Virus record (IMG/VR): IMGVR_UViG_3300036781_000838
Coordinates: 1-64,000 of that record
Length of the DNA: 64,000 nucleotides
Reading direction: 5' to 3' (one strand)
Source of the DNA: a virus
Made by a program: the position numbers and the translations under genes. The notes beneath the pieces are model-generated. The model ran no database searches. It worked only from the letters and a program-made list of their open reading frames with translations, and had not been told where the DNA came from. Positions 1 to 64,000 of this stretch are shown piece after piece; position 1 is the first letter of the stretch, and every line of letters begins with the position of its first letter.

Positions 1-573
1 TTATAGGAACAGAAATACCAGGACGGTGGCGGTGGTTGGTGAAAGAATTCTCACTTTCAGCATTTTGCGAATTTTTGTTTTCATGTCCCGCACAACCTGG
101 TTACTGGTCTTTAGCTTGTCAGCCACTTCCTCATTTTTCATCCCGTGCACGAATGCCATATCGAAGACAGTTCTATATTTTGGAGAAAGCTTTTTGAGTT
201 CGGTGTTGACAAAACTTAATACCTCAGATTTTACGTCGCTTCGGGTGAAGTCTTCCTCGGTGGAAGTTTCAGATCGTTGCAGGAGATCTTTATAAATGCC
301 AGCTTTCAGTTTATTGCGTTCAAGAAAATTGAGACATGCGTTGCGCGTCATTTTGCGGAGGTAGGCCGGCAGGTTTTCGATGTCCCGCAATTCTGAAGAA
401 TTTTGCCACAATTTGTAAAATACGTCTGCAATGATATCCTCAGCATCCTCGTTATTTTCCACAAACTTGTAGGCGAACCAAAACAGCGGACTATACATTT
501 CATTGTATAGCGCGGTAAACGCCTGCGGATTTCCTCGGGCAAAACCCCCTTTAATTTGTTCGGAATGCTTCAT
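1..573 (-). CDS. ECF-type RNA polymerase sigma-70 factor
   Basis: Complete 190-residue protein with the two-domain layout of extracytoplasmic-function sigma factors. Region 2 (about residues 20-75) carries LFWFAYKFVENNEDAEDIIADV, matching the DAED core that binds the polymerase clamp and the -10 element. Region 4 (about 125-175) carries LSPKYRTVFDMAF followed by a helix-turn-helix (NEEVADKLKTSNQVVRD). The C-terminal hydrophobic tail (TVLVFLFL) is common in Bacteroidota members, where such genes usually precede a FecR-type anti-sigma gene; that partner would lie left of the window. The start ATG has no Shine-Dalgarno, as usual for the phylum. Its family and orientation suggest it is a host chromosomal gene next to the phage region, but a phage-borne sigma factor cannot be excluded. 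Confidence 0.9.
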   Translation of the reverse strand: MKHSEQIKGGFARGNPQAFTALYNEMYSPLFWFAYKFVENNEDAEDIIADVFYKLWQNSSELRDIENLPAYLRKMTRNACLNFLERNKLKAGIYKDLLQRSETSTEEDFTRSDVKSEVLSFVNTELKKLSPKYRTVFDMAFVHGMKNEEVADKLKTSNQVVRDMKTKIRKMLKVRILSPTTATVLVFLFL

Positions 574-1285
574 CGGACCAGTTTCTTATCTTTTACCAAA
601 TAGTTGACACGAAGGCTGCTTTACGGTATTTGATACGCGGATAAGATTTAATTAACCCTACCAATCCTTTGCAAGGAATATATGCAAAAATTGTTCTCAG
701 CGCCCTTAACCCAATATAATTCAATCAAGCCTTGTCGAATTAATTCTATAATAACAGCCTAACTGACTGATTATTAATTACTACAAATTTATGAAATGCT
801 ACTATGACCAGTTACAATCGTTGGACTATCTCGTAGGAAGGCAGAGGATTAAGAATCTCTGAACGGGGGTTTAATGCTAATGGTAAGACAAATATATAGC
901 CTGGCGTCCATAATTTTTATAGCCATTTCATATTTTTCCCTTATTAAAGGAACTCATAATTTGAGATTCCTATAGCCCAGTTGCAATTCACTTTTTGATA
1001 AAGCAGGCTTACTCGATTTATGATCAATGGATTAGATCATGAGCGAACAGCGATTGTAAATTAAAAACCGTAGTCCTTTGATCATAAAACTTACTTGCAA
1101 AAAACTATAGATATTTTCATGTAGTCGCCAAGTTTCTCGCCTAAGCTATCTTCCAGTACATCTCCAAAAGGGAAGACCGTCATCTCAAAAGCAAAAAGAT
1201 AGCCGGCTGGAATTTGGCTGGATAAACTTTCTCCAGTATATTATTTATATACTCTTCCTCTCTTTAAAACCACACCCGTCTTCCT
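574..1285. other. Long non-coding stretch, possible junction region
   Basis: About 700 AT-rich bases without a convincing gene. I see no tRNA. There is a GATC-containing inverted repeat (ATGATC...GATCAT, about 1020-1041) with a further TGATCA near 1078, a possible 23-codon plus-strand frame at 791-862, and a 49-codon stop-free minus-strand run at 1091-1240 with protein-like composition but no good start. In a genome this compact, a gap of this size beside a host-like sigma factor is where an attachment site or phage end could sit. No direct repeat marking such a site was found inside the window. Confidence 0.5.
1237..1251 (+). promoter_or_regulatory. TATA-TTATT-TATA dyad, candidate phage promoter
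   Basis: TATATTATTTATATA, a dyad of TATA arms around a five-base centre, 34 bases before the glycosyltransferase start. Closely related elements stand at 10095, 18898, 20665 and 39668, each in front of a plus-strand gene. Its recurrence in short intergenic gaps is seen directly; a promoter role is inferred. Confidence 0.5.
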
Positions 1286-2122
1286 ATGAAGCTCGAAGCA
1301 GTCGTCGTATGTATCAACTATTCCGATTTCCTAAAAGTCACCCTTCCCAATAATAAGCAGTTTTTTGACAAACTCGTCGTCGTGACTGATGAGCAGGATA
1401 TTAATACCGTCAAGGTCTGCGAATTCTACAATGTCCAGTGTATCAAAACGAATGCTTTTTATGATGATGCGGACCGGCCTGGTAAACCCAATAAGGCCCG
1501 AGGGATCAATATAGGTCTTAAAGCGCTCTCATTGGATGGTTGGGTGGTCCAACTGGATAGTGACATCTGGCTTCCCCCTATGACCCGTAGCATTCTGGAG
1601 CGCCAGCCCTTGAGCAAGGAAAATATCTATGGCATCGACCGAATGATGTGTAACTCCTATGCCGATTTTTACGATTTCCTATATGTAAAGACAAAGCCCG
1701 TTCATGAAGGCTGGATCTACCTGCACTTGGATCTATTTCCCCTGGGACAGCGGATAACCCAATACTATGGGGAAGGGTATATGCCCATCGGGTATTTTCA
1801 ACTTTGGAACCCGAAAGGAAGCAATATCTTTTCCTATCCCGTTGTCCAGGCAGCCTTCGATCGGACAGATATATTGCACTTAAAGCAATGGAAACGGGAG
1901 AGAAGGGCTTTTATACCAGAGTTAATATGCATTCACCTTGCCAGTGAAGAGCACAAGCAAGGTCAGAATTGGGAGGGAAGAAAGACCAGATCCTTCCTGC
2001 CCTCCAAAAGATTGAGCATCTATAAAGGGATCATGGGCTGGATCCGGAAGGTTTGCTACCGAGTCACCCGCTTCCTGGCCGACTTTTTCAATGGGAAAGA
2101 AAGGTATTTCCATATTGAATAG
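1286..2122 (+). CDS. Glycosyltransferase, GT-A fold (family 2-like)
   Basis: 278 residues. The N-terminus (MKLEAVVVCINYSDFL) and the following LVVVTDEQDINT pattern fit a nucleotide-sugar binding Rossmann-like half. LDSDIWLPP (residues 90-98; DSD at 91-93) is the DxD motif that holds the metal and sugar nucleotide. The gene therefore probably transfers a sugar from an activated donor; the acceptor (DNA base, capsid or host surface glycan) cannot be told. The C-terminus is basic with no clear membrane anchor. The start follows TCTTCCTATGAAG, resembling the CCTATG context of many genes in the window, and a TATA dyad lies upstream, so I favour phage ownership. It converges on the minus-strand gene that follows. 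Confidence 0.75.
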   Translation: MKLEAVVVCINYSDFLKVTLPNNKQFFDKLVVVTDEQDINTVKVCEFYNVQCIKTNAFYDDADRPGKPNKARGINIGLKALSLDGWVVQLDSDIWLPPMTRSILERQPLSKENIYGIDRMMCNSYADFYDFLYVKTKPVHEGWIYLHLDLFPLGQRITQYYGEGYMPIGYFQLWNPKGSNIFSYPVVQAAFDRTDILHLKQWKRERRAFIPELICIHLASEEHKQGQNWEGRKTRSFLPSKRLSIYKGIMGWIRKVCYRVTRFLADFFNGKERYFHIE

Positions 2123-2250
2123 TCGACCAGGATCGGACAAGATTCGTTCAGTAACCTTCCGGGCTTGTAGAATAAAAGTTCACCCGGTCCGGTCCTAAAA
2201 TAGCTCTTAAAAGCTTAAAATAGGGTAGTTTATATAAAAAATACGTCAGG

Positions 2251-2898
2251 TCAAGCTGTCGCCAAATTTCGGAACATGAAGTCTTTCATGAAACTAGGTT
2301 TGGGTATCATTTCTTCGTCGACCCACTCGAATAGCCCAATTTTTTCTTTGTAAACGACGATCTGTTGTTTGCCTCTTTTTCGTTTGGGGTTAATTTCACA
2401 CGCCTTTTTAAGTGTTGCGGTCACCCTGGACCGGAACTCCTTGCGAGCTTTTTTCTTATCAATACTTTTTTGGATCTCCGGGTTTTTCTGCAGGATTATG
2501 ATGTATAGATCGTCCGGGGATACAAAGCGATTAAGTTCACTTAAAACGCCAACAGCCAAAGGAAGCCACTTAAATTCTTTAACCTGCTGCGGGCGTGGTT
2601 GATCGAGGTTTGAAGTGGCCCGCAGTACTCTCAGGTCCTTATCACCGCGCTTATTATTTCGATAGCGAACCAGCTCCTCCAGCAGCAATTTGTTTTCACT
2701 TAGTTTAGTACTTGCAGTGTCATAGTCTGCTTTAGCTTCGATAAACAATTGCTCGGCTTCTTTGTAGGGCACCTGCTTTTCCTGTAGCAGCACAAGTCCC
2801 GCGGCAACATCTGCTTCGGCAATTTCGATAAATTTGTCAACCTGTTTTTCGGTTAAATTAAGCACGTCATAGTCTTTGGTAGTGGAGGCAACTTTCAT
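2251..2898 (-). CDS. Hypothetical protein, 215 aa
   Basis: I do not recognise a family. The first half (about residues 10-90) is rich in Glu, Lys and Ala with heptad-like spacing and should be helical or coiled coil. The second half (about 115-205) has short helices followed by basic residues (KKKARKEFRSR, NPKRKRGKQQ) and a terminal strand-like segment, compatible with a winged-helix-like or nucleic-acid contacting domain, though this is only impression. It is a single gene on the minus strand, convergent with the glycosyltransferase and divergent from the packaging module, so it looks like an accessory gene beside that module. Confidence 0.65.
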   Translation of the reverse strand: MKVASTTKDYDVLNLTEKQVDKFIEIAEADVAAGLVLLQEKQVPYKEAEQLFIEAKADYDTASTKLSENKLLLEELVRYRNNKRGDKDLRVLRATSNLDQPRPQQVKEFKWLPLAVGVLSELNRFVSPDDLYIIILQKNPEIQKSIDKKKARKEFRSRVTATLKKACEINPKRKRGKQQIVVYKEKIGLFEWVDEEMIPKPSFMKDFMFRNLATA

Positions 2899-3290
2899 CG
2901 GTGGTTGTAGATTAAGGTTAATTTATTCTATTAAGCCGGCAATCTAAGAAAGTAGTTTTTATTCTCCAAATGCATAGTTGTTAATTTTTTTGGCTCTGGG
3001 GATGAGCTATATACAAAAAAATATATGCGTAGCGGCTATCATGATATTCAAGCATTGTGATTAATTATTATATAGCCCATCTGGTATGAATAGTTGACGA
3101 TTTAATGACCGCGATCATCGCACAGAATCGCGTAATGTGTTGTTCCGATTGTATATTGCGACCCTGCCGATATAGGTATTAATGCTTATGAGGTGAAGAA
3201 AAAAAGTATTTTTCACTAAGGGGATACCAACAAAATATTAGATTACGCGCTTTTTAAATTGAGCGTCCATACAGAACAGGTATTATAAAT

Positions 3291-3355
3291 ATTTGTAAAA
3301 AATATTATAATAAATTTGTAGAATTTAGAGAATACAATAAATTTGTAGAGTTTAG
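3291..3355 (+). promoter_or_regulatory. Tandem Bacteroidota-type promoters with 20-base repeat
   Basis: Two copies of a 20-base unit (AATAAATTTGTAGA(A/G)TTTAG, 19 of 20 identical) start at 3309 and 3336, 27 bases apart. Each holds TAAATTTG, an exact match to the Bacteroidota -7 box TAnnTTTG. The TTTG of the first copy (3315-3318) lies 19 bases before the second box, the spacing expected for a -33 element. They precede the packaging genes. The rest of the 2899-3418 gap is AT-rich and holds nothing else I can name. Confidence 0.6.
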
Positions 3356-3418
3356 GTTAATAATGTATCTTATTATTGTAGAACAACATTGAGAAAACAA
3401 ACGCTAAATCCCAATCTA

Positions 3419-3736
3419 ATGAATACTACTGCCCAGCATGCAGAAGTTCAGGAGAAACCAATTGAATTAACCCCCGAACAGATTAAAGAGGCCCGTGAAC
3501 AACGATCACGCTGGTACAAGGACCAGGTCAGTTTTCTGAAGCCGCAACTAGAGTACCAGCGGCTCGTCTCCGAAATTGAAGTATGCAAAGCCACTACCGC
3601 AGAAGCCCAGTTAAAGCAAGCGCAGATATACCTTGCTATCAAAGGCGGCCAACCTTCACCAGATGGTAGGCAAGTGAAGCGACATCAATCCAGGCAGGGA
3701 GCGAAACAAAAGGCAGATATGCCAACCTCCCGGTAA
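3419..3736 (+). CDS. Small conserved crAss-like protein, 105 aa
   Basis: Acidic/basic helical protein; the middle (LTPEQIKEAREQRSRWYK to AQLKQAQIYLA) is one long predicted helix with coiled-coil spacing and the C-terminus is basic. Short proteins of this type open the packaging module of crAss-like phages; their function is unknown. I start it at the ATG after CCAATCTA because this matches the start context used elsewhere and sits downstream of the tandem promoter; an upstream TTG (3389) would add ten residues. No catalytic motif is visible. Confidence 0.6.
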   Translation: MNTTAQHAEVQEKPIELTPEQIKEAREQRSRWYKDQVSFLKPQLEYQRLVSEIEVCKATTAEAQLKQAQIYLAIKGGQPSPDGRQVKRHQSRQGAKQKADMPTSR

Positions 3737-4142
3737 GAAATCATTTGAAAGTATCGTTTTAAATATAATCCGAGAGGATTCAAGCAATCGCGCTCTTAAC
3801 CATAAACCAAAACCATGTTCCGGAACCAGACCAATTCCCCCTATATCCCGGGAATTCTGCAAGTTACTCCTGCGAGATATTTTATCACCCCAGGCCGATT
3901 CTTAAAAATTGAACATCCCCCGGGTGGGGCCTGAGTGGTAGTTTATCATTTTGTCTGATAACGCCAACTCGGTCTACCCGAAAAGGACACAAAGTATCCA
4001 ATTTATTTTCCTTCCTTCCAGGAAGATGCAATTTCAGTCATTACTGGACGGCCTAAAATAGCCGGACCAGGTTGAACTGTAATGTCAGACTCTTATAAGC
4101 ATGTCTTTTTCTGAGGGAATAAATTGTTGTGAAGGTAACCCA
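3737..4142 (+). other. Gap of about 400 bases with one possible short gene
   Basis: No long frame is open here. A 40-codon frame at 3815-3934 is listed separately. Downstream are short hairpins: TTATCA...TGATAA around 3944-3962 and CTTCC...GGAAG around 4010-4025. The stretch could serve as a structured leader for the next operon. No tRNA-like fold was found. Confidence 0.35.
3815..3934 (+). CDS. Possible 39-aa small protein
   Basis: ATG to TGA frame encoding a 39-residue peptide beginning MFRNQTNSPYIPGILQ and ending EHPPGGA. The composition looks protein-like (aromatic and Pro/Gly rich, no rare-codon runs) and it is the only open frame in an otherwise empty gap. There is no Shine-Dalgarno and I know no homologue, so it may be chance. 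Confidence 0.3.
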   Translation: MFRNQTNSPYIPGILQVTPARYFITPGRFLKIEHPPGGA

Positions 4143-4514
4143 ATGGCACAAGTTCACGTAGTAGAAAAAAAATCCAGGCTGAGTAGATCTGATACTATTA
4201 AGTATCAAATTATTACCCATTGCTTTATCAACAAAATAAGCGTAAGCAACGCCGACATCGATATAGTGGCATACCTGGCCACAATAGGACCGGTAGAGCT
4301 AAACACGTTTTGCATAAAAGCACATGAACAATCGATTTTTGGTTCTGCCCAAACTGCCAGGAATTCTATCAATCGGGCTGCCAAGCATGACCTTATCACA
4401 AAGACCGGGGGAAATAAAAAAATGATCCGTGTTAACCCTGGTCTTCAAATCCAAAGTACCGGAAACATATTGCTGGCGTATAAATTTTTATCCGTTGAAC
4501 CCTACGAAAGCTAA
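4143..4514 (+). CDS. Conserved crAss-like protein with winged-helix-like C-terminus
   Basis: 123 residues from the chosen start. The pattern TIKYQIITHCFINKISVSNADIDIVAYLA, then IFGSAQTARNSINRAAKHDLITK and a final GNKKMIRVNPGLQIQSTGNILL, follows a small protein I recall from the packaging module of crAss-like phages. The middle resembles a helix-turn-helix (QTARNSINRAAKHDLI) followed by a wing, so DNA binding is plausible but unproven. The chosen ATG has GAAGG eight bases upstream, one of few Shine-Dalgarno-like sites here; an in-frame ATG at 4101 is the alternative. The 3' end overlaps the next gene. Confidence 0.65.
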   Translation: MAQVHVVEKKSRLSRSDTIKYQIITHCFINKISVSNADIDIVAYLATIGPVELNTFCIKAHEQSIFGSAQTARNSINRAAKHDLITKTGGNKKMIRVNPGLQIQSTGNILLAYKFLSVEPYES

Positions 4515-4887
4515 ACACTTATTACCGGCTATTGCTGTACGAAACCGGGTAGATATCAATTTATTGGAGCATTTGAACAATTTTTATTGGGACAGGATAA
4601 GAGACACGCTGGCAACCACTGCTGAATCAACAGTAAGGGTATTAAACCTGGGAGAGTTCGAGCGAAAGCATTGGTGCATCGATGGCCGATGCCGTAAAGC
4701 AAAGGCCATTTATGAGAAAATAAAGAACTCTGGAAGGACAGCTGACAAAGATCAACTACTGATGGATATAAAATTGTTGGAAGCTATGAAGGAATTTCGG
4801 GAAGCGGAGGCTAACCGTAAAGCAGAGAAAATATATATCCGACATGAATATAATCAGGCTTTGGAAAAACCGGAATCAAATTATTGA
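4495..4887 (+). CDS. IHF/HU-like conserved crAss-like protein
   Basis: About 130 residues. The first half (MNPTKAKHLLPAIAVR, then LEHLNNFYWDRIRDTLATT and VRVLNLGEFERKHW) follows the HU/IHF plan of two helices leading to an LGxF turn, a comparison often made for this crAss-like family; the second half is helical and charged. A role bending or coating DNA during packaging is inferred. I place the start at a TTG so that the product begins MNPTK and overlaps the preceding gene by only 20 bases; an upstream GTG (4429) would force an 86-base overlap. The tail overlaps the next gene by 44 bases, consistent with one operon. Confidence 0.6.
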   Translation: MNPTKAKHLLPAIAVRNRVDINLLEHLNNFYWDRIRDTLATTAESTVRVLNLGEFERKHWCIDGRCRKAKAIYEKIKNSGRTADKDQLLMDIKLLEAMKEFREAEANRKAEKIYIRHEYNQALEKPESNY

Positions 4888-5173
4888 AGGAGTAAAAAAT
4901 TCTATATTTAAAAAAGAAGACGTAGAGGAGATTGCGAAGGAGCGTGGAGTAATATGTAGTTCTAACAAATGTGCATCTTATGATGTAACCGGGGTTGGAT
5001 GCATGGTCCCTGGCACACAGCCATGCTGTAGCGTGCTGACCGGTGGATGTGGGTGTAGTTTAAAGTTTAAGCTGAGGTCATTATCAAGTTTTTGCCCAAA
5101 AGGATATTGGGACATCGTTTTAAACGAGGACGAAGAACAACAGCTAAAAGAAAAACTTGGGATAAATGATTAG
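4844..5173 (+). CDS. Cysteine-rich (zinc-binding-like) phage protein
   Basis: 109 residues. An N-terminal helix (IIRLWKNRNQIIEGVKNSIFKKEDVEEIAKER) is followed by a cysteine cluster: C-S-S-N-K-C, then C-M-V-P-G-T-Q-P-C-C, then G-C-G-C and a last C near residue 87 (SFCPKGYW). This spacing suggests one or two structural zinc sites. Bacteroidota phages commonly carry this small protein upstream of the terminase; its function is unknown. It overlaps both neighbours, so translation is likely coupled. Confidence 0.7.
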   Translation: MNIIRLWKNRNQIIEGVKNSIFKKEDVEEIAKERGVICSSNKCASYDVTGVGCMVPGTQPCCSVLTGGCGCSLKFKLRSLSSFCPKGYWDIVLNEDEEQQLKEKLGIND

Positions 5174-5501
5174 AACGGAGCAGGATGACGTAGAGCTAAT
5201 GCTTATTCATCCAGTCTATAAAACCAAAACGTTTCATAGAACAACTAATGATGGCACCTTAGAGAAATATGATAAGCAAGTTATCATCAGGGAACTATGC
5301 GTTCACCGGTGGTTTAAAAGAGAGGCCATCATAGGGGTACAGGAGTATATTACCTCCAAAAATACCATTGCCAAAAACAGGTGCCTGGTCCTCGATAAAT
5401 ACAGTAACCAATTTTTTGCCGTCTTTCACTCTGTCCAGGAAGTTAGGGACGCCATAAAAATAAAACCCAAAAATAAAATCGGATTCAACATATGTCAGTA
5501 A
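5166..5501 (+). CDS. Hypothetical protein, 111 aa
   Basis: Alternating hydrophobic pattern suggests a mainly beta protein (VELMLIHPVYKTKTFHRTT, then KNRCLVLDKYSNQFFAVFHS). No family is recognised. It overlaps the cysteine-rich gene by eight bases and the nuclease gene by ten, so it belongs to the same transcript and may be translationally coupled. No signal peptide, membrane segment or catalytic motif is visible. Confidence 0.6.
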   Translation: MIRTEQDDVELMLIHPVYKTKTFHRTTNDGTLEKYDKQVIIRELCVHRWFKREAIIGVQEYITSKNTIAKNRCLVLDKYSNQFFAVFHSVQEVRDAIKIKPKNKIGFNICQ

Positions 5502-6328
5502 AGTTTAAAACTGAAAATCATACCTATGAAAGCGTTGGGGGAGAAAATATTGATTGGGTATCTGTAACTACCTTTATCAATAATTTTAAAGAAGAATTCA
5601 AGGCCCGAGAAATTGCACTTAGGACATCTACCCGAAAGAAATCAAAATGGTTTGGGCTACCAGTAGACGACATCTTAGCCGCCTGGAGCAATGAAGCGAA
5701 AAGGTCCACGGATCTGGGGACCTGGTTCCACAACCGAAAGGAAGTTGATCTGACAAGCAGAACCACCATCGAACGAAACGGATCTACTTTAAGGGTCGTC
5801 AAACCCATTGTCGAGGATGGTATTAAATATGCACCCATTCAGAAACTTACCGATGCTGTGTACCCGGAGCATTTTGTATATCTTAAGTCTGCCGGCGTAT
5901 GCGGTCAGTCCGATGTAGTAGAGGTAATGAAAGGGCAGGTCAATATCATTGATTACAAAACCAATAAGGAAATCAAACTGGAAGGGTACCGTTCCTGGGA
6001 TGGAACCACCAAAAAGCTAAAGCGACCACTTTCTCACCTGGATGACTGCAACTTTGTTCATTATACCCTCCAGCTTTCCATGTACCTGTTTATTATCCTA
6101 AAGCACAACCCCCATCTCAAACCAGGGACGCTTACCCTGCACCATATTATATTTGAAGAAGAAGGTCGGGATAAGTTTGACAATCCCATCTACAAACTGG
6201 ATGAACAAGGAGATTTCATCGTAAAAGAAGTCATCACTTATGATCTCCCCTACCTAAAGCAGGAATGCATCACCCTGGTCAACTGGATTAAGGAAAACCG
6301 GCAAGAGATCCGGCTGAAGGCCGCGTAA
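5492..6328 (+). CDS. PD-(D/E)XK superfamily nuclease
   Basis: 278 residues. GQSDVVEV places the first acidic residue at D141 and IIDYKTNK gives D154 and K156, the D...DxK core that binds metal and cuts DNA. HYTLQLSMYLFIILK (about 195-209) matches the later QxxxY helix of Cas4/RecB-like members. The N-terminal part (WVSVTTFINNFKEEFKAREIA) resembles the helical lead-in of this branch. Crass-like phages carry such a nuclease next to the packaging genes; a role in processing replicated DNA before packaging is inferred. A second, unrelated-looking copy of the fold lies in the protein at 56199-60980. Confidence 0.85.
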   Translation: MSVKFKTENHTYESVGGENIDWVSVTTFINNFKEEFKAREIALRTSTRKKSKWFGLPVDDILAAWSNEAKRSTDLGTWFHNRKEVDLTSRTTIERNGSTLRVVKPIVEDGIKYAPIQKLTDAVYPEHFVYLKSAGVCGQSDVVEVMKGQVNIIDYKTNKEIKLEGYRSWDGTTKKLKRPLSHLDDCNFVHYTLQLSMYLFIILKHNPHLKPGTLTLHHIIFEEEGRDKFDNPIYKLDEQGDFIVKEVITYDLPYLKQECITLVNWIKENRQEIRLKAA

Positions 6329-6361
6329 AATTTTTTGCGGTCATTTACTAACAAAATTAGT

Positions 6362-6877
6362 ATGGTACGTTTATTCGACATTCTCAACGGGCAGGTAATC
6401 CCCTCGGAGCACTGTTATACGCTAAAGTCGTTAAAGGACATTATGGAAAATCACCAGGAGGACTATCTAACGATCTACCTGTACCTGTTCTATATGACCT
6501 GCCCAAACCCCGACTTGAACCCATTTTTTGATGTGCCTGAAAATGATAAGGAAGAATTGATCACCCAGGAAATAGGTGCATCTTTCTCCCTGGACGATGA
6601 GTACATTTTAAACGGCAAAAATCTTTGTGAAAAGCTCTACCAAACCCCTACTTATAGGGCATATGTAGGAATCAAATCAATGCTCGACAAACTTGCCCGG
6701 TATATGGAAAATACTCCCATAGAACACGGCAGGGATGGCAACCTCACCGGGCTGATCAATGCTGCCGCAAAATTTGAGCAAATCCGGCAATCATACAAAG
6801 GCGCCTTTAAAGAGCTGGAAGAAGAGCAAAAATCCACGGTTCGGGGAGGAAAGAACCTGGCCTACGACGATGTGTAA
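6362..6877 (+). CDS. Conserved crAss-like packaging-module protein
   Basis: 171 residues from the chosen ATG (a TTG at 6335 would add nine). The succession VRLFDILNGQ, SEHCYTLKSLKDIM, YLTIYLYLFYMTCPNPDLNPFF and RAYVGIKSMLDKL, then GRDGNLTGL, is one of the best preserved patterns I recall just upstream of the crAss-like terminase. It is predicted helical. Because it sits immediately before the terminase (four bases between them), a small-terminase-like or packaging adaptor role is possible, but no DNA-binding motif proves it. Confidence 0.65.
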   Translation: MVRLFDILNGQVIPSEHCYTLKSLKDIMENHQEDYLTIYLYLFYMTCPNPDLNPFFDVPENDKEELITQEIGASFSLDDEYILNGKNLCEKLYQTPTYRAYVGIKSMLDKLARYMENTPIEHGRDGNLTGLINAAAKFEQIRQSYKGAFKELEEEQKSTVRGGKNLAYDDV

Positions 6878-6880
6878 CCT

Positions 6881-9130
6881 ATGAAGAACCAGTACGATCC
6901 GACCGATGTTAAACCTGCCTATGAAATACCGACGTACGATAGCTCCACTGCCCAGTGGGGCTATACGTCTTTTTATACCTTTGATGAGTTCAGGACATTT
7001 GTAAAAAGTGTCTTCAAAGAACCTGGAAAGTACAAGTTTGATAAAACAGCCTTTTTATTTAACGAACAAGCGAGGCTTTTCTCCGCGAACAAAGTTTACT
7101 GCACGGCTCCTTTCCGGTCCAAAGACTATATCAGCTATTGGGAGAGCCAGAAGCAACGCTGCAGGAAAGGCGCCATTTTCATCGGTGCTGATGGGACCAG
7201 GTGGTACCTTACCCGGGATTATTATATGTGGTTGAACTTCCTGCCGATCATGAATAAGGAGAAGCAGGAGGTATTGGGGTCCGATGACACCGAATCGTTT
7301 GTCGATGTGCGGGATGCTCAGTACCATATGGCGCTGTATGAACTACTAGCTGAACTGCACTATGAACACGCTGCTGTTTTAAAAAAGCGACAAATCGCCT
7401 CTTCCCTTTACCATGCTGCCAAGCTGATAAATCAAATATGGTTTGAAAAGGGATCGACCTGTAAGATGGCGGCATCAGACTGGGACTTTATCGGGGAGGA
7501 AGGGACCTGGAAAATGCTCAACCAGTATCGTTCTTTCCTAAATGAACACACCGGGTGGTATCGGCCCTTTAAACCAGAAGGTGTGGGGATGTGGACCCAA
7601 GGGATTGAGGTCACCGTGAATGGTCGAAAAAGTACCCGCGGTCTCCTTTCCAATTTATTGGGTATTACCTTGGACAAAAGTCCGACTAAAGGTGTAGGCG
7701 GTGCCGTAAAATACTTCTTTTATGAAGAGGGAGGTATAGCCCCAACTGCCAACAAAACCTACGAATATGTAAGGCCGGCACTGCAGTCTGGTCTTGTGAC
7801 CGTAGGTATGTTCATTATTGCCGGCAGCGTGGGGGATCTCAAACAATGTCAACCACTCAAAGACTTCCTGCTCAACCCCCGGGCGAACGGATTTTATGGG
7901 GTGGAGACAAACCTGTTCAATAGCAAGGGGGAAATCAGGTTGTGCGCGCTGTTTATTCCCGAACAGTGGAGCATGCTGCCCTATATCGACGAATTTGGTA
8001 ATTCCCTCGTAGAAGAGGCGCTGGCAGCTATATTAACTGAAAGGGGGCTTTGGAAAAAAGAAGGGCTGGCAGCTGATCAGTACCAGCTCCGGGTTTCCCA
8101 GAAACCCATCAATATCGAGGAGGCTTTTGCTTACCGGGAGGAATCCCCTTTCCCTCAACACCTGGTATCCAAACAACTTCAGCGGATCGAAGACGGGGTG
8201 TATCCGGAAGAATACATCACTCTTTATCGGGACGAGACTGGCAAAGTTGTTTCCAAGCAGTCAAACCAGCTCCCTATCCAGGAATTCCCGCTGCCAAAAG
8301 GTCGAACCGATAAAGAAGGGGTCATCGTCGTCTATGAGAGACCGGATATACTGGCTTCCTGGGGTACTTACTATGCCAGCATTGATCCGGTCTCTGAAGG
8401 TAAAACCACAACATCAGATTCCTTATGCTCCATTTTCATCTATAAAAATGCTATTGAGGTTACCAAACAATTGGAAGATGGCACCTTTGAGCACTACGTT
8501 GAAGGCGACAAACTGGTGGCGGAATGGTGCGGCCGCTTCGATGACATCAATAAAACCCATGAGCGCCTGGAAATGATGATTGAATGGTATAATGCCTGGA
8601 CCCTGGTAGAAGCCAATGTGGGTCTATTCTTTACTTACATGACCTTAAAGCGTAAAACACATTACCTGGTCCCTTCTAACCAGATGATCTTCAACAAGGA
8701 AGTAAGTAACAGCTATGCGCCCAGCCATCCTTTTGGATGGAAGAATACGGGGTCCATCTTTAAAACCCATTTGTTATCAGCAGGTATCGAATTTTTGTCA
8801 GAAAAGATTTCTTCTGATTTCCTGGAAAATGGGGATGAGGTAAATATTAAGTATGGTATTGAGCGACTGCAGGGATCTCGGATGCTCTGCAAAGAAATGC
8901 AGGCATATTATCCGGGATTGAATGTAGACCGGCTGGTCGCATACTGTGCGCTGGTTGCGTTTGTCCGCATCCAACGCGCCATACGAGTAATAAGCCGTAA
9001 GATCGAAATCACCCACTCGAAGGTGTCCCCCAAAGACTTATACCAGATTCCACACCGCCCCTTCAAGAGCTTGATTGGTGGCTCATTGATGAAACCAATC
9101 GGGCGGCCATCCTTTAAACACTTTCGCTGA
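6881..9130 (+). CDS. Terminase large subunit (TerL)
   Basis: 749 residues: ATPase half then RNase H-fold nuclease half. The P-loop region reads KKRQIASS (K168-S175); relative to the usual xRQxGKS the Gly and Lys are replaced by Ala and Ser, so a lysine at its front may do the work, as proposed for some other terminases. The Walker B segment is YFFYEEGG with E282 and E283. The nuclease centre is suggested by YASIDPV (D502), LVEANVG and NVDRLVAYCALVAF near the C-terminus. It pumps DNA into the prohead and cuts the concatemer. The start follows TAACCTATGAAG. Length is typical of crAss-like TerL. Confidence 0.9.
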   Translation: MKNQYDPTDVKPAYEIPTYDSSTAQWGYTSFYTFDEFRTFVKSVFKEPGKYKFDKTAFLFNEQARLFSANKVYCTAPFRSKDYISYWESQKQRCRKGAIFIGADGTRWYLTRDYYMWLNFLPIMNKEKQEVLGSDDTESFVDVRDAQYHMALYELLAELHYEHAAVLKKRQIASSLYHAAKLINQIWFEKGSTCKMAASDWDFIGEEGTWKMLNQYRSFLNEHTGWYRPFKPEGVGMWTQGIEVTVNGRKSTRGLLSNLLGITLDKSPTKGVGGAVKYFFYEEGGIAPTANKTYEYVRPALQSGLVTVGMFIIAGSVGDLKQCQPLKDFLLNPRANGFYGVETNLFNSKGEIRLCALFIPEQWSMLPYIDEFGNSLVEEALAAILTERGLWKKEGLAADQYQLRVSQKPINIEEAFAYREESPFPQHLVSKQLQRIEDGVYPEEYITLYRDETGKVVSKQSNQLPIQEFPLPKGRTDKEGVIVVYERPDILASWGTYYASIDPVSEGKTTTSDSLCSIFIYKNAIEVTKQLEDGTFEHYVEGDKLVAEWCGRFDDINKTHERLEMMIEWYNAWTLVEANVGLFFTYMTLKRKTHYLVPSNQMIFNKEVSNSYAPSHPFGWKNTGSIFKTHLLSAGIEFLSEKISSDFLENGDEVNIKYGIERLQGSRMLCKEMQAYYPGLNVDRLVAYCALVAFVRIQRAIRVISRKIEITHSKVSPKDLYQIPHRPFKSLIGGSLMKPIGRPSFKHFR

Positions 9131-9160
9131 CGAACAAAGACAACTGCTTATAGCCCATGA

Positions 9161-9553
9161 TTAATTTTGGTTCGAGGGATTGGCTGGAAAAAAGCGAATT
9201 ACTTCCCGTAAAGTCTTTGTTTCCTCGGCATCGCAAAAAACGACCAAATCCTTTACCTGTTTTAGGGAAAAGTGGCAGTTTGCGAAACCCATCTGGTCTC
9301 TCTTGTTAAATCCGATGATCACTGATTTTCCATACACGACTTGTCCTGTTGTGCTAAGCATGAAGGCTAAATAGTCGGTATTTTTATCAGCATCCTCCAT
9401 GGTATACATCGTGTCCCCATTTTCAAATTCTTCCTCGTGCGAAAAAGGTCCACCAAGCGCTTTTTCCATGGGACTTCCTGAAAAATCATAAGTTAATTCA
9501 AAATGAACGTACTTAATTGTCTTGCCTGCAGGGTCAATAAGAATAGCTTTCAT
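9161..9553 (-). CDS. DUF3846-like protein, copy A
   Basis: 130 residues beginning MKAILIDPAGKTIKYV, with a central NGDTMYTMEDAD, then GQVVYGKSVIIGF and a C-terminal VVFCDAEETKTLRE. This order (MKaxxIDP, nGDxxY, GKaxxxG) resembles DUF3846-type small proteins found in phages and plasmids; function unknown. It lies antisense between terminase and portal and is a diverged copy of the next gene, with the same length and matching motifs throughout. The pair looks like an inserted accessory cassette. Confidence 0.65.
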   Translation of the reverse strand: MKAILIDPAGKTIKYVHFELTYDFSGSPMEKALGGPFSHEEEFENGDTMYTMEDADKNTDYLAFMLSTTGQVVYGKSVIIGFNKRDQMGFANCHFSLKQVKDLVVFCDAEETKTLREVIRFFPANPSNQN

Positions 9554-9642
9554 GATCGAATAAAATGGTTTTTTTAATAACAGAATAGTTGTTCGGAGTA
9601 CCTTAAATGCTTTGGCTGATTATGCGTACATCCGGCCAAGTT

Positions 9643-10035
9643 TCATGATAATCGGGCAGATTGTCTTCTTTCTATTGCACGAAGCGTTGCTGTTTCTTCC
9701 GAAGTACAAAAGACAACGTCGTCAATTACGAATTCTAACAAGGACCTACAGTCAATAAGTTCTCTATCCGCTTTTATAGGTAAGGGAAAGCCAACGATGA
9801 CAGCCTTGCCAAACACATCTTCTCCCGTCGAAGAAATTCGGAAGGCTAAATAATTTTCGTTTTCCTCCGTGTCAGCCGCAGCATATAAATTATCTCCGTT
9901 TTTGAGGTCTAACACCCAATCGGAAGAAAACCCTAAAATAGTTGAGGTAGTATGAACCGCATTATTGCATTCCGGCTCATATTTAATCTCTTTAATAGTT
10001 TGTGTCACTGGATCGATTACAATTGCTTTTAACAT
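9643..10035 (-). CDS. DUF3846-like protein, copy B
   Basis: 130 residues, paralogous to the gene at 9161-9553: both have MxKAIxIDP at the start, an NGDxxY turn, YLAFxxSSTG/YLAFMLSTTG, GKxVIxGF and VVFCxxEETxTLR at the end. It is first in the minus-strand pair and faces away from the portal operon. Overall the two copies are clearly diverged, so the duplication is not recent. Function is unknown; expression at a different time from the virion genes is likely because of its orientation. Confidence 0.65.
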   Translation of the reverse strand: MLKAIVIDPVTQTIKEIKYEPECNNAVHTTSTILGFSSDWVLDLKNGDNLYAAADTEENENYLAFRISSTGEDVFGKAVIVGFPLPIKADRELIDCRSLLEFVIDDVVFCTSEETATLRAIERRQSARLS

Positions 10036-10094
10036 AGTTTTTATTTTTTGAAAGGCAACTTTACGATTTATTTGGAAAATTAACCAATAAAGAA

Positions 10095-10109
10095 TAGATT
10101 ATTTATATA
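10095..10109 (+). promoter_or_regulatory. TATA-type dyad before portal operon
   Basis: TAGATTATTTATATA, a one-base variant of the element at 1237, in the divergent gap between the antisense DUF3846-like pair and the portal operon, 50 bases before the first frame. Promoter function is inferred from recurrence and position. Confidence 0.5.
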
Positions 10110-10159
10110 GGGTTTACCATGAATTCTATAAATCCATCCTATTAAAACTCATCGCCTCC

Positions 10160-10435
10160 ATGTACATATACCCCACGAATACCCTATGCAGTAGCTTTAT
10201 TATACAGGAAAAGAAAAATCTTGTATCAAGATTGTACAAAGATTGTAAAATAACTCTTGATGAGTTGCTGCTCCTTCTCGATAGGGATTCCACACCTTGT
10301 TACCAGCTTCCGTTATGTCCCCCGCCATATAACCCTTATCCTTCCTGGACTACTGGTAATCACCACAATGTAGTGTCTATGGGTGCCGGCAACGTGGAAA
10401 CCACTTCAACAAGTCTTGCCCTCCAGCGCGGATAA
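10160..10435 (+). CDS. Hypothetical small protein, 91 aa
   Basis: Short frame just upstream of the portal. The first half is helical (KKNLVSRLYKDCKITLDELLLLLDRD); the second is Pro, Tyr and Cys rich (CYQLPLCPPPYNPYP) and ends in a Ser/Thr tail. No family recognised. It shares the transcript expected from the dyad promoter and ends 15 bases before the portal start, so a minor head role or a leader function is possible. Confidence 0.5.
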   Translation: MYIYPTNTLCSSFIIQEKKNLVSRLYKDCKITLDELLLLLDRDSTPCYQLPLCPPPYNPYPSWTTGNHHNVVSMGAGNVETTSTSLALQRG

Positions 10436-10450
10436 TGCCTCGAAAATTAA

Positions 10451-13183
10451 ATGCAAATACTCAATGCACTGCAGACCAAAGCAGGTGCTAAAACGGAATA
10501 CAGTAAAATCGGTTCATTAACGCAACCCCTGCAATTCCTTCCCCTGAAAGAGAAGGATGCAAAGTGGGCTGCTTGGAACCTGGATTGGCTGGAATACCAG
10601 GGTGTTAAGCAGATAAGAAGGAATGGTAAACGGTTTCTTAAGAATATCCGGCTGGCTTATGGGATCATTGAACGGTCGGATTACCTGGTTGAAGAAGCAA
10701 ATGAATCGGGGGAACTGATTGACTACCTGACAAAAGAAGATAGTTCCGCGCTCGATCTTAAGTTCTACCCCATTATTCCTAATGTCATCAATGTGCTGAC
10801 TGGGGAATTCTCCAAAAGGACCTCCAAAATAATGTTCCGGGCAGTAGATGACACCTCCTACAATGAAATGCTGGAGGAAAAACGGCAGATGTTGGAGGAT
10901 ACCCTTGTCCGGCAAGCGGAACAAAAGGTGTTCCAGCAAATGATTCAGCAGGGGGAGGATCCCAACAGCCCGGAAGCAAAACAGGCTTTATCTCCGGATA
11001 ATATTAAAAGCCTACCTGAAATAGAAGCCTTCTTTGGGAAGAGCTACCGCAGCATGATCGAGGAGTGGGCCACTCACCAAAAACAGGTGGATGAGGAACG
11101 CTTTAAGATGCAGGAAGCAGAGGAACGGCAGTTCGCCCGGATGCTGATCCTAAATCGGGAGTTCTGGCATTTTAAAATGAATGAGGACGATTATGAGATC
11201 GAAGAGTGGGACCCTGTTTTCACCTTCTATCATAAGTCGCCGGATACCCGGTATATCTCTCAAGGCAATTTCGCCGGTAAGATTGACCTGATGACCGTGG
11301 CGGATGTCATTGATAAGTATGGCTATTTGATGTCTGATGAACAGCTGCGGACGCTGGAATTCATTTACCCGGTAAAATCATTGGCTTACAACCTGAGCGG
11401 CACTCCAAACGACGGTTCCTTCTACGACGGATCCCGCTCGTATAAGTGGAACACCAATAGCCCTTCCCTGGGCTACCGGCAAATGGCCGGCTTTTTCGAC
11501 AATTTCAAGTACAATGGTGATATCGTCCAATGGCTGATGAATGATACGGAGGACTTCCTGGATTTCGGAAATACCAACCTTATCCGCGTATCTACCATCT
11601 ATTGGAAAACACAACGCAAGCTCTTCCATCTTACGAAAATTGATAAGGACAACCCTGAACCGATCCAGGAGATTGTAGATGAAACGTACAAGGTTACCTG
11701 TAAGCCCATTTACGATACAACCATTTATACCCTGAAAACAAAAGACAACCTGGTATATGGCGAACACCTGGACGCCATCTGGATAAATGAGGTTTGGGGA
11801 GGGGTTCGTATCGGCGCCAACAGACCTACTTCCTGGATGAACGAGCCATCGGAAGTCAATCCGATCTACTTAGGTATTAACCGCCCAGAACCCGGGCGCC
11901 TGCCGTTCCAGTTTAAAGGAGATCTTTCCCTCTATGGCTGCAAGCTCCCCATCGAGGGAAGTGTGTTTTCAGATCGAAACATGCGCTCTGTATCCCTGGT
12001 CGACCTGATGAAGCCCTTCCAGATAGGTTATAATCTCACCAATAACCAGATTAGCGACATCCTGGTGGACGAATTGGGTACTGTCATCTTGCTGGATCAA
12101 AACGCGCTGCCTAAACAAAGCCTGGGAGAAGATTGGGGAAGGGGTAACCTGGCCAAGGCATTTGTAGCGATGAGAAATTTCCAGATACTCCCCCTGGATA
12201 CGACACTACAAAACACCGAAGGCGCTACCCAGTTTAACCAGTATACGCAGCTAAATATGGAGCAGACCAACCGGCTCATGAGCCGGATACAGCTCTCCAA
12301 ATATTTTAAAGAGGCCGCTTTTGAAGTGGTTGGAGTTACCCCACAACGAATCGGGGAAGTCGCCGCCTCTGAAACAGCTACCGGCACCACCCAGGCAGTG
12401 AATAATTCCTATTCACAGACCGAAAAATACTTTACCCAGCATTCTGATTGGCTCATGCCCAGGGTCCACCAGATGAGGACTGACTTGGCGCAGTATTACC
12501 AATCGAAGAATCCATCCCTGCGCTTACAGTATATCACCTCGATGGATGAAAGAGTAAACTTCCAAATGAATGGGACAGATCTTTTATCACGGGATATTAA
12601 TGTATTCTGTACCACCAAAGTAAATCACCGGGAAATATTACAACAGATGAAGCAAATAGCCCTGACTAACAACACGGCTGGCGCTTCCATTTATGACCTG
12701 GGCAATGTAATAAAAGCTGAATCGATAGCTGAATTGACCCGGGTGCTCAAATCTGCTGAGGATAAAACGGCTGCACAAAAACAACAAGAGCAGGATCAGC
12801 AGCAGCAATTACAGCAACAACAAGAAGAGGCTCAAGCGGCGGCATTAAAAGATCAACAGGCGTTTGATGCACAGCAGCGTGACCTCGATCGACAGAAGGA
12901 TATCACTGTCGCTGAAATTAAAGCTGCCGGCTATCCGGACACCTCCGATAATGGCGAGGATGAGTATATGAACCGGCTGCAGTTTATTCAAGGACAGTCA
13001 CAGTATGAGGATACTATGAATTTCAAACGGCAACAGGAGGATAATAAGATTCAAATGAATAATCAGAAAGTATCGCTCGACCAGCAAAAAATGCAGACAC
13101 AGCGAGATGTCGCCCAGAAACAGGAAAATATTGCCCGGATAAATAAAAACAAATATGACCGTCCCGCACAAAAGAAAAAATAA
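10451..13183 (+). CDS. Portal protein
   Basis: 910 residues. The N-terminal third has the portal-like run YPIIPNVINVLTGEFSKRTS (about residues 108-127), followed by long charged helices and a core with conserved turns typical of crAss-like portals. The last 170 residues are very rich in Gln and Glu (short QQQ runs near residues 777-800) and form a long coiled coil, consistent with the portal barrel reaching into the head. Twelve copies would form the vertex through which TerL loads DNA. It sits between the terminase and the scaffold-like and capsid genes, the expected place. Confidence 0.85.
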   Translation: MQILNALQTKAGAKTEYSKIGSLTQPLQFLPLKEKDAKWAAWNLDWLEYQGVKQIRRNGKRFLKNIRLAYGIIERSDYLVEEANESGELIDYLTKEDSSALDLKFYPIIPNVINVLTGEFSKRTSKIMFRAVDDTSYNEMLEEKRQMLEDTLVRQAEQKVFQQMIQQGEDPNSPEAKQALSPDNIKSLPEIEAFFGKSYRSMIEEWATHQKQVDEERFKMQEAEERQFARMLILNREFWHFKMNEDDYEIEEWDPVFTFYHKSPDTRYISQGNFAGKIDLMTVADVIDKYGYLMSDEQLRTLEFIYPVKSLAYNLSGTPNDGSFYDGSRSYKWNTNSPSLGYRQMAGFFDNFKYNGDIVQWLMNDTEDFLDFGNTNLIRVSTIYWKTQRKLFHLTKIDKDNPEPIQEIVDETYKVTCKPIYDTTIYTLKTKDNLVYGEHLDAIWINEVWGGVRIGANRPTSWMNEPSEVNPIYLGINRPEPGRLPFQFKGDLSLYGCKLPIEGSVFSDRNMRSVSLVDLMKPFQIGYNLTNNQISDILVDELGTVILLDQNALPKQSLGEDWGRGNLAKAFVAMRNFQILPLDTTLQNTEGATQFNQYTQLNMEQTNRLMSRIQLSKYFKEAAFEVVGVTPQRIGEVAASETATGTTQAVNNSYSQTEKYFTQHSDWLMPRVHQMRTDLAQYYQSKNPSLRLQYITSMDERVNFQMNGTDLLSRDINVFCTTKVNHREILQQMKQIALTNNTAGASIYDLGNVIKAESIAELTRVLKSAEDKTAAQKQQEQDQQQQLQQQQEEAQAAALKDQQAFDAQQRDLDRQKDITVAEIKAAGYPDTSDNGEDEYMNRLQFIQGQSQYEDTMNFKRQQEDNKIQMNNQKVSLDQQKMQTQRDVAQKQENIARINKNKYDRPAQKKK

Positions 13184-13287
13184 GTATAGCGATATAATAC
13201 GCAATACTCCGGTGAGATAATGTAAGAATGGACTTTCGTCCTCATTAAGGCATATATTTTTATTGAAGCACAAAAACCAAATGATGT

Positions 13288-14541
13288 ATGCCCGATAATA
13301 CCACGGTAAGAACAATTGATATTGAAAGCCTCGATGATCTGTTCCCAGGAGTTGCTACCGATAGTGTTATCGTGCCAGAAGCGGTAAAGAAATCAGTGCT
13401 CAGCACGGATGAACCCGTCAATCTTGATCCGAAGAATCTGGAAAAACCCATAGCCCCGGTAGTTGTCCCTGCAGCTGGTGAGACGGCGGTCGCTACGGAA
13501 GTAAAACCAGCCGGTGACGAGAATGTAAGTTTCGATGATTTGGTTGAAACAAATGAAGAAGCAAATAAAGTTGCAGGCAGGGCTAAGACAGACAAATCAG
13601 GCATTGTAGAGTTGTATAAAAAGAAAATTGACGCCGGCGTTATGGTCCCCTTTGATGATTACAAAGAGGGGGACAATATCGAAGAATACCTCGGCAAACT
13701 CTCGATGAAGGACCTCGAAGACTTGTGGGATGCCAACGAAACGAGAAAGGTCCAGGAGGTAGAACAAAAAGTACCTCAACAGTTCTTTAATTCACTTCCC
13801 CAGGAACTACAATTCGCCGCAAAATATGTGGCTGACGGTGGAACCGATATGCGGGGTTTATTTAAGGCCCTCGCCCAGGTCGAAGAAGTCCGACAGCTCG
13901 ATCCTGAGAAGAACCCGCGGGAGGTTGCTTATCAATATTTGAAAGCAACCAATTACGGGGATGATGCCGAGATCAAAGAGCAACTGGACGAGTGGGAAGA
14001 CGTAGGTACAATTAATAAGAAAGCCCTGGGCTTTAAGCCAAAGCTGGACAAGATGCAGTCTGAGATAGTTCAGACACAACTGGATCAGCAGGCTGAACAA
14101 AAAGTACAGCGGGACCAGGCTGCCGCCAGGTATGTACAGAATGTCCAGGATTCCTTGAAACAACCTGAAATAGCAGGAATCAAACTCGATAAGAAGACCC
14201 ATGACTTTCTGACCCAGGGGCTACTGCAACCAGCCTTTCCCTCCATTACTGGTAAACCTACCAATCTGCTTGGTCACCTGCTGGAGAAGTACCAGGTCGT
14301 CGAACCGAATTACCAATTGGTGGCGGAGGCCATGTGGCTCCTGGCAGACCCCGATGGTTACCGGAACAAACTGATAGAAAGAGGCAAAAATGAAAATACT
14401 GCTGCCACTGTCCGGCAGTTGAAGACAGAAGCCACCCGTAAGCAATCCTCTTCCCAATATGATGAGGATGCGACTGGTGGCGGACAGAAAAGAACACCAA
14501 AAACAGTGCAACGACCTGGCGCAGCGATGTTTAAAAGATAG
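13288..14541 (+). CDS. Scaffold-like head assembly protein
   Basis: 417 residues, strongly acidic and predicted mostly helical. The first 110 residues are low-complexity (Val, Pro, Ala, Glu), the middle has long heptad-like helices (VQEVEQKVPQQF; QTQLDQQAEQKVQRDQAAARY) and the C-terminus turns basic (GGGQKRTPKTVQRPGAAMFKR). Acidic coiled coil with a basic tail that can grip the capsid protein is the usual look of scaffolding proteins, and position between portal and capsid gene supports it. Sequence identity to a known scaffold is not claimed. Confidence 0.6.
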   Translation: MPDNTTVRTIDIESLDDLFPGVATDSVIVPEAVKKSVLSTDEPVNLDPKNLEKPIAPVVVPAAGETAVATEVKPAGDENVSFDDLVETNEEANKVAGRAKTDKSGIVELYKKKIDAGVMVPFDDYKEGDNIEEYLGKLSMKDLEDLWDANETRKVQEVEQKVPQQFFNSLPQELQFAAKYVADGGTDMRGLFKALAQVEEVRQLDPEKNPREVAYQYLKATNYGDDAEIKEQLDEWEDVGTINKKALGFKPKLDKMQSEIVQTQLDQQAEQKVQRDQAAARYVQNVQDSLKQPEIAGIKLDKKTHDFLTQGLLQPAFPSITGKPTNLLGHLLEKYQVVEPNYQLVAEAMWLLADPDGYRNKLIERGKNENTAATVRQLKTEATRKQSSSQYDEDATGGGQKRTPKTVQRPGAAMFKR

Positions 14542-14574
14542 CAAGCGCCCTAATCCTATATCCTAAGAAAAACT

Positions 14575-16200
14575 ATGCCTACACCAGTATTAAACAATGG
14601 CCTATTCCTGCGAGATGTGGAACTGCGAGCAGGCTCACATTTAGATTCATATCACCTGATGAATATGCTAGGTGATGCGGAACCCACCGACATGGGTCCG
14701 ATTGATCTATGGGTGATGGCCCAGAAGGTAGAGATGCCGCTTTACCAACTATCCTCTTTTAATGGAAAAAATATTCAATATGTCGATAATGCCAAGGGAG
14801 AATGGAAGTGGCAAATTCCGATTACCGATGAACTTCCCTATGTCGTAGAAGACATCGAGCCGAGTAATATTACTAAAGGTATTGATGGCCACGAATTCCG
14901 GATTAAATACAATAAGAAAGTATTCGGTCATGGTGAGGTGATCACCTACGACAAAATGAACGGTATTCAGCTCTACATCACTGACGAGGATATTCTACCG
15001 GTAGGCGATGGTTATTTATACACTGTCCGGATCCGCAACAACGACTCCTTTAAGTTCCTGGATAATCAGTTCCTGAACAACAAGACCAGGTGGTTCCGTC
15101 TTACTTCGAGCATTGGAGAATATGGCCAGCGGTACGCTGATCTGACCGTAGAAGCAGGTTACAGGGAGTTTTACAACTTCGTCGGTAACGAAAGTGCTCA
15201 CTTTGAGTATTCCATCAGTTCCAAAGCTGAATTAATGCTCCGGGGTGGTGTCCGTGCTACCGGTGCCCTGGCGGTGAATGAGATCTGGAATGTGCATGAT
15301 AAGACGGTACTGGATCCTTCCATTACCCGTATTGAGCAGCTTGCTGCCAAAATGGGGAAAGACTGGATGAAAACGGCCCTTTCCGAAGGTAAGTTATCCC
15401 GATCCTTTGTCACCAAACTCGAATCAGCCGGCTTATCCAAGATCACCCAGGATATTGAAAATGACCTGATGTGGGGACAAGGTGGCGCCATCCAAACCCA
15501 GGGACCAGAAATTCTGAGAGCTTCCGTTGGCTTATGGAAACAGCTTGACAACTCGTACAAGCATATCTATAACATGGCCTCTTTCAACCTGGATATGTTT
15601 GAAAGTGAGATCAACAACTTTTACTATGGTAAAGTTGACTTGGTAGGCCCTGATCCCAAGCGGCAGATCATTGTTCAGACCGGTAGAGCGGGGATGAAAA
15701 TGGTGAATGAGGCAATCGCTAAAAAGGCGCTAAGCCAAAACCTTACGACCCAGTCAACCGAAATCGGGGCTATCAAGATGAATCCGTCAAACATGAGTTT
15801 GCACTATGGATTCTCTTTCACCAGCTTCACCATTCCGTTCATCGCCAATGTGCAGTTTGTTTACAATCCTGCCCTGGACCCGGTTAATGCGAATGAAATT
15901 GAAAATCCGATTATCAACGGCTACCGGTTATCTTCTTACTCGTTCATCATCTTCGATATCACGGACGAAGGAAACGATAATATCAAGCTCCTGCGTAAGT
16001 CCTGGGATAATGAGCTGAGGTGGTGGTACATCAATGGAAAATTTGACTACCAGGGTCGTACTTCCGGATTCCAGAGTAGCGGCGGCAACTTCGGGTATAA
16101 AGTACAAATGGAGAAACCCAAAGATGCCTTATGGGTTAAAGACCCGACCAAAGTGCTGAAAATAGTAATGCGAAACCCCATCACAGGAGGATCGCTGTAA
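14575..16200 (+). CDS. Major capsid protein
   Basis: 541 residues, matching crAss-like major capsid proteins in length and in patterns such as SYHLMNMLGDAEPTDMGPID (residues 23-42), WKWQIPITDELPYVVEDI and the C-terminal KDPTKVLKIVMRNPITGGSL. These proteins adopt the HK97 fold with an inserted domain and form the icosahedral shell. No obvious N-terminal propeptide is visible. The gene follows the scaffold-like gene after a 33-base gap containing TATCCTAAG and is closed by a strong hairpin, which may protect the 3' end of the most heavily used message. Confidence 0.88.
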   Translation: MPTPVLNNGLFLRDVELRAGSHLDSYHLMNMLGDAEPTDMGPIDLWVMAQKVEMPLYQLSSFNGKNIQYVDNAKGEWKWQIPITDELPYVVEDIEPSNITKGIDGHEFRIKYNKKVFGHGEVITYDKMNGIQLYITDEDILPVGDGYLYTVRIRNNDSFKFLDNQFLNNKTRWFRLTSSIGEYGQRYADLTVEAGYREFYNFVGNESAHFEYSISSKAELMLRGGVRATGALAVNEIWNVHDKTVLDPSITRIEQLAAKMGKDWMKTALSEGKLSRSFVTKLESAGLSKITQDIENDLMWGQGGAIQTQGPEILRASVGLWKQLDNSYKHIYNMASFNLDMFESEINNFYYGKVDLVGPDPKRQIIVQTGRAGMKMVNEAIAKKALSQNLTTQSTEIGAIKMNPSNMSLHYGFSFTSFTIPFIANVQFVYNPALDPVNANEIENPIINGYRLSSYSFIIFDITDEGNDNIKLLRKSWDNELRWWYINGKFDYQGRTSGFQSSGGNFGYKVQMEKPKDALWVKDPTKVLKIVMRNPITGGSL

Positions 16201-16206
16201 TCAACT

Positions 16207-16231
16207 GGAAGGGGGAGTTTTTCCCCCTTCC
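16207..16231 (+). terminator. Perfect 10-bp hairpin after capsid gene
   Basis: GGAAGGGGGA pairs with TCCCCCTTCC around a GTTTT loop, seven bases after the capsid stop. No T tract follows, so it is either a weak or factor-aided terminator, or an RNA-stabilising end structure. Confidence 0.55.
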
Positions 16232-16279
16232 TCCATACCAGGATAGTTCACAAAAAACCAACCGTCGAAACCACTCAGT

Positions 16280-17272
16280 ATGACCAGAACATATACAAAA
16301 GTTACCATACGACCCTATGTAGAGAAGAATAAATTCAATATGGGTCTTGAGAAGTATAACCAGGCTCTTTTTGATGGTGCTGTTCATACCATTGAGATGG
16401 TGGCGCTTCAGGAGGGAGATATGGTCAGGTATATTACCGGGCTAAACCCCTTCGCTCCTGATGTGAAGATGCTTCCGGAGGAGGAGCGGGTTGCCAAGGA
16501 ACAACAGATAAAGGAAACCGTCATTCAGGCTGAAAAACAACTGGCCGGTAACATTATCCGTAAGGATGATGAAGAGTGGTGGAACAAGGTAAAGAAACTA
16601 AAAGCGGATAACATCCCTTTTTGGTCCAGCCCGGATCTTAAACTGGAGCTGAATAATGAACCACTATACCTGGAGCCGGGTAAAAACGCGCTCGACCTGT
16701 TAAAGTACATTGCTGTCAAAGCGGGCGGATACCCTGAAATTGCCCGGAACCTGGATGATGCGCGGTCAAGAGCCAAAGCACCCAAATTTTACCTGGATGA
16801 ACTGGAAGAGACAGCCTCCATTAAAACGGAAGTATCCAAACTCCGTAACCAGGCCGGTGGGGAGTTACAAAAGCTATATGAAAAGAATGTAAATAAGCTG
16901 CTGTATATCCTTAAAGTAATTGACGCCAACTCCCCGCAGTATAAAAAATCTACCCCCATTGATATCCTGTATGAGAATGCAGACAAATATATCAATGGAG
17001 AGACAGTAGACAAAGACAAGCGCAAAACCGCGAAGACTTTCCTGGAAGTATCAAACCTGGACATGGAAACCCTTAAACTAAGGGCGGCTGTTAAAGATGC
17101 CACGTTTTACCGGCTGGTTGCACTGAAAGGAGATGGGATGATATATGAAATGGAAACCGGGTCTGCCATGGGTAAAAATCCGACCCAGGTGGTCGAATTT
17201 CTCAAAAACCCACTTAACGAAGAAATCCTCAAACGGATCATGACCAAGGTGGAGCATTACTGGAGACAATAA
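16280..17272 (+). CDS. Conserved crAss-like head-module protein, 330 aa
   Basis: Predicted largely helical with many Lys and Glu; motifs VRYITGLNPFAPDVKMLPEEE (about 50-70), EEWWNKVKKLKADNIPFW and GDGMIYEMETGSAMGKNPTQVVEFLKNP near the C-terminus. Proteins of this type follow the capsid gene in crAss-like phages; no function is established that I can name. It overlaps the next gene through TAATG, so the two are translationally coupled. Capsid completion or internal structural roles are possible. Confidence 0.65.
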   Translation: MTRTYTKVTIRPYVEKNKFNMGLEKYNQALFDGAVHTIEMVALQEGDMVRYITGLNPFAPDVKMLPEEERVAKEQQIKETVIQAEKQLAGNIIRKDDEEWWNKVKKLKADNIPFWSSPDLKLELNNEPLYLEPGKNALDLLKYIAVKAGGYPEIARNLDDARSRAKAPKFYLDELEETASIKTEVSKLRNQAGGELQKLYEKNVNKLLYILKVIDANSPQYKKSTPIDILYENADKYINGETVDKDKRKTAKTFLEVSNLDMETLKLRAAVKDATFYRLVALKGDGMIYEMETGSAMGKNPTQVVEFLKNPLNEEILKRIMTKVEHYWRQ

Positions 17273-17955
17273 TGAACAACGATCTTCTACAGATAAAAAT
17301 AAAGCAGCGACTCAACAAACTCGCTGCTTTTGACTATGACAACATTGAATGTTGGCAGATCCTGGAGGCGTTTAACAAAGTACAATTGCAATGGGCTGCC
17401 CGGGAAGCTGAAATGGGAGAGAGTTCCAAGCAATCCATTGAGCGGATGCAGGGACTTTTGAAGCAAATACCCCTTGCCGGATCAAACCAGAAATTACTCT
17501 ACCAAAGTATTGAAATCCCGGACGATTACCTTTCGTTCAAACGGATCTCATTTTATGGTTCCAAGGAGGGATGTAAGCACCCAAGGAAATTCAAAACATA
17601 CCTGGTGGAGGAAGCAAATATCGACGAACTGCTCCGGGATCCATTGCGACGGCCTGATTTTGATTGGGGGGAAGCCCTGGCGACTATGATGGGCAATAAG
17701 ATAAAGATACACACCAGCGCTCAGTTTATAGTAAATGATCCCGTTCTCGTATATTATCGGAAGCCTGCCCTATTACGTATTATTGGTTGTGTTGATCCCT
17801 CTACCGGGTTACTTGCTGAAACTGAACAGGCTTGCGAATTCAAAGAAGATGTAGTTGAGTTTTTAGTGAGCGAAACTGCGGCCCAACTTGCCGCTGACTT
17901 GGAAAGTATCAACCAGGTACAGATCAATGCTTCGTCGGCCCAGCGAAGCGAGTAA
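17272..17955 (+). CDS. Head-tail connector (adaptor/ring) protein
   Basis: 227 residues. The opening IKIKQRLNKLAAFDYDNIECWQILEAFNKVQLQW is a well preserved start of a crAss-like connector family that I recall, followed by a helical repeat and a beta-rich end (IKIHTSAQFIVNDPVLVYYRKP). This suits a ring under the portal. It starts in a TAATG overlap with the preceding gene and ends one base before the stop of the antisense XRE gene. Confidence 0.7.
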   Translation: MNNDLLQIKIKQRLNKLAAFDYDNIECWQILEAFNKVQLQWAAREAEMGESSKQSIERMQGLLKQIPLAGSNQKLLYQSIEIPDDYLSFKRISFYGSKEGCKHPRKFKTYLVEEANIDELLRDPLRRPDFDWGEALATMMGNKIKIHTSAQFIVNDPVLVYYRKPALLRIIGCVDPSTGLLAETEQACEFKEDVVEFLVSETAAQLAADLESINQVQINASSAQRSE

Positions 17956-17956
17956 G

Positions 17957-18184
17957 TTATTTAAAGTTAAGCAAAGTAAACTCATCTATTTCCAGCGCTT
18001 TACACACCTTTCTCAAAGTCAAAAAGGTGGCGTTTGTTTTACCTTTTTCTATCCTATTCATACTGGGACGTTTCATACCACACTTTTCCCCCAGTTTAAC
18101 CTGGGTAAGTCCCTTACTCTTACGTAAAGTTGTTATCCGTTTACCTAATTTTTTAAGAAACAACTGGTCAGATTTGGTCTTCAT
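17957..18184 (-). CDS. XRE-family helix-turn-helix regulator
   Basis: 75 residues, almost all of it one Cro/C1-type domain: LGKRITTLRKSKGLTQVKLGEKCGMKRPSMNRIEKGKTNATFLTL, with the turn helices QVKLGEKCG and KRPSMNRIEKG, then VCKALEIDEFTLLNF. It should bind operator DNA as a dimer. I choose the ATG at MKTKSD; an in-frame GTG at 18199 would add five residues. Two inverted repeats lie just upstream (18244-18301) and are its natural candidate operators. With the next gene it forms an antisense cassette inside the head genes. Confidence 0.88.
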   Translation of the reverse strand: MKTKSDQLFLKKLGKRITTLRKSKGLTQVKLGEKCGMKRPSMNRIEKGKTNATFLTLRKVCKALEIDEFTLLNFK

Positions 18185-18243
18185 AAGGGTAAATTGCACT
18201 AAAAATGCCTCATAGAGGTAATCATATATGATAACTTAACGTT

Positions 18244-18301
18244 TTTCCGGAAATAACTGCCAATTAAAATGGCACTATTATGGAATAAATTACGCTATTC
18301 C
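18244..18301. promoter_or_regulatory. Two inverted repeats, candidate operators
   Basis: TTTCCGGAAA (18244-18253) is a perfect ten-base palindrome; GGAATA-N8-TATTCC (18282-18301) is a spaced inverted repeat. Both lie in the 150-base gap upstream of the XRE gene and downstream of the membrane-protein gene. Dyads of this size suit a dimeric XRE regulator; binding is inferred. Confidence 0.4.
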
Positions 18302-18304
18302 AGC

Positions 18305-18325
18305 GGAAAAAACTCCGTAATGGAG
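18305..18325 (-). terminator. Weak terminator candidate after membrane-protein gene
   Basis: Read on the minus strand, CTCC-ATTAC-GGAG is followed by six T residues. The stem is only four base pairs, so efficiency is doubtful, but it lies directly after the stop of the gene at 18336. Confidence 0.35.
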
Positions 18326-18335
18326 GCAGGAGAAT

Positions 18336-18776
18336 TTAATGGTGGTAGGTTTGAATAATGAATATTACTATTCCTGCAAGGAAGGCAAGAGCACTTATCC
18401 AAATAGCGATACTCGCTCGTTTTAATGATTGCTTTGCTGCCTGTAATGATTGCTCCGACAGGTCGTTGGCAAGTTTGGACATGCGGATAGGCTCTTCTCG
18501 CAGGTACGTTTCATGGGTATATCCACCGTTCATAATGAACTTGGCTCCTTCCGGAGTGAGCGAAATATACCAGGCAGCAATACCATGATCTCCAAAAGCA
18601 CCGGATGTATGACGTACCTTAATATACCCGGTCTGTTCTAAATACCGGATAAGGTCCATAGTCACTTGATCTTCGTTGGGGAGGGATTTGAAGAAGTCCG
18701 GACCCGCGATCTCCGTATTAATGCCCCAATCATTATTAAGTTGTCGAAGTATTTCATCCAGTAGTGCATTGGTCAT
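18336..18776 (-). CDS. Winged-helix-like protein with C-terminal membrane anchor
   Basis: 146 residues. Residues 1-85 look like a small winged-helix domain (TNALLDEILRQLNND, then DLIRYLEQTGYIKVRHT and WYISLTPEGAKFI). A charged helical linker follows, and residues 122-143 (IAIWISALAFLAGIVIFII) form one clear membrane-spanning helix. It is therefore probably tethered to the inner membrane with the domain in the cytoplasm. Function unknown; pairing with an XRE regulator in an antisense cassette suggests a host-interaction or superinfection role rather than a virion role. Confidence 0.65.
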   Translation of the reverse strand: MTNALLDEILRQLNNDWGINTEIAGPDFFKSLPNEDQVTMDLIRYLEQTGYIKVRHTSGAFGDHGIAAWYISLTPEGAKFIMNGGYTHETYLREEPIRMSKLANDLSEQSLQAAKQSLKRASIAIWISALAFLAGIVIFIIQTYHH

Positions 18777-18897
18777 AGCTGAAACTTGTTTGCTCTTTCA
18801 ATTATCAGTACCTGTAAAATTAAATTTACAATTATTATTTCAGACCCCGGAAAATAGCTGGCTGCAAAATAAATTCTGGCAATTGCTTGCTTTTCCC

Positions 18898-18912
18898 TAT
18901 ATTATTTATAGG
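18898..18912 (+). promoter_or_regulatory. TATA-TTATT-TATA dyad after antisense cassette
   Basis: TATATTATTTATAGG, embedded in CCTATA-TTATT-TATAGG with perfect six-base arms, 44 bases before the next plus-strand gene and in the divergent gap behind the antisense pair. Same element as at 1237, 10095, 20665 and 39668. Confidence 0.55.
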
Positions 18913-18956
18913 AGGTACATATCTCCGTTCTATTATAATCCAATCCTATTTAAAGC

Positions 18957-20312
18957 ATGGCTAATTTTCCGTACGCCCACCAAAAGCTACTTGTACTCAA
19001 TGGAACAGTCAACGCCACTGGTGACTCTTCTACATTAACTGCTGGCGAATTCGGTATCTACAACAAAAATACCAATGTAGTTGTCACGCCCGCTAATGCC
19101 GGAGCCAATCCCTACGTTTACCTGGCGCAGGGCTCTTATTACACCAAAGATTCTGTTGGAAATACCCCATTAGTGGGGCTAAAGGAATCGCTAAAATCAC
19201 CAGGGATCAACGCAAAGTATGTCACCCGTTTTTATAAGATTGGGGCAAAAGCAGCCGCCAATAATATTATCAAAGTGGGGGGCGCCAGTGATTTGCAATT
19301 CCAGTCTGATTTTACCTACCGGCTTCGCGTAGAAGCCAAAGGCTCTCCGGCGCTAAGGACCCTGAACCGGCACTTATACAAAAATGTTCCCTTCTTTACC
19401 GGCTGCGCTACTTCTCAGTGCCTGACCGGGTGCGATAAGGAATATGTGGACGCTGGCACCGTCTATAAAGGGTGGGCAGATTACATCAACGCAGATCCTT
19501 TGCTCAGCCTGTTTGTAATTGCTACTCCCTATCGTGAGATAGCTACCTTTTCGGGGGTATGGGCAGCAGGAGCGAGTAATGTAATCGCTTCTGATATCAG
19601 CCAATTGGTGGTTGGTCAGACCTTAATTGGTCCCGGGCTATTTGGGACCATAACTGGGTTTGTAGGGAACATCGTGAACCTGGATACCCCTAATACAAAA
19701 AGCGGATTGGCTGTCCCAGTCTCTGTGGGGGCAGTGATCGATAACACCTATGTTCCTGCACCCAATAGTACCACGGTACCAACTTCGGTAGCTTACTTAC
19801 TACTAACAGCCGCTTATATTGATACGGTTTTTTCAGACTGCTCGTTCAATCCAATCGACTTTTACCAAAAGGAGCCTATTATCCTGTACGCTTCATTGGT
19901 AGATGAAACAGGAAACCCTTGTCATACCGGACCACACATAAACAGTAATACCAACGAAAATACGGAGCAGGTCAGGGAACCGGTTCAACCTGAAGGACTC
20001 GGAGAAACCGTCTTGAGGGATTATATCAAGGCACGGGAATACGATGGTATCCACTTTAACAGGTGGCCCCGGAAAAGAGAGGTCGAGATTGACCCGGCCT
20101 TCCAGGTAGTTACCCGGAGCAAAAGCTACAATCGCTATTATTTTCAGTTCAATGTGCCGAAGTTTTCAAACTCCACCAATACATTCAATAACGATCAGTT
20201 CCTGTATGGCTTCGCTTTTGAGTCAACCATTGATACCACTGCCTTTGAAGCCTTAATGACAGCGTGGTTGGCAGCAAACAATCCTCTTGTAACGCTGGAG
20301 GTGATAAATTAA
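18957..20312 (+). CDS. Putative virion structural protein, 451 aa
   Basis: Beta-rich protein with a Gly, Asn, Thr and Val rich N-terminal half (TAGEFGIYNKNTNVVVTPANAG) and a cluster of cysteines near residue 145 (CATSQCLTGC). An inner stretch (IASDISQLVVGQTLIGPGLFGTI) looks like an inserted beta domain. The C-terminal third (VLRDYIKAREYDGIHFNRWPR, then FQVVTRSKSYNRYYFQFNVP) resembles a conserved crAss-like virion protein after the capsid genes, but I cannot name its role; a capsid decoration or tail component is likely. The gene has its own promoter-like dyad and ends in a strong terminator, so it may be transcribed alone at high level. Confidence 0.6.
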   Translation: MANFPYAHQKLLVLNGTVNATGDSSTLTAGEFGIYNKNTNVVVTPANAGANPYVYLAQGSYYTKDSVGNTPLVGLKESLKSPGINAKYVTRFYKIGAKAAANNIIKVGGASDLQFQSDFTYRLRVEAKGSPALRTLNRHLYKNVPFFTGCATSQCLTGCDKEYVDAGTVYKGWADYINADPLLSLFVIATPYREIATFSGVWAAGASNVIASDISQLVVGQTLIGPGLFGTITGFVGNIVNLDTPNTKSGLAVPVSVGAVIDNTYVPAPNSTTVPTSVAYLLLTAAYIDTVFSDCSFNPIDFYQKEPIILYASLVDETGNPCHTGPHINSNTNENTEQVREPVQPEGLGETVLRDYIKAREYDGIHFNRWPRKREVEIDPAFQVVTRSKSYNRYYFQFNVPKFSNSTNTFNNDQFLYGFAFESTIDTTAFEALMTAWLAANNPLVTLEVIN

Positions 20313-20335
20313 CGCCCTTATCCTATGAAAGTAAA

Positions 20336-20366
20336 GGAGAGTCAGTTAGCCTGGCTCTCCTTTTTT
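20336..20366 (+). terminator. Strong intrinsic terminator
   Basis: GGAGAGTCAG pairs with CTGGCTCTCC (one G-T pair) around TTAGC, followed by six T residues. It closes the transcript of the 451-residue protein and faces the end of the antisense 65-residue gene. An 18-codon frame starting at the CCTATGAAA at 20325 runs through it. Confidence 0.85.
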
Positions 20367-20375
20367 AAAACCCTA

Positions 20376-20573
20376 TTATAGGTCCCCATTTAATACTTGC
20401 CGGACAACAAGGGCTATTTCATCATTAACGTCGTCAGGACCTTTGAAATCGCCGAATTTTCCTATGGCGTCTTCTACCATGAGTGTTCTCCATGAACTGG
20501 GATCTTCCCGTCGATAATCATCCATTTCCGAGTTGACCCACTCAATGATCTTTTGTTTAGTGCTGTCATCCAT
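20376..20573 (-). CDS. Hypothetical small acidic protein, 65 aa
   Basis: Short acidic helical protein (MDDSTKQKIIEWVNSEMDDYRRED, ending EIALVVRQVLNGDL). No family recognised and no membrane segment. It is antisense to the virion genes and lies between a strong terminator and a TATA-type dyad, like the other accessory inserts. Small acidic phage proteins sometimes mimic DNA or inhibit host enzymes, but nothing specific is visible here. Confidence 0.5.
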   Translation of the reverse strand: MDDSTKQKIIEWVNSEMDDYRREDPSSWRTLMVEDAIGKFGDFKGPDDVNDEIALVVRQVLNGDL

Positions 20574-20664
20574 ATTTTGAGAGATTGTTTACTATATAAA
20601 GGGTAAAAGGAAGGTGCAAATGAAAAGACATTAAGGCACCATCATTTTTCAACCTAATTATTTG

Positions 20665-20679
20665 TATATTCTATATGGG
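20665..20679 (+). promoter_or_regulatory. TATA-TTCTA-TATG dyad after antisense gene
   Basis: TATATTCTATATGGG, ten bases before the ATG of the next gene, behind the antisense 65-residue gene. It keeps the TATATT core of the other dyads with a C at the variable centre, as at 39668. A transcript from it would have a very short leader. Confidence 0.5.
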
Positions 20680-20688
20680 TCCTTTCCT

Positions 20689-21234
20689 ATGAATAAGCAT
20701 ATCCTAAGTCTTGACATTCCCGTTACCTACAATCCGAAAATTTTACGGATTGTAGATACGAGTCAATATGCTACTCATATACCAGTCAACTGTTCGAGGA
20801 TATTCATTACACCCCCCGGGTACAATCTGCCCGTTGAAATTGATACCAACCCAGGCACAACAGAGATACTTACAGCTTGTTGTTTGAATATTCAAAGGAG
20901 TGGTTGTGAAGATAGCCAGGTGAATCTGCCCGATGGTATTTACGTTGTCCGGTACGAAGTATCGCCGTTGGATAAGGTCTATGTCGAGTACAATCACCTT
21001 CGGGTTACGAACATTTTGAACCAATATTTTTATGAACTGGGTAAAATCTGTTTAAACCTGGAAGAACCTACCCAGGAGGCGATGGACGACCTGGATGCCC
21101 TGAGTGTCGTTAAATCCTATATCGATGCAGCAGTTGTGAAAGTGGAAATACGACATGAACCCCAGGATGGTTTGGCGCTGATCGACTATGCCAGTAAAAG
21201 GCTGCTCAGGTATATCCGTAAAAGTGTGTGTTAA
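20689..21234 (+). CDS. Conserved crAss-like virion-module protein, 181 aa
   Basis: Beta-rich N-terminal part (ILSLDIPVTYNPKILRIVDTSQY, RIFITPPGYNLPVEI, LPDGIYVVRYEVSPLDKVYVEYNHLRVT) followed by helices. This order matches a crAss-like family found among the accessory virion genes. Two Cys-containing turns (TACCLNIQRSGC) may form a metal site. Start is the ATG of TTTCCTATGAAT; a TTG nine codons upstream is less likely because it falls on the promoter-like dyad. Function unknown, probably structural. Confidence 0.65.
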   Translation: MNKHILSLDIPVTYNPKILRIVDTSQYATHIPVNCSRIFITPPGYNLPVEIDTNPGTTEILTACCLNIQRSGCEDSQVNLPDGIYVVRYEVSPLDKVYVEYNHLRVTNILNQYFYELGKICLNLEEPTQEAMDDLDALSVVKSYIDAAVVKVEIRHEPQDGLALIDYASKRLLRYIRKSVC

Positions 21235-21253
21235 ACTTCAAAACCAAATAACG

Positions 21254-21430
21254 ATGAATTGCCTTAATTGTGGCTCTCCCATTACCTGCGGATGTCAGAA
21301 AAGAACCGCTTCAGATGGAAATCACTGCTGTTCCAATTGTATCACTACGTATGAAAATAAACTGAAGGCAGGAAATAAGAAAGACGATCAAACACTGACC
21401 CCTCAACAGGTCATAGCCATTAACAAATGA
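21254..21430 (+). CDS. Small zinc-ribbon protein, 58 aa
   Basis: Begins MNCLNCGSPITCGCQKRT and continues with HCCSNCITTYE, giving two CxxC-type pairs (C3/C6 and a later C-x-x-C) plus extra cysteines, the look of a compact zinc ribbon. A comparable short cysteine protein is common at this place in crAss-like phages. The tail is Lys/Asn rich and disordered. Its last bases overlap the ATG of the following gene (AAATGA). An upstream in-frame ATG at 21188 lies inside the previous gene and is rejected. Confidence 0.65.
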   Translation: MNCLNCGSPITCGCQKRTASDGNHCCSNCITTYENKLKAGNKKDDQTLTPQQVIAINK

Positions 21431-21996
21431 AAGACCTACGAAAAGAAGCAGATGAAATATACCAGGAATTTGCTGACGGCTTATTCAACCAATTCAAAAA
21501 AGAAAGGTTTGGGATTGGTTGTCAGATAAGAAATGATCCACGGACCATACAGAATCGACGGCAGTTACTAGAATGGCAGAATGGCATTTACGATGAGATT
21601 TTTGATAGGATTTCCTGCCATAGCGACAATACCAGTTGTGGTCACAATATAAATACAGCCGTGGCTTTCTTTGGATGGTTGCCGGACGCCTCCATACTTA
21701 TCAATAATGACGTAATACGAACTGTAGCCAAAGGAAATGCCTATTATGTTAGGGGTGGATCTATAAAATGTGACTATACGATTAACCTTGTACCCCAGAT
21801 CCTCTGGATGGCAGAACTGGCCACTGAGCCGTTAAAAAGAAAGTATGTGGTGGATGAGGGTATGGAAGGAGATATTGGGGATCCGGACAATGATTTATTT
21901 GGTACTCCGGTCCTGGTCGGTATGTACCGGCTTTATATGACTGCCTACCCGACACAACAGAATGAAAATTCGATTGAATTTAAAGTGAATAATTAG
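21427..21996 (+). CDS. Hypothetical virion-module protein, 189 aa
   Basis: Helical N-terminus (RKEADEIYQEFADGLFNQFKKER, then LLEWQNGIYDEIFDRISC) followed by a mixed region with NTAVAFFGWLP and GSIKCDYTINLVPQILWMAEL. No family recognised. It starts in a four-base overlap with the zinc-ribbon gene and stops three bases before the fibre gene, so it is part of this accessory virion operon. A chaperone or adaptor for the fibre is possible from position only. Confidence 0.55.
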   Translation: MKDLRKEADEIYQEFADGLFNQFKKERFGIGCQIRNDPRTIQNRRQLLEWQNGIYDEIFDRISCHSDNTSCGHNINTAVAFFGWLPDASILINNDVIRTVAKGNAYYVRGGSIKCDYTINLVPQILWMAELATEPLKRKYVVDEGMEGDIGDPDNDLFGTPVLVGMYRLYMTAYPTQQNENSIEFKVNN

Positions 21997-21999
21997 AGA

Positions 22000-23520
22000 A
22001 TGCCAATACAGATAAATGAGAGCCTGCAGAATTTCTCACCTAAACCCCTGGACCGCAGGTATTGCAAGTTTTCGGGCGGGAAAGCTACTCCTTACAATGA
22101 GGTAGCCGAGGCATTGGCTGCGGTGAATATAGCCTATAGATACCAAGGACTGACACTGCTCATTAGCGTCGCCGGCGCGGTGAAAGAATACTGGTTCTAT
22201 GGTGGGACTGCGGACAGTAATTTGGTGCTCCGGGATATACCGTTAGCCTTGGTTGCCACAACAGGTTCGTACACCGATCTACTCAACCTACCAGGGCTGC
22301 CTCCAGGTCAGGTTAATTCCGATTGGGCTGCGGCAGATGGACTATCAGCAATATTGAATAAACCAACGGCGGTATCGGCATTCGCCAATGATGCAGGCTA
22401 CCTAAGTGCAATTGCTGCCATCAATGGTTTGTCCACGGTGAATAATACGGTTGTCTTTGGACAGGATGTCGGACAGCCAGGCAATCCGGCGGAGTTACAG
22501 AGTAGCCGGGAAATTCCATTAGGGTTCTGGTCCTTCCAATTTACAGACGATACGAGCACAATAGTCTTTTCCTCGGGGGATTTCAATATGACTTCCAATA
22601 TCGATGATTCCTTCTATTTTATTGATATTACTACCAATGGTTTTACGGCCATGAATTTGGTTGATACGGCCAGTGGAACTCCGTCTATATTTCTCAGCGG
22701 CGGGGGTAATAGCATCATTCGGAATGGAGGACTGAATGATCGTTTGGAAGTTACAGCAAACCAAATTAATGAGATTACAATTACCTCCGGGCTGTATTTA
22801 TATCCAGGCATTGATCTGGATAGTGTCACCCCAAGGGCTTATATATCCAGTGACATCGATCCAGCTACCGTACTGCCTGGTGGATCTTTAATAAAAGATG
22901 TTTACCAACAGGCCCTTGTTGTACTTAATACCAACGAGGATGATGCCGGGGTAGGCGACCCTGTACAAGGGACGTTTGCGGCTGTTTCAAAGACATGGAA
23001 TACCCTCACTTCACCTACCCTGATATTGGGTAAGGTTGATTCAAATATTAAATCGGGAGGCAATTCTAAACTTATCGATCTCCAGCTGGGCGGATTTAGC
23101 AGATTCAAGGTCTATGCAAACAGTGGGAATACCATCGTGGGGAATACCGATAATGGGAACTTTTTCCAGGTGCAGCAGCCACCTGTTTCAGGATCAACAT
23201 CTCCCAGCGCTATTCATATTACCACTGCATGGAATACAACGGCTGCCCCCTCCTTGGTAAAGGCGAACATTGCAGATACTGCTTCCAGCGACGCTAGCAG
23301 ATTGATCGATTTAGAGGTAAATAATGTACCGGTTTTCACCGTTACTAAAAAGGGGGAGGTTACAACCGGGGATCCGGGATCAGGGACCGGTAAATGGAAA
23401 TTAGGAAAACAGCAAAATGCATCAGTAGACCTGGATACAACTATGTACCTGGAAGTAAATGTTGATGGAATAGCCTATAAACTGGCCCTCGTAGCTATCG
23501 ATACTACTCCTCCATCATAA
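22000..23520 (+). CDS. Fibre protein (head or tail fibre)
   Basis: 506 residues. After a basic N-terminal anchor (QINESLQNFSPKPLDRRY) comes the fibre signature SYTDLLNLPGLPPGQVNSDW and LSAILNKPTAVSAFANDAGYL (about residues 90-135), the SYxDLxNLP...NKPT shaft motif seen in many trimeric phage fibres. The rest is Gly, Asn, Ser and Thr rich with alternating beta pattern (VNNVPVFTVTKKGEV), typical of triple beta-helix fibres. No intramolecular chaperone domain is obvious at the C-terminus. It probably contacts host surface glycans or decorates the capsid. Confidence 0.75.
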   Translation: MPIQINESLQNFSPKPLDRRYCKFSGGKATPYNEVAEALAAVNIAYRYQGLTLLISVAGAVKEYWFYGGTADSNLVLRDIPLALVATTGSYTDLLNLPGLPPGQVNSDWAAADGLSAILNKPTAVSAFANDAGYLSAIAAINGLSTVNNTVVFGQDVGQPGNPAELQSSREIPLGFWSFQFTDDTSTIVFSSGDFNMTSNIDDSFYFIDITTNGFTAMNLVDTASGTPSIFLSGGGNSIIRNGGLNDRLEVTANQINEITITSGLYLYPGIDLDSVTPRAYISSDIDPATVLPGGSLIKDVYQQALVVLNTNEDDAGVGDPVQGTFAAVSKTWNTLTSPTLILGKVDSNIKSGGNSKLIDLQLGGFSRFKVYANSGNTIVGNTDNGNFFQVQQPPVSGSTSPSAIHITTAWNTTAAPSLVKANIADTASSDASRLIDLEVNNVPVFTVTKKGEVTTGDPGSGTGKWKLGKQQNASVDLDTTMYLEVNVDGIAYKLALVAIDTTPPS

Positions 23521-23566
23521 AAACGATTCTCTTAGGTTAGAAAACTAATTTAAAACAACCTTTTCA

Positions 23567-23845
23567 ATGAACCAATATCCTTTCTTTGCTGAACTCATAC
23601 TCCGGCTCCAGATGGAGTCTCCCAAATTCTTTAAAAAATTCCAGACAGTATTCTATGTGCTTGCCGGCTTAGCGCAGCTTTTTACGGGATTACGGGATTT
23701 TGGGTTTGTCTTTCCCCCGGTAATTGCCGCTACCATGTCTCAGTCGAGCGCCATCATCCTTTTTTTGGCTGGCGTACTCTCTACCTTGCCCGTTAAAGAT
23801 ACAGGTCTATTACGAGACAAATTGGAGAAAAGATGCGGGAACTAA
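23567..23845 (+). CDS. Small membrane protein, holin-like
   Basis: 92 residues with two predicted membrane helices, VFYVLAGLAQLFTGLRDFGF (about 28-47) and SSAIILFLAGVLSTLP (about 61-76), a basic start (KFFKKF) and a charged C-terminus (DTGLLRDKLEKRC). Size, two-helix topology and charge pattern fit class II holins that release lysozyme, and a lysozyme domain is present in the tail protein at 35015. No holin family is recognised by sequence, so the call rests on topology. Confidence 0.5.
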   Translation: MNQYPFFAELILRLQMESPKFFKKFQTVFYVLAGLAQLFTGLRDFGFVFPPVIAATMSQSSAIILFLAGVLSTLPVKDTGLLRDKLEKRCGN

Positions 23846-23869
23846 TTTGTTAGATTCGGCCCAATCCGT

Positions 23870-23884
23870 TACATTATTAATGTA
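23870..23884 (+). promoter_or_regulatory. Perfect dyad, diverged TATA element
   Basis: TACATTA-T-TAATGTA is a perfect inverted repeat 30 bases before the next start. It shares ATTATT and the trailing GG with the elements at 18898 and 10095 but is more diverged, so it may be a weaker promoter or an operator. Confidence 0.3.
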
Positions 23885-23914
23885 GGGTTATCTCTACCCA
23901 TACTCACCCATCCT

Positions 23915-25720
23915 ATGAAACCCACTGCTTCCAACATTAACAACAATACGTCCATAGTCTCATCATCGAATGATGTGTTGTGGCAAGGGGGGGATTTACC
24001 AGTCATCAACCTTTGCAAAGGCGACTCGGTGAGTGACGTAGTGCAAAAGGCAGCAGCAGTGCTTTCCAGCATAAAAACAGAACTGGATTTATCGGACCTG
24101 GATCTCCAGTGTATATTTGATCAATGCGCCACCTGTCCAAATCCGTCAAAAACACTCCATACTGTTCTAACGCTGCTGATAAACAAGGTTTGTGTACTCG
24201 CCGATTTGATCGGTGGTCCGGGTACGGGCACGACTGCTGAACCCAATGTGATCATTGCTAACTGCTTTCGGTTCACCGATTCAAATGGAGATGTTGTTAC
24301 CCAACTTGTCCATAGTGCCTATACGCAAGCAATCGGCTTGCAGGTCTGTTTGATACTAACCACCCTTAACGGGCAGGCAAATACTATCAGCAACCACGAA
24401 AGCCGGATAACGACCTTAGAGGGGGAAATTGCCCCGCCACCTACGCTTCAGGTAAGTGTGCAATGTGTGGCCCCGGGCAGTTCGACCGCAAACCCTATCG
24501 TAAAACCCATTGATACGGCTTTCCAGTTATTGGAAGGCCAGTTTTGTACATTAAGCACGGTACTGGGGGACTCTACCACACTCAACCAGGCGGTTTCGGC
24601 TGAACCGCAACCCGCCGCAAATTCTACGGGGGTATATTCTGTCAGTGATTCCACCCAGGCATTATGGGTAACGCCAGCTGCAACTGTTGGACAATTGCTA
24701 AAGCATTTTGACTTGGCTATCTCGGATCTCCGCGGAGCGGTTCAAACGATCCTTGAAAACTGTTGTAAAGTAACGTGTGATGATATTGTTGTCGATTTTG
24801 ACTCGAAACTATCCGACGATCGGCTGAGCTTGACCTTATTTTTCATTACAAAGTCAAAAATTCCGACAGGATACACCGACTGTAACGCCACCTTCGGAAA
24901 CTTACTGACCATTACCGACGCCCTGGGTAATGAAGCCCAGGCATTTGTAAAAATTGCTACTGAGGTTAATAATCCAACCGGGGTCGTTATCGATTTGTCT
25001 GCTACAGCAATCGATCCCTCCCAGGATTATGCGCTTTCCATGAATGCATGCCTAACCAATGGCGGCACCAATTGCGTTAAATGTATTACAAAATCCATCA
25101 CCTATAAAGACACCTGCAGCTACTGTGAAATCAGTGTTACCGGAGGTCACGGGATTTCTAATGGAAAAATCGTAGTGGTCTATCAAGATAGTACCGGGGC
25201 TACTCAATATACCAGTATTGCTGCAGGGCAGACCCAGGTCATCAAAAAATCGTCTACCATCAAGTCCATCATTGTCTATGGGAGTGCTACCTATACGTCC
25301 ACATGCGGTACCCTGCCAACGCCCGAAGCGACGAACTGTTATAAACTGTCCTGGGCGTTTGGAGAAACTAAAAATGGCGCTGATGGCTCTTTGGAAAGCG
25401 CCGTGATGAAATCCATTTCTATTTTGGGAACAGTTTACCCGGTGAATATTGCCAAAGACCTAAGCCAGTACACGACGTTTTTCAAAACCTTTCCGCCGGC
25501 AGCGAATGGGCTTATTAATTTCTCTTCCATCGTCAGCAATGGTTTTGATGAGCATACGGATTTCAAGTTCTATTTCCAGACAACCCCAACGGTGGCAGCC
25601 AGTATCCAGGCGTACCTGGGTATGGCGGATGGCAGCCCTTCTGTTGGCTTTGATAATGGGGCGTTTGTTACTCCTGTTCAAAGCGATGGTAGTTGTACTG
25701 CCCAGACCACGATCCTATAA
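23915..25720 (+). CDS. Putative virion appendage protein, 601 aa
   Basis: Starts at ATCCTATGAAA. The N-terminal third has alternating helices and cysteine pairs (LQCIFDQCATCPNPSK, VCVLADLIGG). A repeated layout of query-like segments (NVIIANCFRFTDSNGDVVTQLV; ISNHESRITTLEGEI) suggests a helical stalk, followed by beta domains. Many Cys residues (for example CLTNGGTNCVKC and CSYCEI near residue 400) could form disulfides once outside the cell. No family name can be given. It heads the group of genes ending at 27919 that look like an appendage or receptor-binding module. Confidence 0.6.
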   Translation: MKPTASNINNNTSIVSSSNDVLWQGGDLPVINLCKGDSVSDVVQKAAAVLSSIKTELDLSDLDLQCIFDQCATCPNPSKTLHTVLTLLINKVCVLADLIGGPGTGTTAEPNVIIANCFRFTDSNGDVVTQLVHSAYTQAIGLQVCLILTTLNGQANTISNHESRITTLEGEIAPPPTLQVSVQCVAPGSSTANPIVKPIDTAFQLLEGQFCTLSTVLGDSTTLNQAVSAEPQPAANSTGVYSVSDSTQALWVTPAATVGQLLKHFDLAISDLRGAVQTILENCCKVTCDDIVVDFDSKLSDDRLSLTLFFITKSKIPTGYTDCNATFGNLLTITDALGNEAQAFVKIATEVNNPTGVVIDLSATAIDPSQDYALSMNACLTNGGTNCVKCITKSITYKDTCSYCEISVTGGHGISNGKIVVVYQDSTGATQYTSIAAGQTQVIKKSSTIKSIIVYGSATYTSTCGTLPTPEATNCYKLSWAFGETKNGADGSLESAVMKSISILGTVYPVNIAKDLSQYTTFFKTFPPAANGLINFSSIVSNGFDEHTDFKFYFQTTPTVAASIQAYLGMADGSPSVGFDNGAFVTPVQSDGSCTAQTTIL

Positions 25721-25731
25721 AATAACTATTA

Positions 25732-26238
25732 ATGAATAACTGTGGTTGTGATGATAACGTACCAAGGCATATACCGGTAACCAACTGCGTAGATGTAAGC
25801 CCTATTCAAAGCCCCTGCGTAAATGGCGAGGATTGTGAAGAAGTATTTCCTGCTGAATGTGTCCAGTACAACGGACCTGACCTAGAAAATATAAGTGTGC
25901 TGACCGGTGACCGCCTCGATGCGATATTGCGTAAGCTGAATATTAACGCAGGATCTCAGCCGGTTACCGTCAGAAGTAGTCCAACAGTTGCCCTTTCCGG
26001 GAACGGGTTGAATACTTCACCCCTTCAGGCAGCAGTAGTACTGGACCCGGATCCCGAAAATTTGATCACTGCGGGCGCCAACGGACTGTTGTTTAAATGG
26101 ACGGTAGAAAATGCGACCAGCCTGATGAATCTGGTCTTTTCGACACCAGCGTTGACGCAACTGTTCTGTAATACCCTTGACGAATGCGTGGCGCAAACCT
26201 GCAGCGTGGCCTCAAGCCTTTCTGTAACAATGAATTAA
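25732..26238 (+). CDS. Cysteine-rich appendage protein, 168 aa
   Basis: N-terminal cysteine cluster (MNNCGCDDNVPRHIPVTNC, then CVNGEDCEEVFPAEC), a middle with LTGDRLDAILRKLNI and a beta-rich segment, then a C-terminal CSVASSLSVTMN. That last piece looks like the first strand of an FN3 domain, whose remainder seems to begin the next gene. It lies 11 bases after the 601-residue gene. Function unknown; probably part of the same appendage. Confidence 0.55.
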   Translation: MNNCGCDDNVPRHIPVTNCVDVSPIQSPCVNGEDCEEVFPAECVQYNGPDLENISVLTGDRLDAILRKLNINAGSQPVTVRSSPTVALSGNGLNTSPLQAAVVLDPDPENLITAGANGLLFKWTVENATSLMNLVFSTPALTQLFCNTLDECVAQTCSVASSLSVTMN

Positions 26239-26263
26239 ATACCCTAATACCTATTATTTTAAT

Positions 26264-26815
26264 ATGCCTACTGCTACCTTAATATGGACTCCCGGAGGAG
26301 GTGCAAATTCCCTAAGCCAGGATGTTCAATATAAAGTCCATACCGATACTAATTATTCCACAGCGGCCATTGTTGGTGCAACAGTCAACACCTATAATAT
26401 CCCCGGTCTTCTGGACAATACCATTTACGACTACAGTATCGTCGATAATTGTGCCGTGGGGGGACCTGTTGCAGGCACGCCTTTCCAAGCTATAAATATT
26501 ACCTGTCCAGCTGTATCGCTAACGCCGGCATACAACCAGGTCCAATATAACTTTAATGATTTGGGCGCGAGCATCACCTCTTACATGCTTACACTTTATG
26601 ATGGACCTGGGGCTAACGTGCTGGCCACTAACAATGCTGCAATCGGGGCGCCCGTTTCAGCGGCTTTTACAGGGCTCAATCCTTCCACCAATTACAAGGT
26701 AGGTATTACAGTGAATGCCGGGACATTTTCTAAAACCTGTCCCCCGCAGTCTTTCACTACACTGCCTCCTCCACCCTGTAACGCACCGACGAATGTAAGT
26801 GCGACCATGGTATAA
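26264..26815 (+). CDS. FN3-like protein with split terminal domains, 183 aa
   Basis: Begins directly at what looks like FN3 strand B (MPTATLIWTPGGG, then VQYKVHTDTNYS, YNIPGLLDNTIYDYSIVDNC), then has a second FN3 domain (VSLTPAYNQVQYNF to FTGLNPSTNYKVGITV, QSFTTL). It ends PPPCNAPTNVSATMV, the first strand of a third FN3 domain that is resumed in the next frame. The following gene is in the same reading frame, separated by a single TAA and 12 sense codons. It is probably a surface appendage. Confidence 0.6.
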   Translation: MPTATLIWTPGGGANSLSQDVQYKVHTDTNYSTAAIVGATVNTYNIPGLLDNTIYDYSIVDNCAVGGPVAGTPFQAINITCPAVSLTPAYNQVQYNFNDLGASITSYMLTLYDGPGANVLATNNAAIGAPVSAAFTGLNPSTNYKVGITVNAGTFSKTCPPQSFTTLPPPPCNAPTNVSATMV

Positions 26816-26851
26816 GCTAAACAATTTGATGAAAACAAAACTACGGTCACT

Positions 26852-27919
26852 ATGTCCTCACTAACCATATCTTTTACACCATCCGATCCCGCCCCGGCAG
26901 ACGGATATGTCGTCAATTACCGAATAAAAGGCTCTTCAGATCCCTTTACCACCGTACTACCGGCGCCAACTTCCAGCCCGGTCGTTATACCTGGACTAAG
27001 TGAGGCAACTAACTATGAGGGTACTATTAGTGCCAACTGCGGTTATGGCCTTAGCACCATCGTCAACTTTCAATCGAATAACTGCTTTTGTCCGCCCGGT
27101 TACACGGTAAGCCCAGATAGTACCTATTGCTACCAGGAACTAAGCCAGGATGCGACTTATACGGGAGGGGACAATCCATTTCAAGCTTGCCATTTTACGT
27201 ATGAGCAATATTCTTTATTTGGAGCAGTTGCTTATCAATTAAATGGTTATAATCCGGACGGGACCTGGATCACGCCTCCCAATATCTATACGAACCTGGC
27301 TCCGGGGGCTATTCCAAATGCCAATGTAATCAATCACACTACCGGGCCTTTTATCAATATAGCCGGGGATAACATTAGCGGGAGGTTAAATGCTTCAGGG
27401 CTATGGGTATGCGGCAACCAAAATTATGCAGGAACGCTTGGTTTCTCCCGGCAGTTCAACCTGGCGACTTCAAAAGTGTATTATATTGGGTTGGGCGCAG
27501 ATAATTTCGCTTCAATAGCGATAAATGGTACAACTATCGTCAGCCAGAATAAAAGTGCTATGGCTGTGCCGAGCCAAATGAATGATGGCAGTGGTTCCTT
27601 TTTATTCCGTATGTGGTTTCTCTATCCCGTGCAAATGCAGTCGGGAGTCAATCTTATTCAAATCGAGGGAACAAACACTGATGGCATCGGTATATTCGGA
27701 TGCGAGATTTATGATGCAACCGAAGCCCAGCTCCTTGCCTGCAATTCAACCGACGACCTACAGCCTTTCATTGTTTTCAGTACAAAGGATGTGGCGGATA
27801 ATTCAGATTTTGATACCGGTAACTACAGTTGCTCCAGCTTCCCAGGATATCAACTGGTATTCGATAGTGGCTCCGGCACCTATACCTGTAAAATACTCAA
27901 CCAGTCAGCCTGCGCATAA
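26852..27919 (+). CDS. FN3-like plus jelly-roll-like appendage protein, 355 aa
   Basis: Residues 1-75 complete an FN3 domain from strand B onward (SLTISFTPSDPAPADGYVVNYR, VVIPGLSEATNYEGTISANC). A short Cys-rich linker (NNCFCPPGY) leads to a beta sandwich of about 200 residues with GFSRQFNLATSKVYYIGLGADN and FASIAINGTTIVSQNK, a pattern close to PA14-type or galactose-binding jelly rolls. The end has more Cys pairs. A carbohydrate-contacting, receptor-binding role is the best guess. It is the last gene before the strong terminator. Confidence 0.6.
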   Translation: MSSLTISFTPSDPAPADGYVVNYRIKGSSDPFTTVLPAPTSSPVVIPGLSEATNYEGTISANCGYGLSTIVNFQSNNCFCPPGYTVSPDSTYCYQELSQDATYTGGDNPFQACHFTYEQYSLFGAVAYQLNGYNPDGTWITPPNIYTNLAPGAIPNANVINHTTGPFINIAGDNISGRLNASGLWVCGNQNYAGTLGFSRQFNLATSKVYYIGLGADNFASIAINGTTIVSQNKSAMAVPSQMNDGSGSFLFRMWFLYPVQMQSGVNLIQIEGTNTDGIGIFGCEIYDATEAQLLACNSTDDLQPFIVFSTKDVADNSDFDTGNYSCSSFPGYQLVFDSGSGTYTCKILNQSACA

Positions 27920-27966
27920 AAGAAACGGTAAGGTGCTCGGGTTTTGTTGGTTACCCCGAATAGCAC

Positions 27967-28003
27967 ACCCCTAGGTGTATCCACATCTGAGGGGTTTTTA
28001 TTT
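27967..28003 (+). terminator. Strong intrinsic terminator closing the appendage operon
   Basis: ACCCCTAGGTGT pairs with ACATCT-G-AGGGGT (one bulged G), loop ATCC, followed by TTTTTATTT. It separates the accessory virion genes from the tail module. Confidence 0.88.
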
Positions 28004-28056
28004 GTAGAATAATTAAGTATTCTCCAAATAATTTGTAGAATAAAGCGGTAATTTTG
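28001..28056 (+). promoter_or_regulatory. TTTGTAGA repeats with Bacteroidota -7 box
   Basis: Three TTTGTAGA copies start at 28001, 28032 and 28053. The last overlaps TAATTTTG (28049-28056), which fits TAnnTTTG, 17 bases before the ATG of the tail module. The motif is the same as in the tandem promoter at 3311-3345 and was not seen elsewhere in the window. Confidence 0.5.
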
Positions 28057-28073
28057 TAGATTATAATTGTACG

Positions 28074-28658
28074 ATGAAGCATTTTAAAACACCAGATCTC
28101 CATGCGCCCAGGTACCGCCCACAAATAGTAGACATTGTTAATAAGGATTTTTTCACTGCCTTCAAAGTAAAATTCCCAGAGTATGCCCACTACTCCAACA
28201 AGGAATTGAAACAGAAGATCCAGCTCATCAATGGCGAGATATGGAAAACGGCGATTAATGAACGAGATGGGATAGAACTTCCCCATGGCTTAGGTTATCT
28301 TTTTATCGGAACCTGTCCCAAAAAGAAGGGGGAGAATACTGATTATCATGTCTCCGGGAAATACCAGAAGAAAGTGCAGCACAGGAACTGGGAAAGTGAT
28401 GATTATATCGCAAAAATATTTTATACTAATTATGAGCAAAAGTACCGGTTCAAGTTCCATGAGCTGTGGGGGTTTAAAGGAGTGCGCCAGTTTAAAAGAG
28501 CCGTTTCAGAACATTACCCCATCAACTGGAAACGCTACCAGATGATAGATAACTTTCAACATATTTCCCGACTTTTTCGCAAGCAGTCCTATAAATTAAA
28601 AAAGCAAGCTGATGAGCAGGAAATGTTGAAACTGTACAACGAGTTTGCGTTTGACTAA
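28074..28658 (+). CDS. Conserved crAss-like tail-module protein, 194 aa
   Basis: A highly preserved crAss-like pattern: KTPDLHAPRYRPQIVDIVNKDFF, ELPHGLGYLFIGTCPKKK, VQHRNWESDDYIAKIFYTNYEQKYRFKFHELWGFKG and a C-terminal YNEF. Basic and mostly helical. It opens the tail module right after a terminator and promoter. No function is known to me; a basic protein at this place could bind DNA or help assemble the tail rings. Its message has a short leader of about 17 bases from the -7 box. Confidence 0.7.
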   Translation: MKHFKTPDLHAPRYRPQIVDIVNKDFFTAFKVKFPEYAHYSNKELKQKIQLINGEIWKTAINERDGIELPHGLGYLFIGTCPKKKGENTDYHVSGKYQKKVQHRNWESDDYIAKIFYTNYEQKYRFKFHELWGFKGVRQFKRAVSEHYPINWKRYQMIDNFQHISRLFRKQSYKLKKQADEQEMLKLYNEFAFD

Positions 28659-28672
28659 ATTGATCCTATCCT

Positions 28673-29344
28673 ATGAGAACCATTGGGGAAGTCGTATCCC
28701 GTGTAAAGAACCTGATGAAAGGCGTCAAGCAGGATGCTTTTCTGACCGATAGGTTTGTTTTTGCCCTGCTACTCAAACATGCCAAGTTCCTGATGCGTCG
28801 CCAGGACTCCCAGAATAAGGTCATGAAGTTCAATCCCGTCTTCCAGACCCTGGATTTTGTTGAGCTCGAAGAAATAGATAAGGTCCAGGCAAAATGTGTG
28901 GGGTTATCTTCTAACTGTACCATTAAAAGAACCCGGGAAAAGCTACCCACTTTTATGGAGGGTTACTGGGGACCCCTTATCCGGTCAGTTACCTCACTGG
29001 ATGGGTCGGAAGAGTTTATGCCTACCTATCCCACCACTTTTATTAATATTTCAAGACAGAAAAACTTCAGGTACAATACCACCAGGTATTATTGGTTCCT
29101 GGGAGGCTACTTGTTTTTTCCCAACCTGGAATGGGACGCGATCCGGATAGAAGGCGTTTTTGAGGATGATATCTCTTCTTACAATTGTGACTGCGAGGAT
29201 GATTGCATCCCCAAGCAGGACCAGCAGTTTAATGTTCCCGATTTTCTTGATTCAGACATGGACAAAATGATCTTACAGGACCTGGGAATTATGGAACAAA
29301 CTCCTGCCGATAATAAAGATGATAAACAAAGTGTACTACGATAA
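28673..29344 (+). CDS. Tail ring/connector protein
   Basis: 223 residues. RTIGEVVSRVKNLMKGVKQDAF, TDRFVFALLLKHAKFLMRRQDS and YYWFLGGYLFFPNLEWDAIRIEGVFEDDI are hallmark segments of a crAss-like ring family that stacks between portal and tail. A CDCEDDC cluster near residue 178 may bind metal. The start lies in ATCCTATCCTATGAGA. It overlaps the next gene through TAATG. Confidence 0.78.
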   Translation: MRTIGEVVSRVKNLMKGVKQDAFLTDRFVFALLLKHAKFLMRRQDSQNKVMKFNPVFQTLDFVELEEIDKVQAKCVGLSSNCTIKRTREKLPTFMEGYWGPLIRSVTSLDGSEEFMPTYPTTFINISRQKNFRYNTTRYYWFLGGYLFFPNLEWDAIRIEGVFEDDISSYNCDCEDDCIPKQDQQFNVPDFLDSDMDKMILQDLGIMEQTPADNKDDKQSVLR

Positions 29345-30234
29345 TGAAAGAACTCGAATACCGCACTTATGACGAGCTTCTTTCTTCGGTGTTAAGTGAC
29401 TTTAAGACCTATGACCAGGAGGGGATGATTGATCCCCAGGATCTCATTAAAGTTGCCCAAAGCATCAATAAGGAACTCTCCGTTAAAATCAACCCGCTTA
29501 AAGAACTTGTCCTGGACCTGACAAAGGGAAAAGTCAGGCTGCCCAACGACTTCTACCTGCTAAATTTTGCACTGTTATGTGGCAAGTACGAGAAAAGCAT
29601 CCCCATTTTACATGGAATCCATACCGAAGACGTACTTCTGCCGGCAGATTGCAATAACCCAGGTCCTATTCCAGGTAGCACCTATAATACTACTTGCAGA
29701 CCAGCTATAAATGAGGCAAAGGTGAGGTTAACCCAGTGTGGAGAAGGATATGGGGTGGTACAGTATTTCAAATACGAGACCAGGACTTACCATCATTTTC
29801 TGCCACTTCGTATGGAAAGCTCATCAAAGGTAAGTACGAAATGTCCCAACCTGGGGATACGTTCTGAGCGACTCGCCTATATCAAGGGTGGCTGGCTGTA
29901 TACCAATTTTGATTCCGGCACTCTATATATTAATTATATGGGGAATATGGAGGACGACGAAGGCAACCTGCTAGTCCTGGATCATGCCATTGTGAATACG
30001 TATTATGAATATGCCCTTAAAGAGCGGATACTTGAAAACATGCTTATTGAGGGAGAACAGGTAGGAGAGCTATTGAAGCTCATGGGCATAAGAAGGAAAA
30101 ACGCCCGGCTGGAGGCGCGAAATGTCGTTTTTACACCAGACTTTGCCGAGTTAAAGGAAGCTTGGGAAGCGAATAGAAAAGTGCAGCATAATAGGTATTT
30201 CCGAATGTTTGAGGATATCTGTTATGCAGTTTGA
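29344..30234 (+). CDS. Second tail ring/adaptor protein
   Basis: 296 residues, coupled to the preceding ring gene by TAATG. The N-terminus (YRTYDELLSSVLSDFKTYDQEG, then LIKVAQSINKELSVKINPLKELVLDL and KVRLPNDFYLLNFAL) follows the second crAss-like ring family; the C-terminal half (GTLYINYMGNMEDDEGNLLVLDHAIVNTYYEYALKERILENML) is also typical. It should form part of the collar or tail barrel. No enzyme motif is present. Confidence 0.75.
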   Translation: MKELEYRTYDELLSSVLSDFKTYDQEGMIDPQDLIKVAQSINKELSVKINPLKELVLDLTKGKVRLPNDFYLLNFALLCGKYEKSIPILHGIHTEDVLLPADCNNPGPIPGSTYNTTCRPAINEAKVRLTQCGEGYGVVQYFKYETRTYHHFLPLRMESSSKVSTKCPNLGIRSERLAYIKGGWLYTNFDSGTLYINYMGNMEDDEGNLLVLDHAIVNTYYEYALKERILENMLIEGEQVGELLKLMGIRRKNARLEARNVVFTPDFAELKEAWEANRKVQHNRYFRMFEDICYAV

Positions 30235-30254
30235 AGTGTAACCTATGAAAACAA

Positions 30255-33200
30255 ATGCCGAACCAGTTACAGAATTCTACGAATGTATCTACCAATGAGT
30301 TTACGGGAGGAATGAAAAAGGACCTTGATCCGGCGCTAATGAAGCCGGATACCTGGACCCATGCCCGCAATGCTGTAAACAATTCCCATAACGGAGAATT
30401 GGGTGTTATTGGTAACGAACCTGCAAACCTGTTGTGTGTTCAGCTCCCCTATACCTTTATTGGCGCCATTAATATCATTGCTGAGAAATGGGCTGTCTTT
30501 TCTACGGACAATACCAATTCAGAAATTGGCTTATTTGATGAGATTTTGTGCAGTTATAAAAAAATTATCAATGACACCTGCCTGCGGTTTAAAACGACCA
30601 ACCTCATTACCGGAGAGTCAAAAAAGAATTTTGACTGTACCTACTCTGTTTATTTCGATGACGGATTGAACCCGTCGCGTTACCTCAATATTGACAGGCC
30701 GGTTTATACCTTAAAATCCCGGCAGCCCGCGGGCAGTTGTGTAATACCTGAATACACTACTACTGTAGACTGCCAGGCATTGCGCTTAGCCCGGATTTTG
30801 GATACTCCCGGGGTAACCTTACAAAAGGGAGCCAGTGGTGGATCCTTACCCAACGGCTCTTACCAGGTAGTGGTGGCCTACACGGTCAACCAGATACGGG
30901 TAACGGACTATTTCACCCCCTCCAATGTTCAATCATTATTCTCCCACCAAAACCTGCAAGGGTCCCTGGAGATTGATATCTCCGGAATGGATACTTCTTA
31001 TGATGAATTTGAGTTGGTTGCTATCTCCTATATAGGAGAAAAAACAAATGCACAGAAAGTGGGTACTTATTCTACCCGCCAGCGAAAGGTATTTATTGAC
31101 ATTCTGGATCCGCGTCTTCCGGTAATTCCCCTGGAAAATATCCCCCTGCAAACGCCCTCATATGAAAGGAGTGACGCCATGTACGAGGTAAGTAACTATT
31201 TACTTCGGGTAGGCGTTTACACCAAACCGGAATTTAATTACCAGCCCCTGGCTAATCTCATAACTCCCAAGTGGGTAGCCCTGGAAGTGCCGGCTGACTA
31301 TTATATTAAGGGCGGCAATATCACTTCATATCTAAGAGATGAACAATATGTCTTTTTTATCCGGTGGATCTATAACACCGGGCAGAAATCTGCTTCCTAT
31401 GCCATTGCCGGCCGACAGGCTAATTCAAACGATCGTACCCTGGTCTCCGGAGCTGATGTCTATGAGACTTCAGTAGGAGTGGCCGTCCCTCCCCAAAAAT
31501 GGCAGGTAGACAATACCGCTACTATCACCTCATCTCAAGGATATGCAATTCCAGAAGGCGCTGTCATAGCAGAAGGAGAAATGGGGTATTTTGAATCTAC
31601 CGAACGTTACCCCGATGATCAGTCGGTCGTATGGGCCGACCTATGCGGGAAGAACATTCGATTTTGCAAATTTCCCGATAATTCGCTCATTCACCTGTCT
31701 GGCCGGTTGGGGGCTACCATTCGAATTCTGGGGGTAAAGTTTGAAAATATCGCACATCCCCTTGATTTTGAAGGTAACATATTGACCGACATCATCGGAT
31801 ACGAAATACTCCGCGGTTCGAGAGAAGGTAACAAGTCTATTATCGCCAAGGGGCTTATTAATAATGTGGCAGAGTATACGATTCCAAACAGCGTTAGCAC
31901 CCGTAAAGGATTATATCCGAACTATCCCTACAATGACTTAAGGACCGATCCTTTCCTGTCTGCTCAGCGGGTGAAAGGTGGATGTAATGATACTGGATAC
32001 CAGGCTATGGGGACCTATCATCAGGACATATTTACATTTCACTCCCCCGAAACCCAATTCAGGAATCCATTTCTGTCTGCCCAGGAATTGCGGGTAGAGT
32101 CTGAAGAATTTGGATCAGTAACCGGAAATTTTGAACCGGTATTCAAACACCCAAAGCACAAGTTAATCCGTGATTTTGCGCTGTATACGTCGGGTATAGT
32201 AGGTGTTGGTGCAGGATTACTAGCTATCCAGGGAAAAAAGACCACCACGCTGAAAGGGGGAAGCGCATTTAATGCAGGAATAACAGGAGCGGGTACTACC
32301 GTAATGACAAGCACCGGCAACCTGACTGCCCCGCTTTCAGATCTCACTTTAGCTGCTCCCATCGGAGGAGGTATTGGCTCCTCCACCGCCATTGCTGTAG
32401 AAGGAGGAGTAATGTCTTCCAATCCAGTTCTGGCGGCTGCTGGTGGCACCTTCCTTTTTACCTACTTTTTAGGCAAAGGAACAGAGGAAGCCGTTCGTAT
32501 CATTAAGGGATTATTGCCCTATAATCAGTTCGCTTACCAATACAATTCTCATGGGTTTTATAGTGACTTTATACCGTCCAAAGAAGGCAATAAGCGTAGG
32601 CTGATAACGGAATCTAATTACCTCGAACCCTACCTGCAGGAGTTCACCGCTGACTACCGGGTTAATAACTTGTTCAGGCCGGCGACACTTATCTTGCAAG
32701 TGAACAAAAATATTGCCAATCCCAGTACACAGGATACTACCCGCACAACCATTGGTAACCTGGGGCTATGGGGCAATCCCACGCAACAGTTTACCACCAC
32801 GACCTCAGCCTACTATGCCGCCCTTAAAAATAATATTGAAAACCAATATGGGCAATTAGATTCGGTTATCCAGATTCCTATCAGCCAGGGGGTATTAGCC
32901 ACTACCCCGGAAAAAAAGATCCGGTTCATGTCGCCTGTTTTATTTGGGGGCGACCAGTATATTAACCGGTACACCGAGAAAAGCATTATGTTTTTCTTTA
33001 ACGACTGGATGTTTGACCAGCCGGACGGATATGAATTTGATTATAACCTGGCCTATAACTTACCCTATGCCCGGTATTGGGTAAACACCCAGGACTTTGA
33101 TATCAGCCAGTTGATGCAGCCGTTTTTAAAAACTGCTGCCGGTATTGCCATTGGGGGAGTGATAGGATCAGAGATAGGATCGCTACTCGGTAGTGCCACT

Positions 33201-35015
33201 TTAGGAGAGCAAATCGGGGAGATCGCGGGAGGAGCCGCAGGTGTGGCGCTGTCCATGAATGATTTTAGCAATGCGGTCTTGCCAAATGATTACGCCCATC
33301 TGGACCGAAATAGTTCAGATTGTAATACAAAAATATCCTTTGGGATTTATAATGCTTATTTCTACCTGTTTTGTAATGGGGTAAGAGACTTTTTTGTTGA
33401 GTCAGAGCTTAATATTGCCCAACGGGACTACGATCAAAGTACCGCCTCCCGGCACTATGACTATAAACAGTATACCGATCTTGACGCCCTATTCAAGTCG
33501 GACATCATCAAGGCCGGCAATAACTACAAATACGATTATTCCCTGTCTGTTTCGAGGTTGTTGCACAATTATATATCCTGGGGTGCGGTTCTGCCAAGAG
33601 ACTACGATCCAACGATTGCCGAACAATGCTATAGCTATTTTCCCAATAGGATTATATATAGTTTACCCCAGCAGGAAGAACTTAAAAAAGACAACTGGAC
33701 AGCATTCCTTACTAACAACTATAAAGATTTTCAACGCAAGATCACGGCCATAAAAAATGTCAATAAAACGGGGGCAATTATCTACTTCAGCAATGATAGC
33801 CCATTGTTATTTCAAGGGGTTGATTCCTTGCAGACAGATGGAGGAATAAAAATTACTATCGGGGATGGAGGGCTATTCAACCAGGCGTTTCAGAGTACGA
33901 CCAATTCCGATGTAGAATATGAATACGGGGCCTGCCAGAACCGGGGTTCCATTATCGGTACCCCGCAAGGAGTTTTCTCCGTTGGCGCAAACCAGGGAAA
34001 GATATTCCAATATGGTAATGGGCTTGAGGAGATATCCCGGGATGGTAATAAGTGGTGGTTTGCACAATATTTACCACTGAAGTTATTACAGGATTACCCG
34101 GATTTTGATTATCCGGATAACCCGGTTATCGGGATAGGTGTTGTTTCCGGCTATGACAACACGAATGAGATGATCTACATTAGCAAAAGGGATTACCAGG
34201 TTAAGCCCACTTATCAAAACAAGCTGACCTATCAGTCAGGGCTTACATTTATTTTAGATGGGAATATACCCGTGCAATTGGGAGATCCTTTTTATTTCGA
34301 TGACGCTTCTTTTACGATATCATACGATCCAAAAATAAAGGGTTTTGTCAGTTTCCATGACTGGATACCTGAAGCAATGCTGCCTTCCCGGAACCATTTG
34401 CTAACTATTAAAGAAGGTGGGATCTGGAAGCATAATTCAAGATGTGACCTTTTCTGTAACTATTATGGAATTGCTTATCCTTTTGAAATTGAATATCCGG
34501 TGACTGTCAGCCAGGAGGTAACGACGCTGAGAACAATTGAATACCAATTGGAAGCCTATAAATACCTGAATGACTGCAGGGATCAATTTCATATCCTGGA
34601 TGAGAATTTCGACCGGGCTGTTGTCTACAACTCAGAGCAATGCTCCGGGCTATTGCGGTTGAATATAAAACCGAAGAATAACCCGTATACGCTGAACCAA
34701 TATCCGTCAGTTGGTCTAAATGGTATAGACATACTCTTCTCCAAGGAAGAAAATAAATACAGGTTCAACCAGTTTTGGGATGCAGTGTCAGATCGCGGGG
34801 AATTCACGGGTAAGCAATACAATATCTGGACGGTTAGCCCGAATGGATATACTAAAGAACTCAATACACTGGCCATAAAATACTCGAAGAGCGCCCTGCA
34901 GCATAAGAAATTCCGGCATTTTACCCAAAGGCTGTTACTGCGTAAAACAGTATCGAACGATGTTAAGTACCTATTGAAACTTACCAACCAAAAACAACAA
35001 AGATCCTTACGCTAA
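30255..35015 (+). CDS. Tail stabilisation (muzzle-like) protein
   Basis: 1586 residues. The opening NVSTNEFTGGMKKDLDPALM, then DTWTHARNAVNNSHNGELGVIGNE, is the start signature of the large crAss-like stabilisation protein, compared with P22 gp10 and called muzzle in structural work. The body is beta-rich. Three hydrophobic Gly/Ala stretches (about residues 639-660, 699-742 and 958-1000) look like membrane-active glycine zippers and are unusual for an otherwise soluble tail barrel; they may act during ejection. A short out-of-frame ATG (CCTATGAAA, 30245) stands ten bases before the chosen start. It overlaps the next gene by TAATG. Confidence 0.8.
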   Translation: MPNQLQNSTNVSTNEFTGGMKKDLDPALMKPDTWTHARNAVNNSHNGELGVIGNEPANLLCVQLPYTFIGAINIIAEKWAVFSTDNTNSEIGLFDEILCSYKKIINDTCLRFKTTNLITGESKKNFDCTYSVYFDDGLNPSRYLNIDRPVYTLKSRQPAGSCVIPEYTTTVDCQALRLARILDTPGVTLQKGASGGSLPNGSYQVVVAYTVNQIRVTDYFTPSNVQSLFSHQNLQGSLEIDISGMDTSYDEFELVAISYIGEKTNAQKVGTYSTRQRKVFIDILDPRLPVIPLENIPLQTPSYERSDAMYEVSNYLLRVGVYTKPEFNYQPLANLITPKWVALEVPADYYIKGGNITSYLRDEQYVFFIRWIYNTGQKSASYAIAGRQANSNDRTLVSGADVYETSVGVAVPPQKWQVDNTATITSSQGYAIPEGAVIAEGEMGYFESTERYPDDQSVVWADLCGKNIRFCKFPDNSLIHLSGRLGATIRILGVKFENIAHPLDFEGNILTDIIGYEILRGSREGNKSIIAKGLINNVAEYTIPNSVSTRKGLYPNYPYNDLRTDPFLSAQRVKGGCNDTGYQAMGTYHQDIFTFHSPETQFRNPFLSAQELRVESEEFGSVTGNFEPVFKHPKHKLIRDFALYTSGIVGVGAGLLAIQGKKTTTLKGGSAFNAGITGAGTTVMTSTGNLTAPLSDLTLAAPIGGGIGSSTAIAVEGGVMSSNPVLAAAGGTFLFTYFLGKGTEEAVRIIKGLLPYNQFAYQYNSHGFYSDFIPSKEGNKRRLITESNYLEPYLQEFTADYRVNNLFRPATLILQVNKNIANPSTQDTTRTTIGNLGLWGNPTQQFTTTTSAYYAALKNNIENQYGQLDSVIQIPISQGVLATTPEKKIRFMSPVLFGGDQYINRYTEKSIMFFFNDWMFDQPDGYEFDYNLAYNLPYARYWVNTQDFDISQLMQPFLKTAAGIAIGGVIGSEIGSLLGSATLGEQIGEIAGGAAGVALSMNDFSNAVLPNDYAHLDRNSSDCNTKISFGIYNAYFYLFCNGVRDFFVESELNIAQRDYDQSTASRHYDYKQYTDLDALFKSDIIKAGNNYKYDYSLSVSRLLHNYISWGAVLPRDYDPTIAEQCYSYFPNRIIYSLPQQEELKKDNWTAFLTNNYKDFQRKITAIKNVNKTGAIIYFSNDSPLLFQGVDSLQTDGGIKITIGDGGLFNQAFQSTTNSDVEYEYGACQNRGSIIGTPQGVFSVGANQGKIFQYGNGLEEISRDGNKWWFAQYLPLKLLQDYPDFDYPDNPVIGIGVVSGYDNTNEMIYISKRDYQVKPTYQNKLTYQSGLTFILDGNIPVQLGDPFYFDDASFTISYDPKIKGFVSFHDWIPEAMLPSRNHLLTIKEGGIWKHNSRCDLFCNYYGIAYPFEIEYPVTVSQEVTTLRTIEYQLEAYKYLNDCRDQFHILDENFDRAVVYNSEQCSGLLRLNIKPKNNPYTLNQYPSVGLNGIDILFSKEENKYRFNQFWDAVSDRGEFTGKQYNIWTVSPNGYTKELNTLAIKYSKSALQHKKFRHFTQRLLLRKTVSNDVKYLLKLTNQKQQRSLR

Positions 35016-37573
35016 TGAAAAGAAAATTACCAGCCAGGCAACCGGGGGGTACAGTCACAAATTCTGGCTATTTACCTGATTCTCCCGATAGGTTCAATCC
35101 GTACAATATCATCCCTGGTAACGTGATTACCATGGATAAGGTTCCCCACGATGTATTGGCAATTACAGATAATGGGCAGACCAAACTTATGAAAAAGAAC
35201 TCCGGACTTCACCGGTTTACCGGCGCGAAATCCGTAACTGAAGTTCCAATGTATAATATCGGGGGCAAAATTCCATCACAGTTGCCACAGGAGTTAGTGA
35301 TGTACCAAATGCAGTTGGGTGGACCAGCACCTAACGCTTCAGACAGCCTTGCATTATATAACAACTCCCAGGCACTGTTAAATTTTTATACCCAAAGAGG
35401 ATATGTAAAAGACCATGCTCCAGCAAATTCTACGCAGGCAAAAGGAGAAATGGATAGAAAATTTGCAAGAGATTCATTTGTGAATATGCCCATGGTGCAA
35501 ACTGATCAGGGTATGCTGCAAAACCCTGCCATGTCTCTATATTACCAACCCATAAACCACAATCAGTATAAGCAACGGGAAAATGCAAATGGGATACTTG
35601 ATACCAGGGCGCCGATGGCCTTATATGATAAACGCATTGCTCCCACAAAACACTATGCATTTCACAATGAAAACCCTAACGATCCATTAAATGGGGACCA
35701 GGTCGAGTTTCAGGGATATGATCCGGAGAAGGTCAAGCCTGCAAATTTTAAACAAATGCAGCCACAGGGTCCTGGTCCTTTACCATCAAATGCCAATGCC
35801 ACTCCCGTTCCGGCGCCAGTCCAACAACGGGTACCTACTCCGCCCATACACGACACTCTTCCGCAAGGAGAACCAGTATATGGCCCCCAAAACTCAATGA
35901 TAGGAGTATATGATGGTAAAGGTTTCTTTCCGGTAAAAGACTATAACACTTATAAGGTAAATCCGCAAGATCAGGACCTGCTTAGTAATTCCGACCAATT
36001 GAAGCAATATATGCTGAATAAAACAAAAGGATATCCCGTCGAGATGCACCAGGAGGGCGGGTCCTTGCCTTCGGGGTCATCGGTAAAATCTTCCTTTGAT
36101 AAGGATGGTAATCTGCTGTTTAATCCCCATTTTACCCAAGTCACTTACCCGGGAGATACACTTACCAATCATCAAATTCCATTTGCGGCCAAATATATGT
36201 ATGCCAATGGCACGGGTTCAGGAAATATAACAGCCAAACGTGTAGCCGGGCCTTATGGAGCGCTTGAGCAGGGATATGAGTACAGTCCGGCTGACAAGGA
36301 TATGAAAAAAATAAAGGCTTACCAGGATAATATGAGTGCCATGGAAAAGTTAAAGGCGATCCTGGGATTTTATGGTTCCGATAATATGCCTGGACCGAAT
36401 GGACAGTTACAACAGGGTGGTGTCATGATGAGGGATTATCAAATACCTATGGCCCAAAGCGGCCTGTCCGCTTTCACCTGGGGAAATCTATCCGATGGGC
36501 AAACTCCTACCGCTCCAGGGCAAGGACCGGTATTCCAAGTGGATCAAGCAAATGGTACACCGACTTCTCCTTACAATATTTCGCCTATCGAAAAAGGAAA
36601 TAAGCCCGGGCAATGGAATATACAGAAACAGACTTCCTGGGGACCTAACGTTGAAGGCGCTACCGCTTTTGTCGGGGCAATGGGCGCTGTCGCCAATTCT
36701 TTAAACAAAAGGACAAACAGCGCTCTTTACAACAACCAGGTTAACCGGAGTACTAGCGATGCTCAGTTTCAGACTTTTAATTCAACCCTGAACAGGGGTT
36801 TTATCGATAAAAATTCAGGGATGACTGCTCCCAATAGGCAAACCCTGACTCAATTCGCCAATTTGCCCTACCAGAGTTTTTATGGGCAGCCTCCCATAGC
36901 CCAGACTGGCGCTGAATTACCGCTGATAAATGGTCCTCAGACACCACTAAATAGCATCAACGCCCAGGTAGATAAGGGAATGCCTGCTTTATCACCGGTT
37001 GGATACCCTGCTGACCAGCCAACGCAACCCCCAGTTCAGGTACCACAGCAACAGAGCGCAGGTCCTGATGCCTACCAGGCAGTGAAGGATTTTATAAAAA
37101 AACAAGAGGGATTTGCTAAAAAGGCTGCCTGGGATCATAAGCAGTTCACCAATGGCTACGGAACAGAAGCAAAAGCACCTGATGAGGTCATCTCCCGGGC
37201 TGAAGCGGACAAACGCCTGGATAACTACCTTTTACCGACCGTACAGAAGATCCAGTCGAAGCTACAAGTTCCGGTGAATACCGGGCAGCTCACAGCTCTT
37301 TCCTCCATGGCGTACAATGGTGGCTATGGTGTAGTTAAAAAGCTCATCAACCAGATAAACAAAGGGGTTGGCGCTGATCAAATTGCCGATACAATAAAAA
37401 AGACTGCCATAACCGTTGACAATGGTGCACGGATTTTGGATGAACTGGTTTCCCGCCGAAAAAAAGAAGCTGGTCTCTATACAAGGGGTTATAAGGTGGG
37501 CGGTCAATACGATTTAAGTCATAGCGAGATTCAAAATTTGATGAATCAAGGTTATGAACTGGAATTTATGTAA
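35015..37573 (+). CDS. Virion protein with C-terminal phage lysozyme (GH24) domain
   Basis: 852 residues. The N-terminal two thirds are a crAss-like tail or cargo protein, Pro, Gln and Gly rich, largely unstructured. Residues about 685-830 form a T4-type lysozyme: E698 in KKQEGF, D707 in AWDH and T712 in FTNGYGT give the Glu-8x-Asp-4x-Thr set, and ALSSMAYNGGYG and SRRKKEAGLYTRG match the later conserved helices. It should cut peptidoglycan locally during DNA entry. Its start overlaps the muzzle stop. The Asp-Thr spacing is one shorter than in T4 lysozyme. Confidence 0.82.
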   Translation: MKRKLPARQPGGTVTNSGYLPDSPDRFNPYNIIPGNVITMDKVPHDVLAITDNGQTKLMKKNSGLHRFTGAKSVTEVPMYNIGGKIPSQLPQELVMYQMQLGGPAPNASDSLALYNNSQALLNFYTQRGYVKDHAPANSTQAKGEMDRKFARDSFVNMPMVQTDQGMLQNPAMSLYYQPINHNQYKQRENANGILDTRAPMALYDKRIAPTKHYAFHNENPNDPLNGDQVEFQGYDPEKVKPANFKQMQPQGPGPLPSNANATPVPAPVQQRVPTPPIHDTLPQGEPVYGPQNSMIGVYDGKGFFPVKDYNTYKVNPQDQDLLSNSDQLKQYMLNKTKGYPVEMHQEGGSLPSGSSVKSSFDKDGNLLFNPHFTQVTYPGDTLTNHQIPFAAKYMYANGTGSGNITAKRVAGPYGALEQGYEYSPADKDMKKIKAYQDNMSAMEKLKAILGFYGSDNMPGPNGQLQQGGVMMRDYQIPMAQSGLSAFTWGNLSDGQTPTAPGQGPVFQVDQANGTPTSPYNISPIEKGNKPGQWNIQKQTSWGPNVEGATAFVGAMGAVANSLNKRTNSALYNNQVNRSTSDAQFQTFNSTLNRGFIDKNSGMTAPNRQTLTQFANLPYQSFYGQPPIAQTGAELPLINGPQTPLNSINAQVDKGMPALSPVGYPADQPTQPPVQVPQQQSAGPDAYQAVKDFIKKQEGFAKKAAWDHKQFTNGYGTEAKAPDEVISRAEADKRLDNYLLPTVQKIQSKLQVPVNTGQLTALSSMAYNGGYGVVKKLINQINKGVGADQIADTIKKTAITVDNGARILDELVSRRKKEAGLYTRGYKVGGQYDLSHSEIQNLMNQGYELEFM

Positions 37574-37594
37574 TTTATTAGTAGCACCTATCCT

Positions 37595-39619
37595 ATGAAA
37601 ATACGTATCAAAACCGGTCCACCGGCACCCATATACCAATCTGGCGGTTCACCATCCACGGGGGATCAGCAAAACCTGGGTCTGTTTACCAATCAGACCG
37701 TCCGGATCGATCCCAATGATTATAACCGACCTGCAGGCATCGATGATGTCAGGACGACCTACCCTGAAGTTCCGGCAGAACAGGCGAATGTGGAGGTAGA
37801 AAAAGGCGAAGTGGTGGTGTCCCCGGATCTGGCTACCATTTATAAGGCAGGAGGCAAGAAACATTCCGCTGGAGGAACAAAGATCAAGGCTCAAGAGGGA
37901 GCTTATATTGTATCGGATTTCATTAAAACCGATCCCCGGGTGCTGCAAACCCTTGGATTTGACCCCGAAAAGGATGGTAAACAGACCTGGGCCAAATTAC
38001 TCCAGTCAAAAGTGGACCCGGCTTATTATAACACACTGGCTAGTGTACTTTCTGACAAAGAAAAAGGGAAAGATGTTGATCCTTATCTCTACAATACCGC
38101 TAAGGTAAAAATGCCCGGGCTACAAGAAATTGTCTCCAAAGTGGCACTCGGAAATGAGTTATCCAAAGCGGTGCAGGGTAAGCAGTACAATATTCCCCAG
38201 ATTGCCGGTCTTGCCATGCAAGGATTGCAATACCAGGAGCCTAAACCAGGCGATCAACCCCTGACAGAAGCAAAAATGGGAGGTAGTTATCTACCCAAAG
38301 CTCAATCGGGGAAATCTGTTTCTTCCGACTTATTTAACCCTTTTTGGAATTACTACCTCAATGAGCATCCGGAAGCGCAAGTGTCTCCCGATGTACAACG
38401 TAACCCTAACCAGGTATTATCATCCCCGCAGCATAAAATAACCAGCGGCGTCTATGGGAACAACTGGGATCTGAATGAATTTAAGCAACGACATGATTGG
38501 TATTTCAAAGACCATCCTAATTTCAATCCCCAGGATCCCCAGCAGGTAAAAGACTTCCAGCAAAAATACAATAGCCGGGCATCGAGTAAATTCGGTCAAC
38601 CTTATTTCTATGGCAACCAGGATTTCAGGGCTATCGATGGCAAACTCGGGAAGTACACCTATAATGCTCCTAATTTATCCGACGATACGGCTGCCGAGAT
38701 CCCTTCTTCCCCAGGTAAGCAATTGCCCCCAGCCCCGGTAACGGTACCCAAGGGGCAATTTCCTGTTCCGAATAACCCTGCATTCTCCAATTCATCCCGG
38801 GTCCCTGGAATAAATCCGAATGCATTTGATCAAATGGCATTATTAAATGCCATGGCTTCACCGGTGAATACCTATTATCCCTGGGCTGCCAAACCACAAG
38901 CGGCATATATCAACCCCCAGTTTGATGAGCCGAATTATTATCCGATACAGTCAGCCCAGCGGCAACGCATGGATATGCTTAACCAGGTGAGTAACCCCAC
39001 TACTGCCCGGGCAGTCGGCTCGTATCAACCTGATCAGATCTCCGGTATTATCCAGGAAACACAGCGGGCGCGGGGTAATAATATGCAAGCTGCCACAAAC
39101 GCCCAGACCTTCAATGCCCAGACCTACGACACACTCTCCGGGCAGAATGCCCAGATTGATACTGGATTATATGATAAAACGGTCATGAGCAAGGAGCAGC
39201 GGGATATAGCTGAAAAGCTAAAAATGCAGGATGTTCAGGGAGCTGCTCATAATATGGTCAATAATATGACCGAAATGCAATACCGGATGGCCATGAATCC
39301 TCAATTCAGTGTTTCCGGTCCTTTCTGGAATCATATCGGTTTTAACGGAAACGGAAAAGGCTTGGACAGTCCCGGAAGCGCAAGCTATGGCAACCAATCA
39401 ATGACCCGTGAACAATTCCTGGCGCAATACCCGGGCTATGCTAGTTTGGCCACCGACCCACAACAAGCATATAAAATAGATGAAGCAATGCGCCAGGAGC
39501 GTGACCGGCAAGAAGGTTTGCTGTTCAAGAACAGCAGAAACTTTTCTTCAAATATGTACAATCCATATCTCGCACAAATGACGGGGATGGGTATGGGCTA
39601 TCCGCAAGCCGGTTATTAA
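37595..39619 (+). CDS. Crass-like tail/cargo protein, 674 aa
   Basis: Begins at CCTATCCTATGAAA. The segment QANVEVEKGEVVVSPDLATI, then GGKKHSAGGTKIKAQEGAYIVSDF (residues about 68-112), is a pattern I recall from crAss-like tail-associated proteins. After it the protein is rich in Gln, Pro, Asn and Tyr with few predicted folded regions, which suits a protein threaded or packed in the virion. The C-terminal third has Met and Gln rich helices. No enzymatic motif. Function is likely structural or ejection related. Confidence 0.65.
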   Translation: MKIRIKTGPPAPIYQSGGSPSTGDQQNLGLFTNQTVRIDPNDYNRPAGIDDVRTTYPEVPAEQANVEVEKGEVVVSPDLATIYKAGGKKHSAGGTKIKAQEGAYIVSDFIKTDPRVLQTLGFDPEKDGKQTWAKLLQSKVDPAYYNTLASVLSDKEKGKDVDPYLYNTAKVKMPGLQEIVSKVALGNELSKAVQGKQYNIPQIAGLAMQGLQYQEPKPGDQPLTEAKMGGSYLPKAQSGKSVSSDLFNPFWNYYLNEHPEAQVSPDVQRNPNQVLSSPQHKITSGVYGNNWDLNEFKQRHDWYFKDHPNFNPQDPQQVKDFQQKYNSRASSKFGQPYFYGNQDFRAIDGKLGKYTYNAPNLSDDTAAEIPSSPGKQLPPAPVTVPKGQFPVPNNPAFSNSSRVPGINPNAFDQMALLNAMASPVNTYYPWAAKPQAAYINPQFDEPNYYPIQSAQRQRMDMLNQVSNPTTARAVGSYQPDQISGIIQETQRARGNNMQAATNAQTFNAQTYDTLSGQNAQIDTGLYDKTVMSKEQRDIAEKLKMQDVQGAAHNMVNNMTEMQYRMAMNPQFSVSGPFWNHIGFNGNGKGLDSPGSASYGNQSMTREQFLAQYPGYASLATDPQQAYKIDEAMRQERDRQEGLLFKNSRNFSSNMYNPYLAQMTGMGMGYPQAGY

Positions 39620-39667
39620 ACCTTTAAAGTTTACGTCGCGCCGGTTAAACTTCCTGAATTTTTTGGG

Positions 39668-39682
39668 TATATTCTTTATGTA
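39668..39682 (+). promoter_or_regulatory. TATA-TTCTT-TATG element before cargo/RNAP genes
   Basis: TATATTCTTTATGTA, 11 bases before the ATG of the cargo gene. It is the only member of the TATA-dyad set not placed behind an antisense gene, and it heads the 21-kb unit of cargo, RNA polymerase and nuclease genes. Confidence 0.5.
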
Positions 39683-39693
39683 AACACTTCCAG

Positions 39694-42618
39694 ATGCCGA
39701 GTTACATGGTGGGTGCCAAAGATGCTTTTGTACCCACTCAGCTTTACCACCCCGATTTTGATGCTATCAATGGATTATTAAGGCTTAAGCAGTCTCAATA
39801 TGACCAGGGGTTTAATGCCGTGAAGTCAGCGTACAGTTCGATTTTAAATGCACCGATTACCAACCAGGAGAACCAGGTCGTCCGGCAGAACTACCTTAAA
39901 GATGCCCAAGAGAAACTGAAAAACCTTTCATCGGTAGATCTTTCCTTAAATAAAAATCAGATAGCTGCTGAACAGGTATTCCAGCCATTTGCCAACGACA
40001 GTGAGATTGCGGCCGATATGGTAAAAACCAAGGCTTTCCAAACGCAGTTCCAGGTGGCTGACAATCTGAGGAATTCCAAAAAGATAGAGGATCAGGCCCG
40101 GTATTGGGATACGGGAGTGCAATACCTGCAAAATGGACTGGATACCTTGCGCACCGCAAAAAGAGGGGATGGGTCGATACAGCGGGTAGAGAGTCGCAGG
40201 TATGTCGATTATGTTGACCCGGAGAAATACCTCGCTGACGAGGCGCAGAAGGACGGGTTAAAAATTGAACGGCAAACTTCGAACGGACAATATAAGCTGA
40301 CCCGAATTAACGGTGATGAAGCTGTTCCCTTATTTGAAACATGGGCAAAGTCAAAACTAAGCGGGAACAATCAAATTAATGATATGTTCCGGGTCCAGGG
40401 TACCACCCTGTATGAAAATAGTGTAAATAACCTGGTAAACCATGGGATGGATGAGCAGAATGCAAAGTCATCGCTGGCTGAAAATTATCTTGCAAGACAG
40501 GCCAATAGCTACAAATCGACCTATGATAACCTGACCGCCTATTTAGCTCAACTACAAAAGGATAGCAGGATGGCTCGTGAACTATTGAACGATCAGCCTT
40601 CTGAAGAGAACTTAAACAGTTACAAGGCTAAGCTGGCACAATTGGATAGCACCAACCAAAGCTTGGCTCAGTACGAAAAATTATATAAGTCGTTAAGCGA
40701 TAAAACTGGTAAGGATTACCAGGATAATTATAAGTCTATTTTAAACAATGGAGAGTCCTTCTTTGCTGAGCATTCCCGGGATGCTTTTATCAGCAACTGG
40801 GCACGCGGGCGGGCTTCCAACTCCAGTGTTAAATATGATATCGATCCTGGCTTCAAATTAGAAGAATCCATGAAAAAGGAGATGGAGATCCTTGAATTTC
40901 AAAAGGCAATGACAGATGAGCGGGTTTCCCATGTTGTCAATGGCGTTGCCTACGATAAAAGTGGAAAACCACTTGGGCCAGCCAGTTCTTTTGGGAATGT
41001 GTCTTCAACAGGAAGTACTTCAGCCCAGGCCAAACAACAGGACATGGATACCCCTATCTATGTTGGGCTAAATACCTACGGAACCAATGGTGCTTCCAGC
41101 TACAACCGCTTCGTGGCAGCCAAGCAGAATGCGTTGAATGATTATGTAGACAACGGGCTTAATTTCATACAAGGCATGAGCCATAATTACGGCGGGGACA
41201 ATATTCAGGTAATCAGTACTGGGTTGCTATCCGAATTAAAAAAACAGTTGACTACCGGCCAGGTTGCCTTAAATGCCCCAGAACTACAACAAGAATTTAA
41301 GCAATTGCAGGGAGCTGGTATTATTCCCCAAACACTTAATTATGGTGCTTCTCCTACGCAGACCTACCAGGCCATCAAAAATTATTACTCTGATATCCTT
41401 ATTAAACAGGCTAAAAATGGCCAGGCAGATACCCAGATGATAGGACTTGCTGCCCGGGAGGAACGCATAGATAAACAGTATAATAACCTGAAGAAAATTG
41501 AAGACACGGAGCTGACCAAAATAAAAAATAATCCAAAATATAAGGGGCTGATTGAAGATGATAAAATAGTTGACCTGGGAGAATACATAAAAAAACAGGG
41601 ACCTGATATATCTGATAAAACAATTAACCAGCAATATGAGGACTATCGCCAGGTTCAAAACCAAATACTAGACCCCATAACAGGCCAGGCAGCTCACGTC
41701 ATTAGCAGGGACGCATTTCACCGTGAAATTATTGCGCATGCCACCCAGCAATTTAAGGACGAGTACGATAAAAAAGTAGAAGGGTTTAAGGCTGATTTTG
41801 GTAAAACGAGTTATGCCAAAGACGAAAACGCTTATATCGCCCCTACCATTCGTTTCAATACAGACCGGAAAGGGACTGAAGACAAAGCGCAGAAGATAGC
41901 TCAAATGGCGATGGCCGATGACAATTTTACTGAACAGGATATTAGTAAAAATGGGATCACCCCGGTTAATATGGATCAACTGGAATCCCTGGGTGCCGAC
42001 AAGAAAGAAGTAGCCGGGTTTCTTCAGTATGCGCAAAAAAATGTGGCTGATATGATCTCCGGGGTGGAGGTAAGTAAGATCGGGACCAATGGAAATCCTA
42101 TGGTACGGCTGGTATTTGATAAACAAACGCTCGATGAATATCGAAAGGCAAAAACGGGTCTTTTCAGCGATGCAACCGCAAAAGCCCTTGGGAAAGGAGT
42201 AGAAATTGAACTTAAAAACCCCCGGGCGCTCGATGCGCAAGGATTGGATCTTGATTTTACCCCTTCTTCTCTGGATATGCTTGACCTTACCCTGAATGGG
42301 AAGGCTTCCGCTCCCCAAATATTAAAGCGGGCTGGCTTTGATTATTCGGTAGAGCCTTCGTTTGATAAAAAGAACCTGCTGGTAACTTTTAAATATAACC
42401 GGTTTGAGAAGGGTAAACTGGTACCCGGCTCCTATAACCGGTCCATTCCCGTGGCCGGCATCAGCTTAAATGACGTTGAGAATAACCTGTACAGCAGCGC
42501 CATGGAGATTTACAGTGGCAATAACCAGGCATCCACCCAGTACTTCAAAGCAAACCCACAGGTCACCAAAGAACAAATTGCAGCAATAGAAAAACAGTTC
42601 AATTACCCTAAAAACTAA
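39694..42618 (+). CDS. Putative internal virion (cargo) protein, 974 aa
   Basis: Mostly helical, rich in Lys, Gln, Asn and Asp, with long coiled-coil stretches (about residues 40-100 and 250-330, and LAAREERIDKQYNNLKKIED near 585). The start YMVGAKDAFVPTQLYHPDFDAI is followed by LLRLKQSQYDQGF, a pattern shared by crAss-like large cargo proteins next to the RNA polymerase. It ends two bases before the GTG of the giant gene. Probably packaged in the head or tail and injected with the RNA polymerase; no catalytic motif is seen. Confidence 0.65.
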   Translation: MPSYMVGAKDAFVPTQLYHPDFDAINGLLRLKQSQYDQGFNAVKSAYSSILNAPITNQENQVVRQNYLKDAQEKLKNLSSVDLSLNKNQIAAEQVFQPFANDSEIAADMVKTKAFQTQFQVADNLRNSKKIEDQARYWDTGVQYLQNGLDTLRTAKRGDGSIQRVESRRYVDYVDPEKYLADEAQKDGLKIERQTSNGQYKLTRINGDEAVPLFETWAKSKLSGNNQINDMFRVQGTTLYENSVNNLVNHGMDEQNAKSSLAENYLARQANSYKSTYDNLTAYLAQLQKDSRMARELLNDQPSEENLNSYKAKLAQLDSTNQSLAQYEKLYKSLSDKTGKDYQDNYKSILNNGESFFAEHSRDAFISNWARGRASNSSVKYDIDPGFKLEESMKKEMEILEFQKAMTDERVSHVVNGVAYDKSGKPLGPASSFGNVSSTGSTSAQAKQQDMDTPIYVGLNTYGTNGASSYNRFVAAKQNALNDYVDNGLNFIQGMSHNYGGDNIQVISTGLLSELKKQLTTGQVALNAPELQQEFKQLQGAGIIPQTLNYGASPTQTYQAIKNYYSDILIKQAKNGQADTQMIGLAAREERIDKQYNNLKKIEDTELTKIKNNPKYKGLIEDDKIVDLGEYIKKQGPDISDKTINQQYEDYRQVQNQILDPITGQAAHVISRDAFHREIIAHATQQFKDEYDKKVEGFKADFGKTSYAKDENAYIAPTIRFNTDRKGTEDKAQKIAQMAMADDNFTEQDISKNGITPVNMDQLESLGADKKEVAGFLQYAQKNVADMISGVEVSKIGTNGNPMVRLVFDKQTLDEYRKAKTGLFSDATAKALGKGVEIELKNPRALDAQGLDLDFTPSSLDMLDLTLNGKASAPQILKRAGFDYSVEPSFDKKNLLVTFKYNRFEKGKLVPGSYNRSIPVAGISLNDVENNLYSSAMEIYSGNNQASTQYFKANPQVTKEQIAAIEKQFNYPKN

Positions 42619-42620
42619 AA

Positions 42621-45600
42621 GTGCCCGACTTCCACAGTCTTTACAATCCTGACCTTTCATCCGCCCCAGTACAAATAGCTCCTCCTGATCTGCACCCGGT
42701 ACAAGATCCGTTCCAGGGATATAATCCTGACAATGGTATCAATCACGTTGATGCTGCCTTGTCTACCCTGGATAAAAACCTCTTTAAGCCGACGACGGAT
42801 AGAATTCTCCAGCCCGTTGGCTATGATGCCGACGCGTTAAATGCAGATAGGTATAGGAAGTCGGATTATTTCGGACAACTGGGATTTAACCCCTTTTCAA
42901 ATAATGAAGAGCGATATGGTGACCGTCAATCGAACTTCAATAAGTTAGGAAGCGCTTTTGGGGGAGCCTGGCAACTGATTAAAAATCAGTTTGTGGAGCA
43001 AGCTGGTTCGTGGGGGGATACCCTCAACTTTTTCAAGGACAATAAATCAGCCTTTGAGGAGTCAGATTTCGATGAGATTAATAAGCACCAAAGGGAACTC
43101 TTCACCGATCATGCCATTTTTGAAACGGCAGCGCAGCGGGATAGTATCTGGAATTTCAACACGATTGCCAATACCATCCAGCAATCAGGCTATGCGGTAG
43201 GCGCCATATCTGAGATTGCTGCTGAGGAGTTAGCCCTATCGCTACTTACTGCTGCGACTTTTGGAGGTACCAGCGAACTACAAGTGGCCAGGTCTGCTAA
43301 GCTGGCAGCATCAGTAGGAGGTGTCTTGCGTAAAACTGAGCAACTCGGGGAAGCGCTTAATACCGCCTCCCGTCTACGGAAGGTATTTGAGACCGTCAAT
43401 AAAGTGAATCCACTGCTGGACAATACCCTTGAATTTGCAGCAAACCTGAAGAATATTTCCAGGGCTGAAAATATTGCTGCCGGTGGCAGTAAGTTAGGTA
43501 ATCTGCGTACAGCCGCAAGAGGGTTTGGCGCTTTCTATCGGGATGTAAGAGAGTTCAACGCTGCTGTTGCAGAAGCAAAATCGGAGGCCGCAAGTTCCTA
43601 CCAGGATTTAAAAAGCGTACTGACAACTCAGTATAAAAAGGACCACGACGGTAACGACCCGGTAGGAACTGATGCTCAAAAGATCCAGGATACTGCCATG
43701 GGCGCTGCCCAAACCAACGGCGTATCGAATACCTACCTCATCATGCTATCCAACAAGATCGGCATGGGGAATATCATGGGTGGTTTCAAAGGGCTTAAAG
43801 ATTTAGAAGAAAGTGCCGAAAGTGGCATACTAAGGTTTAGTGAAAAACAGGCGGCAAAGACCGGTGTAAAATTGGCAGATGCTGCCAGCAACAAATGGTT
43901 GGCATTTAAACAGAATTTGTTACGCACTCCATTTAGTTACTTAAAGACTAACCTGGACGAAGCGTTACAAGAAAACCTACAGGATGTTTCCCATGATGCA
44001 ATTCAAAACTATTACCAAGCTAAATACAATGACAACAAAGGAGAACCTGTTAAAAGTATTGCTGATTATATTACTGCTGCTGCAGCTAACCAGTTTCACG
44101 TTCAGGGCGCAAAAACCTTTATTTCCGGTTTTTTAACGGGGGCAATCATCGGTCCCGGGGAATACGCTATCGAGAAATCAGGGAACATAAAACAATACCT
44201 GACTGATAAAACCGGGTACCAACAACGGCAGGCAGAAGTAAAACAATCCCGTAACGAGATTATTGACGCTGGCAATAAGATCTGGAAAAACCCGCTCAAT
44301 TTCGACTATAAAACGGGAGATGTGACCCTGCAGGCTAACTTCAATACAATCCTGAAGCAGGCTGCCCAGACCAATAATAAGGAAGCATTTTATGATATAA
44401 AGGACGATGCCTTGCGGCATTTTATCTTAACCGGAATTCGGTCTGGTGCGCTCGATAGCTTTAATAATCGTCTTAAATCTTACACGAAAAACCTGTCACC
44501 GGAAGAATTTACTACTGCTTTTGGTATAGAGTATAACGAGAAGAACCAGGGAGCCGTAGTGAACCAGGTCAATGCATTTGGTGAGCGGGCCAGTGAGATC
44601 AAGGAACTCCACGAGAATATATCCGCTGATCTTAAAAATCCTTTCAACCCCTTCCGGTTCACTCCGGGTGAGCGGATCATAGGAAACCCACAGTATGTAA
44701 AAGAAGCATTATCCTATAAAGCCTGGAATGATGCAGTAGATAATTATGTCTTTACCAAGAGTTATTACCAAGATACCATCCGGGGTCAGGCAAATATATT
44801 GTCGTCATTTAGAAATAAGGCTGGATTTAAAGACGCCAATTTCAATGATATCTATTTACTGACTTCAAAGGAACACCTCAACGCGGAGATTGATAATCTG
44901 CAAAAGGAGGTTAAAAATCTACAGCCCGATAAAGGAGATGCCGGCGCGAGGACCTTAAACACCCAGAAGCGTGACCGTTTAGCGGTTTTAGAAAAATATA
45001 AAGGACACCTGGAAAAATGGTCTGAAAGTTTTGATAAGCATTCGACGTTGCCGGTGGGTGACCAACGTACCAACGCCTTCAATGAAAGTTTTGATGCCTT
45101 TAAACAACAAACTGCCCCCTTATTTGGTGAGTTTATCAACAATGAGCTAAAAGCTACCGATAAAGCCCAAATCAGCAAGGACAATGTGTTAAAGGGGTTC
45201 GATTCACTGCACAACTACATGAAACTGCAGAAGCAGTCGGGTATTATCCTGGATAAAGTGAACCTGCTCGCTGACCCCGGAAATTTCTCCAAATTCTTTG
45301 CTGAACACGACAAAGCCATCAAAGGGGCGTACGATTTCAGTACGGCTGTTCAGGAAGCGACCGGGCCTGCTGACACTGCAACTGTACATTTTAAAGATGA
45401 GAAAGGAAACGACCAATCCCACACCTTCACCGTAGGGGAAACCTATGTGGGAAAAATGTCGCAGCTGGAGAAATACCGGGGGAAAGGGAAAACGGCTACC
45501 CAGTTTAATAATGATAAGATCAAAATAGCGGCTATTTCAGCAGATGGTAAGACCATTTCCATTGCCCTTAATGGGGAGCCTGCAGTTGATATGGATGCCG

Positions 45601-48600
45601 AAGAAGTAGCGAAATTAGCCAGGGACCACAACTGGAAGGAATACAGCAAACTATCACCGATACAACAAACGTATCTCTCTTTAAGGAACAAAATTATTAC
45701 CTACCGCCTCTTGCAAAGAGACAGTAAAGGACTCCCGGTGAAAGATGCCAAGGGTCAGTATGTGCCCCAAGATGTGAAAGGAAGGGTCAAGCTCAATGAA
45801 AAAAAGGACGGTCTTTTATTCGCTTATGGTAATAATACCATTGAATTCAACCCCAAATATGTCGTCAACCAGCAAGACTTGTCTGAATTACCAACGGTGC
45901 AGCAGCAAGCCCTAAAGGAGCAGCAGGACCGGATTCAACGCAATTTTAAAGCGCAAGTTTCCATCTTCGAGGAAGCATTTAAAGACACAGAATCTAAGTT
46001 AGAAGAGCAAAAAGCATTGACCCGGGCCAACCAGGAAGAATTTACAAAAACAACCGAAGATCTCGGTGATTTAAAAGCTCATCTGGACCTGGTTATTGGT
46101 GAACTGGAAAAGAATCCATATAAAGGGATCGGTAGAAGATCAAATGAAAATAAGGCGCTTACCGAACTAAAGGAACTCCTGTCAAAACAGATAGGGGAAA
46201 AAAACCTTTATCTTCAACGGTTAACCCAGGAACAGGAGGTATTACAGCAGTCGTATGAAACCCTCAAGAAGGCAAATGACCTTTACGCTCAGGCTTTTTT
46301 TGAGTTGCAGGAAAATGAAACGCCTTTTGACAAGGGCAATCAGCAAAATATTTATGATAGTACCCAGGGAGACCTTACGGAAGCTGCAGGAGAGCAGGTT
46401 AATAAAAGGTTGTCAGATGAGCAGATTGATGCCTTAATCGAGGATACCCGGGCAGAAGTGGAACTGATCCAGGAGCGCATTGTGGTGGTTCATGATCTGG
46501 TGACCACTGCAGAAAAGGCCCTTCGCAAAATTGAGAAGTTTGATGATATCATAAAGGCGGTTTCTGAAATAACAGACAAGCGTCAACTCATCACTTATTT
46601 ATCGACGCTCAAAGGGCAGTCGGACGACCCTGAAAAACGTTCTATCTTATCGGCATTAATAAAGGGACTCAATAAAGGAGATCTCGGGTTTGAGGCTCAA
46701 TTTATATTGGAAAAGGCAGCTATCCTCAAGGATTCGAGGAAGGAACTGGCTGATTTACTGGAGAACGCAGCTCAGGTGCAGGATAAATATGACCGGCTAA
46801 CACTTGCCCGGGAACAAAGGGCCAAAATAAATATCCTGCAGCAGCGGGTTAATTATTTAAAACAGGTCCAGGATGCTATCAGCACCGGGTATGGTAAGAT
46901 TGTTGCCAAACAGTCGCTTACCCGGCAAGCCCATCTTACCAAAGCAAAGACTGCAGGAATCGCCCAGGAACTCCATGATTTTGGGGATATTATGTCTACC
47001 AGCCCTGTTATTGTTTCTACGGAGAGTCCATTCTTTGATGATATCCATAAACCCCGGCTAGACCAGGTTGGACTATTCAAAACTGCAGACAGGCATTACC
47101 TGAAGGATACCGATCCAGAGCCTACATCGCCGCAGGCTGCCCGTTTCTTCAAATTCAGCGAAAATGTGACTCCGAACGGAGCCTATTATTTCCAGGTTGT
47201 CCATGAAGGCAATGATGCCTATGGAATCCGGGTGCCAGGTATTTATAAAGATGATATCAAGGTAATTGTTGTAAAAAAGGATGGTATAGTATACAAACCA
47301 GTTGGGGTCGATGGAATTTACCTGGATGCGCCACATAAAGATAACCTGGTATATACCTCCATTCATGGTAATGAGCAATTACTGGATAAAAGCCCTACTG
47401 AAGCCCTTACCTGGGTCAAAGAGAACTTTGCTACCAAATCCATGACGGATGAGGATATTATAAATAAAATTAATGAGTTTAAGACCTTCCGACAGGTAAT
47501 CAAAGATAAAATTGCCCACGGGCAACCAGTTTATTTAACCATAACAGACAAATCCATCGGCATTCAATCAAGAGAGCCGTTGGATGTTAATACAAAGCGA
47601 CCCCAGGAGTTACCCTTGGAGGGACGCCTGATCGCACCTGACAACTCCGACTGGGTCCATATAAAACATCCTGATGGAACACCTATTCACCTGGAAGTAT
47701 CCACTACTGGATCTGTATTAAATAAAAAGGTCAAAGCCGGCCGAATAGCTTTAGTAAAAGATGACGGTTCCATATTCCAGGTTTACAATCGTCAACTTAA
47801 TGGCGCAGAGAAGGCAAATATCATAGGAATCATCAAAATGATCGCACCCCTGATGGGGCGGAGGTACCTGGATAAAGAACGTCTTGCGGAGATTGATTCC
47901 TTAGCAAAGGCTGGGAAGATATCTCCTGACCAGGCAATTCATTTGTCCAATCCCCTTACGGAATCGGAACAGGATAGGTTTGACAAAGCCATCAACTATT
48001 TAATGGGTGTTGTCTACTGGAGGCAAGCAAAAGAAGGAGAAACAGTAGGTAAGGACCAGTTCCGGGTGGCCAAGGGGATGTTATACCGCGGCGAAATGGC
48101 TGTTGCGTTTAATCCGGAAGAAATTGAAAAAAACAAGGATGCCTTAATGGAGGGGTTGTACCACCAGGTCAATAATAAAAAGGTCGGGGATACAGCAAAT
48201 GTCTTTTATGAAATGACCGTGCGGGAGGAGCAGGTTGCCGAAAAAAAATGGGATAATTATCCTCATTACCTTTTGGATGGATCCGCAGGGCGTGTGCCAC
48301 CTATTTATACCAACGTCAAACCGTTTGTATCCAAAACGGATGTTTCCAGTACGCAACTAAGGTCAGTTTATTTGACCTACGGCTTTAATGCTGAATTTAC
48401 GGCCGCGCCGGTGGAAAATAGCAAAAGTGATCAAAATTCGGGAGAAACAAGGGTTTTTACCGATCCGCTGGCTATTCCCAAAGAGCAGGGAGCGCAAATT
48501 GCCTTTGTTCGGAAGAAAATCGATAAAACTACTGACCTTAATGTCATCGCACAATGGGACGGCACCCGGTTCAAAGTTGTAAAACTAATCGACCAGAATG

Positions 48601-51600
48601 GCCAGGATTTTTCAGATCGCAAAGATATCATCGAAAAGAATGAGGATTATATCAATGCAACGATAAGTTCCCTTGAAACCAATATCAATATTCCCGACGC
48701 TTATGATGCAGAACTAAACTCATTTAAAACAGTCTACCACCGTATAGAGACTTACAACGGGCAACCTACGCAACCAGGAGGTTCCCCTGGAATAGCATCT
48801 GAAGCTACAACTGGGACGTCCGGTTCTGCGAGGAAGAAAGATATCTTGGATAGGGTTTTATCCGTAGCTGATACCCCAGAAAACTACCATATTTGGTCCA
48901 ACACCCGGGACGGACAGGATCGCCATCTGTTGGGAGAGCAAATACAATTTGCGATTAATCAATTGCTGTCTGTAGATCCTGCCAAACTAACCAAAGAGGG
49001 GATAGCTGATTATTTAAAAAATATTAAAGCCTTTCAGTCAAAGGATATTCTTGAAAAGGTCACGGGAATTCTCTTAAATCAGCAATTAGAAGAAGCGTCA
49101 ACGGACACTTCCGGTAATACCTACTCCCAAGCTCAGATAGATACGCTGATACAACAGGCTGTTACGACCGGTATTACTGATATTATAGATGAAAATGCAC
49201 GGCTGGCCCTTACGGATGACCCAAAAGTAAAAGAGGACATTGAGGCATTTAAAGCCTGGATGAAAGAACGGCTTCCCCAGGTCCCTGTTCACAAGGTGCT
49301 ACACCTGATCAATGGGCGTAACTGGGGACAGTTCATCAAGGGCGCTATTCAGATATTCCAAAATGCAGAGCAAGGAACAGGTTACCATGAGGCTTTTGAA
49401 GCGGTATGGAATGCCTACCTGACCACAGAGGAGCAGCAGGATCTGGCGGGAGAGTTCAGAGAGCGGGTTGGGGCCTTTACTAATCCCTTTTCAAAAGCTA
49501 CGAAAAGTCATACCGAAGCATCTATGTATGATGTGCGGGAGATGCTAGCGGAAGAATTCAAGGATTATGTTGCTAAGGATCAACCTATAGTTCGGCCAAA
49601 TTCGCCAGTTCGCAATACGATTTTCAGGCGCCTGTGGAATTTTATCAAGCGCATGTTGGGGCTAACTGTCAATGATAACCAGGCATTTAATTCAAAAATC
49701 AACCATCTTTTCAATAAAATTGATACTGGAGACTATGCTGACGCTATCCCGATCACTACATCCAGTGAACCTTCTTACCGGGCTTTGGAGGGGAATACGG
49801 TTGAATTTACCCAGGCTGTTATGGAAGGGGTATCAGCTATATTCTTTTCAAAACTATATGCCTCCCAAAACAACATTGAGGCGCTGTTTAGCAAGGGAAG
49901 TAATGCTAAACTCTTTAATGAGTTATATGAGGGGACCAGGGGAACCCTGGAGCAGTACTTTAATGCCCCCATTAACAGTATAGTAAAAGTATTGACAGAA
50001 AAGGGAATTACCCATGATAAGATAGCGGCTGAAGTGCTTAAATACACCAATGGCTCAGATTACCGTCAAAAAAAGTCAGTACTGGACCGTTTTAACGGAG
50101 AAGTGCTGACCGAATTCAAAAAGTTTATTGGGCAATTTGGCTTGCAATTTAAAGAGGTGAACAATGAAGAAGGTGTAAATGACGAGCGGGGAGAGGATAA
50201 TATCAACGAGATTGAGGATAAGGAACAAACAGCTACAAATGCCCTGGGCATACGCGAGTCTATCTACGTTGATCCGCGGAATATGACAAAAAGCACTGTT
50301 CGGCTGCTGATTGCTTCTCTTACTGCGGATGAATACAAACCCAACAGCAACCAGGTTCAAATAAAGAAAAATGGCTTGGGACTGCCCACGTTAGAAGATT
50401 ATGGGCGGAAAATTAATATACTGCTCAATGAGTTGCATGGTGTTGTTCCGGTATATGAAAAGGGGAAACGAGTTGAAGCCATAGATCTGATGTTCAGGAA
50501 GCTGGACGAGCGATTTAAAAATACAGACGGCAGGTTTAAGAAGGGGTTTGAGTGGATACAAAAACTGAAGTCCCGGCTGAAGTTTGAATTAAATGGTCAA
50601 AAACTGTCTTTTGAGCACTTGACGGAGGATGAGATCCGGTTGTTAATAGCATTTGAATCTTCGTTTACCAACAACAAAAACCTTCCTTTTAAGATACTGA
50701 TTGGGGAAGGCGGCTATCTTACGGCTGTAGATCCGGTGGTGGTTACCAACGCAGCCAAAGTAAAAGAACACTGGCAAAACAGCCTGAAGAGTACGTCCAG
50801 ACAACTTAAGTCCAACGAGGACCTGGCGAAAGCTCCATTGACCTATATAGGCGCCGATGGTAAAATAATGTTTAATACCCGGTCAGAATCCATGGTCCGA
50901 TTACTTTCAGCCTCTACTAATCAGACCAAGCTCGATGGTTTAAAAAAAATGGGCATCAACTTCACCCAATCTGACGCGGAATTATTAAACTCGCCCGATA
51001 TCACCAAAGCGATTGCTGAGTCTTTTAACGGGATAAGCTATGCGTTCAGGGAGGGGCTAATCAGCGGATTTGATGATCTCTTTGGAAAACAGGTTGTCAA
51101 TGGTCCCATTTCTTCCCTTCTGGCTATTGAACTGGACGCAACTGCTGAGGACAATATTTTATCACACCAGAATGCGGCCGGGAAGCAACAGTTCTCCATT
51201 ACCCTCCCTTCAGCAGTATCGAATACAATCAACTCCTTAAAGGGAGTAGATAATATTTCCGACTTTATTTTATCAAACCCCCAGTATGGCTCCGTCTCGG
51301 CAAACGGTGAGATTCTGCTAAATCCCTACCAGGCGAATAGTCAATTGCTGAAAACGGACGGGATTTTATTCGATAAAAACGGTAAAAAGAAGCGGGATAT
51401 CGACTACCAGTTCATTCTTGGAATGTCCTTACTCACGGACAATGAAGGGGACAATACAGACGATCTGAAATACCCGGATAAAATTGTCCAGGAGATATAC
51501 CACCTGCTGAATGGAACCTATTATACAGTGATCAATTCTGACAAGAGTAGTGAATTCGGGTTAAACATGGGTCATTTTATTTCCTGGCAGGACATCAAAA

Positions 51601-54600
51601 AGCCAATTGGAGATAATCTATTTATAACCGGGGCGTATAAGAATGCAATGGTCGATGAAATAAAGGCGGCGCTCTTTGAAGCGCACAACCCGGCCGGCAT
51701 TCAATATTACTCCGATGGAGTAACATCCATGGGCCATTTCAGGGACATATTGAATTTTATCCCAAAAGAGAATAAAAGTAATAAATATTCCCTCCTGCAA
51801 AAGGACTTTATCTCCCGGGTAATGATGGGAAAAGAATCTCCAGAAGATTTTGTCAACAGATCTCAGGTGGAAGCATTACTAACGGACTACCTGAAAAACC
51901 AGGTGGATACGCATAAAAAATACCTCGTCGATCTGGGTATTGTCAACGAAGAACCTGTTAGTGCCGGCATTACAAACTATTCTACAAATGCCTTTAGTCA
52001 AGAGCAATTGGACAAATTGGGAGTTGGGGATGCCCGAAAAATGTCAGAGGTAGAGTATACGAACCTGGTCAAGTTTATGACCATTAACCGGCAAATCGGT
52101 GTTTTTGAACAGCACAAATTATTATACGGTCACCCCGCTCTTTATAAGGACCTGGCCAAGCGCTCCAACGGGATCAATTCTCAAAAGGAACTGATGACCG
52201 AAAACAGGCAAATACTTACCTGGATGGATAAGCACATGGGCCGATTGGATGGTAAAATCAGGGGGGACCAGGAGGCGTCCACCATCAGGTTTGTATCATA
52301 TAAGGATCCGGTAGTCATATCGCTATACCATAAGGATATAGCTAAGGGAATGTACGATTCCCTGATAAAAGAGCTGCCAAAGCATACCGTTGAACAGTTG
52401 ATCGGAGCAACATTCGATGACAAAGGCGCCGTGGGAACAGTGGAAGGAGGGAAGGGGACCTATATAGATGCCTATATCAATGCCAATGAACCGGACGGCC
52501 AGGCATATGTGATGATGGATTTTTTCCGTGATATGCTGTTTCAATCCGGCAAATTGAGTAAAGAGCAGTCAGCACTATGGGAATATGAAAGGGCAGTAGA
52601 GATCAATGACCGGAGCAATCCTAAAAGTGACTATTATAAGGAATATACAAAACAAGATATCGACCAGGCGAGGGCGCTGCTGCAGGGAGAGAAGCCCAAT
52701 GGCGTACTACAGACATTAAAACCGCAAGGATTTGGATATCAGACCACCGAAGGCATTACGCATACCACGTTTTTAAAGCACTCTGTTTTTCCGCTTACCT
52801 GGACCCGTGTAAGGGATCAGCCTAATATGGCAAAATTGTACATCAGTTCTCAGGGTAATAAGATTGATGTCATTGGCTTCGAGTCAGGAGAAAAAGTAGG
52901 AAATGTGCTTCAAAATGGCGGCTTTGTGCAGCTGTACGGAGAGGACGGAACCTTTAACAGTGATCAGTTGCCAATACAGGAAATGTATTCCAAATATTAC
53001 GGCATACAGGTGGAAATGGCTGCAAAGACCAAAGAGAAGGTAGTTATGGGCACGCAGATGCGCAAATTGATTTTGTCCAACCTGCCGGAAGAACTTAGAC
53101 CTGTAGCTGATCAATATTTCAAGGTGTTGGAGGATCTGATGGCCCTCGACAAGAAATCACTACTACATGAAGTCGGGTTAACAAGATTGCCGGATGGTAG
53201 TTACCAAACCGATAACCTGGAGGGACTTGTCAATACCCTTCGTCAGGAGGCTATTTCAAGGGAACTGCCGGATAATGTCATTGATATGCTCTCCGCGGTA
53301 AAGACCGAGGCCGGCGACCGGTTAGCATATAAATTTGATGCTAATCCCATCCGCGAGAAGATTGACAATATTCTCAACGCAATTGTAGACTCAAGGGTCA
53401 TTTCCCAAAAAATGTTTGGTAAAGCCTCCGTCCAGGTTGCGTCCACCCTGTGGGAGAAAAATCCCAGGAGTTTTATGTACCTCAAGGAAGGTATATGGAC
53501 TTCGACCGAAGGAATAGAAAAGGGTAGCCTTACCGCCGAAGAGCAAAAATCAGTACGGATGATATCCTCCGACCTGAAATTCTATACCCGGGAAGAACCT
53601 TGGATGGAAGTATTGCTTCCCCATTATTTCGAGGGGATGCTGCCAACAGATATCAATCTCGCCGATATCGATCCCCGGCTGCTCGCTGCCATCGGATTTC
53701 GTATTCCGACGCAAGGGATGAATTCGATTGATAATATCCGCATAAAGGGCTTTCTTGATCCGTCTATGGGTGATGTCGTGGTAGTGCCTTCTGAAATAGT
53801 AGGTAAATCAGGTTCTGACTTTGATATCGATAAATTAAATATCTATTTGCCCAATTACACCATTGAAACAGTTAATGGTAAAAAATCCATAAAGTATGTG
53901 GATCCAGCCGGGTCCACCAAGGAAGCCCTTCAAAACCGGTTAATACAGCTCATGGGCCAGATCCTGTCTCATCCGGACAATTACCGGCAGCTCATCGTAC
54001 CCAATGGAGCCGAAACCCTTAAAGGACTGGCGGACGAAATCAGGAGACTCAAGGGTCTTGATAAAGAAGGCGCCGGTCTAACCAGGTTAAGTGAGTGGAA
54101 AACGATGGTCGAAACTCGGGAGCGTTACATCAGCGGAAAGAAACTGGTGGGGATTGGCGCACTCCAGATTACATCACATACCGTTAGCCAGTTGGCGGGG
54201 ATACAATTAACCGGGACCTATAAAGCCCGGGATGGCCAGGAGCTACCCATTAAAATAAAGTTTGATCACAACTCAGAGGCGGGTAAGTTCTACCTGACCG
54301 CGGTGATGGATAAAGGCAACCAGTACATCTCTGAATTGCTGTCGGAGGCGCTTACCGGGTTTGTAGATGCAGCCAAGGACCCGTTTATATTTGACCTGAA
54401 TTTAAATCTGCAGACCGCAGCTACCTGGTTCTATCTGCAAAAATTGGGCGTTCCTGTCAAGGAGCTGGCGTATCTACATACTCAGCCATTAATTGAGCAA
54501 TACTTTGCTGAACAAGGGAAGAATGAATCCTACGTGAACAAGGCCAACGATACTGAATTGGTTAAAGAAATGGTCATCTTTAAGGTGGCAGATCCCTATT

Positions 54601-56189
54601 TCCAGAAGGCGTTTGATACCCCCAAAAGTCTATATCAACTCGGTCAACCTGATTCTAATGGCAAATGGAGAACCAGAAAGGAGTATTTCAAGCTTAAGGA
54701 GGAGTTGTTGTCAAAAGTTAACCGGTACCGTGGGGCAGTAGAAAAATATGCGGAGACGGATTTAAGGAATAATATTCAAACTCAGAACAAGGCCGGTTAT
54801 CGGTTAACAAAAGAGGATGCGCTAAAACAGTTGGCCTTACTATACGATTACCTGGATTACCAGCAACAAGCAGGCTACCTGAGTAATTTTATCAATGCCA
54901 TATCATATGATACTGCTAAGACAAAAAACATCATTGAGAACAGGATACAGGATTCTACACTACAGTCTGCTTACAACGATAATTTTGTCACCCGGGATAG
55001 TATCAACCGCGTGTTCAGTACAACTTTCTTAGGGGCTGTCAAAGACCAGAAGCAGGATATAGCCAATATGTTCAAGGACTTTTTTGTAAGTCTCCATCCC
55101 AATGCACAACCAGCGTTTGAAAAGGTTATTGACTTAATTAATAACCCGGCCCTCAATATGACCAAAGATAAGAAAGCCGAAGTGCTGAACCGGTACCAAA
55201 ACTTCTTTATCACCTCCCTGTTGCATACCGTTAAATTCAAGGCTGGGACCGATGAAAGGTCCCTCAATGAATGGTATGGTATGTTCTTTGGCGATCGCTC
55301 CCTTCCAAAGCAGCTAAAGGAGTTCCAGGATAACCCGCGATATAAGAACAACCTTGCCCTAAAACAACTTTTCCCCCTTATCAATAGCGACAAGAATGCT
55401 ACTGATAATATTAAGCTATTTAATAATAGACTATCCAGTTATGAGATCAATGTAATCTCTGAAGCATTAATGAATTTAAAGCAACAGGCGGAAGCAGAAA
55501 ATAATGCGGAACTGGGAAAATTTGTAGGAAGACTTGGGGTGTTTTCCATCTTACAATCGGGAGTTCAGGCCAGCCCTATCACATACACGAAGATTTTACC
55601 CATCGAAATATACTCAAAAACGGTGGGAGATATCCTGGATCGGTTTACCGGGCAGGATATAGATAACCTGGACCCTACGCTAATGTGGAAACAGTTCTTC
55701 CAGAACAATTGGTACAATAGTCAATTGGTTCCACGAGTTAAAAAGTTCTCTCATGAACGCAACGGTCTGATTTCTATCTCAGGAAATTTTAGGACTGCCA
55801 ATTATGATTACGTGTCTACCCGGGAACTGAAGCCAGAATATGCAGGGAAAGTAAATGAGAAAAGAGAAGACCTGGTCAAACAAAAACGTTGGGATGATTT
55901 ATACAATTATGGGCTTTTTGAGCGGATCCCGATAAAAGATGAAAACGGGAGTGATTTAACCGATGATCAGCCGGTAGTCTATTATAGACCAATTAACCGC
56001 CTGGGTAACAGGATGAGTATGACAGAAACTTACGGACTAAATAAAGAGTCAATACTTCCCAAAAATGAGCCCTTCGATGAGAGCCAGTATGAGGAAGCGG
56101 TTGAACAAATTCAAAATAAGACCACAGATACCAATAAACCAAAGGACGAACAAGAGGATATGCCTTGCGAAGGCGGCACACCTTTTTAA
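42621..56189 (+). CDS. Giant virion RNA polymerase fusion protein
   Basis: 4522 residues from a GTG. The N-terminal half (to about 2200) is helical and coiled-coil cargo. Near 2250 is a zincin-like domain, GTGYHEAFEAVW (H2256, E2257), followed by EMLAEEF (about 2307-2313); the usual third ligand H is E2260. The C-terminal part carries the crAss-like single-chain RNA polymerase: FESGEKVG (about 3420-3427) for the first double-psi barrel lysine, RIPTQGMNSI (about 3693), then GSDFDIDK with D3733, D3735 and D3737, the DxDxD metal-binding loop. Such enzymes are packaged, injected and transcribe early genes. The known polymerase of Cellulophaga phage phi14:2 is about half this length, so this looks like a fusion of cargo, peptidase-like and polymerase parts. 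Confidence 0.85.
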   Translation: MPDFHSLYNPDLSSAPVQIAPPDLHPVQDPFQGYNPDNGINHVDAALSTLDKNLFKPTTDRILQPVGYDADALNADRYRKSDYFGQLGFNPFSNNEERYGDRQSNFNKLGSAFGGAWQLIKNQFVEQAGSWGDTLNFFKDNKSAFEESDFDEINKHQRELFTDHAIFETAAQRDSIWNFNTIANTIQQSGYAVGAISEIAAEELALSLLTAATFGGTSELQVARSAKLAASVGGVLRKTEQLGEALNTASRLRKVFETVNKVNPLLDNTLEFAANLKNISRAENIAAGGSKLGNLRTAARGFGAFYRDVREFNAAVAEAKSEAASSYQDLKSVLTTQYKKDHDGNDPVGTDAQKIQDTAMGAAQTNGVSNTYLIMLSNKIGMGNIMGGFKGLKDLEESAESGILRFSEKQAAKTGVKLADAASNKWLAFKQNLLRTPFSYLKTNLDEALQENLQDVSHDAIQNYYQAKYNDNKGEPVKSIADYITAAAANQFHVQGAKTFISGFLTGAIIGPGEYAIEKSGNIKQYLTDKTGYQQRQAEVKQSRNEIIDAGNKIWKNPLNFDYKTGDVTLQANFNTILKQAAQTNNKEAFYDIKDDALRHFILTGIRSGALDSFNNRLKSYTKNLSPEEFTTAFGIEYNEKNQGAVVNQVNAFGERASEIKELHENISADLKNPFNPFRFTPGERIIGNPQYVKEALSYKAWNDAVDNYVFTKSYYQDTIRGQANILSSFRNKAGFKDANFNDIYLLTSKEHLNAEIDNLQKEVKNLQPDKGDAGARTLNTQKRDRLAVLEKYKGHLEKWSESFDKHSTLPVGDQRTNAFNESFDAFKQQTAPLFGEFINNELKATDKAQISKDNVLKGFDSLHNYMKLQKQSGIILDKVNLLADPGNFSKFFAEHDKAIKGAYDFSTAVQEATGPADTATVHFKDEKGNDQSHTFTVGETYVGKMSQLEKYRGKGKTATQFNNDKIKIAAISADGKTISIALNGEPAVDMDAEEVAKLARDHNWKEYSKLSPIQQTYLSLRNKIITYRLLQRDSKGLPVKDAKGQYVPQDVKGRVKLNEKKDGLLFAYGNNTIEFNPKYVVNQQDLSELPTVQQQALKEQQDRIQRNFKAQVSIFEEAFKDTESKLEEQKALTRANQEEFTKTTEDLGDLKAHLDLVIGELEKNPYKGIGRRSNENKALTELKELLSKQIGEKNLYLQRLTQEQEVLQQSYETLKKANDLYAQAFFELQENETPFDKGNQQNIYDSTQGDLTEAAGEQVNKRLSDEQIDALIEDTRAEVELIQERIVVVHDLVTTAEKALRKIEKFDDIIKAVSEITDKRQLITYLSTLKGQSDDPEKRSILSALIKGLNKGDLGFEAQFILEKAAILKDSRKELADLLENAAQVQDKYDRLTLAREQRAKINILQQRVNYLKQVQDAISTGYGKIVAKQSLTRQAHLTKAKTAGIAQELHDFGDIMSTSPVIVSTESPFFDDIHKPRLDQVGLFKTADRHYLKDTDPEPTSPQAARFFKFSENVTPNGAYYFQVVHEGNDAYGIRVPGIYKDDIKVIVVKKDGIVYKPVGVDGIYLDAPHKDNLVYTSIHGNEQLLDKSPTEALTWVKENFATKSMTDEDIINKINEFKTFRQVIKDKIAHGQPVYLTITDKSIGIQSREPLDVNTKRPQELPLEGRLIAPDNSDWVHIKHPDGTPIHLEVSTTGSVLNKKVKAGRIALVKDDGSIFQVYNRQLNGAEKANIIGIIKMIAPLMGRRYLDKERLAEIDSLAKAGKISPDQAIHLSNPLTESEQDRFDKAINYLMGVVYWRQAKEGETVGKDQFRVAKGMLYRGEMAVAFNPEEIEKNKDALMEGLYHQVNNKKVGDTANVFYEMTVREEQVAEKKWDNYPHYLLDGSAGRVPPIYTNVKPFVSKTDVSSTQLRSVYLTYGFNAEFTAAPVENSKSDQNSGETRVFTDPLAIPKEQGAQIAFVRKKIDKTTDLNVIAQWDGTRFKVVKLIDQNGQDFSDRKDIIEKNEDYINATISSLETNINIPDAYDAELNSFKTVYHRIETYNGQPTQPGGSPGIASEATTGTSGSARKKDILDRVLSVADTPENYHIWSNTRDGQDRHLLGEQIQFAINQLLSVDPAKLTKEGIADYLKNIKAFQSKDILEKVTGILLNQQLEEASTDTSGNTYSQAQIDTLIQQAVTTGITDIIDENARLALTDDPKVKEDIEAFKAWMKERLPQVPVHKVLHLINGRNWGQFIKGAIQIFQNAEQGTGYHEAFEAVWNAYLTTEEQQDLAGEFRERVGAFTNPFSKATKSHTEASMYDVREMLAEEFKDYVAKDQPIVRPNSPVRNTIFRRLWNFIKRMLGLTVNDNQAFNSKINHLFNKIDTGDYADAIPITTSSEPSYRALEGNTVEFTQAVMEGVSAIFFSKLYASQNNIEALFSKGSNAKLFNELYEGTRGTLEQYFNAPINSIVKVLTEKGITHDKIAAEVLKYTNGSDYRQKKSVLDRFNGEVLTEFKKFIGQFGLQFKEVNNEEGVNDERGEDNINEIEDKEQTATNALGIRESIYVDPRNMTKSTVRLLIASLTADEYKPNSNQVQIKKNGLGLPTLEDYGRKINILLNELHGVVPVYEKGKRVEAIDLMFRKLDERFKNTDGRFKKGFEWIQKLKSRLKFELNGQKLSFEHLTEDEIRLLIAFESSFTNNKNLPFKILIGEGGYLTAVDPVVVTNAAKVKEHWQNSLKSTSRQLKSNEDLAKAPLTYIGADGKIMFNTRSESMVRLLSASTNQTKLDGLKKMGINFTQSDAELLNSPDITKAIAESFNGISYAFREGLISGFDDLFGKQVVNGPISSLLAIELDATAEDNILSHQNAAGKQQFSITLPSAVSNTINSLKGVDNISDFILSNPQYGSVSANGEILLNPYQANSQLLKTDGILFDKNGKKKRDIDYQFILGMSLLTDNEGDNTDDLKYPDKIVQEIYHLLNGTYYTVINSDKSSEFGLNMGHFISWQDIKKPIGDNLFITGAYKNAMVDEIKAALFEAHNPAGIQYYSDGVTSMGHFRDILNFIPKENKSNKYSLLQKDFISRVMMGKESPEDFVNRSQVEALLTDYLKNQVDTHKKYLVDLGIVNEEPVSAGITNYSTNAFSQEQLDKLGVGDARKMSEVEYTNLVKFMTINRQIGVFEQHKLLYGHPALYKDLAKRSNGINSQKELMTENRQILTWMDKHMGRLDGKIRGDQEASTIRFVSYKDPVVISLYHKDIAKGMYDSLIKELPKHTVEQLIGATFDDKGAVGTVEGGKGTYIDAYINANEPDGQAYVMMDFFRDMLFQSGKLSKEQSALWEYERAVEINDRSNPKSDYYKEYTKQDIDQARALLQGEKPNGVLQTLKPQGFGYQTTEGITHTTFLKHSVFPLTWTRVRDQPNMAKLYISSQGNKIDVIGFESGEKVGNVLQNGGFVQLYGEDGTFNSDQLPIQEMYSKYYGIQVEMAAKTKEKVVMGTQMRKLILSNLPEELRPVADQYFKVLEDLMALDKKSLLHEVGLTRLPDGSYQTDNLEGLVNTLRQEAISRELPDNVIDMLSAVKTEAGDRLAYKFDANPIREKIDNILNAIVDSRVISQKMFGKASVQVASTLWEKNPRSFMYLKEGIWTSTEGIEKGSLTAEEQKSVRMISSDLKFYTREEPWMEVLLPHYFEGMLPTDINLADIDPRLLAAIGFRIPTQGMNSIDNIRIKGFLDPSMGDVVVVPSEIVGKSGSDFDIDKLNIYLPNYTIETVNGKKSIKYVDPAGSTKEALQNRLIQLMGQILSHPDNYRQLIVPNGAETLKGLADEIRRLKGLDKEGAGLTRLSEWKTMVETRERYISGKKLVGIGALQITSHTVSQLAGIQLTGTYKARDGQELPIKIKFDHNSEAGKFYLTAVMDKGNQYISELLSEALTGFVDAAKDPFIFDLNLNLQTAATWFYLQKLGVPVKELAYLHTQPLIEQYFAEQGKNESYVNKANDTELVKEMVIFKVADPYFQKAFDTPKSLYQLGQPDSNGKWRTRKEYFKLKEELLSKVNRYRGAVEKYAETDLRNNIQTQNKAGYRLTKEDALKQLALLYDYLDYQQQAGYLSNFINAISYDTAKTKNIIENRIQDSTLQSAYNDNFVTRDSINRVFSTTFLGAVKDQKQDIANMFKDFFVSLHPNAQPAFEKVIDLINNPALNMTKDKKAEVLNRYQNFFITSLLHTVKFKAGTDERSLNEWYGMFFGDRSLPKQLKEFQDNPRYKNNLALKQLFPLINSDKNATDNIKLFNNRLSSYEINVISEALMNLKQQAEAENNAELGKFVGRLGVFSILQSGVQASPITYTKILPIEIYSKTVGDILDRFTGQDIDNLDPTLMWKQFFQNNWYNSQLVPRVKKFSHERNGLISISGNFRTANYDYVSTRELKPEYAGKVNEKREDLVKQKRWDDLYNYGLFERIPIKDENGSDLTDDQPVVYYRPINRLGNRMSMTETYGLNKESILPKNEPFDESQYEEAVEQIQNKTTDTNKPKDEQEDMPCEGGTPF

Positions 56190-56198
56190 TACCAACCT

Positions 56199-59100
56199 AT
56201 GAATTGCACAACGCTCCCCCACAAAGAATCAAGTTTAAACGCCCGGGAATCACTTTTAAGCAAAAAAGCTATTGATGAAGATGGCCGGATTATATCAGAA
56301 GAGAGATTTCACGACACCGTTGATGAGATAACGACCCAGGCCAGGAAATCCTACCAGGTCGACCGGGGACCTCTTTTTGCCCGCGTTGAAGTTACTCCTT
56401 CATTTGGTGGCAAATATTTCAAAGCAGAACCGAATGAACTTGCTTTTAATGATATTGACGAAGCCCGTAAAAAATTGGCAATCTATGATTCGCAGGAATC
56501 TATTGGATCATTTCGGCAGCCCAGTTCCCGGGACAAAGAAGTGGTTAGTATTGAAGATAAGGTCAACCATTTTCTTTCTTCTATAGGTGTATCCGTTGAA
56601 AAAGTGGATCAATTAACGGATGCAGCAGGAAATAAGCTCGATGCTGTTGCTAAGGCAAGTATGCTAAATAAGATCATCCAGGTTGTTGACGGTAAGGCAG
56701 ATATGACCACCCTGCCGGAAGAAGCAGCTCACTTTTTTGTATCGCTACTAGGGGAGGAAAATGCCTTGTACAAGGCTATGTTCAAAGATATCCCGACGTA
56801 TAGACTTTACAGTGGTGTAGTTCAGCAATATAAAGGTAATAAGTTGTATCGGCGCAGTGATGGTACCCTCAATTTTGATATGATAAAAAAGGAGGCTATT
56901 GGTAAACTGATAGCTGAACATATTCTTGTACAAGGGGTCGGCGACGAATACACAGAATCGATAGCAAAGGCCCAAAAATGGTGGGAGAAAGTGTGGGACT
57001 ATATTACTAAGATATTTGCTCAAAGTAAGGTTAACCCCTTTCAGGAGTCGGCGAAAAGAATCCTGGCAAATCAAGTTCAGGGCCTCAAGAATATCCATGA
57101 GCTGGACTCCACCGATGAGTTTTTACAGGTTGACAATGTTTACAGTCGAATTAAAGCAGACCAACAGCGCATACACCTTGATAATTCTGTAGATCCCCGA
57201 ACAGGAGAGAAACGTCATCAATATACCGTAGATGGCAAAAATGTCAGGGGTTCAGTTACCGAACTGTTGGTAGATAAATGGTATAAAGCCAGGTTCCCTA
57301 CAGACAACAGAACTGAGCGCCAAAAGAACATCGATAGTCTGAAGGCGCAGGAAGGAGATAAGGTCCACGCTGATGCCCAAAATATCATTGAACGCTACAT
57401 CGATGCGAACACCGGTGAACTGCTCACGGTGCCCAGGCCAGTATCCACCATATCAACCAACCAGAGTATTTACACCAAGCTGGAGTCTTATATCGGGGAG
57501 CTTTTAAGGTCTTATCCGGCTGCAACCAAATTTATGGCTGAGGTCCGGATCCATGATGCGAAACGGAATATGCCCGGGAGCATCGATTTGCTGGTGTTAA
57601 CACCAGATGGTGCTGCTGATATTTACGACTGGAAATCACAAGAGGTAGCAAAGGACCAGACTGATTTAAAATGGTTCAAAGAGCCTGCTTACCGGATACA
57701 GTTAGAGGCATACCGTAAAATCCTTACCCAAGAGTATGGTATAACCAGGTTCAACAAGGTCCGGGCGATCCCTATAAAGACAAATTTTATCTACAAAAAA
57801 GAACAGGGCACTTACACTCCCAAAACACTCGCTGATATCGAGGTAGGATCGATCTACCCCGGGCAAATCCCGGAGGATAAGGCATATCTACTACCTGTGG
57901 TCGCCCAGGATGAAAAGACGGGAGATGATAAATTGGATAAATTGATTACCCAGCTAAATACAGTCCTTGAAAAAATATCTCAGCAGCATTTTGACCGGGA
58001 TAAGCGCTATCTGAAGGCGGAGGAACTGAATAAAATCAGGAAGGCGATCCGCGATCTCCAGGTGCGGCAGGATATAGGGACTTTCGTAGAAAACGGCTTG
58101 GCTGAGGTAATGAAATACCAGGACAAGCTGGATAATGATACCGTTACCAAAAGTGATGTGCTTGATTCTATTGATATTCTTTCCGTTTATGCGCAGGCGC
58201 AGTTGCTTTTACGAGAACAACTCAAGAACCTTCGGAAGAAAATTGGTGCCGAAACAGATCCGGTGGCCAAAGGCGAGTTGGAGACACTACAGTCGGATTT
58301 CTTAAAAATGAGCGCCAATAGCAAGGATGTGCTATTTAATATGGAGGAAAAACTGAAAGAAATCGGGGTTCAGATTGCTGAAAAAGAAGGAATATCCAAC
58401 CTGCTGACGGCGGAAAAGAGCATGGACCGGATGAAAACCTTGTTCAGGTCTATTTCTACCCTTCCGACACGCTCTATCCAGACCTTTTATAAACTATTGT
58501 CTACCTCCCAGTCTAAACGAGATTTTCAAATTGACGACCTGAATGAGAAATTGCATCATATAAAGGAGAATGTTGAGAAATGGTCGGCAAGCAAGGGGAT
58601 TAGCAGGGAAAATATGTTTGACGATATTTTGAAAATTAATGCTGATGGTAACTGGACCGGTGACTTCCTGGATAAATTCTCCAAAGATTATTTTGTCACC
58701 AAGAATGAAGCCATTAAAACGGGGGATATCAAGTGGATTTCCGATAACACCACTTTTGACAGGGAACGGTATGAAAAGGACCTGGCCAGTTATAAAGCAG
58801 TGATTGAAACGGTAGCTTATAGCCCCGATCCAGTAAAAAATAAAGAGCGCCAGGATAAGGCGCTGGCTGCGTGGATCAACGCACGGGATGTGGATACATC
58901 CGACTTTGCCAAGCTGAATAAGAAAAACTATTATCTGAAGCCAAAGGAGCAATGGTACAGCAATAAATGGAGCAACCTGCTCAAGGAGGAAAACAAACCC
59001 CTGAAAGAAGCCTTTGACTACTTTCAGTTGCTTAAATCTTTCTCAGATAAGTTGGGGATGATAGATTTTGAAAATGGCTTCATCCCATCAATTCGCCAGG

Positions 59101-60980
59101 ATAAACTGGAGCTGGCTGTATTCGCCGGGCTGAGTAACCTATTTAATAAAAAAGGACTATTTGAGACTTTGAAGGTCGATGCTGACAAAGCCTTTGGAGA
59201 GATCGATCCTATTACCGGGGAATTAGTAAAGAAGATTCCGGTCAATTTCTTGCATGATTTGGGCGTAAAGAAAGCAGATGGTACCATTGACTACTCGCTT
59301 AAATCCAAGGACTTATTCAAGGTTTTCAGTATATGGGGCAATCATATGTATAACTATGAAGCGATGCAGTCCATTAAAGACTCCGCTGAAATTCTCGTTG
59401 CCGTCGAAAGGTCTAAAAAAAGCCTGGTAACCAATGTGTTTGGCAATGTCACCGAGGAGCGCAAAGAAAAAGAGGGCAACCAAACCAATGCGGAGGTCCT
59501 GGAGAATTTTGTCAAATACTATGTCTATGGACAAAAAATTGGCGATAATGCTGATTATGCTATTAAGATAGGGGGTAAGGAATATTCCGCTACAAAAACG
59601 GGTAGAGCAGTGCTCAGCTTCTTATCCCTCAAAACACTGGCGCTAAACGTGCTCTCAGGGACCTCAACATTCGTTGGTGGATCCGGTAACGCCTTTTTCC
59701 AGGCATCTAAGAGAGAACACTTTACTGAAGGGGATTGGGCCAGGGGATTGAGAGATTTTACGAGTCGAGATCCAAAGGCTATGGCAGCTTTAGACTATTT
59801 TGATGTAAACCTGGAGGATGAGAAACAGCACCATTCCAACCAGCTTTCCATCAATGACGCCGTTAAGCATGTCACTTTGGATAAACTGTTTTTTATACAA
59901 AAGAATGGTGATAAAGCGGTACAATACCCAGTGGCGCTTACTATGATGCGTACTCATATGGTCGAAGGTGGTAAAATAGTTGATATCAACGCTTTCGTGA
60001 AAAATAAATATGATTACGAGAATTCCTTTTACTCCCTGCCGACGTCTGAACGAAAAGCGCTACAATCCAAAATAGATACGGAGGTAAAGGAGTTAAAAGC
60101 TACCAGATCGTTGCAAGCCACTGCCGAGGTAAAGGATAAGAAACTGATCATTCCAGGCATTGACCGGAAAAGCCAGGAAGTGTATGACTTCAGAAATAAG
60201 ATCAAAAAGGTCAACAAAAATATTATTGGTAACGCCTCCCATGACGATATCAACCAGATCCGAATTGGGATTTTGGGGCAAGTCTTGATGCAGTTCCGGT
60301 CCTGGATGCCCCAGATGGTCACGGATCGGTTCGGGGATATGTCCTACGATATGGACCTTGAATCATATCAGTACGGCAAAGGGCGTCTTTTCTTGAAGCA
60401 CCTGTTCAGTAGTAAGATATTTCCGCTCATAGGAGAAATGGTTACTGGCTTTGGCGCCAATACTATTACCCGGGCTAAACAGCGGTATGTGGAATTTAAA
60501 GGTCGAATGGCTGCGCAGGGTGAGGAATTCCATATGACAGAGGCCCAGTTTATAGATATGTACCTGGGTAATCTCAGGTCTCAGCTCAGAGAGATGGCGG
60601 TGTTATCGTCCTTCTTAGCGGTCGCATTCTGGGCGAAACCCGGCTCAAGCGACCGGGATAAGTCAGGGATGAGGAAGTTCATCGCCAGGGCCATGGATAA
60701 ATATCAGAACGAATTTAGCTTCTATTATTCGCCTTCAGAGTTCACACAAATGCTAAAAAACCCCATCCCCTTAGTGGGGCTATTGACCGATTTTGAGAAA
60801 TTCGGGACCCAGACTATTGGGCAAATCTATGGATTTGCGCTACAGGATGACGTCATCATGGAAAAAAATCACCCTTTCAAGTACTTGGGTAAAATAATGC
60901 CTATCACCAAAGAGGCAATCAGTACCTATGGACTTTTTGATGACGATTTTCGGAAAAGTTGGGGCTTGCAGAATAGGTAA
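56199..60980 (+). CDS. Large virion protein with PD-(D/E)XK nuclease and zincin-like segment
   Basis: 1593 residues starting at ACCTATGAAT. TTLPEEAAHFFVSLL (E174, E175, H178) and IAEHIL (E240) resemble an inactive-looking or variant zincin site. Residues about 345-530 form a RecB/Cas4-like nuclease: SVTELLVDKWYK, HADAQNIIERYI, D463 in GSIDLLV, D477 and K479 in YDWKSQ, and IQLEAYRKIL. The rest is helical; the C-terminal part has hydrophobic stretches (KTGRAVLSFLSLKTLALNVLSG near 1133 and AVLSSFLAVAFWA near 1466) that could touch membrane. It follows the giant polymerase by nine bases, so it is probably packaged too. A role in processing incoming or host DNA is inferred. Confidence 0.72.
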   Translation: MNCTTLPHKESSLNARESLLSKKAIDEDGRIISEERFHDTVDEITTQARKSYQVDRGPLFARVEVTPSFGGKYFKAEPNELAFNDIDEARKKLAIYDSQESIGSFRQPSSRDKEVVSIEDKVNHFLSSIGVSVEKVDQLTDAAGNKLDAVAKASMLNKIIQVVDGKADMTTLPEEAAHFFVSLLGEENALYKAMFKDIPTYRLYSGVVQQYKGNKLYRRSDGTLNFDMIKKEAIGKLIAEHILVQGVGDEYTESIAKAQKWWEKVWDYITKIFAQSKVNPFQESAKRILANQVQGLKNIHELDSTDEFLQVDNVYSRIKADQQRIHLDNSVDPRTGEKRHQYTVDGKNVRGSVTELLVDKWYKARFPTDNRTERQKNIDSLKAQEGDKVHADAQNIIERYIDANTGELLTVPRPVSTISTNQSIYTKLESYIGELLRSYPAATKFMAEVRIHDAKRNMPGSIDLLVLTPDGAADIYDWKSQEVAKDQTDLKWFKEPAYRIQLEAYRKILTQEYGITRFNKVRAIPIKTNFIYKKEQGTYTPKTLADIEVGSIYPGQIPEDKAYLLPVVAQDEKTGDDKLDKLITQLNTVLEKISQQHFDRDKRYLKAEELNKIRKAIRDLQVRQDIGTFVENGLAEVMKYQDKLDNDTVTKSDVLDSIDILSVYAQAQLLLREQLKNLRKKIGAETDPVAKGELETLQSDFLKMSANSKDVLFNMEEKLKEIGVQIAEKEGISNLLTAEKSMDRMKTLFRSISTLPTRSIQTFYKLLSTSQSKRDFQIDDLNEKLHHIKENVEKWSASKGISRENMFDDILKINADGNWTGDFLDKFSKDYFVTKNEAIKTGDIKWISDNTTFDRERYEKDLASYKAVIETVAYSPDPVKNKERQDKALAAWINARDVDTSDFAKLNKKNYYLKPKEQWYSNKWSNLLKEENKPLKEAFDYFQLLKSFSDKLGMIDFENGFIPSIRQDKLELAVFAGLSNLFNKKGLFETLKVDADKAFGEIDPITGELVKKIPVNFLHDLGVKKADGTIDYSLKSKDLFKVFSIWGNHMYNYEAMQSIKDSAEILVAVERSKKSLVTNVFGNVTEERKEKEGNQTNAEVLENFVKYYVYGQKIGDNADYAIKIGGKEYSATKTGRAVLSFLSLKTLALNVLSGTSTFVGGSGNAFFQASKREHFTEGDWARGLRDFTSRDPKAMAALDYFDVNLEDEKQHHSNQLSINDAVKHVTLDKLFFIQKNGDKAVQYPVALTMMRTHMVEGGKIVDINAFVKNKYDYENSFYSLPTSERKALQSKIDTEVKELKATRSLQATAEVKDKKLIIPGIDRKSQEVYDFRNKIKKVNKNIIGNASHDDINQIRIGILGQVLMQFRSWMPQMVTDRFGDMSYDMDLESYQYGKGRLFLKHLFSSKIFPLIGEMVTGFGANTITRAKQRYVEFKGRMAAQGEEFHMTEAQFIDMYLGNLRSQLREMAVLSSFLAVAFWAKPGSSDRDKSGMRKFIARAMDKYQNEFSFYYSPSEFTQMLKNPIPLVGLLTDFEKFGTQTIGQIYGFALQDDVIMEKNHPFKYLGKIMPITKEAISTYGLFDDDFRKSWGLQNR

Positions 60981-61090
60981 AATCGGTTAAGAGGGAATAC
61001 GAGCTGGCTTATAAAAAAATAAATTACCTTTAAAGATCGACTCGGCACCTGATCAATATAATGGCGAAGAACATTATATAAATTATTAAC

Positions 61091-62053
61091 ATGCGAATAA
61101 CGGGAATTCAACTAAAGAACTTCAAACGATTTACAGATTTGACTATTGGTGCAATCCCTGAAAAAACTAAACTAGTTTTATTGATCGGGGCAAATGGTTC
61201 TGGGAAGTCCTCTATATTTGATGCGTTCGACAACATTACGAAGAGCTGTGTTGGTACCCTCGCTGATAATAGCGAGTATTATTCAAAAAACAATCAAGAA
61301 TATTCGATTGCAATTTCATTTGATGATGGCAGCACTCTCCGAACTGACTATATAGATAAAGAATGCGCGAAGAAAATAGAAAACTTTATAGGAAGAAGTA
61401 GCATCAGAATTGTTCCAAAAATTACTGATGCGGGTGATCTAGACACGATAAAATATGATTCAGACGCTCCGGCTACCTTTAGCGACGCTGACACTCGATT
61501 TGATAACGATCTCTTAATGTTCATACAACAGATAGATAACGCCTTACGAGCGCCTGTCTTTTCTGGAGAATCAGCTGATACTTTTAAAATTTTTACGGAA
61601 TTCATTCGCCCCTTGAACGTTTCGCTGCTTAATATTTTTGGGAACAACCTTTTGACCACTATTCAATTGATCGAATTCCGAAGTCCTACCATCCAATCGA
61701 AGGCTAAACTAATTTTTCTAAAAGGGGAATCCAAAATAAATTATGACCTTTTAAGTTATGGGGAAAAGCAGGTTATCATATTATTACTGAATTTTATAGT
61801 TCGTAAAGAACAGTATCAGGATGCAGTAATTTATATTGATGATATGGATTGTAATATAAATACTGTATTGCAATTCAGATTGTTCAATGAAATAATCAGC
61901 AGTTGGATCCCTGACACCTCCCAGCTATGGACAGCTTCACATGCTTCTGGTTTTATTGAGTTTGCCCTCCAGGAGGACGACGCTGTTATACTAGACCTGG
62001 GTCTTTTGAACTTTGACGAGTCACAGATAATTCTTCCAAGACCAAAATTCTGA
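61091..62053 (+). CDS. ABC/SMC-like ATPase (AAA family)
   Basis: 320 residues. MRITGIQLKNFKRFTDLTI is the typical RecF/SMC-like start, GANGSGKSS (residues 33-41) is Walker A, LSYGEKQV (about 221-228) the ABC signature, VIYIDDMDC (about 246-254) Walker B with D-D instead of D-E, and TASHASGF the switch histidine. The middle is too short for a long coiled coil. It lacks a TOPRIM or nuclease domain, so it would need a partner or act as a sensor. It lies after the virion block with a separate 110-base leader and a higher A/T content, suggesting an added accessory gene, possibly defensive. Confidence 0.75.
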   Translation: MRITGIQLKNFKRFTDLTIGAIPEKTKLVLLIGANGSGKSSIFDAFDNITKSCVGTLADNSEYYSKNNQEYSIAISFDDGSTLRTDYIDKECAKKIENFIGRSSIRIVPKITDAGDLDTIKYDSDAPATFSDADTRFDNDLLMFIQQIDNALRAPVFSGESADTFKIFTEFIRPLNVSLLNIFGNNLLTTIQLIEFRSPTIQSKAKLIFLKGESKINYDLLSYGEKQVIILLLNFIVRKEQYQDAVIYIDDMDCNINTVLQFRLFNEIISSWIPDTSQLWTASHASGFIEFALQEDDAVILDLGLLNFDESQIILPRPKF

Positions 62054-62103
62054 AAGATAATTTTCAAAGTAGTTAAGGATTACAAAACAGATGGGCAGCT
62101 ACT

Positions 62104-62712
62104 CTAATAATATTTAGCCAATTCCATGCATTCTTTTTCCGCCCAACACATCCGGATGGGCACATATTCCTTCCATCTTTTTTTTAAAAGTCGCATTTGT
62201 TTAAGGTTATGATCATCGATTAGATCCCATATATCAAACCAGACAGCATCAAAGTTGGGGGTTGGGACACAAGAAAAAGCGTCTCCTTGAAATACCTGAA
62301 CTTTTGATGACAAATTTTGATAATAACTGCCGCTGAGCTGAATAACTTCCGAGGCTATTTCAACCACGGTAATATGCTCTACTTCCCTTTTATCAATCAA
62401 CGCTTGTACAATCATACCCAATCCCAGCCCAAAAATCAGAACACGCCCGTGTGCTTTTTCTATGAAAGGCATGTGGTCAATTATTTCTGCCGGTGTATTG
62501 CTCATAACCGGGTAGCCACTTGGATAACCTTTTCTCAAATATTCCTTTTTGTGACAAAGGAGGTATTTATATTCACCTGGTACAATATATCGTTCTAAAC
62601 CACCCATTTGGTTTAGATTATGCTGGGCGGCCCCTTCTATTGTTACGACAAATGTTTTTATCTCCCAGTCTCCGATTCTGCCGTCCGGCACAGCGATGTT
62701 TATCTGTTTCAT
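62104..62712 (-). CDS. Class I SAM-dependent methyltransferase (spermidine synthase-like)
   Basis: 202 residues. GRVLIFGLGLGMIVQALI (GLGLG at 95-99) is the SAM-binding loop, HITVVEIASEVIQL supplies the acidic residue that holds the ribose, VQVFQGDAFSC contacts the adenine and FDAVWFDIWD is the later motif. The order matches spermidine-synthase-like methyltransferases that also occur in phages. The substrate is not evident. It lies on the minus strand between the ATPase and the ligase and converges with the ATPase across 50 bases without a clear terminator. Confidence 0.78.
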   Translation of the reverse strand: MKQINIAVPDGRIGDWEIKTFVVTIEGAAQHNLNQMGGLERYIVPGEYKYLLCHKKEYLRKGYPSGYPVMSNTPAEIIDHMPFIEKAHGRVLIFGLGLGMIVQALIDKREVEHITVVEIASEVIQLSGSYYQNLSSKVQVFQGDAFSCVPTPNFDAVWFDIWDLIDDHNLKQMRLLKKRWKEYVPIRMCWAEKECMELAKYY

Positions 62713-62875
62713 AATGGTGTTTTTGAGCTAAATGGGTCACTAATTTAAGGTATTAGTTTACTCAAACAAATATTCTGAACCAACCGGATAAATAATTGGA
62801 TAAAATCGAGCGTTAGGTGGATAGAAAGGCCAATTGAGTCTCCTGAAGATATATGAAGTGGAGATCAAAGCGAAG

Positions 62876-62911
62876 AAAAAAAGGAAAGGAAGCCTGGACT
62901 CCCTTTCCTTT
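62876..62911 (-). terminator. Intrinsic terminator of the ligase gene
   Basis: On the minus strand AAAGGAAAGG pairs with CCTTTCCTTT over a 12-base loop and a run of T residues follows. It lies 28 bases after the ligase stop. The remaining bases up to 62713 hold only the leader of the methyltransferase gene. Confidence 0.8.
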
Positions 62912-62938
62912 CTACTAATAATATACAAAGCAATAATC

Positions 62939-64000
62939 TTATTCTTTGTCTCTTAAAGCTTTACCAGTCGGCAAATTTGGGATATCATATTTAGTATATC
63001 CAAAATGCTTTACGGTCAGAAGTCTGCCCTCTGTTTTCCCGGCCTGTATCTCTTCGTAAATCTTCTGTTTACTTTCACGACTGCCGGACATCTTTACATC
63101 GAAACTCCCTCCAGGGCACTGGCAAGTGAATATTAAATCTTCCACCCCGCGCTGACCCAGCTTGTATCCGGTGATCTCAAATTCAGTATCATCGAATTCT
63201 TTGACCTTGCGCCAGTAGCTGCTGCGTTGTCCCTGTTGGTAAAGTCCATTGGGGTCTTTGAGCATAGCTCCTTCATATCCGAACTGAACCCATATATCAT
63301 GGTGTCGCTTTACGTCGGCATCACTGTTAACTACAACGCCGTCCACGGCCGAGACGAAATTGCTATCGATCAGGCTGACAATTCTGGCAGTTTCTGCACT
63401 CCGCTCGGTCTGGCTACCTGTGTGTAAAGGCAGATCATACATCCTGAATTCCAGTGTCACGGTCTCAGCCCTCAGTTTTTTGACAGCTTCATTGATTTCT
63501 TCCAATGTCATGCCGTGGCGATAGATCTCTCCATCGAGAACTATCGGATACTGGTCTATTGTCCACCTACTTGCCCTCAATGCTGCCAAGACCTCCAGCT
63601 TAATATGGAATAATGATGTATATTCTTTGCCCGAGCTAGATAAAAACTGCATGTTACCCCAATCCTCGGGGATGACCAGAGTGGCTCTCACCCCATCGAA
63701 CTTGGTTTCAAGTCGTTGTGGATAGGAAATCTTTTGACCCAATTTCCAAGGTACCGTTGGCGCCTTCATCGGCTTAACATTGCCACTGGCGTCACTGTTG
63801 AATTTGGGTACGGCTTCCTCCAGCACCTTTTCCAAGGATCGTACCGTTTTACCATCGTTTACGGTTATGTAGCCTAATCCGACCGATTTAATTCCTAAGC
63901 CAGCAAGATCCTTATACCCTTCATCACGCTTTTTATTCCAATCGGATCGCGCCTGCAGTTCGGCTTGTTGGTAGGAGGTAGTTTCGTTTGCTTTACCGAT
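62939..64000 (-). CDS. ATP-dependent DNA ligase, 5' end outside window
   Basis: The frame is open to the right edge, so the gene is partial: about 353 residues are visible and the start lies beyond 64000. ETKFDGVRA is motif I with the lysine that takes AMP, VLDGEIY is motif III, YEGAMLKD motif IV and YWRKVKEF motif V; an OB-fold tail follows. The upstream visible part (TTSYQQAELQARSDWNKKRDEGY) resembles the region after the N-terminal WGR-like domain of phage ligases. It seals nicks during replication. Its minus orientation fits the start of the replication block of crAss-like genomes, opposite to the virion genes. Confidence 0.88.
   Translation of the reverse strand: MGKANETTSYQQAELQARSDWNKKRDEGYKDLAGLGIKSVGLGYITVNDGKTVRSLEKVLEEAVPKFNSDASGNVKPMKAPTVPWKLGQKISYPQRLETKFDGVRATLVIPEDWGNMQFLSSSGKEYTSLFHIKLEVLAALRASRWTIDQYPIVLDGEIYRHGMTLEEINEAVKKLRAETVTLEFRMYDLPLHTGSQTERSAETARIVSLIDSNFVSAVDGVVVNSDADVKRHHDIWVQFGYEGAMLKDPNGLYQQGQRSSYWRKVKEFDDTEFEITGYKLGQRGVEDLIFTCQCPGGSFDVKMSGSRESKQKIYEEIQAGKTEGRLLTVKHFGYTKYDIPNLPTGKALRDKE

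Follow-up and report, generated by a model that had tools for sequence, protein, structure and literature searches.

A giant crAss-like phage protein joins virion cargo, an altered zincin-like domain and a predicted virion RNA polymerase

The fusion gene and its neighbours

The window is the whole stretch of DNA that was analysed, 64,000 nucleotides of an IMG/VR virus record (IMGVR_UViG_3300036781_000838) that contains 95,134 bases. On its forward strand, the reading frame at 42621..56189 is open without an internal stop and encodes 4522 amino acids. The other five frames across this interval contain 168–408 stops each, so this is no chance open frame. The start codon is GTG and the N-terminus reads VPDF; the open reading frames (ORFs) of four relatives (L012, L015, L027, and L053) begin with MPDF, and this resemblance makes the GTG start credible. 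Of 80 independent IMG/VR loci, 76 repeat this layout, which thus does not stem from an assembly slip. The preliminary description of this DNA reported an uninterrupted 13.6-kb frame with two motifs, and reading of the ORF and the sequence bears it out: HEAFE occupies residues 2256–2260 (49386..49400) and DFDID residues 3733–3737 (53817..53831). Scans of the whole protein against PHROGs and Pfam gave no useful match.

The protein is a colinear fusion of a cargo-plus-zincin protein, of the type of crAss001 gp47 and phi14:2 g067, with a predicted two-barrel RNA polymerase (RNAP) of the type of phi14:2 g066 and crAss001 gp50. At the cargo end, residues 61–639 (42801..44537) align by hhalign with residues 56–643 of gp47 (Prob 99.7, E 3.7e-27) and with residues 65–511 of g067 (Prob 98.3, E 2.4e-14). 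The proteins gp47, gp49, and gp50 of crAss001 have been detected in virions by mass spectrometry (PMC10172136), and an MS/MS note in the database record marks g067 as a virion protein. These alignments show the N-terminal part to be homologous to virion cargo proteins, in line with the earlier view that cargo resides in the same polypeptide. The zincin-like domain follows at about residues 2205–2321 (49233..49583). Two stretches of low model confidence separate it from the polymerase. One, at about residues 2381–2410 (49761..49850), is a likely old gene border, since by hhalign the separate zincin protein of the crAss001 type ends there; the ends on the RNAP side were unreliable in these alignments, so that all such borders are approximate. 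The other is an acidic linker at about residues 2516–2545 (50166..50255), N-terminal to the RNAP part.

Immediately upstream, on the same strand and at the position of a crassvirus cargo gene, is a gene for a 974-residue protein (39694..42618), whose function is assigned by synteny only. Also in the cargo region is an 852-residue protein (35015–37573) whose C-terminal domain is a phage lysozyme (PF00959, E 1.7e-14), possibly a peptidoglycan-cutting part of the virion. Downstream, also on the forward strand, an iterative profile identifies a 1593-residue homologue of the RNAP-associated phi14:2 g065 and crAss001 gp49 (56199..60980), residues 442–600 of which resemble a PD-(D/E)XK nuclease (PF12705, E 2.8e-5). 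Methyltransferase-like and ATP-dependent DNA ligase genes adjoin the late block on the reverse strand (62104–63835).

The structural genes, also on the forward strand, indicate the phage group. The terminase large subunit (6881..9130, E 1.8e-54) groups the phage with crAss-like phages, its 127 matching records being mainly crAss-like, with the best at 25–28% identity. The portal protein (10451..13183) matches phrog_6547 (E 3.6e-84) and the major capsid protein (14575..16200) phrog_11589 (E 6.1e-33). By these matches, together with a transcription block of large multidomain DxDxD proteins, the phage is assigned to the Crassvirales.

The polymerase part and its fusion among relatives

The last 1522 residues match 140 phage records by tblastn, mostly crAss-like and including phi14:2 g066 and crAss001 gp50. 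A profile built from a 44-sequence alignment (the window protein and 43 environmental relatives) has one convincing match among solved structures, the phi14:2 virion RNAP 6VR4 (E 4.6e-95), which spans chain residues 848–1793 with the DFDID motifs in register. The AlphaFold2 model of the core, residues 3120–4290 (51978..55490), has a mean pLDDT of 88.4 and a pTM of 0.85, and its sole significant Foldseek match in the PDB is again 6VR4 (E 6.7e-32, TM 0.68 by query). The same fold search did not return the N4 RNAP, a T7-like single-subunit enzyme. DFDID is the predicted catalytic metal-binding loop and aligns with the DFDID at residue 1361 of g066. The DFDxD loop and an upstream R-x-P motif, here RIPTQ at residues 3694–3698 (53700..53714), are invariant in alignments of 88 and 44 sequences. 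Profile and model together support assigning the C-terminal part to the crAss-type two-barrel virion RNAPs. The preliminary description had proposed this assignment and named structure prediction and a profile search as checks on it; both agree with the proposal, and the case that would have refuted it, a core with no barrel pair, did not arise. In one relative, cr108_1 (L082:15780–16260), the DxDxD motif of the RNAP gene is split (KAGSD ... DIDKMYL), in the manner of an intron insertion.

Zincin and RNAP parts share one ORF in 76 of the 80 IMG/VR loci, and several of the other four are truncated. Among annotated phages, phi14:2, crAss001, cr128, and Dulem virus 41 have the parts separate, while cr118, cr55, and cr6, listed as Suoliviridae in GenBank, have them fused. 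In a review, crAss-like RNAPs are said to reach ~6000 residues. With examples in Suoliviridae records, in most environmental relatives, and in the literature, the fusion is of a known kind, and the novelty ascribed to it at the outset was overrated. The fused gene of cr6_1 (L086:5532–18734) contains 57 stops under table 11, so a stop codon seems to be recoded in this phage.

Fusion also extends further or stops short. In L042 (1745–18217, 5491 residues, a triple fusion) and L055, the cargo, zincin, RNAP, and g065-type parts lie in a single ORF. In a second lineage, the zincin and RNAP ORF is about 3200–4200 residues long and the cargo gene is apparently separate, upstream. Gene borders thus break and fuse at several joints and move freely between lineages. 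The contig G001 (L036 / L099 / L102) carries a 6385-residue ORF in which two zincin/RNAP units of different lineages are joined. A tandem polymerase was rejected as the likely reading, because the upstream gene and the first unit resemble one lineage only, and the resemblance of the downstream gene and of the sequence flanking the second unit is confined to the other. The second RNAP unit is without close relatives. This suggests a chimeric contig or a recombinant.

Paired substitutions at the zincin-like site

A model of residues 2056–2586 has pLDDT values mostly of 83–97 over the zincin-like stretch and contains strands, an HExxE helix, and a second, partner helix. Foldseek with this model gave no significant match (best E 1.3, with MATCAP, collagenase G, and BepA among the top), and neither did a profile search with the domain against the PDB. 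The predicted zincin fold is supported by its topology and motif.

The HExxH zinc motif is not intact in the window protein, as the third motif residue is Glu rather than His (HEAFE). In addition, the presumed site of the third ligand, which is Glu in gluzincins, is occupied by Arg2306 (49536..49538). Position 2306 covaries with position 2260 and presumably holds the third ligand in relatives. In the 63 sequences with Glu at position 2260, the window protein included, the partner at 2306 is always Lys or Arg (63/63); in the 21 with His, it is always Glu, Asp, or Ser (21/21). A 64th Glu row was left out of this count as an apparently spurious second match in L067. The association has a Fisher's p of 2e-20, a value that ignores relatedness, and for this reason the count of changes on a tree carries more weight. 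On the RNAP tree, the pairings change at least 8 times if switching is reversible, and 19 times if losses are irreversible. Among 12,266 column pairs, 2260–2306 ranks first for covariation, with a z of 12, twice the next score. The pairs L069/L076 and L074/L071 have RNAP cores that are 87–88% identical, yet differ at both positions. All 56 readable sequences of the second lineage have HExxH with Glu.

The covariation suggests contact between the two helices, and a salt bridge between E2260 and R2306 may take the place of two zinc ligands. The domain is most likely a non-catalytic module in the window protein. H2256 and E2257, the first His and the Glu of the motif, are invariant in all forms, including HExxE, which is more than a fully dead site needs; a residual role is possible. 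On balance, we favour the view that the zincin site of giant crAss-like virion polymerases toggles repeatedly, by paired substitutions, between a zinc type (HExxH with Glu) and a salt-bridge type (HExxE with Lys/Arg). If so, the main duty of the domain would be structural or interactive, and protease activity would be optional, lost or regained quickly in evolution. A literature search on the crAss zincin found no paper, and the paired ligand switch is the new part of the finding.

Fate of the chain and comparison with known systems

There is no settled account of how a phage head releases chains of thousands of residues that then work in the cell, and self-cleavage readily comes to mind. In this case, the protease one would look to is probably disarmed in the bulk of one large environmental lineage, and another lineage has it intact. 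The two states provide natural paired test cases, such as L069/L076 and L074/L071, and the relatives provide a module map in which the parts are joined in some phages and separate in others.

The identity of both ends, the phage group, the fusion in relatives, and the altered zinc motif are computed results. Taken entire, they are probably best explained by a packaged transcription enzyme that is threaded whole, with a non-catalytic zincin-like domain that does not cut the polymerase free. By analogy with its homologues, the chain would be packed into the head. It would then pass the tail whole and partly unfolded, like the N4 vRNAP, and would refold in the cell to transcribe early genes with the separate g065-type partner. 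With the putative salt bridge in place of two zinc ligands, the zincin-like domain would not release the polymerase on the way. Virion packaging and early-gene activity have been measured on homologues (PMC10172136; Drobysheva et al., cited in PMC7886860). Cargo of crAss001 needs partial unfolding to traverse the tail (PMC10172136), the 3,500-residue vRNAP of N4 is ejected and has been suggested to travel through as a string of subdomains (PMC12633501), and the 5,002-residue protein of P23-45 is a further threading precedent (PMC10770324). Given these precedents, cleavage is not required in principle.

The preliminary description suggested instead that the zincin-like domain could free the polymerase; the mechanism considered is a cut of the chain in cis. 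The domain does sit directly before the RNAP part, the split gene in phages of the crAss001 type stops near residue 2400, and both some fused relatives and the entire second lineage have HExxH intact. However, if the domain served to separate the polymerase, split-gene phages would be free to lose the motif and fused ones should keep it. The reverse is seen: the split-gene phages sampled keep HExxH, except phi14:2, where the motif is absent altogether, and in most of the window's fused relatives it has changed. The motif is therefore not retained for splitting a fusion. As the window protein and 62 other sequences also have Glu as the third motif residue with a Lys/Arg partner, this mechanism is highly improbable.

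Another phage or host protease might cleave at a linker during maturation, leaving separate chains in virions as in crAss001. In phi14:2 and crAss001 the homologues function on chains of their own, low-confidence linkers are at hand at about residues 2381–2386 and 2516–2530, and the free shifting of gene borders is compatible with such processing. Yet no cleavage site is known, accounts of the N4 and P23-45 giants present each as one chain, and a triple fusion exists, which makes this rather unlikely. It is very doubtful, moreover, that the HExxE form has kept enzymatic activity through some other chemistry or set of metals and acts on the host envelope or on virion proteins, not on its own chain. 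The invariant H2256 and E2257 would suit such an enzyme, repeated switching suggests selection on both forms, and metallopeptidase-like parts also occur in N4 vRNAP and P23-45 gp96; but Lys or Arg at the apparent third-ligand position should repel a cation. To our knowledge, there is no HExxE metallopeptidase.

Whole threading remains the preferred reading. Close parallels to the window protein are the Suoliviridae giants of the transcription block, cr118_1 (4946 residues), cr55_1 (4551 residues), and cr6_1 (4400 codons). Like the window protein, they have cargo, zincin, and RNAP in one gene, followed by a separate g065-type gene. They have HExxH with Glu, whereas the window has HEAFE with Arg; hhalign detected no N-terminal homology of the window protein to cr118 or cr55. 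The g067-g066-g065 genes of phi14:2 (Steigviridae; 6VR4) have the same order, with homologous RNAP and N-terminal cargo, and the structure and activity of the g066 RNAP are proven. Unlike in the window, these genes are separate, and g067 is without an HExxH motif. In crAss001, gp47, gp49, and gp50 are homologous to the window parts and all three are found in virions, but the genes are separate, on two strands, and gp47 has HEAFH. Rudgehvirus jaberico (Intestiviridae) has the same modules, with a zincin gene marked ZnMc in its record. In contrast to the window, its zincin part is separate, and its RNAP gene, at about 4098 residues, is too long for RNAP alone. By length and annotation, that gene is probably fused to a g065-type part; jaberico is not among the listed matches of the g065 profile search.

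Further parallels are P23-45 gp96 and N4 gp50, which, like the window protein, are giant one-chain virion RNAPs with a metallopeptidase-like part. However, gp96 shares its chain with a tape measure protein and comes from a different two-barrel branch, and the N4 RNAP is T7-like rather than two-barrel. A metallopeptidase-like part is thus common to the giants of all three, crAss-like phages (here at 49233–49583), N4, and P23-45 (PMC12633501, PMC10770324), and perhaps reflects a shared need in ejection.
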